Part shown: piece by piece, positions 1 to 64,000 of the stretch
Layout of the letters: the number at the start of each line of letters is the position of its first letter
Numbering within the stretch: position 1 is the first letter of the stretch
NCBI GenBank assembly: GCA_947179485.1
Contig: OX359246.1
Span: 35,753,632-35,817,631, forward strand
Length of the DNA: 64,000 bases
Reading direction: 5' to 3'
DNA from: Allacma fusca
Taxonomy: Eukaryota; Arthropoda; Collembola; Symphypleona; Sminthuridae
The notes under the pieces: generated by a model
What the model saw: only the letters and a program-made list of their open reading frames with translations
Databases searched by the model: none
What the model was told of the DNA's origin: nothing
Program-made: the position numbers and the translations under genes

Positions 1-1086
1 GTAAATCAGTCAGAGATTAATGGATTTTGGGAAATATCCCCCGTTCACAATTCACAACAAGCCTCGGGAATCCCTGAATCTAATCTATAAGTGTATATGT
101 GCAAGGAGGAAAACAAGAGATGAGATTCGAATGATTAGGAAAACAGTATACATTTGTATCAAAACAAATAGCAAGAACTTTTGTAATTTCAGCGTGCGGG
201 TGCGAGCCTTTAATTTAATGCATTCGTGTTTATAACAATAAATTATTCCAAATTATATTTTTTTGTGAGCACAAACTAATTATTGCAAGACAGAAATTAA
301 ATGATAAATTAAATTAGAAAAGAAATGTAAAAGCTGTTTTTGAATTAAAATAATTTTTTTAATTCCCAGACTTTCACTCCTGATTTTTACCATATTTGTA
401 GGGACGTTTATTTGTGTTGAGAAGAAAAACTTCTCAGTCATATACTGACGCCATGGTAATTATTTGATTAGCAATATGTTCAAAAAACAATTTTAAAAGT
501 GCAGGAACATTAATGTGAAGACACGGATATTCCCTCGAATGCACCTAACTACTTTCACATGGATAGGGATAGGCAAGTGAGCATGACTATATACGCTCAC
601 AAAAGACGGCATGGAAGTGAGAATCTATTTATGGACAGGCCCACTAACAATATACATTGTGGGCTAGGTCTTCAATATTTACGTTCTCCGTCTTGGCACC
701 AACTGAGACAGTTGACATTGACGTTGTTACGGACTAATCATTCGAAATTTTCAGACTCCCGTGTAGAAATGATACTTGATTGCTCTTTTATTTGCAGTGT
801 CTTGGCGTCCCTCACGGATGCATTTTTTTAACCCGTGTCAATAATACAGTTTTCCCGAAGGCTTCTCTCCTATATGTAGATATACACCGGCTCCAATAGA
901 AACCATACATTTGTTACCTTCAACTTGAGCGTGTTCGCATAAACTTTCAAATAAATACCTCTCTAAGATTTCCCATATGTAAGATCCGTAGGAGGCTATT
1001 ATGACTAACAAATGTTTCTGGAGCGGTTCCTTATTTCAAGGGATATTTAATTTGGGCTTTGTGTAATTTTTTAAGCTCAATATCCC
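1..1086. other. Intergenic AT-rich DNA, no gene seen
   Basis: No coding region, RNA gene or mobile element could be recognised here. The open frames are short, have biased composition and match no family I know. The last five bases (atccc, 1082-1086) are the left copy of the target-site duplication of the adjacent Bel/Pao element. Confidence 0.5.
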
Positions 1087-1584
1087 TGTTACAGCCACAG
1101 TTGGATGTAAATATAAATATTGAAGGACCAGCACTGCTCCTACAGTGCACGTAATCTTTATTTCACAAATCCCTATTTTATCAGCGTCCCTTGTACTGGT
1201 GGTAGCCTTTGCTACCCAACGTGAGTGGAAATACAAGGATGATAAAGGAAAATCAAATTAATATTTCTTTATTGATCACAAACTAGTTGTCATCTCACTC
1301 ACGCCAAAATTCATAATAATAATTTCCCACGCCACATAGCATCTCCTCCCACTCTATTGCATAACATCTGCAACACTCAGCTTACAATAATTTCATTCAT
1401 TCCCATACGTTCAGAATTCCGTCTAACAATTAGTGCTACAAATAAATCCTATGGTAACCACTGCAGTAGAGAAGAGCTTCACCAACCCAATGTGCGCCAA
1501 CTCTTACTGCTGCTGTCGCTTTACTCAATGACATCTTCTATGGCCTCCTCTGCTCCACTACCTGCTATTGTTGTAGACGTTACA
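1087..1584 (-). repeat. 3' LTR of the Bel/Pao element
   Basis: This 498-bp direct repeat aligns with 7201-7698 without a mismatch that I could find. It starts TGTTACAG and ends GACGTTACA on the plus strand, so the ends form a short imperfect inverted repeat (TGT/ACA). The last 64 bp (1521-1584) also encode the C-terminus and stop codon of the Gag-Pol ORF. Confidence 0.97.
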
Positions 1585-4500
1585 TTTCTTCCCCCGTATG
1601 AAGTATTAGGTACTTTATCACTCCTAGTAACGTCTAGTACACAAATCTTGACTACTGGTCTTCGGTATGTGCCATCTTTGGTCTTGACATCAACGACACG
1701 GACTTTACCATCTTTCCCTGGGTAAACGTTGGTTATACGTCCTAAAGGCCAATAATTTCTCGGGCCATCCTTGTCTATAACCACAACTACATCTCCAACC
1801 TTAATGGGGGATGAATACTGGAACCATTTCGCTCTTCTGGTGAGGGTAGGGAGGTACTCCTTTACCCAACGAGTCCATAAATTTTCCGTCAACTCTTGCA
1901 CTAGTCTCCACTGACATCTTAGGTTGCAATTACCATCTCCAAATTTTCCAGGGACATTTGAGCATAGTTTTCTGCCAATCAAAAAATGATTTGGCGTTAA
2001 ACATTCCGGGTCCGCTGGATCCACAGATACGTGAGTGAGTGGACGGTTGTTTATGATGAACTCCGCCTCCATAAACAGGGTCGCGAGAACATCTTCCTTA
2101 GGAACATGTTCCTTAAGTGTGTAGCTCAGGGCCGTCTTAACTGACCTGACCATCCTTTCCCACGCTCCCCCCATATGGGGAGATGCAGGCGGGTTGAACC
2201 TCCAGGTTATACCTTTTGTAGCAAATGTCCTCTGGATCGTCTCCCCGTCAATTTCCGACAGAGCTCGTTTTAACTCATTGTCAGCCCCTCGAAAATTGGT
2301 CCCGTTGTCTGACCATAATTCTTCTGGGGCTCCCCGTCTGGCAATAAACCTCCTGATTGCGTTGATTGCCGCATCCGTAGAGAGATCTGGTGCTACCTCC
2401 AAGTGTATGGCCCTGATGGACAAGCATGTGAACAACACTCCATACCTTTTAATGTGCTTGCGCTGCTGGCTGACCAATATTGGACCAAAGTAGTCAACCC
2501 CGGTAAACCTGAATGGTGCTTCAGCTCTAACCAATCTTTCTGTGGGTAGTAATCCCATCTCAGGTATAACCGGTCGCACCTTGGTCACTTTGCATTTCTG
2601 ACATGCACGAAATGCTCGTTTTACAGCGGCTCTAGCATTAAGTACCCAATGGTTGACACGCAGCTCGTTAAGTACAGACTCAACTCCTTGGTGAGCAGCC
2701 TGTTCATGCAAATGTAGAATCAGAAGCTGTACATATAGATGGTGCGGGTCGAGTATCACAGGGAAGTTCGTTGTTGGTGGCAAACAGTCTGCTAGTTGAG
2801 TTCTACCCTTCATTCTGATAATCCCGACGTTATCCACAAAGGGAGAGAGACATCGTAGTCTGCTATTGTTAGCCACCGACTCATGCTTCTTCAAAGCCTT
2901 CAGCTCCTCCTGGAAACAATTTTGCTGAACTAGCCTCCACCACACAGTTTGCGCTTCTTCTACTTCTACCCCTGTAAGTTCTCCAGTTAACCTGGATGTA
3001 GTTGTTGGACGAATTCTGTTCAGGAATTTCTTTAAACCTCGGTGAAACCAGGCGGTAGCTCTAACCAATTTCACCCACGAGCTAAATCGAGAAACTTCTG
3101 GTATGTCCTGATACTTGACTTTCTCTGTGACAAGCATTACCATCTCAGATCCAGATTCTACTGGTGAGTTCGGAAGTATCGTCACCCTTTCCTTCGGCCA
3201 TTCCTCTTGGGGCAAGCGTAAAAACGTTGGTCCAGAATACCACCTGCTGGATGGCTCGAAATCAACCTCTTGGTTAGACCTAGTTGCTTCGTCCGCAACG
3301 TTCTCTGCCGTAGGAATCCAACGCCACTCATGTACCTCTGTTGCCTCAAGAATTTCTCCTATACGACTTGCTACAAACTGCTTAGGGCTTGGCGAATCCG
3401 AGCGAATCCAAGCTATAACAGTTTGAGAATCAGACCAGAATGTTTTGGAATGTATGGGTACCTGTAGTTCCTTCCTTATCGTCAGAAAAATTCTTGACCC
3501 AAGTACGGCAGCCTGTAGTTCTAACTTCGGTATTGTCAGTTGCTTGAGAGGGGCTACTCGGGCTCTTGCTAAAACAATTCCGACGTCAACTCCATTCTTG
3601 TTTTCAATTCGTAGGTAGGCAATGCACGCGAATGCTTGACTACTTGCGTCTACAAAAATGTGTAGCTGAACATTTCCCTCTTCCCCCAAATATGGAGAGT
3701 AACATCTGGGTACCCTAACCTTAATAATGTTTTGCAGTTCAGTAACCCACCATTTCCATTTTCGGAACATGTCCTCTGGAACAGCATCATCCCACCCAGA
3801 CTTCAGTAGCCAGGCTTCTTGAAGTAATATCCTTCCTTTAATGGTAAAATGGACCACAAATCCCAGGGGGTCGTACACCGACATTACCAGTGACGCAATC
3901 TCTCGTCTGGTTGGTGGTCTACAACAGGAAAGAATCTCACGATCAATTTTCGGGAAGTTTGTTGAAAATATGAACTTGTCATTCTCAGCATTCCAGTTAA
4001 GTCCCAGAACTCTCTCTACTGGCAAACTGGCATCATCAGTGATGTTAACCAAGCTCTTTGCTCTCAGCTCGGGCGAAAGTGACTTTACGACACTTATGGA
4101 ACTGCTGGCCCAATTGACGATAGGGAACCCTCCATGTCCAAAAACTTCTATAGTCTGTTGAATTAGATCCTTTGCTTCCTCATCACAACTTGCTCCATGT
4201 AAATTATCATCCATGTATGTATTCTCAATCGCACTTTTAGCTACTTCTGGGAACTTCTGGGAAAATTCATTCGCATTTAGGTCCTTAACATACAACGCGG
4301 ATGCAGGTGAACAGGCAGCTCCAAATATCATCACCTCCATTACGAACTCCTCAGGATCGCTTAACCTGTCCTTTCCCCGCCAGAGGAATCTCTGACTGTC
4401 AGTGTCCTCAGCAATGATGCGGATCTGGTGGAACATTTCTCTGATGTCCCCAACTACCCCAACTTTATGTCGACGGAATCTCATTATGACTCCTGGCAAC

Positions 4501-7106
4501 GGGTTTAGCAGGTCCGGACCTTTTAGGAGGCAGTCATTAAGACTCACACCATGGGAACGGGAGGCTGCATCAAAAACCAGACGTAACTTCCCAGGCTTGT
4601 TGGGATTGAAAACGCCGAAGTGAGGAAGGTAATACGTTCTCGGGCCTCGTCGTTTCACTTCCCCAGGTGACAACTTCCTACAGTACCCCTTTAAAATGTA
4701 GTCCTGAATTTTTGAACAATATGCTTCACAAAAGGCTGGGTCTTGGTCCATTTTCTTCTCCATACATTTTAACCTTCTCAGAGCATTATTACGACTTTCT
4801 GGGAGTTGTATATTGTCCGAGGTCCACAGCAAGCCCGTCTCAAATCTATTGCCAACTCGTCTAGTTGTACTGGTCAATATGTTTAGAGCTCTCTCAACTT
4901 CTGCTGACCGTCGAGTATTCTCCAAAACACGTACTCCAAACGATTCCGTTGAGAAGGATGATTTAATAAGTTGGTTAAGCTCATCTTCACAAGAGGGTTT
5001 TTCACATGAATGAAATGCATAGGCGTTGTCCAGTCGTTGAGCCTTCGGAAGGTTGCCGTGCACGACCCACCCTAACCACGTCTTGGTGGCCACAGGATCA
5101 TTCCAATGACCCTGTCGAAGCTTTCTACTAATAATCAAGAGGATATTATCAGAGCCAATCAGAATGAGAGGTTGTGCATTTACCAGCGACTCGAATGGAA
5201 TATCTTGTAGATATGACCAATTCTCCTTAAGGGTCTTCATATCCACATTCTGTATTGGAAGAGACAACTCTAGAGCAGTTCTTGCATTCCTCAACTGGTA
5301 CCTCTTCGTACTCCCTGTTACTCCGGCAATTTCTAATGAGACCCTTCGCGAGTTGTCTTCCTTTCGGCAAACGTCATTGGTCCACTGTACACACAGAGGA
5401 TCTATTTTCCCATCTAGTCCCAATGTGTCCGCAGTAACAGCGTCAATCATAGTAACTGTTGAGCCTTCGTCCAATAATGCGTACGTTGAAATATTACCCT
5501 TGGGGCCATACAATTTTACAGGAATAATGCGTAGAAGAACTTGTAGTATATCCTCAGAAGACTTCACATGTCCAGCCCACTCTCCAACTTTCTCAGCTGT
5601 CTTTGATTCAACTTTTGAAATGGATTTATGAAGAAGCTTGTTATGAAACTTGTCGCAGTCATCCACTCCACAAGCAGCTTTTTTCCTACAGTCAGAGCTT
5701 CTGTGTCCTGGAATTAGGCAGGAATAACACACTCGGTTGCTTTTCACGGTTTTCCATCTTGCAGGTACATCGGCACTCAGAAAACTCTTACAGTCATCCA
5801 ACTTGTGACCTTCCTGTGAGCAGTGAAAACATTTTCTGTCCTCTCTCTCTGTTGCCGTGAGAACTATTTTCTTACTTTCCTTCTTCTTATTATCGGGTAC
5901 CTTCTCGTTGCTACAAGGAAAACAAGCAGGCATCATTCTTGCAGTCATGGCTGCATCGCTCAGCCACCATTGAAAGTCTGCCAGTGTAGGCTCTTCAGGT
6001 AGGCGCTTTGCCATGTCACACCATCTGAATTGTTGCTCAACTGGCAATTTCTGCACCAGCTCTTCTAATAACAACGGGTTATACAGCTGACCCGGTCTCT
6101 TCAGATTCTGCATAGTGGCGACAAGGTTCGATACCAAATTAGAGAAAAGAATGATATTTTCGGGCTTACTTCGACTGAGAGCGGGACTAGCTTTTACATT
6201 GACAATCATGGACTTGATAATCTGATCCGAGCGACCAAACATCGACTCCAAAGTGTCCATGACCATTCCTACGTTGTCAGGAATTCCGAGAATAGGAAGA
6301 ACGGCTTCACGTGCTTTTCCCCTTAAGCACTTCATCAGTCTGACGACGTTCTCGTCATTTGATAGGCCACAAAGCTGAGTGGTACGATGATATTGGTGAT
6401 AGAACATGGGCCACTCCTCAGATTCCCCATGGAAAAATGGTAGCTCTTTTGGCACAGCTTGTCTAGATAGTAGCTTTTCCAGCCTCCTATTCATATCCGA
6501 CAATGAATCCACCTTCACGTCATTTATTGCTCCTTCTTGACCGACAGGCACCACCTCTCCAGCGCGTATCTTCGGTTCTCCTGTAATTGGAGCTACTTGA
6601 TTGCAATGACGTTCTGGTTGGTTGTTTTCTATCCAGTTATTTACTCGTGCCCCGAAACCAAGTTCCGATTTGTCTTGCACTCTTTCAGGTTCATCGACTT
6701 CGCCATCAGAACTATCATCGTCAAACTGAGCATCTATTTGTAGGTTAGTCATCTGAAGTCTTTTTTCTTCGATTTTCTTCTCTCTCTCCAATCGAGCAAG
6801 AAGAACTTCCTCTTCAGCTTTTCCAATTCTCTGCATGGATTCAATCTCTGCAACAATCTTCTTTTGCAGCGCTTCACTATGGTTACTAGCTTTAGAACTC
6901 ATACTTCGTTTTCCTGATTTTCGTGAAGAAATTGATGTAGCCATGGTGAAAATCTCATCCGTTACCATCTCTTGACTGACCATGTTAGCTCCCTCTGTTG
7001 ATTTCGTTACATCCCTCCGTAACCTCAGCAACGGAGTATTAAAAACCTCAGGGACCTCTCCCATAAGCCGTCTACTTCGTCTGGCACCAGCGTCTTCACC
7101 TTCCAT
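1521..7106 (-). CDS. Bel/Pao Gag-Pol polyprotein, intact
   Basis: A single 1861-residue polyprotein that would supply capsid, protease, reverse transcriptase, RNase H and integrase for retrotransposition. Domains seen, with approximate residues: charged coiled coil 75-125; Gag-like DUF1759 region 215-400; two CCHC zinc knuckles at 426-439 and 460-473; an A17-type (Pao) aspartic protease with the LLDEGST motif at 544-550; reverse transcriptase with YMDD at 964-967; RNase H with D1153, E1195 and D1226; an HHCC integrase zinc-binding domain at 1465-1505; integrase core D1538, D1600 and E1650 (GGAWE); and a DUF5641-like domain at about 1755-1825. No stop or frameshift interrupts it. The ATG at 7104-7106 lies 94 nt inside the 5' LTR. 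The ORF runs through the polypurine tract and ends inside the 3' LTR, which is unusual. Family assignment is certain; activity is inferred. Confidence 0.97.
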   Translation of the reverse strand: MEGEDAGARRSRRLMGEVPEVFNTPLLRLRRDVTKSTEGANMVSQEMVTDEIFTMATSISSRKSGKRSMSSKASNHSEALQKKIVAEIESMQRIGKAEEEVLLARLEREKKIEEKRLQMTNLQIDAQFDDDSSDGEVDEPERVQDKSELGFGARVNNWIENNQPERHCNQVAPITGEPKIRAGEVVPVGQEGAINDVKVDSLSDMNRRLEKLLSRQAVPKELPFFHGESEEWPMFYHQYHRTTQLCGLSNDENVVRLMKCLRGKAREAVLPILGIPDNVGMVMDTLESMFGRSDQIIKSMIVNVKASPALSRSKPENIILFSNLVSNLVATMQNLKRPGQLYNPLLLEELVQKLPVEQQFRWCDMAKRLPEEPTLADFQWWLSDAAMTARMMPACFPCSNEKVPDNKKKESKKIVLTATEREDRKCFHCSQEGHKLDDCKSFLSADVPARWKTVKSNRVCYSCLIPGHRSSDCRKKAACGVDDCDKFHNKLLHKSISKVESKTAEKVGEWAGHVKSSEDILQVLLRIIPVKLYGPKGNISTYALLDEGSTVTMIDAVTADTLGLDGKIDPLCVQWTNDVCRKEDNSRRVSLEIAGVTGSTKRYQLRNARTALELSLPIQNVDMKTLKENWSYLQDIPFESLVNAQPLILIGSDNILLIISRKLRQGHWNDPVATKTWLGWVVHGNLPKAQRLDNAYAFHSCEKPSCEDELNQLIKSSFSTESFGVRVLENTRRSAEVERALNILTSTTRRVGNRFETGLLWTSDNIQLPESRNNALRRLKCMEKKMDQDPAFCEAYCSKIQDYILKGYCRKLSPGEVKRRGPRTYYLPHFGVFNPNKPGKLRLVFDAASRSHGVSLNDCLLKGPDLLNPLPGVIMRFRRHKVGVVGDIREMFHQIRIIAEDTDSQRFLWRGKDRLSDPEEFVMEVMIFGAACSPASALYVKDLNANEFSQKFPEVAKSAIENTYMDDNLHGASCDEEAKDLIQQTIEVFGHGGFPIVNWASSSISVVKSLSPELRAKSLVNITDDASLPVERVLGLNWNAENDKFIFSTNFPKIDREILSCCRPPTRREIASLVMSVYDPLGFVVHFTIKGRILLQEAWLLKSGWDDAVPEDMFRKWKWWVTELQNIIKVRVPRCYSPYLGEEGNVQLHIFVDASSQAFACIAYLRIENKNGVDVGIVLARARVAPLKQLTIPKLELQAAVLGSRIFLTIRKELQVPIHSKTFWSDSQTVIAWIRSDSPSPKQFVASRIGEILEATEVHEWRWIPTAENVADEATRSNQEVDFEPSSRWYSGPTFLRLPQEEWPKERVTILPNSPVESGSEMVMLVTEKVKYQDIPEVSRFSSWVKLVRATAWFHRGLKKFLNRIRPTTTSRLTGELTGVEVEEAQTVWWRLVQQNCFQEELKALKKHESVANNSRLRCLSPFVDNVGIIRMKGRTQLADCLPPTTNFPVILDPHHLYVQLLILHLHEQAAHQGVESVLNELRVNHWVLNARAAVKRAFRACQKCKVTKVRPVIPEMGLLPTERLVRAEAPFRFTGVDYFGPILVSQQRKHIKRYGVLFTCLSIRAIHLEVAPDLSTDAAINAIRRFIARRGAPEELWSDNGTNFRGADNELKRALSEIDGETIQRTFATKGITWRFNPPASPHMGGAWERMVRSVKTALSYTLKEHVPKEDVLATLFMEAEFIINNRPLTHVSVDPADPECLTPNHFLIGRKLCSNVPGKFGDGNCNLRCQWRLVQELTENLWTRWVKEYLPTLTRRAKWFQYSSPIKVGDVVVVIDKDGPRNYWPLGRITNVYPGKDGKVRVVDVKTKDGTYRRPVVKICVLDVTRSDKVPNTSYGGRNVTSTTIAGSGAEEAIEDVIE
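1585..1595 (-). other. Polypurine tract (plus-strand primer) of Bel/Pao
   Basis: On the element's coding strand the sequence directly before the 3' LTR is GGGGGAAGAAA. This is the expected position and composition of the polypurine tract that primes second-strand DNA synthesis. It is also translated, as part of a Gly-Gly-Arg-Asn stretch near the end of the polyprotein. Confidence 0.85.
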
Positions 7107-7180
7107 ATTACTTCAAAATTTCTTCCCAGAAAACTTCTTCGTAGAACTGTATATTTTCTTTTGAACTGATTCACACAATG

Positions 7181-7198
7181 ATCCGGTTCGAAGGACCA
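7181..7198 (-). other. tRNA primer-binding-site candidate of Bel/Pao
   Basis: Two bases inside the 5' LTR the coding strand reads TGGTCCTTCGAACCGGAT. It begins with TGG, the complement of a tRNA CCA end, and contains the complement of a T-loop-like GGTTCGA. This is the standard position for the minus-strand primer site. I did not assign the tRNA species. Confidence 0.75.
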
Positions 7199-7200
7199 CT

Positions 7201-7698
7201 TGTTACAGCCACAGTTGGATGTAAATATAAATATTGAAGGACCAGCACTGCTCCTACAGTGCACGTAATCTTTATTTCACAAATCCCTATTTTATCAGCG
7301 TCCCTTGTACTGGTGGTAGCCTTTGCTACCCAACGTGAGTGGAAATACAAGGATGATAAAGGAAAATCAAATTAATATTTCTTTATTGATCACAAACTAG
7401 TTGTCATCTCACTCACGCCAAAATTCATAATAATAATTTCCCACGCCACATAGCATCTCCTCCCACTCTATTGCATAACATCTGCAACACTCAGCTTACA
7501 ATAATTTCATTCATTCCCATACGTTCAGAATTCCGTCTAACAATTAGTGCTACAAATAAATCCTATGGTAACCACTGCAGTAGAGAAGAGCTTCACCAAC
7601 CCAATGTGCGCCAACTCTTACTGCTGCTGTCGCTTTACTCAATGACATCTTCTATGGCCTCCTCTGCTCCACTACCTGCTATTGTTGTAGACGTTACA
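7201..7698 (-). repeat. 5' LTR of the Bel/Pao element
   Basis: The 498-bp partner of the LTR at 1087-1584. It would hold the promoter and the start of the transcript on the minus strand. The host bases ATCCC follow at 7699-7703, matching 1082-1086. Confidence 0.97.
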
Positions 7699-10600
7699 AT
7701 CCCACATGCATGTGTTTGAGAGTAGCATATACAGCATGTGTTTAAATTTGTCTTTTCTTTCTGTTGAACTTGTCCTAACAATCAAATTAACAAAATATAT
7801 TTGGCTCATTTTTTTTAAAAAGAGCCAACGTTCCATTGTATTTATTTTTGACATAAATCCTAACGCAGACTTCCGCTTCCCAACACACGACACTGTCACT
7901 TCCAATGCTACTGTCCAATTTAATTCGAGAGTCACTATGTGACGATAGAGCGTCTCATTTAATTAAACATCCCAGATCAGATTCGACATGATCATGACCT
8001 GAATACCAGGAGATAAATTGCTCTCATCTGCTTCATAAACCCAGAGTGAGCTAGGTCAGTTTAATGCTATTTTAAATAGATGTGATGACACATATGGTCT
8101 CTAGTTTCCAAATTTTACTGTAGTAATCTGAGACCTTTTAAAAATAAATTGAAACTTTGAGGGAGATATTGTTGAGACTAATAAAACATAAAAAAATATC
8201 ACGTTCTAAATTTACTATTCATAAATGCTTTCGCCAACGCTGCTCTCATACTGTCACTTAACCTCCTTAGGATTTGAGAGCCTTTGAATAAATTACCCCC
8301 CGTCTGAATGATCAATAGATGAAAGTGAATTCCAGTCCAGTGCCAATGCCTGGCCCTGGTTTTCAAAACTAACTCTGTATACATACACTCATATAGTAAA
8401 TGAGCTCGAATTTTTATCCTCAAAATCTCAGCCCTGTTTTTACTTTTTTTGACAGTGAGCACACAATAGTAGTAAGTCACTATACGTACAATAGGAAAAT
8501 CAAAGGTCTTGATGTGCTCATTCTGTAAATTCTGTTGTTCTCAAAAAAAAAAAAAAAAAGTTTATTTATTGTAACGCGCACACTTCATCCCAGTCCCTGT
8601 CTCTCATTCTGAAGGTTTCAGAGTACAAAAGGATGGATATGGGATACGTGCTTTGAAATTGCGGTCATTCAAAAATAACTTTTCCCTTTTTTTCCCTTCC
8701 GCTCAGAGAGAGCGAACTGCCTCTGAACATTAAAGTTCCTAGTAATTAAACACTGGAATTAATACATACGCCGTGTACTGTAATAATTGTCGCAAATGTA
8801 ATTCCGTATGCAAAAATGATACAGGCAGTTAACAGAGCAGTACAGACTCTGTGGAATCTGGCTTTTAAAAAAGCTGGCACGCTATTAGAAACCCTAAACT
8901 GCTGTGTATGTACATACATACACATACATAATTACTTATATACATTTATGTAGTATATAAATACGCTATGTTTATATTATGTACCTTCCAGGTTTAAGAC
9001 TCGTGCTCAATTTTGCATTTAATTACCTCATCCATGACTTCATCCCTAAGTGTGATTTAAATGCAGGAGGTTATACTATTTTCCCTGTGGGAAACTAAAT
9101 TACTCTGAACATTGAACATGCAAAAGGACCTAATGATATTCAGACGATTTACACTGTAATTTGGGCGTGCTTGAGAATCTCATTTATGTTTCTACGAATT
9201 CCGCTCCTGATACTATGAGACTCATCCCCCAAGGAAAAATCTTCTAGTATTTACATTTATTTTTATTTTTGTTGAGGTATAATAATTATAAGCACAAGTT
9301 AATAATAGTAATTGGTGATGTCACTCAAAACATTTTTACAATTGGGTCATTAAATATTATTTCCATTCCGTGTGTGTGTGTGGGGGTCCTCACACCTCGA
9401 CCCCGCTTCATGTACACTTGTCATCATACACCCCAATGTCACACTAAAAGTGTCGTTGCGGGGAAGATTGATGAAATGAAAACTGCATAAGGATTCTGTC
9501 ATCATCGCTGAGAATAAGGATGATTTAGAGACAAAGCGCGGACGAGGTTTCTCTCTGTTTGACGTGTTTCACTATAAGTACAGTATCTACTGGTAATTTG
9601 TGTCTACTAGCGGATTTTCCGGTGAAAACTAAACTAATGCTCTGTAGCCTTAAAACACATGTAAAGATTCTATAACAGTAACTGTACATTGACTTTTTTG
9701 AAGTGCCCCCAGGTCAAGTATTTCAAGATATGGATGTTTATGACGTCCAAAGTCATTCATCCATGTTGTTAGCGACGGTAATCTGAAACCTCCACATTCC
9801 TCACAATCAGTTGACCAGCACTAATTACGTTAAGATGCACAAAGGATTGCCTTCCACACTGGTTTCTGTAGAAAGTAAAATTGTGTTAGTATTCCTCCGG
9901 ATCCAAAAGTTTAAGCTTCTTGGGAAAATGACGGTTCTTAAGGATTACACCACATTCCTTAATTTAAAAAAAAATCTAGAAATTATTATGGAACTATCTA
10001 ATGGTTTCTAGTTCCTTTGGGAAATACATTTATTTTAGCTCCTTAAATACAAATTGCAGATATTAAATGTTTGTGTAAACTTGAGGATGAAAATGAACTT
10101 TATCAATGTAGGGAGATTGACGTGACCTGTGAAATGAAAGGAGTGGGAGTTATATAGTGATGTTTTTAGTAAGTATACGGCTCAATAGCTAATGGTATAG
10201 GGGTCTGTGTACGTACTATTTGCATACTTTTTGTTACTGCATAAGAGTCAGCTCTTAAAAGGAAAGCTCTAAAAAATAATGCACGTGTGGTAACTAATTC
10301 CATGTATCAGTGAAGTTCCGCTCCTTTTTGCAAGATCAGCACAAGGGATGCTGAGCTACATACATATCTATTGGGAACATACACTGAGTAGGAGCCTGGC
10401 TTATGCAATGTGTATAAGATATGATCAATAATACACACAGTGGACCAGTTGACACCAACATTGACATTTACAAGCTTTCTGAAGGACGATTAAATTTAAA
10501 AATAGCTCTCGTACAATCAGACCCACTACGACGGATGTGGACATTCAACACAAGACTCTAAAGAATTTTTATGGAGGAGCATCATTGCTCAATTAAGCTC

Positions 10601-13600
10601 CTGTCGGTATGTATTTTAATTACATAGAATATGAGTACACATGATGGAACTCCTGTGTTATGAAGTTAGTATTGACTTGGACCTTAGTATTTCACACACA
10701 CATCACGATTATAAAATACGACACGTTCAGAGATCCCACGACGGATGTACATACATATGTACCTCTCTTATTTTAGAATGCAAACCCCTCGCTCTCCTCT
10801 ATTTACTCTTATTACGCATGGGGGGCTTGATCTTGAAAACTGAGTATTTCACGAAAATACCGGAACGTTTCAATAACACATTTGTTGTTCTCATATGAGG
10901 GATTAGGCAATCCCATTTCTCGCCTGATCTTACGCCCGACAGGAATTTATTAGTCAACTTCATGTTTTGCGCTTTAATCCGAGAGTATATACTCTGAATC
11001 ACTGCACTTCATATTTTTAGTACTATGACACTCTTGTTAGTCTAATTCTTAAACGTAAATACTCTTGTTTTGCTTAAAAACGTCCCAGATTTCCCAAGAA
11101 TCTGAAGAAACCATAAATAAATTGAGATTTTAATTTTGCAATTTCCCAGAATTTTGATTAAGGTTATTATTTTCTAACTGGATTTTATTTAAGGATTCAT
11201 ACATGCTTTTATTAGCCTTTTACCCATGGCATTCTCTAGTGCCAATAAATAAACCACATACGCGTTTTTCTCACACTACTTGTGAATGTGAAGGTTGATG
11301 TAAGGACATTGTTTTTTTGTAAACATCAAATATTTCTCCTGCTATTTTCGACATGCATCTCAACTTGAAATTTGAAAGCCTTTACATCTTCCTTGATTCT
11401 CTGTATATATTTCGGATGCTCTGTAGATATCTATTCCATATGCAAAAACGATATCCTTTCGTCCTTGCAATCCATCCAAATTGTCAGGCTAATAAAGCAC
11501 AAGTACACCAACGCATAGAGTCAATATTTTTCTCTGAAGTAAAGAAAAACTGGCTGGTACATTCTACATACATAAATACAGGCATATGTCAACGAAAGGT
11601 AAAGTTTCCTCGGGATTGATATTCCGAGACAGAGGTGTAGGAATTGAGGTTGGAGGTATCTGTTTGGAATCCCTGATCGACAGGGTCTTGATTGTTGGTT
11701 TCAAGTATACACTTTATTTAGAGAAAGTCGGGAGGGATATGTGGCAGTTTTTGGTTCCAAGGAGTGTTTCGTATCTACTACAACTCTCTTGTGTGTGTGT
11801 GTACTCATTGTCAGTGTTAGTAAACTGTGAGGATTAGCATTGAGTTGGGACTTGGCATGTCTTGGCAAGCTGCATTATTATTTTTACTACTTGTCTGTCT
11901 CATCTCATATCTCATATCATACGAGGCGGTGGTGGAAGGTCAGGGTCAGGGCTGTTGGGCCATCGGGATAATGTGCTCTCGAGCTCTCCTAGCACGGACC
12001 ACGGAGTACTGTATGACTGAAAAAGTATGACTACTAAAGTGCACTCTTACTAAAAGGGAATCCCTCTACATTTAACAGGAAAATTAACTAAAAATCAGAC
12101 GGGAAAAAATCCGAAGATATTCGAATAATTATTTTTATGGCATTATTTATGTACCAGAGCCTTAATTTTCCCCTCATGGGAGATTTTATTGTCAGCAGAA
12201 AATTCTGTGAATTCAGAGGAGCTCTTGTATCAAAGACAGATCCCTGTATGAAAATTGCTTCACATAGTCTCAGCATACTCAAATATTTTGTTATCAATAT
12301 TGTGAACTATGACTGTCGAATTAATTAAGTATAAAATATTTAGGATGATAATAATTACTTACATAAAATCCCTAAAGGCAATTTCATCAGCTGCCCTGTC
12401 AGAGGTAGTTTGCATGTGCTGTGGCAATTCTCCGGTCAAAAATTGGGTTGACAAGATCAGGACAAAATATCTTGTAGTTAAGATGTCAAACAAAGTCCTA
12501 TTTATATAATTTACAGAAACTAAATATTTTTAAAATAAAAAATAAATAGACTAAAAAACAAGAATGTGTCAATAATATTGGATCCACATGACCAGCAGCA
12601 TTTAAACTCATTGAGACTCTTCAATTAAAGGATAATCCCGCAACATTTACTTAGAGATTTAATTTCGCTTCTCAACATATACCCTCATGTAGTAATTTTT
12701 ATCTCAAGATTGTCGTAATATAAACTGTTGGAACGACTCGTAATATTTGCTTAAAATACTCAATAATATTTGGATTCACTACCATATATGGTCACTGTAG
12801 TAGTAAATTATTGTTTTTTCCAGTTCATTTCAGTTTGGGCATAAATACAAATTGACTCAGATTGATTCCTAATTGAAAGAGGGATGGTTACAAATAATTA
12901 TTGTCGCGTCTATTTTCTTGTGAAATGAATTTCTGTGGTTTTTTTTTTAAAAAAGATTTTTGTGCAGTCATGCACATTTTCTCCATTGAGACTTAATGTC
13001 CTTAATTTGTTCATTTGGACTCACAATCAGTGGAGCGTGCATTCAATTACCAATAACTTGCTTTCCATTGCAAAAAAAAAACTCAAGTGAGTTCAGACTC
13101 AGCGACCTCATGTACATATGTATATCTATACACTACCATTAAATAGAGCTGTAGTTGTAATGCTAGACTTGGGTTCGTATCTATTTATTATTGTGTACGA
13201 TGTTACGAGTGTGTGCTAAACGTGGAATGAGTCTTTGACTAAAAAATGACTACAGGGTTAGATCATGCTTATTAATATTTCCCAGGAAAATACAAATATT
13301 TAGAGTTGTTACAAGCTCATAATGATTATTTGCATCATTTATACGCAGAAGGATATTAGGCTGACATTTCCCCAGACTTTAAGTCGCACAAAGATCCACT
13401 AACTGATAAAATCAACTGCAATTTTTATAGTGAACATGAGGAAGACCATTTTGTACTCTTCCCTGATCTGGAGATGACTGGACAATGATCTAGAAAAAAA
13501 ATTGAGGTAATAACTGCACACAATCTGAACAATCTAAACAGATGAGAGTCAATTTGAATAATCTGAAGCTGAATGCGCATTCCAGGACTTGGACTGGATG

Positions 13601-16600
13601 ACATTTCGCAGAGCTCAGACAATCTGAGCCTATGGAATATAATGTAACGGACAATTTTTTTTATCTGCAGATCACAAAGTCATACACTTTTTGTATTTAT
13701 ATTGAGCATCAAAATATCTGTGTCAATTGCCAGTTGTGTGAGCGCTTTTGGAAATAAATGTTATTTAGGTTTATGGACGTAAACAGAACACTGGATGGAA
13801 AACTACTGTGTAGGGTTAAATGTTAAAGGTCCCAAACAAACCGTACTGTATACTGACTTCCGTAAAGACTCTCTGAATCTGACCAAATGTAAAGTATCGT
13901 TGGACACAGAGTCCTAAAAAACATGGAAATCTCCCCAGAATCCAATTCAGATGGAATTTTGGCATTGAAAAATAAGTGACGTCTCTCTCCCAATAATAAT
14001 AATTGTAAATCAAATCAAGCCACCATTTCCTTCTAGGAATTCCTCCTCACAGTCTATTCCCCATCATTTCTCCAATAATTATTATTCTTGGGAGTCATTT
14101 GTGACAGAAGACCTCCACATTTTGGGTCAAGAGATATGACGGAACGACTTCTAGTGCTGCACTATGGTGATGAATGAGGGAGGGTCACGATAAGTATGCG
14201 ACAGAATTTTTAACGGAAATCACACTTGCTATCGTCAGCGTCGGCCTCACAAAAAAAACCTCATTTATGCATCACACACACCCCTCACAATGCCCATCAA
14301 GATCAGTTAATACTGGACACTATTACGTATGCATACACATTCACATTTAACATACATTTCATAGATTACATAGAATCAGCCAGAAATAAGAATACAATTT
14401 TTTACAACGGTTTGAGTCCACACAATTTAAAATGAGATTTTTTTCCCTGTAGTAATTATTATACCTATAATTATTACATACAAAATTATGTACGTGTACA
14501 TGTTAAACAACCCGTATGGTTGTAGCTATAAAAGAACCTTGACGCTCCTAACGTTAGCAGTGGTAAAGGATCATCAATTGAATTTTATACTACAAGAGGA
14601 CTAGTTGCAGGAAATGAACTTAATTAATATTGCATTTCATATATGAAAAAAAATACAGTATTTGTTCCAATACAAAACAATCTCCCCTTTGAGTCCAACT
14701 TTATGGAAAACTACTGACTTCACAGCTCTATTATGTATGTAGATAGAATACATCCCAATGTGTATTTATGTAACCATAGATATTATGTACGAAAATAAAG
14801 CAAGAGAAGCACGTTACAAATAAATGGAAATGTTGACCCCAAATGAATCATTAGAGATATTTGAGGCAGGTCATCCTAAATATGTACCAAGTCTCAGAGT
14901 ATAAAAAGCTCCTGACATGTATCTCCCATAAATCTCTCAGTTACGCTACTTCCTTGAAGTATAAAAATATGAGAAGATCCCTCCTATTAAGAAAAAATGC
15001 GTAGCCAGTCTCCTGTGTATATATGAAAGTTTAAAACACCCGATAGTCCCGTAGTCTGAGAGGCTCCACTCATCCACATGAGTTATGTAATGGGCTCCTG
15101 TGGTGGGATATGATGAGTTTCAGGAATTAAAAAAAGCCGGAGACAAAACACAGTATTTACGGAAATGGTTTCACTTAAAAATAACAAATATGTGATACAC
15201 ACTTGGGGCTCTGTAATACTGTAGGTATCCGGACTATTATTTACTACACAATAGTAAACAATAATGTCCTAGGAGTCAAAATACGTTATCGGGTCAATAC
15301 ACGATTACTGTAGTTTGAGACTATTATATTATGAGGAGTTCAAAAGACAAAATATTTCATGGGGGAATATTTCCAAGAGTTTTGTTCAACTCTCATATTT
15401 TCCTTCGTGTGACCACATTAATCCCACGACCACATCCGATACGCTTATCACATCTCCTACGCCCGGGACAGTGATTAAGCTGAGGATCTTTTAGGTGGGC
15501 CCGCATCCCATCATTAGCAGTGTTTTTGCTTACATGAAGAGACTCCATTCACTTGTGGTTTCCTTGGGATGTACGTTTAAATGGATGTTTTTGAGGTGGT
15601 CTAGCCAAACTGAATTTTCTGGATCTGTAATAATTAATATTAGTGCAATTAAAGCAGAGGAAAATTTTGTGATACATACTGCATGTCCTTTGGGGAACGT
15701 GTAGGTTTTTATAAATGCTTGTTGACATTCGGAACTTATTTTTAAAGAGTTGCTTCACACGGTTAATTACTTATATCTGTAACCGGACTAGGAAAATATC
15801 TGAGAGCAAGTGCCCTTCAGAGATTTTAAAATCTTGGGGATAAATACGAAGTCAGACAGGCTTGTCTTCGGGTTAGATTTATGCAGAGTACAACTGCACA
15901 TTCTATATGTATATGCAAAGACCCTACAAGAGGAAGACCCAAGTCAGTAAAGTGAGTCAGGCCACAGACACACAAGAAGGTAAGAAGAGACAAGGAAGGG
16001 ATGCTTAATATTACTTTGACTCCGACGTGTGTTCCTCCCTGACACAATTTTGGCCCGAGTCCTAAATTCTGATATGACAATTCAAAAGCACATCGGCTGC
16101 ATTAAGTTCCTCTCCTGTCGGGAGAATCCCTTGCCTTGTGAGAATCTTCGGGAAGAAAAATAAACGAGGCGTCCGCCTTATCAAGGGTGGATTGAGAGGA
16201 GCATATACATATGTATATAGTGTAAAATTTCTAATCTTATTATAATTAAAAGCTAACATAGTATACAAATATATATATTTAATGTAGGCTCCAAAAATTC
16301 CAGAATCTTCCCTGACATTATACAAAACATTTAATTTATATTCTGTAGCAATTTGCTAGCAATCAGAGCGAACGGGACATGACATTCTTTAATATTTCTG
16401 GGTTGAGCCGTACCTACTGCAAATGCCTAATGTGCCAATGCCAATGGAGTATTATGTTACAAATAGTGTTTAAATAAATACAATTTTTCTTTAAATATAA
16501 ATTAAGCAGCAATTTTTTAAACACAAATTAATTTGGAAAATTTTCAAACATCTATTTTTAAAATCTCTCGAAATATTTTTAAGTGGAATCGCTCTTTATA

Positions 16601-19600
16601 TTATGGCCATTTTTAAAAATACAGTTTACAGACTTTCATACAAAAATAGCGTCCACTATGAAATTTCAATAATTCTAAAAATGCTGCATCTTTTGTCTTT
16701 GCACGGTCAGATTTGCTCCGGACTGTTTCCGAGGAATTGTGTTATAAATAGATACATAATTATACGGAGCGTAGTATACTATAAGATATCAGATGTGTGA
16801 AAATATAAATAATAAAATTTTTTGCTGACATGTTTACAAAAGTGAAGTGCTTCCTCAGGGATTTTATGCTCAGTTCCTGACAGCCCGATACAATTTTGTA
16901 TAATTATTGCGACACATTATTCCCCTACAGACTTAATTCCCTAGAATTTTCCTAAATGTCGCTTAGGAGGACATTATTTTGATCATTCCTGTTTATAAAT
17001 CATTGATTGTCTACCGCTTGTCTTGCACTTCACCACAGTCTGAGTTCTGAGCATATATGTTTAGATATATGGATCCTATACATGAAAATAAATGTTATTG
17101 TTTTACGTAGGCTCCAGTGGCTCCACATATGCATAAATGATACTGATAACATGATTATTTTTCAAACAATAAAATTTTATTTAGACACCAATCCAACCTA
17201 CATTAGCACGATGATCCCAGTCAACGAGTTTATATCTTATGAATTTTGTATCCAATCAGCAGCTTTTTATCCCTGACTGTACATATGTAATTACATATGT
17301 ATATGCATCCGTAATAGAACCAACCATGAGGGAAAATGTGAAGCTAATTCCTTAGGTAAGTAATAAACAATCATGTCAATTCTGACAGGTGCTTTTAAAA
17401 TTGGTCTGCCACAAATAATGCAGACACGGAGCTTTAATTGCGCAGCTTTTGTTACTCATGGAAATTAGCCGCATTTAAATTTACACTTTATAAAAATACA
17501 GACTTGAATAAATCCACACACACACACACATCCCAATCACGCAAAACTAATTTTCTCGACTTACATTAAAGCTTATCAATTCTCTCGGGATTAGAAACTA
17601 TCATTAAAGAGATTTGAGAGCCCAAGTAGGAAGTGCTGGATCTGTGGGGGTCTATCGACGAGGAATACCTTCAATTAGTTAAAAAGATTTCTACAATCAG
17701 AGTAATTTTCCGGGACATTTTGGCAGTTACGAAAGACAAGGACAGCATGTGAATTATATTTTATTGCCAGTAGCAGTAGCCATCCTCACAATTATGTATA
17801 CATATCCGTATATTTATACACACGCTATTAATTCCACCTGCTCTCAGTCTCCCTACACAGTCTATGTACATCGTCCCTAAAAACACTGTGGCATGTCCGA
17901 GTGACACACACACTATAGAGCTCATAGTAATTATTACTAATTTACATGCACGTCATGCGGATCAGTTTAAGGCTAAACGCGTGGATAATTTTTCCCCCTA
18001 AATATTACACAATTGAATGCAATTCATCAACTACAATTAACAATTGAATTAATTCCAGGAGTATAGCATGTGCGTCTTTCTCTGTTGAAATATTCCTTGG
18101 AAATTGGACAATTGCATTTATGTTTCCGCAAGGAAACTCATCCCATACCTTTTACACACACATAATTACATATATACCCTATACTGTATAACACTACCCC
18201 CTGAATGCGCACTGGAATGAATGATCTGCTTGTTGATGTATTTTTTACCAAGGTTTACAAATATGATTAGGGCTCTATTGACGTTCGTAGATTCTATTTT
18301 AAATTCAAATATTTTTAGATCACTGATCCCCTACACTTCCATTAGCATATTATCAATTTTGCAAGTGTTTACAATCGACGTCTGTAATTTGGCTCGCTGC
18401 TCCACTTACAATCACAGAGTCAACCCCTACTTCAAAAAGTACCTGATGGGATTTAAGTCACGCATGAAGATTACACCTTCGGACGTGTATATAGGTAGTA
18501 GACCCGCTCTATTATCTTTTTAGAATTTAATTGGGGTTATGAGTCTCAATCTGCGTGTGTGTGTTTTTTATTGACGTCGGGGAATAAAAATTGGAAAACA
18601 AAGTATATGGAAAAGATAGGGAGATTTGTAACTGTTTATAGATAAATACGGTGTGTGTGATCACCAAATATTACAAATCCATATCTGTAGGAAGCTGGGA
18701 CAAGACGATTGATCAATAGCAATAGCCTTGCTTTTGTTATATCGTACATAGAATTGACATTAGTAATTTGCATTTATAATAGTGAACTTATGGCTAATTT
18801 ATTTCGAAAGACAGAGCATGTTTTTGAATAAAAAAAGATGAGCAAATATACATATGTAGCTATTGCAGGTGCCACAGAGCCCATGCTGCAGTTACTCACT
18901 TATTTCTCTCACCTGACGTCAATTAGATAAGAGCACTATTTGCATGGAGTTTACTCCGTCCACACGTAGATACTTATATAACGTAACAAATTGACGTCTT
19001 GCGTTATGACTACCTACAGCAGAAACTCATTATAGCGTTATCAGGCGCTAGGAGCAATCGCCATCCTTTTCCTCATCACATTATCATTCCTATATGTGTG
19101 TGTGTACTCATTGATTATAGGGCCTGGCTCAGGTTCCGACTCATCGGATTTAAAGTGAGGAAATCACTCATGTACTTATAATTACCATGTGGGCTTTCCT
19201 ATAATATTTTTTTGTATATTTACACATAGATACAATTATGTAGATATGTGCTCTATGGATAGAAATTGCAATTCATTTAAACCAAGGAGTTTGAAGCTCT
19301 GTACTATCAATAATCAGCCCGACTAATAAAAGTACTTTGGAATAGGATCATATTTTTGAAATCTATATCCACTCGTGAGTCGGAATCACTCATGGCAGGC
19401 ACAAGTCACAAGGACTGACTTGATGGGATCTAATCATCCCCATAAAATGAATCAGTGAAAGAATTCTAGGCTCTCCCTGAAGGACTTTGGACATGTTCGC
19501 CGGAAATTTTGTCGTAATAACGGCAGGAGGGAGGAAGGAAGAACCGCCCTTTGATATCACACGTATAGATGTATGGAGATGTAGATTGTAGCTCAACCTC

Positions 19601-19614
19601 CCTCAAATGACAAA

Positions 19615-19635
19615 GAGAGAGAGAGAGAGAGAGAG
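19615..19635. repeat. (GA)n microsatellite
   Basis: A run of about ten GA dinucleotides in non-coding DNA. Confidence 0.85.
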
Positions 19636-21262
19636 TCACTTGTGAAACCAGGAATGCGTTCCGGTGGATGCATCTTAATGACGCAAGTTTTGGTAAATAG
19701 TATCGTATGGCAGAGAGCCTTAACACGTACATAAATACTCTCCTAACAGGAAAGTAATTCTGTTCAGTGTGGATGAATGGGAGGGAAAGATGCTACAAAT
19801 CCTTAATCTGTGTAGTACTTTCTGGTAGAGAGATGTTAATGCCCGCCTCCCATAAAATGCTACACATATCCTATGTACACATGTGGTAGATACTAAAAGT
19901 TACGAGGGAAATATTTTACTATGGGGCTTTCTATGAACACCGGAAGGTGTAATGTGCTAAGTGATACAGTCTCCCACAAGAGACTAGACTCAAGCTGTCC
20001 GAAAAGATAAATACAGAGTAACAAGATGCTCCCCGCACTCATCTTCACACTTCCCTCCTGTTATCACACATTTATTGTATCTGTAGTACATGTGTAACTT
20101 ACAGGGGCTGCTCCCAAACATGATATCCAAATTGCGGAATGAAGGAATTGTAAAAAGAGTTCCACATGTCTGCCGAGCCTTTTCAAAATTTGGGACATGG
20201 GAAAAAAGAGAAAAAAAACTCCAAGTATTTAGGATGTATATTTGTATACAAACTTTTGCAAAAATATAATTATCTTGACGCTGACAAAACTTATTACAGG
20301 GCTTGCCAATAATATCCCATGTGGTATTTTTACAGACGCAATCCTAACATGTACGCATTCCCATACAGGCACATAGTATTTTTAACTGTACCATACACAT
20401 ACATGGAAGGACGCACTCTTTTTACCAATTGTCCTTCAACCAGAGTAATAATTGTAATTTACATACATACATTACATACATACATGTAGATATGTACATG
20501 CCAGCACAATCGTACAAAAACATGGATTTCCATGAAATTCGGCTCAAGAGCTGTGCGTTCGTTCCCTCTGACTGTAATAATTACTACAGATGATACCTGG
20601 AAGATCCGCAAATTAAAATCTATGGGAAATGTTTCAGGGGGAAGGGAGCATTTGGTTTAATAAGTTTATACCTGTGGCTCGGGCCCAGAAGTGTAAACCA
20701 GAATTGTTGTTGGAAATTATGATCACTTGGGTTTGTAATTTCGGGGCCGGGGAGAGATCCGCTAGCACATATGGGACTGTGTGGATATGCAATTATTGAA
20801 TTTATATCTGTGCTTGTACATACATACATAGCTGGTCCGAATTATTTCATATGAAGGATATAGTATACATTGTTTTACACACACATTACCTATAGTTATT
20901 CTTATAGGATCAGGTATATTTATATGTAGGCACAGAGGCACATTTCGTACGTATTTTATGGACCAATATGTACATACCATTAAGCCTCCCTGGCTGGATG
21001 CGGTGGGAGAAGCCAAAGTAATAAATACAAGGAAACATCTCTCTTTACCCGGGTATCTCTCCGCACTCAATCCTTTTACTTATTGCTATCTTCCGTACTG
21101 TGTAGTAACTTGAGTAAAGTTACGACGGCGTCTCTTGTACTTATTGTGGGTGTTAAAGCTGTGGTAACTTACACACTCAAACACACACAGAGGCATCAAG
21201 TAGGTCCCCTGGCTGCTCTTCCTGCATGTGATACACAGTGGGCCTATGATCAGGCATAGCCT

Positions 21263-21325
21263 TTCTCTCTCTCTCTCTCTCACTCTCTCTCTCTCTCTCT
21301 CTCTCTCTCCCCTCTCTCTCTCTCT
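21263..21325. repeat. (CT)n microsatellite
   Basis: About 60 bp of CT dinucleotides with a few interruptions (CA, CC). The 87-residue Arg/Glu-alternating reading on the minus strand at 21280-21543 is a by-product of this repeat. Confidence 0.9.
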
Positions 21326-22530
21326 TGACTATAGCCATCATCATCATCAACCTCATCAGCGTGTGTCCCGGTCCAAGTTAATTTAAACGGAGTTGAGCTC
21401 CCTATACACTCCGCTATTCCTCTCTTCCCCCCATAAGTTCCTATATAAGACACTGGGAATAAACTGTATATAAGAGAGTAACCCTCAACACTAGTAATAA
21501 CTGGCTCTGACATAAATGCCCTAACTATATATACTCTGCACATACGTAATTACGTACATACATCCCTCCCTGTATAGTATCTATATGCCAAAAGATGATC
21601 ATCCTATGAAAGACATGCACTTGACTAGTAGTACTAAGGTAACTTTTACACATGACAACAGTTCATGTGACCGAATTGCCCGTATAAACCTATGGGGTCC
21701 TAACAGGAAGCTAACCAGTTGACTTTTGTCGTTTTCCAAGAGTCTTTCTTGTTCTCCGTCGTGCAAAAAAAAAGAGTTCGTCTTCCAAAAATCCTTTCTA
21801 GAATCATTGCAGCACACTCAGTCAGCAAACACCCGGATTTTTTTTTTCTGGTGACGCTCCTATCTTCTAACCCCTGTATCATTCGCAATCCAGTAAGTAA
21901 CTAGTTACCACTGGGGAATAACCTGCTGGCAGGTTCAACTTTCATAACTGGCCTTCTCTCCTTGTGTGCACATATGTAATTTTTATATATAACTGTGTAT
22001 ATAGTAGGGAATAGCACAGTCACAGGCACACATACACACCTGGTCTCTACTTCTATTGTAATCATTGGGAGGAAGATTAAAGTCAACCCCAAGCACTAAT
22101 TATACAGTGACTCCCACACGGTTCATTTTTTCTACTTTAGTCGTTGCTACGTGCCCCCAGAACAAAAAAAAAATTCCTAAAAGGACAAACCAAAGTGACT
22201 GACAGCTCCAAACGGATCTTCTTAATCATCAGAGTTCAAGAGAGAAAGTAAATATTGCCAATTACCAGCTCAAAGCGTACCTGCACCTGGGATACTTATT
22301 ATTGTATGTAGATAGTATATATGTACATACATAAGGAGATATTGTGACATTGGGTTGAACTCCATCAAAATTTCCGTGTAATAATTGCAAAATAAATAAG
22401 CCCAGGACTGATAATCTCACCGATAGTCATCAGTAAACTGACGGATGAGATGATTGATAGAATTTTATAGCAAATTCGGACATCCAGAAGAATATGCATG
22501 TGTACGGATTCCCCGAGAGTGAGGAAGAAC

Positions 22531-22537
22531 TATAAAT
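22531..22537 (+). promoter_or_regulatory. Possible TATA box of the EF-hand gene
   Basis: TATAAAT lies about 150 bp upstream of the EF-hand start codon on the same strand. The distance would suit a short 5' UTR. The region is AT-rich, so a chance match is quite possible. Confidence 0.25.
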
Positions 22538-22681
22538 ATTGTAATCTGTAGATAAAGCTGAACATCAAATATTGAACGATAAACGGACAAATCCAATTAT
22601 TCCTCTCAACTTTTCCACGCTGGTTCAGGGAAAAATTTAAGGGAAATATTATCAAAAACACACATACAAAAAAAAATTAAT

Positions 22682-24289
22682 ATGGCGACAAAAACGAAAA
22701 AATCCCAGAGTATGTCTTCCGTGGGGGAGAGCAAGCCCAAGAAGGATCTGAAGCAACAATTGTCCATCAGTGAGGAAGAGCTACAAGGTACAATACAATT
22801 TAGAACAATTCCTTGTAATACTATAACTCATCCCTTCTTAGCAATCATTCTCATATTTACTGGGATGATTGTGTAACATAGGCTATGTGGGCCCAAGATT
22901 TCATTTCTGTTTGTCTGACCTGTGTCTTGGCTTCATTAAATCAATAAATAACTACATTGATTTCATACAGAAGTAAATATAGGGACCACTCGCTCCTAAC
23001 ACAAACATACACAAACAGTGCACAGTTCGGGCTGGAACCTTCGATTTTTCGTAACCATCAGAAATAATAACGAGTGGGGATTTTAATCTGAGATCCAATA
23101 AATTCCTTTAAATTTCATCATCATCATGTCCCTGGACACAATAAATACGGAAATACAATCTAACTGTTTGCGTATTATGTCACCATATGTTGTGTTCTAT
23201 TCAGGGGGCAGTGTATGTCTATATTTGGACGGAAGGAAAGGAAAATTCTGATCATTTGCATTTTTAACGATCACAACGCTATATTGCAATAAACATGTAA
23301 ATCCATACCGTTCCATGCTCAAGTTTGATGAAACGGAAGCGAGCGTAACGGGTTAGTGCTAATGTATTTGAAAGTACCTACATATACATAATGTGTACAG
23401 TAGCTGCATATGTTCTGTATGTATATACATATGTAGATATACAGCCTAGGAGGAATACATATGTGTCGTTACAGACTATCATTATTCCATTTTGGTACGG
23501 GATGCCACACGCAAATAAAATACAGGATACGTAAAATTCCTGGGTCAGCACAACGGGGAAAAATTTGAGACAATATTTTTCTCGTCAATAAAAAAAACCC
23601 ATATTCCAAATAACAATATTTTAGCATGACGCCCCGACGTGATGCTGAAGGTGTGGGATGTGCAGAGTTGGAGAGCATATGATGACCAATAAATCCAAAT
23701 AAAATCCAACTGTGGCTAAGGATCTGTATACAAATGATAGGGACGGCTGCTCTCTGCATGTTGATAATATAAAGCATCCAGAGCCCATATGTTTCTCCAG
23801 CTCATGTGTTTCCCACGCGTAGTTTTATTTCATGCATTTCTGGATATTTTGACTACTACTGTAAGACTGTAAGTAAGCCAAGAGTGTGTTTGTATAAGGT
23901 TGAAAACTCCAAGGATATTTTTTCCCTGTGAGGATTTTTGAAAAGAATCCTATTTCTATAGGTAAAGATATATACAACTATCTGTAGTATAGGATGTCAT
24001 TACAGGAGACTGCAGTAGTGTATAGGATAAGATACTACATATCTACACACATGATTAAAGAATAGATGTTTATGCATGCATCATCGAACGTTACTGGAAT
24101 ATTCATTTTTATTTATGACGGACAACTACTACCTTTAGTACAAGAGTGCATATGTTTAGAGAGAGAGAGACGAAGCCATAAAAACGGGGGGAATAGTCCA
24201 AAGTGGGAAATAGCATTTTACTTATCTGCACATAACGTATAGTGCAAGTTGGATTTGCTCTGAGTGAGTGACTGAGTGAGTGAGTGAGT

Positions 24290-24325
<36 letters not shown>

Positions 24326-27300
24326 AGAGAGATTGTGAATAAATGATACGGTCGTAATCAGAAATCACATGCCTATAAGTAAAGACCATTTGTCGTCCCG
24401 TGAGTTAGTCACTGTTTGACAGTCACCGAATCAACTTGAATTTTTTCCTCTGTTAAAATAAAGCTCTGAAAAGTGTTGAAGGTACCTCAGAGTCTCAAGT
24501 GGTCATTTATATGAGCAAGTTTGAAAAAGTATTACGTTTTAATTCCATACACACACACAAACTCACACTCAGACATATACTAAACACTCAGACTTACAAA
24601 AGTCTGATATCCTCCTACGCTTTGTAGTCAACTCCTTATTTCCCTCAGACTTACACTCACTCGAATGCCCCAAAGGTATATATGCTCCAAAGTTCAAGTG
24701 TCCAATCACTCCCAATAAATTGACTCCAACGCTTATTACTACTGCTATCTAAACAAGGAACCAAATCCGAGGATTTTCTAGTTTCTCACATCCCTACAAT
24801 TACACAAGGTCCCAACCCTCAAGAACGACTCCCAAGAGTAAACACCCGCGTGTTTTAATAGTCCAATTGATTCCTCTAAAAGCCATTCCATTACAAACGA
24901 TCCTAAGAAGTTCCAAGATTTCCCCCCAAAAAAAAATTGTGAGACATATTCCTGAGTCATTATCATAATGCCCACTATGAATAAAATCGAACGGTTCTTT
25001 AACCAGTTCATTGAACAGACGATTAAAGTAATCAAGGGAGAGAAGAGACTTATAGTGAAGGAAGATGATGGTTATAACAAAGGTATGTTTTTATTTTCTA
25101 ATATATTTTCTAATAATCCTATTTTCCCACACGATCATTCATAACTATACACAATTCTCCCCTCAATCTGCTCATTCTAAATCCGTCCTCAGAAAAAAAA
25201 ATCCTCCCTCGCTCTCTTCCGACTGGTCATTACCCTTTGACATTGTTAGGGAGACCCGGTCTGACATTCCTTCATCATTCGGATATTTCCTGTGCACTAT
25301 TTTAATTCCCAGTCAAAACTACATACATGCATGGGGGAATTTAAGGAGAGATTATATAATGTCGTAGGATTTTTCATGCAGTATTAAGCAGCATATATCC
25401 TTAGAGAGAGACACAAGGGATAAGCAACCTTTAGCATATGCAGATATGTGTAAGGCACGCGGACGCACTATCTGTATATTTACGTGTAGCTTAGGATGTG
25501 CTGTAGCATCATGTACATCTTCCAATGGGGAAGATCATTCCTACAAAGTATTACAAACAAATCTGTGGGAACTCGATCATTTTTTGCAGCTCCACAAATC
25601 TATTTTTAATGTGCGTGGCCTACAAAGGCTACCGATATTTACGAAAGGCATAACATTCTGGGATCCAACTAGGAACAAGATACTTTTTATTATTTACAAG
25701 GCTTACTTAGTATAATTGGGGATTTTCTTACACATGATGAGTCAGTTTAGGAAAGATCTGACTGGCTCAAAGTTATACCAGTCCTCACTAGGATTATGGT
25801 AATGAGTGAGAAAACTCGAAAGTACTGGACAAGTTGTTTTTTTTTTAAATACAGGACTCCTATAATGCCACATATGATAAATTACATTAAAATTTCGTAA
25901 ACCTCCTGTAATTATCCCTACAGCCTCTCTCTGGTCTGCGAGAGCTATTTAGTATAAATGTGATGCAATTTTCTCTCTGTATATAATTTATACACAGTAA
26001 ATTCTTCCTTTAGGTGTTACTATTGAAGGGGCCAGTATCAGTTTGAAGAGGACATTAGAGAATGTATATAGAGAGATAGCTGGAATAATTACCCCTGTTA
26101 ACTAAGGTTATCTCCACCTGTGAGCTCTCTGGATATTTGAGTGGCTCCAAAAACACAAAAACAAGAGAGATACACATAAAGATATATATCTAGTTTGATG
26201 GTAAATAAAATCAGGTTATGCAGAGCAGAGGGAGTTATTACTGAAGAGAGAGAGAGAGAAAAAAAACATACATAGTTTAGTCAGGCCCATGTGTATATTT
26301 TGGTACGAGAGACATAAAAGTGTACAATGAGCCCTGTTTATCCCATAGTGTTCAAACACCGTCCCACTCAAACGAGGCTGACTCTGTTGACTTTACAGAT
26401 CCATAACGCTTGTCCTATTTTTAATGAATATTGATCAAAGGAGTCTTCTAGATCTCCAAGCCAAAGTCCGTACAGCTTTGAATAACACACACAAACATAA
26501 ACTCTCTCACTCTCTCTCTCTCTCACTCTCATCCCCCAGTCAGATTTTAATGCCTTGTAAAAATTCACAGAGGATTTCCACACTGTTTCTTCCCAATAGT
26601 AAAAACAAATCTACTCACGTATCCAGCTAGGTCGTAAACACAGATCAAATCAAACCGGTCAATTATTGACAAAAATATTTGGGGAAGTTATCCTGACATT
26701 TTCATCTTTGTATTTCCCCAGTAGTTAGTTTTTGTAGTAAACAAGATCTTTCTCCCAAGTAATTATTTACATTTAGCAATGTGTGTACTTATGCATATGG
26801 GACCGTACATATATGTACATATGTACATAGGTACTACTTCTAGTAAATACATTAACAATAAATACTGCGGATACAGAACTCATGAGAAATTTACTGGAGG
26901 AAAGTTTTCCTTGAGGAGCTCCTACACCTAGTCAAAGTGTATGTACACAAAACACCAAGTATTTACCCAAATGTAATAATTCCATTGTATGCATGCTAGG
27001 TTGGGAGGATCTGACAATGAGAGCGTAAACACATCCATGAGCATGTTTAATTAACAGGGGTGACCTGCTTCCTTAGAATAGTTACCATAATACAGGAAAT
27101 TCTTTTTGCGTCTTGTTATTGTTGTTCCAGTGAAAGGTTACCATTACCCAACACTGTACGGGTGCGATTGTATGTTCCTGTATTTTAATACAATACCCTT
27201 GTATTGTGTGCATCCTAGTATTACGAGCTGTTATGCTAGTCTTTTCCTTGTTAAATCTCTTATTTCCCTCACGGTGAAACCTTGACTCTGCATTGAATGA

Positions 27301-30300
27301 AAGATTGTCCTAGTTTACTTAGTTTCTCCTGTTCCTTTCCCTGTACTAATACAATGATCTCAGTTTGGGAAAAGTTAGGAGACACTTAGACCATGCATAT
27401 GGTGTATGGCCCTATACAGAGTCAAGGGATATGGAGCCAAGTGACAAGTATCAAATTGAATGAGTTGGTGTATGTCTCAGGAGGCTCAAGTCACTAAAAG
27501 CTAAAGGTTATTTGAAGTATGTACGTAATGCATAGATACGTCCTCACTTATTGAAACTCTTTCATTTCAATTCAGTATTTCCGGAATGTACATATTATTT
27601 TTTTTTTACTTGACATTGTAAACTGTCGGTTGTGGCTTTTCCCCTTCACGTTCTCAAAGCCAAAAGAGCAGCTGTGCCTGCGTGTTTACAAAACGTGTCT
27701 TGGTTTCGCTCCGGAATGTATCTACATAGGGAGCAGAGATGTAATTATGTAATTATATGAATGTAGATACAAAACTTTCGAGGTAAATAGCAATTCCAAA
27801 TCCGAAATCTGGAGGTTGCTTCAAGCCTCCCGAGGTTATGTGTGTACTATACATATCTCATCCGTCTGCAACTGTAATTAAAAACCCGTTCCTGCCAGAC
27901 GCAAGGACAGTGTAGAGGGGAAAAAAATCGGATCTCATGTGTGATGTGTAACCATATAGCCACAATTTAAATACATATTTGAAATAGTGTCGGGATTAAA
28001 ATTCCCGTTAAATGTTTCCCCAGCTGGGACTCAAAGCATATATACTTTCCCCAAGCACCACACGGAAAGAGCAAATTTGTACACCAGAACCGTAAAATCT
28101 CCCGTGTAATCTTAATTAGGTGTACGGCCCCAGATATTAATTCGAGGAATTCAGGGAACTCCGTGCAATTTAATCTACACATATCTCATGTCCTATACAG
28201 TAGTCATATTTGATAGTAGATTTTTCATCCGGTCCTTATGGAATATCAGGCAAGGTTTCCAATCAAACTTGAACTACTTTTTCCCGATTGTTACGGAAGA
28301 TTACCGATTGAATAATAATTGAGAGCCTTTTTGTAGGTCAAGATTTGCTTATAGGCACGAACAAATATTAACTTTTGCGTTATTTAAAGGCTTCGCTCAA
28401 ATATAATGCCAGACATTTCGAGAATAATTACATATGTCTCTTCATATGAAAAATTGCATATCGATTGTTGGTACATTTCAAGGAAATTTCCCTAATTTGA
28501 TTCTAGGCTCGAATGTTTGAGGAAAGGGAGGACAATTTGACAGGTGAATAACAAAAATGTTTATTTTTTCTTTAGAACTGAAAACCGCCTTCCACCTGCT
28601 GGACAAGAACCAGGATGGTATGGTCTCCGTCTCAGAATTCCAAATCATGTTAAAAAACTTTGGAATTGACGTCCCTGATAAAGTTATCCTGGCACTTATT
28701 AAACAAGCCAGTGCTACCGGTAAGAAATCGCTTTTGAGAGAATATATGCAATATATGCATGAGTTCCATTATAATAGAAATTTCTATAGTAAATTTAATT
28801 TAGACAAGTAGTGAAAGCCATGGGAACTTCACCCATTCATTACCCCATTGAGTCAAAATGCTTGTAATGGTTGGGAACGGACAGATAATGAATTCTTGTG
28901 TATCTTTGAATTTCTTAGGGGATTCCCTTCTGAAAGAGACTGAGTTCCTGGAATGGATTAGTACGTTCTTAAGTGAAACTCCAGAAGACATTACAGAAGA
29001 TCTCATAGCTGCCTTCCGAGTCTTTGATAAGGATCAGAATGGTTACATCACCAAGGTACTTTGATTTAAATGACTTCAAAGAGGACATTATCCCAATCAA
29101 GGGAGGAAATATATTTACAATAGAGACAACCACCGCGGCTTCTAATGATAAAAAAAACAACCTTCGTTCCGTTTGCTCTTGCTCATGTAATAATAATGCA
29201 TTTTAGATGCATTTATTCCCTCCACGTTATATCTAATCCATTGAACTGATTATTGTTCCGTGACCCCCAGCACGACTCCCAGGCGTGTCGTACCGTATGT
29301 CCTTCCCTCGTAAAAAATAGAGAGCACATTCTCAATTCATGTATTTATCAATTCATATATGACATAAAAATATTTATAATCCTTTTGAAGCCCTTCAAGC
29401 CCATTGAAGAGTAACCCTACCGATGGAAGGTTTTAATTGAATAATAAATGCTATAATCAATATGTTTGAGAAGTGTAGCTCTATTTTTTATCCCCGTATA
29501 TTAAAAACCCTGTCAACCTAAATACCGTTCCAAATGTACAGGTCTATAGGCTAATGTTTTTTTTAGAGATAGAATTCTAAATCGTATCATATCATTCAAT
29601 GTCAATGTCGAAATTATTACCAATCACGTATCCCCCAAGGATTTACTCTCTCCTTGCTCACTTTCCCATAAAACTCTGAATTCAATGAACTTTCAGGGAT
29701 TTAATTTGCTATACAATTATTTTTTTTCATTTGAAAACATTTTATCGTTCAATTCCTAATCAAATTATTTTATGGCTATTATTTATTTATTCAACAAGCT
29801 TATATTTTGTATAGTGACGACTGTTATCCAGTTTTTTTTGTCTAAAAAATATTATTCAATCAGCTCTCTCAGCTGAGTTTATTTACACGTATAAGATTTG
29901 GGAGAAAATAATAACCCACCCAAAAATTCCAAGGAATTCATTCAAAGGCTTATTATTGAACTGAATAAATAAGCAAAATTTGCTGATTGTGATTTAGTGC
30001 CGTAGACTCAAATGATAATCCATGATGGAACGTTTATTTTTGTCTCTGAGATATAGATAATCAGTGAAAACTATGTTTACAGAGCAAAGTTTTACAGTAA
30101 TTTTTTTAAATTAATCGAAAGGTCAGTCAAAATATTTTTCTAGCTTCAATTTGCTTTTGATGGATTGTGTAGATCAGTAATTTTTTTTATAACGTATTGA
30201 AGTAGTACATTACTCCTGAGGACTACTCATACATACGTATATGTGAAGAGCACTTGAGATGTGTATCTATTCAAGTGCTATAGGATGTAATTACTATATA

Positions 30301-32148
30301 GTAAATAAAAGTATTTGTTTTATTATCTCCAAGCTCTTCAATGCACTGTAATATATGAGGTTCCTGGTACATTGTTTTGATAGACAAGATAAGATTTATG
30401 GTTACTATTAATTAATCTGAAATTGTAAACTCCAATAATTATTACAGAGATATTACAAGTGCAATAACTGAGAAACGCTTAAAAATCATTGAGTCCAGTG
30501 TTGACTTTACCGTATATACGGGTCCCTACTGTGAGCAGTCATATTTAAATTGAATGCCAGAGAGATTATAAAAATGTAATCGTTCACTCAGCCCATGGTA
30601 AAAAAATATTGACCTTATGCAATCCGCTCGGATTACAGGAATTTATATAAGGATGTCAATACCACAGTCCTCTGTAACATGTTGCAAGGGGAGAAAGGTG
30701 TGAAGACAAACTTTAATCTTTTGGAATTAAATAAACATTTTTAATTCCATAACAACTTAATAAATTTGAGATGAGTATGTGACATCATGAGCTTACGGAA
30801 GGTTTCATTAGAAGCTTATTTTTAGACTTGTTTACTACGATTGAGTATAGTGAGAGAAACCTCATCCTCCCAGTAATTATTGTTATTCCTCGCCTGGGTT
30901 TACTCAAAGATAATATTTTTCCTTGCTTTAATCTCAGGATGAACTCAAGGAAGCCATGGAAATGATCGGAGAGCCATTGACTGAGCAAGAGTTAATCAGT
31001 CTGATTGAACTCGCAGACACTGACCAGGACGGGAGAATCGATTATGGAGGTAACATTCTATACTTTATACTATAGCAATGATACTCAATACAATTATACA
31101 CATTTACAGTGAAGGACACATAAAACCTAGATGTTTCTATACTTTTTCTTTTTTAATGTTTCAAACATCCGTTCTCCAATATGAGCTTTTTGTGTGTGTG
31201 TGTGTATCGAGATAGGATCAGATCCGGAGCCGTGTTTTTTTAATGTTGTAAACATTTATATTTACTATACGTTCGGTCTCCCAATGAGGAAACCTATGTA
31301 CATACATACATACGTATGTATCTGTGTATAGTAGCAACGTACACTTTTGATTCTGTCACCGGCCTTGATACTCCTATAGCTTTCCCTCGACGTGCATAAA
31401 TTCCTGTGGAAAAATGCATGCAAGAATAACGTTCCCAAGAACTTATTATCGAATAGCGTGCCAATGAATCTGTATAATTATTCTGAGGTTCAAAATACAC
31501 TTGTAATAGGTCTAGTAGAGGATTTTTCTTTTTCTAAATTAAAAAGTTTTACTAAAAGTAAATATGAGATTTAAGTATGCTGCAAAGAAATAATATGTTT
31601 ACCACGATTTTGTGCTTAGGCTAACCAAAACTCGTGTATGATTTATAACTGAGGGACTGGGTGGGTTGAGGGCTCATTTCTCAAAACTGAAAAGGCTCTG
31701 GAAGTTTATATTTTAATTGTAAGGGGAGAGATTCAATGGGATAATAAATGTCCAGAAGTGATTAATTAAGCCATAAGATTCATTACTGTAGTCTCCCCCA
31801 CAATGCTAATCAAGTAGGTGTCACTTTTGAGGGTAGAAAATATTCTATCTATATGGATATGTACATTAATAATCCTAAGTTATAGTAGAATTGAGTGGGT
31901 TTGCTATATACATTGAGTTAATATATGCTCATATAAATTTCTAGGACAGAAACATTTGTGAATAGTATTTTCGTATTTAAAAAATCTGATCCTTTCGGTT
32001 CCTGCTCGATAAATATCTGGGTTTTGTGTGTACTGTAGAAGGAGTAGAATGGAGGCTGGAATTGATTTTATGCTACCCATTGAAAAAAACATTTTGATTT
32101 ATGGTGTAATTTTATTACTTTTCAGAGTTTGCAAAGTTACTGCTCTGA
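22682..32148 (+). CDS. Calmodulin-like EF-hand calcium-binding protein (5 exons)
   Basis: Exons by splice consensus: 22682-22787, 28576-28719, 28919-29055, 30938-31049 and 32126-32148. All introns are GT..AG, phases match at every junction, and the total is 522 nt or 173 residues plus TGA. The product is a calmodulin/troponin-C-type cytosolic calcium sensor. A Lys/Ser-rich N-terminal extension of about 30 residues precedes four EF-hand positions. Loop 1 (45-56), loop 3 (120-131) and loop 4 (156-167) keep Asp at position 1, Gly at 6 and Glu at 12. Loop 2 (about 81-92) has lost most calcium ligands, keeping only an acidic residue at its end. The tail after loop 4 is short (Phe-Ala-Lys-Leu-Leu-Leu). 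The ATG at 22682 is the first in frame and follows an A-rich leader. The overall shape fits divergent calmodulin-like or troponin-C-like proteins of arthropods; I cannot name an orthologue. The last coding exon has only 23 nt. Confidence 0.9.
24262..24332. repeat. Compound (GAGT)n-(GA)n microsatellite
   Basis: About 70 bp: GAGT tetramers pass directly into GA dinucleotides and a G run. It lies inside intron 1 of the EF-hand gene. Confidence 0.9.
26500..26530. repeat. (CT)n microsatellite
   Basis: An interrupted run of CT dinucleotides in intron 1 of the EF-hand gene. Confidence 0.8.
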
Positions 32149-34897
32149 GTAGGCCCCTTTTGGTACTGGCTGAGGCTGTGGATGAATGACTGGCCAAATC
32201 TCGTTTAATCGATAAGGATTCAGCTATGTGTATGTGCCCGAGGATGTACATACACATGTAGAATATTTATTACAAGAATCTTGGATGAAACTTCATCGTC
32301 CCCCTCAATATTTTAATTATCTACATTATAGTTTACTTTCTATACATCGGCAAATATAAAGCCCATCGTTTGTTACATTATAGTAGGCCTAGAGTTTTAA
32401 GCTCTGGCATATAAGACGCTGACTCATCAGCAGAGTGACTGTATAAAAGAATTTTAACACAAAGTCATTATACTATACTTATATATACATATATAATTAT
32501 ATATGTTACTAAGTCATTTACAATGTTTAACAATATCACATATTTATTGTATTGTTGAAGTTTTTCTAAATTGTTATGACACACAGAATATTTAGTACTG
32601 ATGTACATAATTGTACTTATGTAGTTATATAACCCTCTCTTGTATATAGCTTTTTAAGATGAAACAAAGTATTTTATTTGGAGGGTATGGTCACTAGACT
32701 GGCAGTGAGAGTTGATTGTAATGTGGGAATCCTGCTAATAGTCCTATGCTAGTACAGAGTGTACTTCTTAATTATTATATAATGTTTCCAAAAAATTCAG
32801 ATCCGTTAAAACCAAATAGGGAAAAAATAGTAGCAATATATTTTAAAAGCTTGGACATATATCTCTGAGTCTCATATGAAAGCTAACAATAGATACTGAA
32901 GCGCATTGAATTTTAAGGTCAATTTCTTTACAAGAACCCTTAGGAGGGTTTGGGAAGACTTGGGATTTTACTGTACTTATTTATTGTTGTGACTCTGAAG
33001 ACTTATTCAAATTTAATCTTCAAATTTGCAAATATTTACTCGGAGGCGAGTCCCTGCCTGTGTATAATTATACCTTTATTTTACTCATTCATACATGCAT
33101 ATATACGAAACCTGATACTGTTACTATACTACTAAAGGAAAAAATTTAAATTGTTAAGGATTTTATCCAAAGAATTAATTTTAAAATTTGAAGATACGAG
33201 GTTAATGGACGAATGCAAGGAATACATGTAAGGTGTAGTTATTTTTGTCAAAGGGAATTTTGATAGTCGCCTGGTAGATATGTGGTACGGACCGTATTAG
33301 GGAGCCTGCAGAGGCCTTCTTACTGCGACTGTGTGCCATACATATGAGTATTATATGAGCGAAAAATGTATTAAAACTATAGAGTTTTTCTGAGGTGGAA
33401 GATGAACCTAGATGTGTAGAGAAGATTAACAAAAGTATATTGTAATCTGAATTTACATATAATTAATATAAGCTGTATATGTACACATGTACATTTTTAA
33501 TAATTGTACGGATCGCGCCGTGAAGGAATTTCACCGCATTTTTATTTTGTTGAATATTAGTCCCGAGTGCTGATATAAATTCAATAAAGATACATATATA
33601 AAAATTATGGAAATAATTATCATTTGAGCTAGATCAGTTCATTGCTGCGGAATTATTTTTTATTTAGTTTCAACATCTGGCTCTTGTACAACTTCATGTC
33701 GTGGAGCATTATTTATGCTAATTTTTTGCATAACTATTTATGCATATAATGTTTCATGTCCTTATACTTATTGTTGGTTTAATTTTAACCTTTACCTAGA
33801 CCAATTTTTGGATGGGGTTTGTGTCTCGCATTAGATTATAAATGCAAAGCTTATAAGCTGTTCTTGTAACTTATGGTAATTTGAATTTTAAGCTGGATGA
33901 GCTTCAGTTGCCTTTACACACCATCCGCAAAGCAAGTTTATCTTTATTAGGTACAGGTATTCATCATCCGTATTTTGAATTTCTGATCTGAGATACAGCA
34001 AATTAACTGCACTAATTATAAGTATTTATTAGCTTAATTATACTTGCCATATCTGAAGGTTTTGCATTAATGTTTGCTCAATTTATTCACAATGCGTCTC
34101 GCACTAGGACACTTATAATGGTATTCTACTTATAAGTTAGAAGAAATACTACGTAGAAATACTAGGATACCTTTTCCTGAAGTTGATTTTTTGTACAATA
34201 AGACCATACCAAGGCAAGAGCTAAATTTGGTATCCTTTTGAGTGTTATTTAATACACAGAACGTTGTGTGATCGTAAGATTGATTCCCAAAAACGTGATC
34301 ATAAAATATTCATGTGGAATTTTCCAATACGTATGTCGTGGTCAATAGCCGTCACCAGGGGTCGGATTTTTGTGAGAAGACGGGAAGATTCTTCCCAGGG
34401 ATAAACTATTTCTGACAGGGAAAATCTCAAAGGGAAGGGTTTCATTTTTGCGAACAGGGATTTTTACATTCGGTGACCTTCTGTTCGGCAGGGATTTTTA
34501 AATTTGTCCATTAGCCCATTCTCTGTATCGTACGTTAATGTTTATACCATGCATGCAACTTTGGGGAAAAGTTCAATTCAAGTTCAGATCATTTTATTTT
34601 CTTTCGCGAAACGTTCACTCATACTCAGTTCGTTGCTGTTGGTTATACCATTCACACTCAGTTCAATTCATAAGTATGTCTTTTTGCATTCAGTCATGTT
34701 TACTCAAATTGAACGTTAAACTAAAAAGTTCAATTCACATTCATATTATTCGTCCCGTGAATCCATTCAGTTCAATCATGAATATTTAATTTAAAGTTCC
34801 TGTTTCAATCTTTAATCTTATTTTAGTTGAAAATTAGAAATTTCCAGGGATATCTGCCGAAATTATTTAGTTCTTTGATAGTTTAAATCAGTTTAAG
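32149..34897. other. AT-rich spacer, no gene seen
   Basis: This includes the 3' UTR of the EF-hand gene, whose end was not placed. Between about 34560 and 34790 the words gttcaattca and cattcagttcaat recur without a regular period; this could be remnant transposon sequence but no termini were found. No family-matching ORF is present. Confidence 0.4.
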
Positions 34898-34919
34898 CAT
34901 TATTATTATTATTATTATT
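34898..34919 (-). repeat. (AAT)n 3' tail of LINE remnant
   Basis: On the minus strand about seven AAT trinucleotides follow an ACTGAATAAAGTGG sequence at the 3' side of the reverse-transcriptase remnant. Short tandem-repeat tails mark the 3' ends of several non-LTR retrotransposon families, so this is taken as the insertion's 3' boundary. Confidence 0.6.
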
Positions 34920-35765
34920 CCACTTTATTCAGTGTCAAAGGAGTCAATATAAGATATTGGTTTTCACCCCAGACACAAAGTATCAATTCCATAAAAGAGG
35001 TTACAGTCATGTTAGGGAAGGCCTGGTTATTAATGAAACAAATTTACATTTTTGTTTCGTCCCGGTAAACAAGTACATGCTTAATAAGCAATTTGTTAAA
35101 AGTTGTTAGTTGACAATCACGCATTTTCAATAGGCTAGGAAGATTATTCCACAGTTTTGTACACATATACATAAAAAAATTTCGGCTATTTTCAGCTTGG
35201 TCACAGGTTGGTATAATACAATATGATGTGCCGAGCGTAGTCGGTCAGAGGAAAGCTTAACCACTAGCAAGCCGTTGATAAAATTCACACAATGTCCATA
35301 GTGCACCAAGGAGAACATAAACTTATTACTATAATACACCAAGCGTTCAGATATACTCAAGAGATTGTAGTACTCATAAATATTAGCAAGTGAGTATGGC
35401 TTTCCTGTCCGTCGTTTTATGTGCAAAGAATAAAGGAATTTATCCAATTTATATTGTAGTGTTTCCAATTTTGACTTACATATGCTTCCCCATACGATCA
35501 GGCAGTAGTCAATATGAGAGAGCACAAAACAGTTTATTAGTAATCTCTTTGTGCTCTCACGACAAACTACACCCATCATTCTGGTGACCTTATTAAGTAC
35601 ATACTCATAGTGGTCCTTAAAACTGAGTTTATCATCTATGAGTATACCCAAGTACTTCCCCTTCTACTTCCACATAACTGGGACATTTCAATTGGAACTT
35701 CAACGCTCTTTTGAGTTGAAATGATTTGAAATTGTATTTCTGCCCATGATCAATTAACAAGTTTA
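34920..35765 (-). pseudogene. 5'-truncated LINE reverse transcriptase remnant
   Basis: The minus-strand frame 35651-35127 encodes 174 residues beginning with a GILIDDKLSFKDH block, followed by a SHIDYCLIVWG block and a regularly spaced LQ..L..F.YSL segment. These are the typical C-terminal part of non-LTR (Jockey/CR1-like) reverse transcriptases, after the catalytic motifs. Upstream to about 35765, the same similarity continues in another frame (a block around LLIDHGQKYNF and LKRALKF), so a frameshift sits near 35655-35665. No catalytic palm motif remains, so the piece is a dead, 5'-truncated copy. A 3' UTR and (AAT)n tail follow at lower coordinates. Confidence 0.8.
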
Positions 35766-36432
35766 CAGAGTAAACGTAGAGGTACATGTTTTGCATAATC
35801 GTTTTCGTAATAAATGTTTGATAAAATTATTTAACTATACAAATCAAGTTTTTGCAAATAATTCACACTTTCTGGAGTGTATAAGTAAATGATTACTTAA
35901 TAATTAAATAACTAATTATAGCTACTGCTGAACCACGACGAGAATTGCCACCACTAATTTCCATTCAGATTTTAAAATCCGGGACTATCATTACTACAGC
36001 ATTTCCAATTGGTTCATCTATCACTGCGAACGCAGATATTAGACACGTTTTCGAACCTTCAACATACAGATAATTAATCGTCCAAACAATAATTAAACGT
36101 GAATAAACAACTTATTAAATAATTATTAATTTGAACCACTGTCTCACCTCCTAGCGTAACTTCAGGTAACATCATCTGTGGATGTTAATTTAATTAAACT
36201 TAGTTAATTACGTTTCCTACAATAAAACTAATTATAATTAATTAATTTTATGGTCTTCAATTCCTACACTCCGCACTCACAATTTTTCTAATATCCTCAA
36301 TACACCGATCATTACATCTCCCATAATTAAATCTTCAAACGTAAGTACAACAAAGTCACCGGACAATAATTATTAAATTCAAGCAATTCCTTAATCATTA
36401 TTTCATTCCACGCATTAAGTTCGAACCCCAAA
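35766..36432. other. AT-rich spacer
   Basis: Rich in aattaattaa-type words. No gene, RNA or element ends were recognised. Confidence 0.4.
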
Positions 36433-36672
36433 GGACCAGGTACTTGAACTTCACTCGGACCCACCAAGTGCACCTCCAAAGGACCAGGCACTTGGATTTC
36501 ACTCGGACCCGCAAAGTGAATCTACAAAAGACCAGCCACTTGGACTTCACTCGGACCAGCCAAGTGGACCTACAAAGGACCAACCACTTAGACTTCACTC
36601 GGACCAGCCCAGTGGACCTCCAAAGGACCAACCACTTGGACTTTACTTAGACACGGCCAAGTGTACCTACTG
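36433..36672. repeat. 48-bp tandem repeat, five units
   Basis: Units start with GGACCA or AGACCA at 36433, 36481, 36529, 36577 and 36625, so the period is exactly 48 bp. Each unit consists of two 24-bp halves that both begin GGACC and carry opposite arms of a dyad (CCACTTGG and CCAAGTGG). Because 48 is a multiple of three, both strands stay open over the array (16-residue periodic frames). The longest frame is 77 codons and has no gene context, so it is called as a minisatellite. Confidence 0.9.
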
Positions 36673-39600
36673 TAGTAGATTCGTCCGACCTTAATTCGAA
36701 AACAAGTGGATTATCTTCTGCAGATATTGGACAAAGCTTTTTGGCAGGCCAGACTGATGGGAAACATTTGAAAAAACGTGTCGCGTAGTAAGAATCTCAG
36801 AATCACAGGTCTATGACGATTCCTCGTCTGACTAAGACGTTGTCACCGCTTTACAAGTTCTTGCAGGCGGGAATTAAACTGTTCATCAAGAAGCGATGAT
36901 GGAATTGGTTGTTCCGCTCACCCCAAAAAATGCCCATAAGGTTTTGCATTAATTAATTACTTGCAGCCATTATTAATAAATTGATAAGTACCAATTATAT
37001 AATAGACAATTACTTACTACACACACAATTTATTTAATAATCTGTAGTCATTTAAGATTAGACCCACGGACTCGAGAGCAAATGTACAATTTCCTGAAAG
37101 TCTCTCGGAAATAAGTCCTGCACGCAAACCTCAAAAACAACAACAATCTGAACACGTAATATCCGACAAACATTTAGCAAACCTATCCTTTAAAGAAGCT
37201 AAAAAGAAATCGAAATCCAGCGGAAGCTTATCAAAGGAAAAACAAGAAACACGGAGTTTATCGCAAGCTTTGATGCTGAAGCTAAGAAGTGGGAAGCGCT
37301 TTTAAATAATTAATTATAATCATAATTAAAATTTAATTGTGTATTTAGTTAACAATCTGAAAATACTATTAATTATATGGTAATTAATTAAAATAACTGC
37401 ATTATATTAATAGTCAATTACATTGAAATCAAGCTAAATTAAATAAATATGAAGTCTAGGAAATGCACATGAGTCTGGAATGAATGATAGCTGATTGGGA
37501 ATAACACGGTTTTATTTTCACGATGTGAAACAAGTCCAGTCAATTTATAATTTAATATTATTTATTAAAAATGCATTTATCAAAATCAATTCAATTCGAA
37601 TTCTTTACTACTAATTGTATTTGAAATAAGAAGGATTGATTCAGACCTATTGTGGTTGAGCTGCTGGTATTATAGAGTTTAATGAAGAACAGTAATTGCT
37701 GGTAGAAAATGAATTGTATTACCTTCTTGTTGTAAGTATCGAGCTAAGACTGCATTTGTATAATTAAACAAATAATCAATGACTAATTATCAGGTTTTAA
37801 ATTACTAGTTTTAATTGTCGAGAAACGTTTAATACATGAGTGTTAGGGCAATTGTATTTACTTGTAAACATAGGAGTTTATTACGAATTTAAAATAAATA
37901 CAATTATTGAATAAACGAATTGTTGATTGCATTGCACATGTAAAATTCTCCGTTTTAATTTTAAAATGCAATTTGTATTAATCACTATGATGATTCCAAA
38001 AGTAATAAATGAAACAGCAAATAGTTATTATTTAATAACTAATTATGCATCAATACAAAAGCGCGTTAGTTTCAAGTAGTCATAAGAATGCTACAATTTG
38101 GATTTTATTAAAAGCAAATATGTGCAGCAATAATACGAAACAACAAGTATTCAACCCATTCGCGGTTTCATCCAAGAGACTGGAATATCTTAGTTTCCAA
38201 CTGCCCAAGCCGGATTTTATAGGCGGTCATAAGGATGTCTTCACCACGATCCATTACTGGATTCGCCCCCACAATCTCTGCGGCACCAAAGACTCCCAAA
38301 TCGAGAAAATTTGTATCCAATTTAAAAGCGGATTTCAACCAATCCCATAACCGGCAGGCCCAGGAGAAACCCCGTTTTAACAATTGCATTTTTGAAACTA
38401 CGTTTTAAAAATATTTGTTAAAGCAACTGTTTTAATGCTGAATTTGTGTATTTATTACATCAAAGATTTCAAGGTTAAGTTAAGTAAATTATTATAGAAT
38501 TTTTCTTTAGTTACCTCCTGGCTCTGATCAAATAATCCAAATTTCGGGGAAACAGTTTTAACGTGAAATCGAAAATCAAACGCGACTGAGAGCTAACAGC
38601 GGAAATAACAAAGCATTGTAGTTCTTTTTTTGTAACTTTGTAACTATTTAGTAATAATATTATGCATTCGTGTTCCTTGTACGAATTACTTGCAGTAATT
38701 TCGGGGTTCCCAAATGATATTGCAAAGTGGTAGCAAAAACATTCAACAATATTAAAGGGTTTAAAAAACCCTTGATTCCAAACGATTTGAAAGTACAATT
38801 TATACTTAATAAAATACTTCAACTAACTTTGCGCAACTGCTGCGATATATTACGTCAATAAAAGCGCATTCAAATATGCTTGAACTTGCATCATGGAATA
38901 TATTTTGTCTTGACTGCATAGTATTTACAAAAGTAGATATTCGTACTTCCATTTATTATTAATCTCTCTCCATTTGGGAAAACAAGCCAGAATTTTCGGA
39001 ACGAATCTGGGGTTAATAATAAAGAGTGCTATTGAAAATTGAAAACAAATATCCAACAACATCTGATAATAGCTACAAAAGTTCTGAAAAATGTTCCAAT
39101 TATCAGAAAATGTAAAAATTGCTACAAATAATATTCTGGATTTTTTTCGACACAAATATTTTTACGATTCTATGAAAAATTTAAATATTATTTACCCATA
39201 ATTATTATTTATACTAGTAATTAGAAAACAAAACTATTTTTTAAATGTTCAGCAGTGAAATATTAATTATTGTAATGCACACTTGCAGCTATTCAGTTCA
39301 CGAACTAATAAATTGATATAAACCAGGACATATTTAAGAAATTTGTGAACATACAAGTTAATAATTACGAATGAATGAATTTGAACTGAAATGGCGAGGC
39401 TTAAAAGCGTAATCAGGAAATTAACACAAGTTTTTCAAATTCGCATCAAACATGAAATCATATTTCACGAGTTATTCTATTATTGAGAATACAATGATTT
39501 GTGTCACCTTGTACAGTAGCATTAAGCATTCGTTAGGCGGGTACGCTTGATTCATAAGTGACACTTATATTAACTGTGGAGTAAATGGTAATAAATATTG

Positions 39601-41401
39601 AAGCTTTCTATACGGCTGATTTTGGATTTTAGTGGCCTCTCATTGGTCTTTTTTCCTGTGGCCTTATTTGCCTCCGGCCTTATTTTCCAAGCTGCTTTTT
39701 TTCTCACGTTCCATTATATATAAGATCGTAATAGGCAGAGCTCTCTAGAACTGGATGAATCCTTGTGAGAAAGTAAGGAATCATTCGTGAGATTAAGTTC
39801 TCCATGATTTGACCTGAAGGAAAATATGGGAATTTTGGCACTGCTTTTCTGGACATTTTCGTCCTCCTCATTTGCACTATTCAAACAAAAAATGTGTGTA
39901 AATCTGGGTTTTAATTTATTTATCATAAGTAATTAATTACTAAGAATTAAATAATCCTGCTATCCTTTTCTACTTCCTGCGTCCTTCAATTTAGACAGCG
40001 ATTTGTTTCGGGCACCATACTATGTTCTGAAATATGTTCCATATAATTTTAACTTGAACATTTACATATAATATCATGGCAACAAAAGCAACCTCGAAAT
40101 TCACAGCCAGTACTATGATACGCTAGTAAGGAAGTGTTCAAAAAATCATGTGAACGTTTATTTTTTCCAACAGGGACAGAAAATTACGAGATTTGAAAAA
40201 AGAAGAAACCAAAAAACGGGATTCTAGTTTCAAGTTTTGCCAAACGTAGTGCAAAGGTTCACTTTGAATATAATTCGTAATCCACATTACATCTCTTTAC
40301 CATTTATTAAAATTGTAAATCTCAATCAATTGAATCGTGTAGGTTTCTACAATCATCAGTAATACTTATAGAATATGGCGGCGCCTTAGTATATCACTAT
40401 CATAAGTGAAGTTATAGCAAAAATGTAATTATGTCGGTTATTTCAGAAATGTTGGGGATACATATCTGCATGATGCACCTGCTCATTACAATTGATTATA
40501 TAATTTATAAATTTACGAAATTGCAAAGCTGGCTTTTGGATGGATACTTTTTGGTATTCTTCGTTATCAGCTATCCATAAGCGACCGCTGATTAAAACGA
40601 CCCGAGTTGAAAGCCAGAAGTGAAAGTGCGTTAGTTTTAATTGCTTAGCAAATATATAGTATGTAGTTCTTTCAGGGTCAAAATACTGACCTGAGAAAAG
40701 ATTACACATAAATTAGGAAAGGATTCCAGGCGGGATTAAGGCTGTGTATCCAAGTTCTTTGTTTGTATTGGTAAGATGCTGAAAAATAATATTTAATACG
40801 AAAAATAGATTCCACCACTTGGTATTTAATTGGACTGTACAAATCTAATGGAGTAAACTTTATTTCGAGAAATAAAACGATAATAACTCCTTTCCCCAAA
40901 TCTTTCCCATTCAGTTCATTGAAATCCTTTTTCTCATGCATACATCTTTCCAGTAATTATATCAATAGATAAATATACCTATCTATATTTACGTAAGTTA
41001 GAAATGTAAGAATACGTTCTGCCATAATTGTTCAAATGTCCGAAAGAATTTGTTTAATAACTGAACTGATTAAAAAAGTACATACATGCAGGCAGTGTTG
41101 TATGCTGGTAATTGATTACCAAATCCAATAATTTGTTTTGCGTAAATACATTTTTCTTGTGGAAAAAAGCATTTGTAATATCTTTAATTTCACACATTAC
41201 CTTTAAGTTAAAACAGTTTGACTCGGATTGCACAGTCTTTATGAAAAACAATCGATGGCAAATTAAATTATGTTAAATGCAATGCCCCCAAATTGCTGTT
41301 CAAATTTTGTAGTGGTTGGTGTTTGATGAAGGTGGATGAAGGTTTACGTAAAGTCAACAGTGTTTAAGTAAGTGTATCTAAATACGTGTAAGAGATGCAG
41401 T
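36673..41401. other. AT-rich spacer, little recognisable
   Basis: No gene model could be supported. The only stretch that stands out is 38140-38400, which is richer in G+C than its surroundings (listed separately). Elsewhere there are only short open frames rich in Phe, Tyr, Lys, Asn and Ile, as expected from AT-rich DNA. Confidence 0.4.
38168..38389 (-). other. GC-richer island with a possible coding remnant
   Basis: The minus strand has an open frame of 73 codons whose composition (Trp, Leu, Gly and acidic residues in a globular pattern, e.g. a RLWDWLKSAF segment) differs from the spacer-derived frames around it. The island is flanked by strongly AT-rich DNA. No family was recognised, and no clear splice sites or start context were found. 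It could be a decayed exon or a transposon fragment. Confidence 0.2.
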
Positions 41402-41409
41402 TTCACATT
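41402..41409. repeat. 8-bp target-site duplication (left) of hAT-like MITE
   Basis: TTCACATT stands directly outside the left inverted terminus and is repeated exactly at 42106-42113, outside the right terminus. Confidence 0.85.
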
Positions 41410-42105
41410 TAGTGCATCGCATGGGTTCAAAACAGTCGAACCTGTACCTGAACCTGGACCCAAACTTTGGGTACCTCAAAAGCGTGAACCTGTACCTGAA
41501 AATGTACCCATTTAACAGGTTCAAATTTTTCGATCCTGGACCTGACCCAATTGTGTTTTTGTAGCACCCGCACCTGAATAGTACCTAAACCCGAAAAAGT
41601 ACCCAAAAGACTACCTGAACCCGGGTATTTTTGGACCGGACCTGAATATGTTTGGGTACTTGAGAATCCGAACTTTTTAAAAATTTTATCTTGTATTAAA
41701 AGTACAATGGGGTATTTGTAGTACAAGATATATTTAAAATGGATAAGAATGAAAGTTCACTGGTTCCTGGGACACCCTGCCATTGCTTTTGCGATGGAAA
41801 TCATTTTGGAAGTTTGAATTCTCCGGCCTTTAACTTTCAATCAATGAACCCAAACATTTCAGGTCTTTTGCGATCAGGTTCAGGTCTTTCATGTGTTGCA
41901 CCTGGTCCTGACAGGTTAAATCAAAACGGGGTTTTCTCTGTACCTGGTCCTGAACCTGAACCTGTACCCAATTTCACGGGTATAAAATATTGTACCCAGA
42001 AAGGACCCAAAATTATTGGGTCCAAAATACATGAACCCGTACTGAACCTGAACCTGGACCTGAACCCAAATACCCGGGTGCGACCTGAACCCATGCGATG
42101 CACTA
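41410..42105. mobile_element. hAT-like non-autonomous element (MITE), 696 bp
   Basis: The ends are exact 20-bp inverted repeats, TAGTGCATCGCATGGGTTCA at 41410-41429 and its complement at 42086-42105. They are flanked by an exact 8-bp duplication of TTCACATT. Eight-bp duplications and termini beginning YAGNG are typical of the hAT superfamily. The interior has no transposase; it is filled with variants of the hexamer GAACCT/ACCTGA and GGGTACC words on both strands, which produce spurious Pro/Glu- and Gly/Ser-rich frames. It would depend on a transposase made elsewhere. Mobilisation by hAT transposase is inferred from the ends only. Confidence 0.88.
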
Positions 42106-42113
42106 TTCACATT
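42106..42113. repeat. 8-bp target-site duplication (right) of hAT-like MITE
   Basis: TTCACATT, identical to 41402-41409. Confidence 0.85.
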
Positions 42114-42657
42114 GTGTTCTAAACAAACTAGTACTCTGCATGCATTCATATGTAGATACTGTAATAACTATATAAACTGATTTTATTTTATTTGATGGAC
42201 TTAACACTCCATTGTGGGTCGTTTCAGTAAAAACTAATAAAGCTGGCAAAATTCTACCACTGACGTAATTATTAGATTATATGTATTTAGCAACATTATA
42301 ATACAATAGAATCAGGTAATAATACTAATAATACTATTTTTGTAATTTGTAATCAAATCACGTGCACCATTTGATAGATTAAAATATTCGTTCACTTGAA
42401 AATTTTTGGTACATTCCCTTTAATCCTCTAACACTTGAAACCCCATACGAACATGAAAGTATTAGCCAAAAATTGATAAACACTAAATTATCACTCTAGT
42501 AAAATTTTTGGGAGCATGATCTGCAGTTTATGAAATTGTCAAAGTTAATTAATCTTGCCGCAGAAGAGATATTTTCATTAAATGTTGGTTAAATAAACAG
42601 CTCGCCATTTGAAAGCAATCATTCTGTAAACTATGTTGGCAACACTGTTTATATTTT

Positions 42658-45600
42658 TCAAGTTGCTATTTGATCCGTTTTTGCAACCGGTTTACTCTGA
42701 GAATATTTCGACCGAAATTTAGTTTTACCACGATTGACCAACATTAAAAGATTCCATTTAGACTTTTGAACAGCCGCTGGAGGAACTGTCGCTGGTGCTG
42801 TATTTGTTGCAGGAGGCGCTTTTGCTACAGGAACCGTAATTGTTACTGGGGCAACATTAATTGCTGGAGTTGCTTCATTTGCCACAGGCGCAACATTTGC
42901 CACAGGCGCAACATTTGTTGCCGGAGCAACATTTGTTGCCGGAGCAACTATTGTCACAGAATCCGCATTTGCAACAGGAGCAGGGTTTGCTTCAGGAACA
43001 ACAGTTACAGTCCCTGCATTTTTGGAAATCCCAGAAGCAATCATGCCCGGTTCAATACCTCTGGTCTTCATGTAACTTGTTAATTGCTCTGGAATCTCCG
43101 CTAAAATTTCTTCTGCCAGTTGCCCTTGTGCTAATAGATTTGTCATATCACGACTAGACATTTGTTCCGCTCCATCCGCACTGTAAAAATTTTGTCCTAG
43201 TGCATTTGCTGTGGACTCTCCCGTTCGTTTGAGCCAGGATTCTGCACTACGGTACTCCACAAATTGAACTATATCTCTCTCTGCCTCTTTCCCATTGTGA
43301 ACGAGCCGGGATCCATCCGCATCCAACTCTTCCATTGCTTCAAAGTCCGCCTCACCCACTCCAATGATAATAATAGATATTGGAAGGCCTGCTGCTTGTA
43401 TTACCGCCTGGAAATGACCCATAAATATCAGTCAATATGTACATTTCCCTCTTTCAACCCAAGAAACTTTGTTTGAGGGATCTATGAGTTAAAATGTATT
43501 TTTACACAGAGCTTGATTGTAACTCACCCCTTTTGCTGGATCTGAATCTGTAATAACTCCATCAGTAATAATTGTCAGGATATAATAGTGCTCCCCTGGA
43601 CTACTTTCTTTGGCTAGTTTAATAACTTGATTAATTGCAGGAGCAATATTTGTTGGACCGAAGAGCTGTACCTTGCCTATGCAGCTTCTGCATATTTGAA
43701 ATATATACAATTTTAAATGCAACATAATTAAAATAAAATTCTCGTACACTACACAAAGTCATTATTGAAAATTGCGCAATCATAGGGATTAAGCCAGCCG
43801 GAGGATTTTTAACATGAGTTTTCGTAGTTACCTGTAAGCTCTTACTACACCGTCAATCCCTTTGCATTCTGGAGAATCTGTTAATGTAATGGGGAAGAGA
43901 TGCGAGGTTTCACCTATGGGAGGGATACGGGCCCCGAATCCATACACAGTGAAAGTGTTGGTATTATCGTAATCTTTAATAATTAATCCTGCTGCCGCAA
44001 TGGCTTGTTCATATGGATTTGTCTGTTTTGGATTTGGGGACGTGTGATGCAAGGACGTTGTCTGAGAGGGGTCGCCATTTGAACCTGTCACAAAAAATTT
44101 GAACTCAAAACGTTTATGTATTTTAAGGAGAAAACTGAGTTCGTTCACATAATCTCACAGTTCTCTTGTCAAGATTTAAATGCGTCTTTGCTTTAATACC
44201 ATGCAAATGGATAAATTTGTTTGTCAGCCCAGAATATAAACAAAATTTTGTGTTGTACCACGGTCGTTTTTAGAGTGGTGGAAAATATGATGGAAACAAA
44301 TAATTACTTGTGAAATCTATGGAGAAAATTAAATGTATTTTGGTCCCGGATTGAACAAAATCGAAGAATGTGAAGACTGGCGAGATCTTGCAGGTCAAGA
44401 CGTTCAGTGTAGATCGGATGCTCTGGTAAAAAAAATATCACAAAAATTGCGTTAAAGAATTGTCAGACCCTGAGCACAAATCAGCATAATTTAGTTCAGC
44501 GTTTACTGCAGCGGATCTTACCTGCCCGTTTTTCGCCGTCAGTTGCATTTTCTCGTCTACTTTATTGGCCAACCGATTTAGTGTAGTGAAACAAAAACCA
44601 AAGAGGTCATCTTCGCCTTTCCATGTTCTCCTCCAAACTTCAAACTTGAGCTGTCTCTCCTTGTCTCCGTTGCATAAAGTCCGCCCGGATAGGGTAACAC
44701 TGGGGTAATTGGGGTTCGTGCCCCTAATTTCCTTGCTCCGAAAGACTAGTAAATAAGTGCCGGCGTCATTGACTCTGGAAACTGTAAAGAATGTTTTGGG
44801 GAGGAAGCAATTCGTGATGGAGCCGATGGAATGACCTTGCATTTTAAGGAGTACCTACAGGAAACCCCAAAAGTTAAATTAAACTCTGAGAATAACTCCC
44901 AACTAAGAATTATGTACGTATGTAGATTTATGATCAGGAAAATAATTTAAAAAATAATAAACATCAGATTTAAATAATAATAAGATTTTAAATGTTCTTA
45001 CTTCATCTTTTAAAGACTCCAGTTCTTCAGCAATTAGAATAATTGTACCAGTTTTTGCCCCTGGCTCGTCCGACTCCAGTTCTTTTATGTAACCTTTAGG
45101 CCCGGCAGAGACAATGTTAGCAACAGTACATTCCAAGAATCCAATTGAGTCCTGAGCATCCAGTAATTCCGCATCCTCATCATCAATATCGTACACTTCA
45201 AATCTCAACGTTTGTGATTGTTCAAAGCGGTACTCCATTTGTATCTAAATTCAATCATATGCCCAAACCAATCAGATATACAAAATATAATTCCATACAA
45301 TTTGACACCCAGCACTAATAATATCAGCGAATTAAATGGTTTGAAGTAGGATCATTTAAAAAATACAATAACCTCGGTTTTTTTAAAGTATAACTTGCAC
45401 TTCAAAAACCATGATATTTAAATGGAATCGTCGGAGCAGGAAGTGCTTTTTAAATATTTTCAAATTTAATGCATCCGAACGGCACGGCACTGAATGGTAA
45501 AAATATTTTGAAGCCATGTTAGAGAAGTTGCCGAAGGACCAAGCGTCCAATCGGCATGCGGGTTTTTGAAAGAAGGCTTAAAAAATAATTGGACCCAAAA

Positions 45601-46098
45601 GTTGTTACCGCAAAAGTGAAATTGCACATTTTATACGCTGTTAGATCGGAATGACTAATAAATCCCTTTTGCTTTCAGAGAATTTTCCAGTCTTTGCATT
45701 TGCCTCGTTACAAGGATTTTGTTTATGTGTACCTTCGTAACAAAATCTGGATTCAGATTATTTTGCAGCACTTCCGTCCGTAAAAGTTCCGTCCATTTTT
45801 TAGTATTTAGGGGTCGATTGTAGCAAACGCACATGGGATCAGACTTTGAAAGCACATCTTTATTTGCTAAGTTCCTGCAAGTGAGTTAAACAAGAGTTGG
45901 ATTATTTTGTTTAAAGAATTATCACATTAGAAATAGCGACTATCCTACTGTAATATTTTAGCTATATTTCGTGTACATTTTAACTATTTATAAAAATTAT
46001 ACTCAGACCTGCATTGAATAGTAATCTCAATCGATGATGTTGCATTCATAGCAGTTCCAGGCTGAAAAGTTGCATCTGGAGGCTTGGCTGCCTCTCCC
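42658..46098 (-). CDS. Copine family protein (C2-C2-vWA), N-terminal exon not found
   Basis: Exons in coding order: 46098-46009, 45874-45733, 45244-45002, 44854-44522, 44422-44308, 44084-43832, 43687-43528 and 43407-42658. All have AG/GT borders and matching phases, giving 694 residues plus stop. Copines are calcium-dependent phospholipid-binding proteins acting at membranes. Seen: C2A at about 18-160 with a KDVLSKSDPMC loop and an EVYDIDDED acidic loop; C2B at about 160-285, recognisable from LCNGDKERQLKFEV but with the usual first calcium loop missing; a copine vWA domain at about 285-510 with DFTSSNGDPS (MIDAS-type), NPYEQAI, YGFGARIPP and TDG at 433-435; and the ILAEIPEQLTSYM segment typical of copine C-termini. 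After it comes an extra tail of about 100 residues rich in Ala, Pro, Val, Thr and Asn (APATNV-type repeats) and a basic end. The first visible exon starts with one base of a split codon, so at least one 5' exon is missing, unless translation begins at the ATG at 46049-46047. Confidence 0.92.
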
Positions 46099-48105
46099 CT
46101 AAAATCAAGTAATTGTCTTTGATACGGAAGTTTTGTCCAGAATTACATAATTACGAGAGACATTACGTATGCAATACTGAGAACAATCTTAGTAATTATA
46201 TAAATATATACAACACTGTATTTAAAATTACGATGAATATTTTATTGGAACACTTTTATAATAATTGCAATATTTATAATGTATTAATAATTATGCAGCA
46301 CTTACTCCTCAGGGGCAACTTTATTCATTGTAATGTACTTAATCCGCGGAAACCATGCAAAGTTATTAGCTCACCGAGCTGAGGTAAACAAATTGTGTAG
46401 CACGTTCTCGGAAAAACTTTCCACTAACTAAGAATTCGACTTTGACAATTTTTAAATTCCCTAGAAATCTCCAGAGGAAATATCCCGAATGACTCCATGA
46501 CTGTAAAATTATATGTCCTCACGCTTTCTCCGGTCTTGCCAGGTAGGGACCGTCCATTCACCTCCCCACAAGGAAAAAGGCATTGATTCCCTTCCCACAG
46601 TTTTATGACTTAAAAATATCTCATCCATCAGGTTATACAGTACAGTACAGAATTTCACTTTATTCATCTCTCAAGGAGGGTTTCACAACTGTCTCAATGA
46701 CATTTTTGTACTGACTGTATTTTTTCAGGTAGTTGACTTGAGTCTTGAGTGACACACTCATCTATTTATGTCACTGATTGGTTAGAGCATGCAAACGTTT
46801 TATCCCCAAATAATTTTTATAGGGTCTATGAATCCAAGCCGAAGTTTTAAATCATATCCTTCATTATATGAATTGCAGCATTGCCAATTAAAAGCAAGTA
46901 TATTTATAATTCGAACGCTGCTATCATGATATTGAAATCTGGATTTGAAATTTAGTTCAACAATGAAAACCCAGAACTTCCGATGGGAAATTTTCTAAAA
47001 TATTAGAATACAATTAGCTGCACATCTCTCTTTAGGATTCTTTTCGTGTAAAAAAGCCGCTTTAGTAAAAAAAAATGTGAGATCAGCGTAATATTACAAG
47101 TAAAATAATCATCGTAATATATCAAGTTACATATGTACATGTAGGTATAAACTAACTCCGTGAAAGTTTCAGAAAAAGTTTTGAACAGTTGTTAAACCCT
47201 CCTTGTCAGACCTGTCCGTGTGAGATGATTTACGATTGAGATTGTGAAGCCTATGGTTGGATTTTTGCTCATATTTTCCAGCACGCTTTCCCAAAGGAAT
47301 GACTGGACGTCGTGTTGGGTTTAGTAATAAAACGATTCGTCATAATAAAATAATTTACACTCAAGCTTTGATTGCTGTAGACGAACCCGGACCTGAGGTG
47401 GGGTCACGCGAGTGCATCAAGGCATGTTTTCGGATTTTTACCGTCTATATTACAGGGATCTACATGTATGTAAATATACAATGCTTCTGTACATTTTCTT
47501 GTACATATGTATGTACATGCGCTCACGTGGCAGGAAATCAATTCTGCCGGTCATTCTAGTCCGGAACTGAACTTACCCCCAGCCTTGATAGGAATCGGAT
47601 GTACAATTATTACTCTACAATTCCTCGCTCTGCACGACAAAAACTTGTTAAAAAATATTTCTTTGTAGTGTGTGGCTCCCGAAATTTTGGTCATGCTCAG
47701 CGTCCATCATGCTGACAATTGGAAGGATATTATTCATCATTTTAATGCTTTTATGCGTAAACAGACTCCTCATGGAGAATTTTAACGAATTCCTGTCACG
47801 GGTCCCAGCATACATTTATATTGCACACGCAACGAATACTTTTACTCTAAGGAGCTTAATTTTCAATTCAAATTCGCATGCTTATCCATAATAACTAATT
47901 TCATGGATATGAATTAATTTTAAAATCAGATTTCGTAGAGAAAATTTGGAGGAAAACAGTTTCCTGAACGAAGAAAGATTTGCGAGTACCGCAATGAAAA
48001 TAAGTGATTATGTAATTACTTTTTGTATTTTTATAGAAAAGGAGGAAATGTTGTTTTAATTTAATACATTGTTTCAGTTGAATTAAGTCCCCAATGTTGT
48101 CATCA
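46099..48105. other. Region between copine and carboxylesterase
   Basis: About 2 kb that should hold the 5' exon(s) and promoter of the copine gene and the 3' UTR of the carboxylesterase. I could not place the copine start exon: no candidate combines an ATG, a fitting phase and family-like residues. No other gene is visible. Confidence 0.4.
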
Positions 48106-51100
48106 CTAATTATTGAGATTGCCACAAAACAGGAGGAAACTAATTAAAACTAATAAATTCATACTGAAATGCAAAACTGGCAGAACTCCATTACGCTCGA
48201 AAATGTGATTCCAAAATTTTGCTCTCTCTTGCAAGTACTTATCTTCAGTCTCAGGTCCCGCTTGTGGGGGGTAGTCAATGATGTACCAATCTACAACACT
48301 ATCGAGATCATTTCCCTTGTGTTTAGGAATGCTGTTCCATTTCTTCCCGAAAGCAGTTGCATCAGGGACCCTATTGCATATAGAAACGATTTTTGTTAGT
48401 TCACATTTCAGGGAAATAAAAAATAGGCCCTGAGCATTGTAAAATAGATGAACTCAGATGAGTTCATCAGATGAGTTCAGATGATAAGATAGTCTGAACT
48501 CATACAGAAGATATAGAGACTTTCCATCCTGCTTACCCATCTCGAGCAAAGGAAACCCACAAATGAACAAACATTTTAGAAAACTCTCCATCTTTGGATC
48601 CTTCCATTATATCTGGCCAACGTTTTTGAGGTTCTTGCAAGGAATTGAAGAGATATTGCATCTCATCAGCATGAATAGGTCCTACTTGTTCTAAATTTTG
48701 AAAAGCTCATCAGTACAGTATATTTTTCTATAAATTGCACGAATAAGTAATGATTTAAAAATCACAAAGCATTTTCCCAAAATTAATAAACTGGACCAAT
48801 GTGAGTAGTTCTGTAATTTAGTTACAATTTTGTTGCTTTTTTTGTGGTATTTTGTTGCAAAAACAGCAGCAAAATAACAAGTTTATATTCGTCCAACAAA
48901 TACGACAACAATAATAATATTGCAATTCAAAACAACAATTTCACTAAATGCAGTACGCTGTTAGACCTCATAGCTAGTTCCGGTTTGGGTATTAGTTGAA
49001 GTTCGGGTTTAGTTTCAAATTCAAATGAAATTGAAACTACTCGAATGAAAAACTCGTTTTTATTGAATTTTTATATGAAGTTTAGATATAAGTTTAAGCT
49101 TTAATTTAGATACTAGTTTCAATTCAGATCAATTTCAGATCAACATTGCATCGAAGTTCAAGATAGAATCGAAGTTCAAGATTGAATCGAAGTTCAAGAT
49201 TGAATCGAAGTTCAAGATTGAATCAAAGTTCAAGACTGATCAAAGTTCAAGACTGAACAGAAGTTCAAGGTTGAATCGAACAACAACAACAGAAAAATAT
49301 TACGTGCAACAACAACAACAAAATTATAACAAACTAAACTCGTTTCGTAAAACGTTCGCTCAAAAATAAACTAACAACTTACAGAACTTAAATGTAAGAT
49401 TAAAATTTGTTATAGAATTACTGAAATCTCGGACGCACAACTACTTGCATTTTTGGTGATGTATCTACAACTTGTAAACAAAAATAATGTAATAAATGTG
49501 TAATAAATGACACTCATAAATAACTTACCTTCCTCAGGAACATTTAAATAGTCCAAAAGGCCAAATGGACCATTGTATTTAAAAGTGTATGCATAAACTT
49601 CAGACCCTGCCTTGGTACTCAAAAGCGCTGCATTCCTCAGCCCCCAAAAGAAGTAAAAATCAGTCAGCAATTGCTCCAGACTAATCCTATCAATCGTACC
49701 GTTCGTTACGGTATGTCTTCCCTGGAAATAAAAGTCCCGAATTGATTGGGATACTCTCTCAATACTATCCTCAGGCTGGACGAAGAAACTGTAGTCCGTG
49801 ATTGATAGCAAAGTTGAGGTCCAGTTTTCGTTTAGGGACCCTACAGCTCCATTGTCTTTGGATATCACTGAAAACATAGAACATAAAAAATCTTTAAATC
49901 ATATTTCTCCATACGTAAAAATCTTCTAAACATTTAATCAATTTTTTGAGACTGTACTAACTAAGTGCTGTTCCCAGAAGCTCCATTTCGATTCGGCCAA
50001 TCATAAGGGGTAAATGCTTGCTGTTGTCTCCACTCCGAATGAGAGTCTCCATTGGTTCAGGGAATACGGAATAGTCTCCTGCTGGAACATTCTTATCAAT
50101 CGTCGGACCAAACTAAAGACAAAAAAATGTATTCACAGGAAATAATAATTTTACTAGGTGATTTAATTTTGAAGCCAGGCTAAGATATTCATTTTGATAA
50201 GGGAACTGTCATATTTTTACCTGGTAAATTTTCTGTTCCTGTATTATATTCCAAATCGACTCATTCTTCAAACACTCTAGCTTCAGAGAATTATTTAAAC
50301 CATTGCAGCAAAGTCGCTCAAGAAAGTTTTTGTATGTTTCTGCGGGATCCGGAACAACATTCCAAGAATTGAGTGCAGAGCCGCTTTGAGCGATGACACT
50401 GTGAAAGAGCCCTGTAAAATAAATTTTTAAGACGTTACACTCATAATCTTGTTACACTTCGTAGAGCGTTCATTACATACTGTATGTATTCAGTGCTCTC
50501 CCACTATAAGAGCAGTCATAAAAGGAATTAAATCTCAGTCTTGAAGTCATATGCAGTTACTTTTGCTAGGATAAAAATTGGTAAAAAAAATATCGAGGAT
50601 GGGAAATGCCCCAAAATGTAACTGTAACTGTAATTGAAAATTACTTAGATGTCTCCTATACAGATATCTATAGTTTCTTCAAACATACCTTTTGCTGCAG
50701 GGCAAAGCATTAAACTGTGAGCTGCTGCTCCCCCAACAGACTCACCGAAAATGGTTACTTTCCCCGGATTACCCCCAAAATGTTGAATATTCTTCTGAAC
50801 CCACTGCAATGCCAGGATCATATCCTTGAAGCCCATGTTCCCAGTCACAAGTCCATCTCCTGTATTAAGGAACCCCAGAGCACCCAAGCGATAGTTGATA
50901 GTGATGAGGATCACATCTTCGTCCATGAAATAGTTCGGGCCTACAATGGATCCACCTCCAGAAATGTAAGCCCCGCCGTGGATATAAAACATTGTTGTGA
51001 GGTTGGCACTAAATTGACTCTAAATATCCAGATCATAGATGTATCTATCTGCATACATAAATCAAGTGTAAATAAATACTTCCCCAATGTTTAAATGGAT

Positions 51101-51735
51101 CTCCTTTATTGGAGTCCTTGCCATATAAGCAATTGCTTTATAGAAGCATTTTTTTAAAGAACATTTTTTTCAAATTCCTGTTTAACACAAATGTGCTTGA
51201 ATTAATGTAAGGGTGCTCTTATAAATTGAAATTACTATTTATAAATTCTAACCCACAAAATCACAACGTGCATGTATTTAAGTTTAACCTGATTGTCAGT
51301 TGGAACAAAAACGTTTAGAAATAAACAGTCTTCGGTGACGCAGATGTAAGTTTGAGTCATTTCCTGATATTGCGGGCATAAATTTCCAGCCCTTGTGGCA
51401 TCCCGGATCCCTTGCCATGACTCAGGTTCTACCGGTGGCTATTCAAATTATTAACATGATTAAACAATTTAAAATATTACAAAAATTTTAAGAAAACGTT
51501 TCAAAAATTAAGTGATAACAAAAGTGATTACCTCAAATCTCTCCGCCACTGCGTAAGGGATCCCTTCAAAAGACGCAAATGTTCTGCCTCCACGGGAGAC
51601 CTGCCATCGACCTTTTAGACTCCCGGATTCCAAAGTAACAATTGGATTTGACAACTGAATGCATTCTGATAATTTAAAAATGTGACAGCTAAAAAATAAA
51701 ATAAATAGGGAAAGGGTTACATTGAAATGTGTCAT
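48106..51735 (-). CDS. Type-B carboxylesterase, secreted or membrane-anchored (8 exons)
   Basis: Exons in coding order: 51735-51532, 51438-51289, 51019-50689, 50411-50221, 50112-49962, 49867-49529, 48690-48537 and 48370-48106. Phases fit at all junctions; the total is 1,785 nt or 594 residues plus TAG. The family hydrolyses ester bonds with a Ser-His-Glu triad in an alpha/beta-hydrolase fold; substrates range from juvenile hormone to xenobiotics. Seen: a signal peptide at about 1-25; an EDCLFLNVF signature near 101-109; the oxyanion-hole HGGAY at 132-136; the nucleophile elbow GESVGG with Ser212; a probable acid Glu336; and His462 in the HADEMQYLF block. Val follows the active serine where Ala is usual. 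The C-terminus has a hydrophobic stretch (about 576-590) that could be a GPI signal or membrane anchor. Potential N-glycosylation sites include NLT near 124. The start is the first ATG before the signal peptide. The exact subfamily cannot be named. Confidence 0.93.
48691..49528 (-). other. Intron 6 of the carboxylesterase gene (838 bp)
   Basis: The donor is GAAG|GTAAG and the acceptor is TTTAG|AACAAG on the minus strand. It is the longest intron of this gene and contains an 18-bp tandem repeat (49151-49278) and CAA-rich DNA. Confidence 0.8.
49151..49278. repeat. 18-bp tandem repeat in carboxylesterase intron
   Basis: About seven degenerate copies of TCGAAGTTCAAGATTGAA. The first four units are exactly 18 bp apart; later ones drift by small indels. 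It lies inside an intron, with no coding meaning seen. Confidence 0.85.
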
Positions 51736-52683
51736 TTTTCAGCTTGGCCGTCTGCTCATTTGTATCTAAATATAAGGAAGCTTCTGCTTGCTCTATTTCC
51801 AGTTTTTTTGATTAATTTTGAGTTATCTCCATTTGGATGATAGGATTATTTTTGTTCTTATCAGTTTAGTATTAACTTTGTTGTAATTAAATTTATGTGG
51901 TTGGGTCCAGCATTTGGAAAAAGGGGATGTTTTATTGACCCAAATTACATGTGTGTGCATTGCATAAATAATCTTTTAATGTCTACTCATAATATATTCG
52001 TTTATGTTTGATTTGCTTGGCCATGTTGTATTTTTAGGATTTTGTATTATTTTTTGACACATTCGTACTACCCTACTGGTGTTGTGCTTTTTATCTGGTT
52101 GTCAGTCATTACGTGTAGTGTACTACTGAACCTTATTACAGTCAACAGATAATTCATGCCGTTGACAGTGACAAATAGCAGAAACAGTCCGAAGTGAATT
52201 GATTTTGGAGGAGACAGGGTCAATCGTGATGACCTTAGTGCATTCAATTTTTATAACCGATGTTATGAAGTCAACCGTAAGATGTCAGGCACACATCTGA
52301 TATCCAATATGAGTTCATTAAGTGTTAAGTCGCCAGAAATTTAGCCTTGCTCCCTATATTGTGAGCCCACAAGGGTCAATCCCAAGGTTCACAAGTTTTA
52401 GAAACTTGTGTGATAGCTCCTAGTTAAGCGCATGAAGCTTCTTGCAAATGAGCGGCGAAAGATAATTAATAAAATAAATTTGGCTGGGAGCAAAAATTTA
52501 ACAAAACATTAAACCCTAAAATCAGCAAATATCTCGACTCTCGCGTCATAATTTTGACGGTTGTGATTTTCGACCCAGGAGTATGAAACATTTTGGAAAA
52601 TCTTGCAACAAATTGCTTCAAAACGAGGGAAATAATTAATCTAGCCTTCCTTTGGAGTAATTTGGTTGCAAATGATGCAATAT
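51736..52683. other. Spacer upstream of the carboxylesterase
   Basis: This should contain the carboxylesterase promoter (minus strand). I see no clear core promoter and no other gene. The right end adjoins the probable left end of the gypsy-like element. Confidence 0.4.
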
Positions 52684-53133
52684 TGTTACGGATATATTAT
52701 AAATACGCTAGAATAAGCATAATCTAAGTCAGCAAATAATTTGGAAGGTCGTAAGCAAGGGCTACGTGACGCCAAACGCTGACATAACATAATTATAAGT
52801 AAAGGAAAGGAAATGATTCAGATTATTTAATAAACAATAAAGATAGGAATAAGATTTAGGATTAGATTAAGACACGTAGATTTAGTACAAGTTCTAATCT
52901 CGACTTCAAGCAAGCAACATCAAGAGGAGCCGCACCTAGAGTCCATTCCCTCCGGGATGGATCTCAAAAGGTAGCAAGCGGGGCAACATGAAATTCGGAG
53001 AATTTCAGGAAGAAGAGATTCAGACTTCAAATTCTATTTTGTGTAAAAATGTTATTTGTTCAGTGTAAATTGTATCAGTTCTAGGAACAATAAATTTGGC
53101 CCGATCAATTATAAACGAACCTACACAACAGAA
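52684..53133 (+). repeat. Possible 5' LTR of the gypsy-like element
   Basis: The sequence begins TGTTACG and contains AATAAA at 53089-53094 and ACAACA at 53128-53133, which would give a repeat of about 450 bp. The right border is a guess. Neither a second copy nor a convincing primer-binding site was seen. Confidence 0.25.
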
Positions 53134-53941
53134 TCAATAGTTCCATTTATTCATGAGTTTCACCAACATCGAAACCATAATTCAGGGGAATTGAACGCCC
53201 GAACCTAGGCTACATTGTCTATTACCCACACAACATCAATACCCGGGTGATACAAATGTAACATGATGTTTCTGCCAGGCCTTCGGGTTTTTTTGGTAAG
53301 GACCCGGAGGATCCGTAGGTCGGGGACCTGCGGATGACCCTGAAACAAAGACCAACTTTGTAGCAAGTACGGTCGCAGTTTTCAAAATTCATGGGATGGA
53401 AGTATGGGGCTCGATAAGGAGAAGATGTTTCATTTCTCTCCAGGGCCACCCGAAACTTCTCGTGAAAGGCAGTTATAACATGCAACAATGTTACCTCAAG
53501 AAAGAAAATTTGGCCATTATCATCACGCGCGGATTCAAATAACAGTTCAGAAGTCCTAGTGCGGCACTAGAAAAAGAACTATTTTTGTGGCCAGAAATAT
53601 TATTTTAAGTGACCAGTGAAATTGGGACTCTTTCCAACCGGAAAATTAGGGGAAGAGGACGTCCAATAAGGTAATACAATTTTTCTTTAAGGTTCATGAA
53701 TTTCATGTTTAGGAGCGCATTAATTTTGTCACGTAGTTACGAGGCGTAGCTAATATTCAGGAGTAATTAACCAGAATTTAGGTGCAAATCATAGATTTAA
53801 ATTAGAAAATTGCGCATATATGTATATGTATTTTGTGGTTTTCAGAGTACATAGTAGGTGTGTGTGCATAAAAAATTTTCACCCAAATTAGCTTCTTCCA
53901 GTAAAAATAAGTCTTCTTCTATCTTTTTAGACGCCTAAAAT

Positions 53942-54957
53942 GCCGGGCTTGAGCGTAGGCATAAACAGTGTTCGTATTGTAAAGAGAACTATTCCGGCTG
54001 AAGGGCCGACGTTAATTGAGCGCAGTATAATAGTAATCTTTCTCTTCGTAAGTTTTAAGTTCCTAATTTCAAAAGGGCCGTTTTTGAGCGTTGAAATTCT
54101 TTTAACTCTTCAAATTACTTTTCAAAGTTTGGGAAACCCCAGGCTAGGGGATAGGAACCCAAAACACAATTAAAATCTTTCAATTAATTGGGACATTTTT
54201 TTATTAATACAAGACTCTCAAAATTCACTTTCAAAGCTAAGTTTAAAGCAAAAATATGATCTATCTTTCAAGTAAATAAATCAAAAAAAAAATTTTCACT
54301 CTCTTCTTTCTCTACATCTTTTCTCCTTCTAGTATAAGCACATTTGAAGGGCCGGGATTGAGCACAAATGTCTTTAGATTCTTTTATCTCCAAATTACGT
54401 AATTAAGAGCCCCTTGGCTAGGTGGCAAAACCCAATTAAAACTCTTTCGCTGAAAATTACTTTCTTTACCTGATGTGTAGGTTTACACGGGTAACAATAG
54501 GATCTATCATAAACTTTTCACAAACATCTTTTCTTCTTCCATCTTTCCATTTTCTACCAGAAGGGCCGGCTTGAGCGCTGGGTAATTAGGACATAATTGT
54601 CATGGGTTTTGGCAAATATTAGGACTTTAAAGTTAATCCGGAAGGCCGAATGTGAGCACGGAGCATATCAGATTTCAGTTAGTTATTTTGCAAATTAAAA
54701 CCTATATAACTCAGTTAGAGAGCATAGGTAGATCAGACTATCTAAAGATTATAGTATGTAAGGTGAACAAAATTTTCTCGGGAGGGCCGAATATGAGCAC
54801 CGAGGTGATTAGGACAGTTTAATTAAGGTTTGAACAAAATTTAGTCCAAAGGGCCGAGGTACATTGAGCGTGGACACATTGGCATAGTATATAAGCATAC
54901 ATATAAGAAAATTCTCATCTACGTAGTTTTAGGGATTCAAGGGCCGAAATGTGAGCG
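53942..54957 (+). repeat. Repeated GGGCCG-TGAGC motif, nine copies
   Basis: Motif copies start at 53942, 54003, 54075, 54349, 54563, 54643, 54784, 54851 and 54941. Each has (G)GGCCG or GCCGGG followed after 0-9 bases by TTGAGCG, TTGAGCA, TGAGCAC or TGAGCG. A degenerate tenth copy lies at 55676-55694. Three copies (53942, 54349, 54563) are preceded by a pyrimidine-rich tract and an AG. Spacing is irregular (about 60-270 bp). Confidence 0.75.
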
Positions 54958-55755
54958 GAATCATTGTTGTATATAAGTTTTAGTATACGTAGAATCCGAG
55001 AGGCTAGGAAGATTAGGAGGGACCTTATGGTTTAGTAGGTTACGAGTCATTCCAAGCACGGAGGTGATCGGATGGAGTGCCGACAAAAGTACCGATAAGC
55101 CTGTGACCTACTAGAGGTAATCGGAGAGGCTATGATTGACGCACCGATATAGGTATATGTTTGTAATGTGCCCGAGCTAGCGGATAGGTAACAGCAATGA
55201 CTATTACTAGTAAGGAGGTCCATGGGTTAGTGGATAGGATAACAGGGGACATTCCAAAGCACGGAGGTTCACTTTAAAATCTATGTATGCGGTTTCCAGC
55301 TATGGCCATACATAGGGACTTTCATATTTATTACTTCTTCCATAGATGACTCATGGTTTTGAGTGCATCATAAGTTTAGCCATTCTCGAAGGATTTTGCT
55401 AGAGTAGAGAGAATTGGCATAAGAAACCACAGGCTCATGGCTTTTGAGATTTGGCTATAGGGATAGGCATTCAGTAAATTCTGGTGCTTTCAGTTTTTAT
55501 TGTCTACGTCAGATACAAGCCTTGCTGATGGTAGGATCGGTTCAAGGAAGTTCTTAGGTACGAATTAGGACGCGAAACATATCCTTTGGGGCAGAAGGGT
55601 AATTAGTAGCGAGGAATACAGTCCTTATTAATTCTGGGAATCATTACAGGAGTATTTAGGGAAATTTAGGCAACACCGGCCCGAATGTGAGGAGTGTTGA
55701 TTGACAATAAGACTGCTAATTTAAGGAGTTAGACGCAACTAGCCATTGCAAATAA

Positions 55756-56000
55756 GTAAGTTTAAGAGGGTTAAGTTTTAAGTTGAGTAAGTTTAAGAGC
55801 AGTAAGTTTTAAGGAGGATAGGATTAAGGAGACTAAGTTTAGAGAAGGTTTAAGTTTTAAAGGACACTAAGTTTTAAGGGGAATAGGTTTTAAGGAGTTT
55901 AAGTTTTAAGGGAATTAAGTTTAAAAGCAGTTAGGTTTTAAGGAAGGAATAAGTTTTAGAGGAAATTAAGATTAGAAAAGTTTAGGTTTTAAGGAAATTC
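55756..56000 (+). repeat. AAGTTTTAAGG repeat array
   Basis: About fifteen copies of AAGTTTTAAGG or AAGTTTAAG variants at irregular 15-25-bp steps, separated by purine-rich words such as GGAATA and GAGACT. The array lies directly before the first ORF of the element. It has no open frame of note. Confidence 0.8.
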
Positions 56001-56377
56001 AGGTGGCAACACCTGAAGGTACTCATTGGAAACGTTAAGATTACAGAACAATTAAGTTTAAGATAGGGTCACAGCTAAAGTTAGGGACGTTCAGGGATTG
56101 AACACTTAGGTTATAAGCACAGAAAATTTCTTTTACAGGTTTCATCACCAAATCGGCAAATTAAGTTTAACAACTAGGGTTACATAAGCATAGGCATACA
56201 AGGCAAAATTTTAGGAAACGGTTTAAGTTGAAATTTGGCATAAGTTTTAAGAAGGTTTTCAGGATTGAATTTGACAAAAGAACTCTCACAACCGTCAAAC
56301 AAATTCATAAAACCAAACTCTACGAAACGCCTTAGCATTTTTCAGCCCATCAAGAAAAAGTTAGGACGTTTACAGGT

Positions 56378-58417
56378 ATGGAACCCGAAAAGAACCAACA
56401 TCCATCAAGAAGGGAACCACCACCTGCACCTTCAATACCATCTCGAAGGACTACGCGATCTGAGGGACCAGTACCACAGAATGAGACAGGCTTGGAGGAG
56501 ATCCTCGCCCGTAGAAAAGAGGAGAGGAAAGCAGCAAAAGCCAAAGCTAATACAGTAACGGCAGGTGTAGACCTCTCTTCAACGTCTTCAGCTTCGACAT
56601 CTATAGTCATGGAAGAATCCGGCAGTACAACCCTGGCATTATCTGCACAAAGTCCATCGGGCTCGCAGGCCATGGGGCACGGAGATAATCCTGACAATAA
56701 TGATGAAAGCATCGATGTGTTCTTGGACACGGTGTCAACACCTGTAACAGGTACGGCAACCAGTCCTAGACGAACACCAACAGTATCGACAGCACAAACA
56801 CCAAAGTTTTCAAAAACAAAGGTGGCGCAAGGACAAAATCTCCATAGACTAGCTATGCAACGAGAATTACGCGACCTCGAGGTAACCAACCTGGAGGGTC
56901 AACAGGTCCAACAGGACCAGGAGGTTGAGGCCACAGGCGAATTCATGCTAAATGCTAGAGGAGACATGGTTTTTGTCAGTCACGATGCTGACCCAACGAT
57001 CAAGGAAATCCTGTCGCAATACAATCAACCTGAGGAAAGACCAACTAGTAGCGCTGCCATGTCATCATTTGAAATTCTCACGGATCCTGGAAGCAATCAT
57101 ACAAGCGCAGAGGAGGTCGAGCAAGGATTTGCAACTCCAGAAAGTGAGATGGAAGACGTGACCAATGAATCACCCAACAATGTGGTTGTCAGCAACTTGA
57201 CAAACCCAGTTGGCAACGGAGACATTCCTCAAGACACGAGCGTACAATCCCAACAGGATGTACAAAGTCGAGGAATGTGCAGCAAAACTACTGGACAAAC
57301 AGAACAACAGGTTAATCAGCAAAGCTCAACGGAATTGGATGACTTGGAGGATTCCAATAGACCAATCGCTATAGCAACAAGTACACCAGAGATTATCCAG
57401 CAAGGGAATCTCAGTACACACTCATCATTTAGGGACAATTTAGCAATAACTCAATCGGACGAGTCGACCGAACAGAGCGAACAAGGTGACTCACCAACAG
57501 GAGTGCCACGTACTAATAACAGTATAGGGAGTGATCGTGACCAGGTCACTACTCAATTAAATCAGCAGTTATCAAATTTAAGTATCAGTGACCACCGTAA
57601 AGCTTCACAGTCAAATACGACAGTTTCTCAACAACCAGATATACAACAACTTGTGCGAGATAGGTTTCTATCAAGACCATCTCCAGGATTTGCCAATAGA
57701 GGAGACGTAGGCTTTCAAAGGACACTCAGCCGGGTGTCTGAGTCTACAGAACAGGAAGGCCCAGTCGAGGATCAGTTACCACCGATCAGAGAAGGGCAAG
57801 ATAACATCCAAAGAGTGGAGGAAAATTTCATACAATTAGTGACAGGTACAGGTGTGATAGTACCAGCGGGTTCATTTCAACAACTAGTGACCACAGCAGG
57901 CTTCCAACGGAACACAGTAGAAAATTTTCTGGTAGTTCGAGGATTGGAAGGACAACTCATAGAGGTGTATCACAGGTTAGCTCAAAATCTTTATACAGGT
58001 ACAGTCCAGTGGACACATTTTTTCCTTAGATTAGCTGAAGTCACCCACAGACGGGACAATAACAGAGATCCGAATAGGGAAGAAAGGGAAGTGTTACGTA
58101 CACGTGCCTTTGAGTACGGTCGGAACGTCAGGGACAACATCTTCATCCCCACCGACGTCATCCGAAACCTTTTAGAGCACCGGGTATTGTCGTTGAGAAG
58201 TCACCAGGCACACCAGGATAGCCAGATTTTCTTCAACGATACACCTAGGTACACAACCGTGATACAATCCGGAAGACTTAGTGAAAATCTAGAATTTGGT
58301 CAACCACGACAAGAAAGACGAGTCAGCGACGAGAGTAGGCCAGGTCCAGAACAAGATCCAGATAACAACGAGACCATTGACTCGGGGTCATTGACTCCAG
58401 CACTGACGACATCATAA
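56378..58417 (+). CDS. Gypsy-like element ORF1, 679 residues, function unknown
   Basis: The ATG at 56378 is the first in this frame after a TAG at 56333; the frame ends with TAA at 58415. The product is polar and mostly low-complexity, rich in Gln, Ser, Thr, Asn, Glu and Pro. A charged Lys/Arg/Glu helix lies around residues 42-60. A more globular part at about 480-640 has regular hydrophobic spacing (segments around FIQLVTGTGVIV, FLVVRGLEGQLIEVYHRLAQ and FEYGRNVRDNIF). No catalytic motif or known domain was recognised. It could be a Gag-extension protein or the first part of a frameshifted Gag precursor. Met occurs several times up to about residue 302 and then never again. The next ORF starts in the -1 frame and overlaps this one by 37 nt. 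Confidence 0.7.
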   Translation: MEPEKNQHPSRREPPPAPSIPSRRTTRSEGPVPQNETGLEEILARRKEERKAAKAKANTVTAGVDLSSTSSASTSIVMEESGSTTLALSAQSPSGSQAMGHGDNPDNNDESIDVFLDTVSTPVTGTATSPRRTPTVSTAQTPKFSKTKVAQGQNLHRLAMQRELRDLEVTNLEGQQVQQDQEVEATGEFMLNARGDMVFVSHDADPTIKEILSQYNQPEERPTSSAAMSSFEILTDPGSNHTSAEEVEQGFATPESEMEDVTNESPNNVVVSNLTNPVGNGDIPQDTSVQSQQDVQSRGMCSKTTGQTEQQVNQQSSTELDDLEDSNRPIAIATSTPEIIQQGNLSTHSSFRDNLAITQSDESTEQSEQGDSPTGVPRTNNSIGSDRDQVTTQLNQQLSNLSISDHRKASQSNTTVSQQPDIQQLVRDRFLSRPSPGFANRGDVGFQRTLSRVSESTEQEGPVEDQLPPIREGQDNIQRVEENFIQLVTGTGVIVPAGSFQQLVTTAGFQRNTVENFLVVRGLEGQLIEVYHRLAQNLYTGTVQWTHFFLRLAEVTHRRDNNRDPNREEREVLRTRAFEYGRNVRDNIFIPTDVIRNLLEHRVLSLRSHQAHQDSQIFFNDTPRYTTVIQSGRLSENLEFGQPRQERRVSDESRPGPEQDPDNNETIDSGSLTPALTTS

Positions 58418-61400
58418 GCAGGTACCTTAGGTACGACCAAAGAAACCCACCAGTAACACGGAATCCGGTTACGGGTTTATTAGAACCAGCATCTAGATCT
58501 ACGCTAAGGACCATCTCAGGCGAGTCAACTATACAACCCGTTACGTCACGAAGGATTTCACCGGAAAGCCTGAATACCAGCTCAAGCTCAATCAACAAGG
58601 CTATAGCCCAAGCAATAGCCTCAGCGACACTTCAAGCAGGTTTAACAACCCCTCGAAATCAGAAGTCGAGTAACTCCGATCGTGACCATCTCAGACCAAG
58701 TAACCAGGTGACGGATAGTAACCAGGTAGATTACTCATCACCCAGGTCACAACTTTTCCAGAAATCGGTGAGAAGACATTACAGGGTAAATAGTGCTGAG
58801 GAAAACAGCAACTTAAATCCCAGGACCAGTCCACAGGGAATTACGACACGTGAGAGACCGAGCAACAGCCGTTGCGAGACAGCCATTCAGAAGGGTAGCC
58901 CAAGAGCACCCACTACATCACCTACAGTCCAGACAGGTAACCAGACACCAGCAGGGAGCTCTGCGGCACAACCGAGAGTGACCCCGAGGTCTAGTAATTC
59001 CTGTCGCTCCACACCTACAACAGGTGAAAGAGGGCAGTCAAGCCGACACAGCAACTCTCACGAGACAACACAGCAAATTAACCCAGTACACATCTCACCA
59101 ACCAGTCAGAATAGACAGGTTTCAACGGAAAATACGCCAAGAAATCGACCAACTCAACCTAACCTGCAATTTAGACCACAACCCACCCAGGACGATTTGG
59201 AGACACCAACGGAAGAGGTCGAGACCACCCAAATTGGTAGTACATCACAGGCTAACGTTAAGAGGGATTTAACGACAACAAAGTTGTACGTCAACACCGA
59301 TTCCACCCAGGCAAACAATAACGAGCAACTGGTACATCGAGTTTACCAGTCACCAGGAGGTCGAATCTACGTACACCCACCCGTACATGCTCTGCGAGCA
59401 CCACCACTTGACGTTAGTGAGACAGCTTTAAGAACATTGGTGCAAGTAGGGAGACAACTAAGAGAACAGAATCCGTCAATAACTATTGCAAATACCATCA
59501 GAAATTCTGACACAGGTACTTACTATCAGGCATTCAGACCCCAGGACAGATTTACCGTCTATCAGTCACCTAGAGGCTCGTTATACAACAGCCTACCGAT
59601 AGGACGCACGGGTATACACCGCCACATTTTACGAGGTCGAGACATCCTGCAACGGGCAACCAACAACGATAGGACCATCATAGAAGGTGGAGAGCTTGTA
59701 ACAGCACCACAACCACCACCTTCGGAACAAACATCTAGAAGCAACGAGTCATACGTCCAAGGTGACACCCTAAGGTCACGGACAGCAACACCTGCATCAA
59801 CAACACGTGCAGCAACGACTTTTGCAGTACCAGCTAGACCAACCGGAAGGTTCATAACCAGGTCAGCAAACCGACCAACGACACCGACAGCTCCAGCTGT
59901 CCCCGTCAGACCAAATTCAGCAGTAGCAGGACCATCTCGAGTAACAACAACTCCAACCACAAGTCAAGGTAAAGTCAGTTGGCTTGACGACTTACAATAC
60001 GGAGTTGACATTTGGACAGGACCCAGTGGCAGAGTATACACCAGCGAGAACGAAGCCACCGAAGACGAGTTAGTACCAAGCAGAATAACAACGAGACAAT
60101 ACGCTAAGATCGCCCGAAAACAAGACAGATTCAGAAACCAGGGGGTAGAAAACGAAGCGACTTGGACAGGCCAAGTGAGACGCCTGATCTATTATAACAG
60201 AAGGGACGGTATTATACAACGAAGGTTCAGACCAGCAAGAGATTCAAATTTTGAAGCATTTGCAGCTACAAAAGCTGAACACGAAGAAATTGTTCTGAGT
60301 GAACATCCGATATTTACCTTCTGGAATATAATCACCCGAAGATCTTTAGATCCAGGGCAGATCTCCAGCTACATCGCACCCAATTTTAGACTTTACCATC
60401 GACACATCAGTCTACCGAACGGCGTTCGCAGACAAAGGGTACCACCAGGCTTCTTGGATAACATCGAGAACGAACACGACCACCAAGAGGCATTGAATAG
60501 ACTAATTCACGATCCTAACGTGGAAATCTTGAGTGACACATCTAGCGAGGAAGAAGAAGAGCAGGTAGTACAGAGAGACACTCCAAGACGTGAGAGTGGT
60601 CAGCATAACAGTGCACAGTCTAGTGAAGAGACAGAGCACATCTTCATTGGAGTTGACGAAGAGGACTTCATTATCCCAGAAGTACCAGGTCAATTTACTA
60701 TAAGAATTTCTATAGACGACGCCTACGACGCTGCGTTTAGAGCAATTGAAAGAGACGAAGAACTACAAGAGGAAGTCCGATTTGTGGATAATACCGGAGA
60801 AACTCACTTCTTCTCAAGAATCCGACTTCGAGACCTTAGTCCGGAAACTCAAGTTGTACTCACTCAAGTCAGAAAGAGACGTAAACCCTTACGAGCACGC
60901 CGTCAAATCGGAAATAACCAACCCAGACCACCAGGCCCAGGACCAAGTGGATCAGGGAGAGGAAACCAGTCGAGAGGAGCTAACAACAACAACTCCCACA
61001 ACCAGCGACCATCTCAATCAAGGTCAAATCCAGGTCGAGGAGGCTCAAGAGGAGGTAGACACATCGGAGGCAGACGGAGAGCAAGGAGCGACCCCGGAAG
61101 TTCCGGAGGGAGCAGCTCATCATCCAGCTCCAGTAGTAGCAACCCAAGTAACCCTCACGACTTTGAAGCCTTCGACAACTGGAGAAATAGACAGATTGTA
61201 AACAGAAATAACATCTTCAACCAGGTCAACGTTAACATCATCAACCCATACGTACCAATCAATCCAAATCAGGGAATACGTATCGAAGACGTTGCAGACG
61301 AAGAGCAGGTACGAATAATTCCAAGGAGACATCTGGACGACGACATGACCGCCCTCATGTTTCCCAAAGTAGAATTTAAACCGGGTGTAGATGACCCAGA

Positions 61401-62931
61401 GACAGCCTTCGCAACAGCCGAACTCCAGACCAACAGGTTTGGAGGAGATACCATCATAACCAGGATGCAATACGTACAGATCATCTTTGACCCACACGTC
61501 AGGGATTGGATCAGAAATTGGATTGCTGAACGAAGATTACATGAGGAACAACCATACGACACCATTGACTGGGATGAATTCAGAGAGGAATTCCTGATAA
61601 GGTATAGTATTACCGACCAAATGATACGTACGCTGATGGAAAAGCGAAAGATGCACACAGATGAGGATCCATGTGCATACATAGATGCCAAATTAGCACT
61701 AATCAATAGAGTCGACAGATTTATGCCCGAGATGGAGAAAATCAGACTCTTACGTGCAGGATTAACATCCGAATACATAGTCTTCTGTCGAGGATGGACA
61801 GCAGAGACGGTAGCAGATTTTGTAATTGGAATTAAACAATACGATGAAGATCGAAAAACAGATGGAGCGGAGTCCATCGAAACAAGATTTGTCAAAGTAC
61901 AAGAAATGTTAGAGAAATTGACCTCTGGAATGAAAGCAGCTCCAACGGAAACAACCGTCGTGAAAGTAGCCGCAGTGAGAGAACAACAGGACTATCGGAG
62001 ACCTGAAAATAGACCTAACGACCAACGAGGACGCAGTCCAGGTCAGGGAAACTTCAACAACTCACGGAATTCCAGTCCAGGTTACAGCAACAACAACAAC
62101 TTCCCGGACAGGGGACGTAACAATCAAGGTTACGATGACCGAAGGAATTATGGGAACCGAGGTAGATCTCCAACACCTGAGAGATTCTACAATAATCAAG
62201 ATAGGAGTAGGCCGCAGTACACAAATGATGGCAATAACTCCAACAATCAAGGTTACCCTCAGAGGAACCAAAATTTCGGATCTAGACAAAGTCCGAACCG
62301 ACAATACTACAACAACAACCCTAACAACCAGGGAAATCGTCAATGGAATGACCAACAGATGAACCAAGGATACAACGGCTATAACACACAAGGATTTAAT
62401 CAAACTCAGGGCTTCATGCCACCTCAGGGGTTTAATCCGAATCAAGGATACCCACCACAACAGGGTTATGCACCGTTTCAAGGTTATTCACCCACCCAAG
62501 GGTATGGACCATCTCAAGGATACGTACCACAACAAGGGTACGGTCAAGGACAAAATGCAGGGTACGCCAACCCTGGCATGCAACAAATTCAGGCCAACCC
62601 ACAAGGTTATCAGAACCAGGGTTACCAGCCAAACAATAACCAAGGAGGTCAACGACCCCAACAATACAACAACAATAACAACAGGAGTAGAACTAACTCC
62701 AGGGACCGGAACAGCCAAAGTAATGACAGAAACAACTCCTGGAGGAATCAATCAGACCGCCAGGAGCAGTCACAACCGATACCGGGACAATTGGCACTAG
62801 AATCCACTCAAACCGACATAAAGTGTTTCGGATGTGGAGAGATGGGCCACCTGAGGAGAAATTGCCCACACAAAAGACAATCTAGCCCATATCCGTCGGG
62901 AAACTCACAGAGGGGGACGCACCCCCAGTAA
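58381..62931 (+). CDS. Gypsy-like element ORF2: Met-free region plus Gag with CCHC knuckle
   Basis: The frame is open from 58381 (after TGA at 58378) to TAA at 62929, 1,516 codons. Its first in-frame ATG is at 61345, so the first 988 codons contain no Met. That part is low-complexity with a few structured blocks and three related YQSPxGRxY-like segments (59341, 59557 and about 60007). From 61345 the sequence is a conventional 528-residue Ty3/gypsy Gag. It has a retrotransposon Gag (capsid) domain at about 61350-61860 with an FREEFLIRYS block, a Gln/Gly/Tyr/Asn-rich prion-like stretch (62362-62640) and a CCHC zinc knuckle at 62824-62865. The Met-free part may be reached by -1 frameshifting from ORF1 or by non-AUG initiation, or Gag may be made separately from the 61345 AUG. 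The sequence cannot decide. Gag identity is certain; the role of the N-terminal 988 codons is unknown. Confidence 0.8.
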   Translation, partial: LGVIDSSTDDIISRYLRYDQRNPPVTRNPVTGLLEPASRSTLRTISGESTIQPVTSRRISPESLNTSSSSINKAIAQAIASATLQAGLTTPRNQKSSNSDRDHLRPSNQVTDSNQVDYSSPRSQLFQKSVRRHYRVNSAEENSNLNPRTSPQGITTRERPSNSRCETAIQKGSPRAPTTSPTVQTGNQTPAGSSAAQPRVTPRSSNSCRSTPTTGERGQSSRHSNSHETTQQINPVHISPTSQNRQVSTENTPRNRPTQPNLQFRPQPTQDDLETPTEEVETTQIGSTSQANVKRDLTTTKLYVNTDSTQANNNEQLVHRVYQSPGGRIYVHPPVHALRAPPLDVSETALRTLVQVGRQLREQNPSITIANTIRNSDTGTYYQAFRPQDRFTVYQSPRGSLYNSLPIGRTGIHRHILRGRDILQRATNNDRTIIEGGELVTAPQPPPSEQTSRSNESYVQGDTLRSRTATPASTTRAATTFAVPARPTGRFITRSANRPTTPTAPAVPVRPNSAVAGPSRVTTTPTTSQGKVSWLDDLQYGVDIWTGPSGRVYTSENEATEDELVPSRITTRQYAKIARKQDRFRNQGVENEATWTGQVRRLIYYNRRDGIIQRRFRPARDSNFEAFAATKAEHEEIVLSEHPIFTFWNIITRRSLDPGQISSYIAPNFRLYHRHISLPNGVRRQRVPPGFLDNIENEHDHQEALNRLIHDPNVEILSDTSSEEEEEQVVQRDTPRRESGQHNSAQSSEETEHIFIGVDEEDFIIPEVPGQFTIRISIDDAYDAAFRAIERDEELQEEVRFVDNTGETHFFSRIRLRDLSPETQVVLTQVRKRRKPLRARRQIGNNQPRPPGPGPSGSGRGNQSRGANNNNSHNQRPSQSRSNPGRGGSRGGRHIGGRRRARSDPGSSGGSSSSSSSSSSNPSNPHDFEAFDNWRNRQIVNRNNIFNQVNVNIINPYVPINPNQGIRIEDVADEEQVRIIPRRHLDDDMTALMFPKVEFKPGVDDPETAFATAELQTNRFGGDTIITRMQYVQIIFDPHVRDWIRNWIAERRLHEEQPYDTIDWDEFREEFLIRYSITDQMIRTLMEKRKMHTDEDPCAYIDAKLALINRVDRFMPEMEKIRLLRAGLTSEYIVFCRGWTAETVADFVIGIKQYDEDRKTDGAESIETRFVKVQEMLEKLTSGMKAAPTETTVVKVAAVREQQDYRRPENRPNDQRGRSPGQGNFNNSRNSSPGYSNNNNFPDRGRNNQGYDDRRNYGNRGRSPTPERFYNNQDRSRPQYTNDGNNSNNQGYPQRNQNFGSRQSPNRQYYNNNPNNQGNRQWNDQQMNQGYNGYNTQGFNQTQGFMPPQGFNPNQGYPPQQGYAPFQGYSPTQGYGPSQGYVPQQGYGQGQNAGYANPGMQQIQANPQGYQNQGYQPNNNQGGQRPQQYNNNNNRSRTNSRDRNSQSNDRNNSWRNQSDRQEQSQPIPGQLALESTQTDIKCFGCGEMGHLRRNCPHKRQSSPYPSGNSQRGTHPQ
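61345..62931 (+). CDS. Probable separately initiated Gag, 528 residues
   Basis: This is the same frame as ORF2, taken from its first ATG. The length is normal for a Ty3/gypsy Gag, and the capsid domain starts right after this Met. All ATGs upstream, in every frame, have been lost over 4 kb except one, which is what would be expected if initiation here matters. Start choice is therefore an inference from the ATG pattern and family length. Confidence 0.5.
   Translation: MTALMFPKVEFKPGVDDPETAFATAELQTNRFGGDTIITRMQYVQIIFDPHVRDWIRNWIAERRLHEEQPYDTIDWDEFREEFLIRYSITDQMIRTLMEKRKMHTDEDPCAYIDAKLALINRVDRFMPEMEKIRLLRAGLTSEYIVFCRGWTAETVADFVIGIKQYDEDRKTDGAESIETRFVKVQEMLEKLTSGMKAAPTETTVVKVAAVREQQDYRRPENRPNDQRGRSPGQGNFNNSRNSSPGYSNNNNFPDRGRNNQGYDDRRNYGNRGRSPTPERFYNNQDRSRPQYTNDGNNSNNQGYPQRNQNFGSRQSPNRQYYNNNPNNQGNRQWNDQQMNQGYNGYNTQGFNQTQGFMPPQGFNPNQGYPPQQGYAPFQGYSPTQGYGPSQGYVPQQGYGQGQNAGYANPGMQQIQANPQGYQNQGYQPNNNQGGQRPQQYNNNNNRSRTNSRDRNSQSNDRNNSWRNQSDRQEQSQPIPGQLALESTQTDIKCFGCGEMGHLRRNCPHKRQSSPYPSGNSQRGTHPQ
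62362..62640 (+). repeat. QGY-type repeat within Gag
   Basis: About a dozen octapeptide-like units of the form QGY-x-P-x-Q or QGF-x-P-x-Q are encoded in tandem. The units are degenerate at DNA level, so selection on the protein is likely. The composition (Gln, Gly, Tyr, Asn, Pro) is that of prion-like, phase-separating domains. Confidence 0.85.
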
Positions 62932-63173
62932 TTGAAGATATCCAAGAAAGAATGAATGCAATTATAGCAACTAGAGTAGAAAGTCAGTCAAAAGACGACG
63001 AAGAATTAGAAATTATTGATCTCAACCCATGTCGCTTATCAAATAGCAACAAGTCAACTTTACAAGTGCAAATATGCAGTATGATGATACCAGCTTTACT
63101 AGATTCAGGAGCAACAAGATCCTGTATCCAAAGAAACTTAGTACCCAGATGTGCGGAAATAAAAGAAGTTTAA
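62886..63173 (+). CDS. Retropepsin N-terminal part (gypsy-like element), in -1 frame to Gag
   Basis: The frame opens after a TAG at 62883 and overlaps the end of Gag by 46 nt. Its first ATG is at 62952. It carries the aspartic-protease active-site block LLDSGATRS at about 63097-63123. The frame ends at TAA 63171 before the second half of the retropepsin fold, which continues in the next frame. The overlap with Gag is typical for expression by -1 frameshifting, but no perfect slippery heptamer was found (a CCCCC run is at 62922-62926). Confidence 0.8.
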   Translation, partial: PISVGKLTEGDAPPVIEDIQERMNAIIATRVESQSKDDEELEIIDLNPCRLSNSNKSTLQVQICSMMIPALLDSGATRSCIQRNLVPRCAEIKEV

Positions 63174-64000
63174 GCGCTCTGCGAGTAGCAGTAGCAAATG
63201 CAGAATTGGTTAAACCAATTTGTCTCACCAAATTCACAATGATGATTGAAGGTGAAAAACTTTTATTCAAAGGTCTAGTGATGGAAACGCTAGAACCACG
63301 AATGATTATAGGTGAAGATCTTTTATCACGTTATGGAATAACGTTGGATTACAAGAATAATGAAATACGGAGTGACCGATTTCAAACAGTTCCAATGACT
63401 AGAGACACTCATCTCTATGTCGGGGAGAAAAAGGCCGACATAGAATTTGTCAGGTCAATTTTTTCATTTCATGAAGTCAAAGGACCAAAGAGCATGAGGT
63501 GCAGGACTCGAAAAGCAGTCATAATACCAGCCTATGGACACATGAAAGTGCCCATACAAATTCCAAAACGCATCAAAAAGGATTTTTATTTACAACCATC
63601 AGAGAAACTTTATACCAGCAAGCGACTTTTAGTAGCCGCAGGTGTAGTACCAAATAAAGAACCTTTCGCATATGTATTTAATCCAGCTCCATGCCCACAG
63701 ACAATGTATGGACGGACAGCTATAGGTCATGCTGAAGAAAATTTCGATCTCATCAAAATCAAGCGCAATCAATTACGTGATGCTCATAAAAGGCTCACAC
63801 AAGAACAGCTCGATTGTTTCGACGTCAATGAGGAGCTCGATGAAGAAGGAAGAGCCAAGTACAGAGCATTGTTGACAAGATATCCAGAATGTTTCGCATT
63901 TAACAAGGGAGATTTGAAAGAACCAGCGTGGATTGATCCCATTCGGATCCATACGGGAAATAATCCACCCGTTCAGGCAAAACCCTTCCCTTGCTCACCA
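63161..64000 (+). CDS. Protease C-terminus and start of Pol (gypsy-like element), partial
   Basis: From about 63161 the third frame is open to the window end, about 280 codons. It begins with the remaining part of the retropepsin, including an MIIGEDLLSRYG block that matches the conserved I(I/L)GxDxL motif. It continues through a linker into the sequence just before reverse transcriptase (PIRIHTGNNPPVQ and KPFPCSP, like the H.I.T....P....P...SP entry of Ty3/gypsy RT). The active-site residues of RT, RNase H and integrase lie beyond the window. Because the split is inside the protease domain, a 1-nt indel in this copy is more likely than a functional shift. Confidence 0.8.

What the first reader, a model, noticed from the sequence alone, without database searches (positions are those of the whole stretch)
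57342..61344. 4-kb ATG desert in all three frames inside a translated-looking region
I scanned every line of the plus strand between the ATG at 57339-57341 and the ATG at 61345. Only one ATG (59387-59389, opening a tiny out-of-frame ORF) was found in 4,003 nt; equal base use predicts about 62. Related triplets GTG, TTG, CTG and ATA are common, so the loss is specific. The zone nevertheless has a continuous open frame (end of ORF1, then ORF2), and ATGs are frequent both before and after. The right edge coincides with the first codon of a normal-sized Gag. Strong selection against AUGs suggests that ribosomes scan or reinitiate over this RNA to reach the Gag AUG. Alternatively, a Met-free polyprotein may be made by non-AUG initiation or frameshifting with internal starts suppressed. 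I know of no retroelement described with this layout.
Basis: partly seen in the sequence, partly recalled or inferred. Interest (0 to 1): 0.88.

Follow-up and report, generated by a model that had tools for sequence, protein, structure and literature searches.

The report
AUG-free 4-kb path to Gag start
A very large animal retroelement keeps a 4,000-base protein-coding stretch almost free of usable start codons in every reading frame, most likely so that ribosomes can travel along it and begin at the capsid (Gag) gene's own start codon.

Summary
Window 57342-61344 has 1 ATG; 28.6 are expected (0 of 1500 simulations as low). The loss is sense-strand, ATG-specific and kept by synonymous choice (NAT|G 1, NAC|G 46; before other bases 76 and 98; p=3e-9).

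The window's genome (393 Mb) has 82 scored Gag matches, a lower bound. In 20 of 20 fetched copies the stretch holds 0-5 ATGs. Copies differ by about 5%, yet ATG-changing differences are 3.4-fold below expectation in the desert and near it outside. The stretch is coding: dN/dS 0.13-0.14. A second family, 53% identical in amino acids, has no Met in 1,368 desert codons; all its desert ATGs (9 positions, 2 copies) lack a purine at -3. Context dependence points to translation initiation.

Correction: the ORF1/ORF2 split is damage in this copy. Among fetched copies, 12 of 20 have ORF1, ORF2 and Gag in one frame with an AUG start.

Best reading: a giant N-extended Gag starts at 56378; ordinary Gag starts at 61345 on ribosomes that enter near 57.3 kb and scan 4 kb. 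The entry route (probably a shorter RNA) is inferred.

The parts
52684..53263 (+). candidate 5' LTR (TGTTAC...GTAACA), unconfirmed
   Evidence: ends and an AATAAA at 53089; no 3' partner found in the 15.5 kb right of the window; no primer-binding site recognised
53264..56377 (+). long 5' leader
   Evidence: 36 ATGs in 53263-55684 (31.0 expected); 0 in 55688-56377 (2.6 expected, 109 of 1500 as low, not significant)
56378..57341 (+). start of the long ORF (ORF1N), normal ATG density, AUG in strong context (GGTATGG)
   Evidence: 17 ATGs vs 15.9 expected in 56381-57338; context; dN/dS 0.19 over 66 pairs of 12 copies
57342..61344 (+). AUG desert; protein-coding
   Evidence: 1 ATG vs 28.6; synonymous tests; dN/dS 0.14 and 0.13; 20 of 20 copies; second family
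58381..58417 (+). place where ORF1 (frame 2) ends and the ORF2-Gag frame (frame 1) opens: a break of this copy
   Evidence: frames; 12 of 20 fetched copies are one open frame here; no canonical slippery heptamer
59387..59389 (+). the one desert ATG; pyrimidine at -3, 14-codon ORF; the same site is ATG in 12 of 21 copies
61345..62931 (+). Gag, 528 aa, with CCHC zinc knuckle; right edge of the desert
   Evidence: zf-CCHC 23 bits (cut-off 20.8), Retrotrans_gag 17.3 bits (below its cut-off of 24.1); AUG context GACGACATGA
62898..62904 (+). GGGAAAC slippery heptamer with a 5-bp G-C hairpin 7 nt downstream: predicted -1 frameshift from Gag to protease
   Evidence: -13.1 vs -8.0, sd 2.3, for 300 shuffles
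62886..64000 (+). protease and start of pol; reading frame interrupted in this copy; pol continues beyond the window
   Evidence: frames; RT, RNase H and integrase domains to the right in L051

Best explanation
A very large Ty3/gypsy-like element codes for Gag in two forms. The long form starts at the strong AUG at 56378 (about 2,190 codons where the frame is whole) and carries a roughly 1,650-residue N-terminal extension. The short, ordinary Gag starts at the internal AUG at 61345. Ribosomes for the short form enter near 57.3 kb, after the last well-placed upstream AUG, and scan about 4 kb. Selection has therefore removed AUGs that a scanning ribosome would use, in all three frames, while the same bases keep coding for the extension. 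Shown by sequence: the desert, its edges, ATG-specific and context-dependent selection, coding constraint, the single long frame in many copies. Inferred: that both products are made, and that entry is on a shorter capped RNA (spliced, or started at an internal promoter).
For: Desert and synonymous signature. Kept in 20 of 20 same-family copies, with the last upstream ATG at -4004 to -4016 in all 20. ATG-changing differences 598 of 44258 (1.35%) against 4.6% simulated; in ORF1N 9.6% vs 9.1%, in Gag 7.7% vs 9.8%. Kept in a second family with 53% aa identity and only 49% codon identity at conserved residues: 0 Met in 1,368 codons, 7 out-of-frame ATGs vs 16.4 (4 of 2000). Recurrent desert ATGs lack a purine at -3: 0 of 13 positions (4 in family A, 9 in family B) against 32 of 52 ATGs in ORF1N and Gag, p=5.6e-5. 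Right edge is the Gag AUG in both families. The ORF1 AUG has purine -3 and G +4 and is followed by many ATGs, so plain leaky scanning from the 5' end cannot serve Gag.
Against: No RNA or protein data. Splice evidence is weak: a donor-like CAG|GTATGG overlaps the ORF1 AUG (second-best score of the scan), but acceptors near the left edge score poorly (best 0.1 at 57432, 1.7 at 57998, against 5-6.5 for the best in the leader). The leader next to that donor is 74% identical between families, so its conservation is not special. Family B has 7 and 9 desert ATGs, more than family A. Two of 20 copies have an in-frame desert ATG (-3429). The contrast of recurrent with private ATGs is weaker (0 of 13 vs 6 of 19 as first sorted, p=0.059).
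Confidence: 0.68

Rival explanations
1. Ribosomes reach the left edge on the full-length RNA by internal entry or by shunting over the leader and ORF1N, then scan to the Gag AUG.
For: Accounts for the same edges. RTBV and CaMV shunt over AUG-rich leaders (PMC5902531, passages). One 120-nt window just upstream of the left edge (57163) folds well, z -3.9.
Against: The longer fold 57130-57345 is not significant (z -1.29). No conserved block was recognised at the edge between families.
Confidence: 0.22
2. The desert protects the long polyprotein: internal AUGs would give truncated, harmful Gag extensions.
For: In-frame Met is absent in both families' deserts apart from two copies.
Against: Out-of-frame ATGs, which give no Gag product, are purged as well. 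Scanning ribosomes must pass there in any case for an internal AUG to matter.
Confidence: 0.06
3. A Met-free product starts at a non-AUG codon, or ORF1 shifts frame into ORF2.
For: In the window copy the frames are separate, and near-cognate codons in good context exist, e.g. ATT at 58390.
Against: One frame with an AUG start in 12 of 20 fetched copies; no canonical slippery heptamer in the overlap.
Confidence: 0.03
4. Chance, base composition or a mutational bias against ATG.
For: The sense strand is A-rich and T-poor (0.18 T), which lowers the expected number.
Against: 0 of 1500 simulations; synonymous tests with internal and external controls; strand-specific; purine-at-minus-3 dependence; kept across two families.
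Confidence: 0.01

Closest known systems
Rice tungro bacilliform virus and badnaviruses (Caulimoviridae): leaky scanning through ORFs I and II
   Same: Coding regions cleared of internal AUGs so that scanning ribosomes reach a downstream AUG; long AUG-rich leader; a short weak uORF is tolerated (PMC5902531, passages seen).
   Different: There about 900 nt, separate ORFs, an AUU or weak AUG for the upstream ORFs. Here about 4,000 nt, one frame with Gag in many copies, a strong upstream AUG, an animal element.
Gammaretroviral glyco-gag
   Same: An N-terminally extended Gag beside ordinary Gag, in the same frame.
   Different: Glyco-gag starts in the leader sequence (start of the abstract of PMC3423011, search listing) at a CUG (recalled). 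Here the extension is about 1,650 residues and starts at a strong AUG.
Bicistronic genes of green algae with ATG depletion before ORF 2
   Same: ATG depletion measured upstream of a second start and tied to leaky scanning by tests (PMC11291117, passages).
   Different: Cellular, short first ORFs (median 291 nt in A. protothecoides, same passages).
Ty1 internally initiated RNA (Ty1i)
   Same: An LTR element that makes a shorter RNA starting inside the Gag gene, with an internal AUG used (PMC5408680, passages).
   Different: Makes a truncated Gag (p22) that restricts the element; no long AUG-free stretch is described in the passages seen.
Insect MDG1-group elements (412, mdg1) with sORF1 and sORF2 upstream of gag
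   Same: Accessory coding upstream of gag in Metaviridae (PMC11952523, passages).
   Different: sORFs of about 110 and 70 aa, with no splicing seen there; here a 1,650-residue extension in frame with Gag.
Giant gypsy-like elements: Burro (planarians), Ogre (plants)
   Same: Very large, with extra coding capacity (PMC6431247, passages).
   Different: In Burro the Gag lies at the N-terminus of a huge polyprotein; no AUG-free tract is mentioned in the passages seen.

Membership tests
Ty3/gypsy-like LTR retroelement (Metaviridae) | Gag with CA domain and zinc knuckle | tested here: inconclusive
   zf-CCHC passes its cut-off (23 vs 20.8 bits); Retrotrans_gag 17.3 bits is below its cut-off of 24.1
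Ty3/gypsy-like LTR retroelement (Metaviridae) | pol order RT - RNase H - integrase | tested here: met
   RVT_1, RT_RNaseH in L051:1-1173; integrase H2C2, rve, p58_C in L051:1177-5721; frame interrupted between them in this copy
Ty3/gypsy-like LTR retroelement (Metaviridae) | two matching LTRs | tested here: inconclusive
   candidate 5' LTR 52684-53263; no match in the next 15.5 kb to the right
RTBV/badnavirus-type leaky scanning | long coding region cleared of AUGs in all frames ahead of the main AUG | tested here: met
RTBV/badnavirus-type leaky scanning | upstream ORF starts with a non-AUG or weak AUG, so 5'-end scanning can leak past it | tested here: not met
   ORF1 AUG has purine -3 and G +4 and is followed by 18 further ATGs up to 57339
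RTBV/badnavirus-type leaky scanning | scanning shown by experiment | not testable with these tools
   needs RNA and translation assays
glyco-gag-like N-extended Gag | in-frame N-terminal extension from an upstream start | tested here: met
   one open frame from the AUG at -4968 through Gag in 12 of 20 fetched copies
glyco-gag-like N-extended Gag | non-AUG (CUG) start | tested here: not met
   AUG start in strong context; CUG is recalled for the model
MDG1-group with sORF2/FAST-like protein | short upstream ORF with a transmembrane segment | tested here: not met
   largest 19-residue hydropathy 1.09 (ORF1) and 0.78 (ORF2); 679 and 988 codons. The leader was not searched for short ORFs.

The most novel reading that the evidence does not exclude
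A giant animal retroelement has turned several kilobases of its own coding sequence into AUG-purged scanning tracks, one ahead of Gag (4 kb) and a second, weaker one (about 2 kb, 6 ATGs, all without purine at -3) ahead of an ORF downstream of integrase. Each track would let a shorter RNA deliver ribosomes over kilobases to one chosen AUG while the bases still encode a conserved protein.
Probability: 0.35. Interest if true: 0.9.

Novelty: new variant of a known kind. Interest (0 to 1): 0.8.

Why it matters
It would be an unusually long and clean case of selection for scanning on a natural coding RNA: about 4 kb against 900 nt in RTBV, and in an animal element. It gives a direct test of how far a scanning ribosome can go. 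The sequence test itself (ATG loss in all frames, kept by synonymous choice, spared when the context is weak) is cheap and could uncover hidden internal starts in other elements and viruses. It also shows a Gag with a conserved extension of about 1,650 residues and no match in the libraries searched.

Tried and rejected
Relatives outside the genome: three protein searches (ORF2+Gag, Gag, ORF1; 7984, 5004 and 7994 candidates scored) gave nothing at E<=0.001. Four viral-contig scans and one genome-contig scan gave no confirmed relative. Pfam: no family at E<=1 for ORF1 or for 58708-61344. PDB: nothing at E<=1 for ORF1; for ORF2+Gag only weak hits (E 0.16-0.83).

Structure of 59935-60936 without an alignment: mean pLDDT 35.4, not used. 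Internal repeats in ORF1/ORF2: best z 3.5, not convincing. Rfam and tRNA: none.

ATG-free run 55688-56377 ahead of the ORF1 AUG: not significant. Shunt structure at the left edge: not significant over 216 nt. RNA folding in the desert is ordinary (mean z -0.47 and -0.49). Depletion of near-cognate starts in good context: not seen clearly (11.2 per kb vs 13.2 in Gag, 15.6 in ORF1N). ORF1 to ORF2 frameshift: no canonical site, and overtaken.
Full report
What was checked. Between 57339 and 61345 there is one ATG, at 59387. The stretch's own dinucleotides predict 28.6 (sd 5.3) and 0 of 1500 simulations had 1 or fewer. ATG is the most depleted of all 64 triplets, at 0.035 of expectation; the next is 0.52. 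CAT is ordinary (60), so the effect is on the sense strand. ATG density is ordinary before (17 vs 15.9) and after (33 vs 25.9).

It is selection on bases, not only on amino acids. With the protein fixed and synonymous codons permuted, out-of-frame ATGs are 0 against 4.8 in the end of ORF1 (1 of 2000 as low) and 1 against 12.9 in ORF2 (0 of 2000). Codons NAT before G number 1, NAC before G 46; before other bases 76 and 98 (p=3e-9). The opposite trend holds for other pyrimidine-ending codons in the same stretch (57:34 before G vs 149:155) and for the BEL ORF in the window (62:27 vs 76:90).

Other copies. The genome search was busy 12 times before it answered, then listed 82 Gag matches, of 1018 candidates, as a lower bound. 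By my count of that list, 65 of 82 have a frame of 2,196-2,251 aa (2 of these 65 with a stop inside the match); the window copy has 1,516. I fetched 20 of the 81 others, chosen by hand to include near and far ones. In 20 of 20 the stretch -4003 to -1 of the Gag AUG holds 0-5 ATGs (33 in all), and the last ATG before it lies at -4004 to -4016. In 12 of 20 the Gag frame is open over the 4,998 nt upstream and has an AUG at -4968, the counterpart of 56378; in 8 of 20, as in the window, it is broken. So ORF1 and ORF2 are one ORF, and the split at 58381-58417 is damage. Two of 20 copies have an in-frame ATG at -3429 (one search lists it twice).

Selection is visible between copies. Over 210 pairs of 21 copies, desert differences average 5.3% per site; 598 of 44258 differences (1.35%) make or break an ATG, against 4.6% for random changes. 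In ORF1N the figures are 9.6% and 9.1%, in Gag 7.7% and 9.8% (pairs are not independent, and the simulation used one copy and a fixed transition share of 0.7). The stretch codes for protein: dN/dS over 66 pairs of 12 copies is 0.19 (ORF1N), 0.14 and 0.13 (desert), 0.05 (Gag).

A second family. A search with 59935-60936 listed 120 matches, 6 of them at 54-55% identity. I fetched 2 of these 6. One copy compared with family A has 53% aa identity over the aligned ORF, and only 49% of 887 identical residues use the same codon. It has 0 Met in 1,368 desert codons and 7 out-of-frame ATGs against 16.4 under synonymous permutation (4 of 2000 as low); NAT|G 6, NAC|G 44, before other bases 62 and 123, p=0.0026. 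The other copy's frame has its first Met at the Gag start and 9 desert ATGs, 7 of them the same sites. The depletion is thus weaker in number than in family A.

Context. The desert ATGs that recur in family A (4 positions, 59387 among them) and all in family B (9 positions) have a pyrimidine at -3: 0 of 13 with purine, against 32 of 52 ATGs in ORF1N and Gag (p=5.6e-5). ATGs private to one family-A copy do include purine -3: 6 of 15 positions by my sorting of the list (the test used 6 of 19, p=0.059). This is what selection against usable start codons predicts, with some later decay in old copies. It is hard to explain by a DNA-level bias.

Edges. The right edge is the Gag AUG in both families. 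A change-point fit puts the left edge at 57340-57435. The ATG at 57339 itself has a T at -3, so the last well-placed one is 57275 (read). In the second family the last ATG before the desert, with A at -3, lies at -4109, which aligns about 12 nt from the counterpart of 57275; the alignment is poor there.

How it works. Shown: the items above. Inferred: Gag is made from the AUG at 61345 by ribosomes that join near the left edge. They cannot come by plain scanning from the 5' end: the leader has 36 ATGs in 53263-55684, and the ORF1 AUG is strong and followed by 18 more. A shorter RNA is the simplest route. A donor-like CAG|GTATGG overlaps the ORF1 AUG and is present in the second family, but the flanking leader is 74% identical too and acceptors near the edge are weak. 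Internal entry or shunting stays open. The long form of Gag is expected from the AUG at 56378.

Gag to protease expression looks ordinary: GGGAAAC at 62898 with a hairpin 7 nt on.

The rest of the element. Right of the window, pol has RT, RNase H and integrase in order, with interruptions in this copy. Between integrase and the next ORF (L051 4290-6346) there are 6 ATGs, all without purine at -3; over 4001-6300, 9 are seen against 20.4 (4 of 1500 as low). The ORF of 431 codons that follows starts at 6347, itself in weak context. This is one copy, looked at afterwards. No 3' LTR was found within 15.5 kb right of the window, so the candidate 5' LTR and the total length (at least 26 kb if all of one piece) are unproven.

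Known kinds. The closest working model is RTBV and the badnaviruses, whose ORFs I and II lack internal AUGs over about 900 nt (PMC5902531, passages). Membership fails on the strong upstream AUG and on the single frame. My searches for AUG-free stretches or upstream ORFs in LTR elements showed no retroelement with this layout in their listings; subscription papers are not held. I rate it a new variant of a known kind.

Noticed in passing
L051 4290-6346 (right of the window; L051 base 1 is window 64001): Second ATG-poor coding stretch after integrase, 6 ATGs, 6 of 6 without purine at -3, ending near the start of a 431-codon ORF.
   Followed up: partly
window 53942-55690: About nine copies of a leader motif of the form GGGCCG...TGAGC(G/A), roughly every 60-300 nt; function unknown.
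   Followed up: no
window 53263-53420: Two strong adjacent hairpins right after the candidate LTR (z -4.1 for the first 120 nt, -2.08 over 158 nt).
   Followed up: partly
window 55757-55970: AT-rich tandem array with a unit of about 16 or 32 bp.
   Followed up: no
L051 7594 to L055 903: Open frame that runs on across three adjoining stretches, about 1,770 codons when the pieces are added up (not joined); the two pieces scanned gave no Pfam match at E<=0.1.
   Followed up: partly
window 1087-7698, minus strand: BEL/Pao element with an 1,861-codon ORF and two identical 498-bp terminal repeats, hence recent.
   Followed up: no
ORF1 of family A copies: Synonymous divergence is lower in ORF1 (0.083 and 0.10) than in ORF2 and Gag (0.17 and 0.18), which may mean RNA signals or recombination.
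   Followed up: no
window 42658-43422 and 49410-49877, minus strand: Host gene pieces: copine (5.1e-23) and a weak carboxylesterase match below its cut-off.
   Followed up: no
window 36428-36668: 48-bp minisatellite, 5 copies.
   Followed up: no
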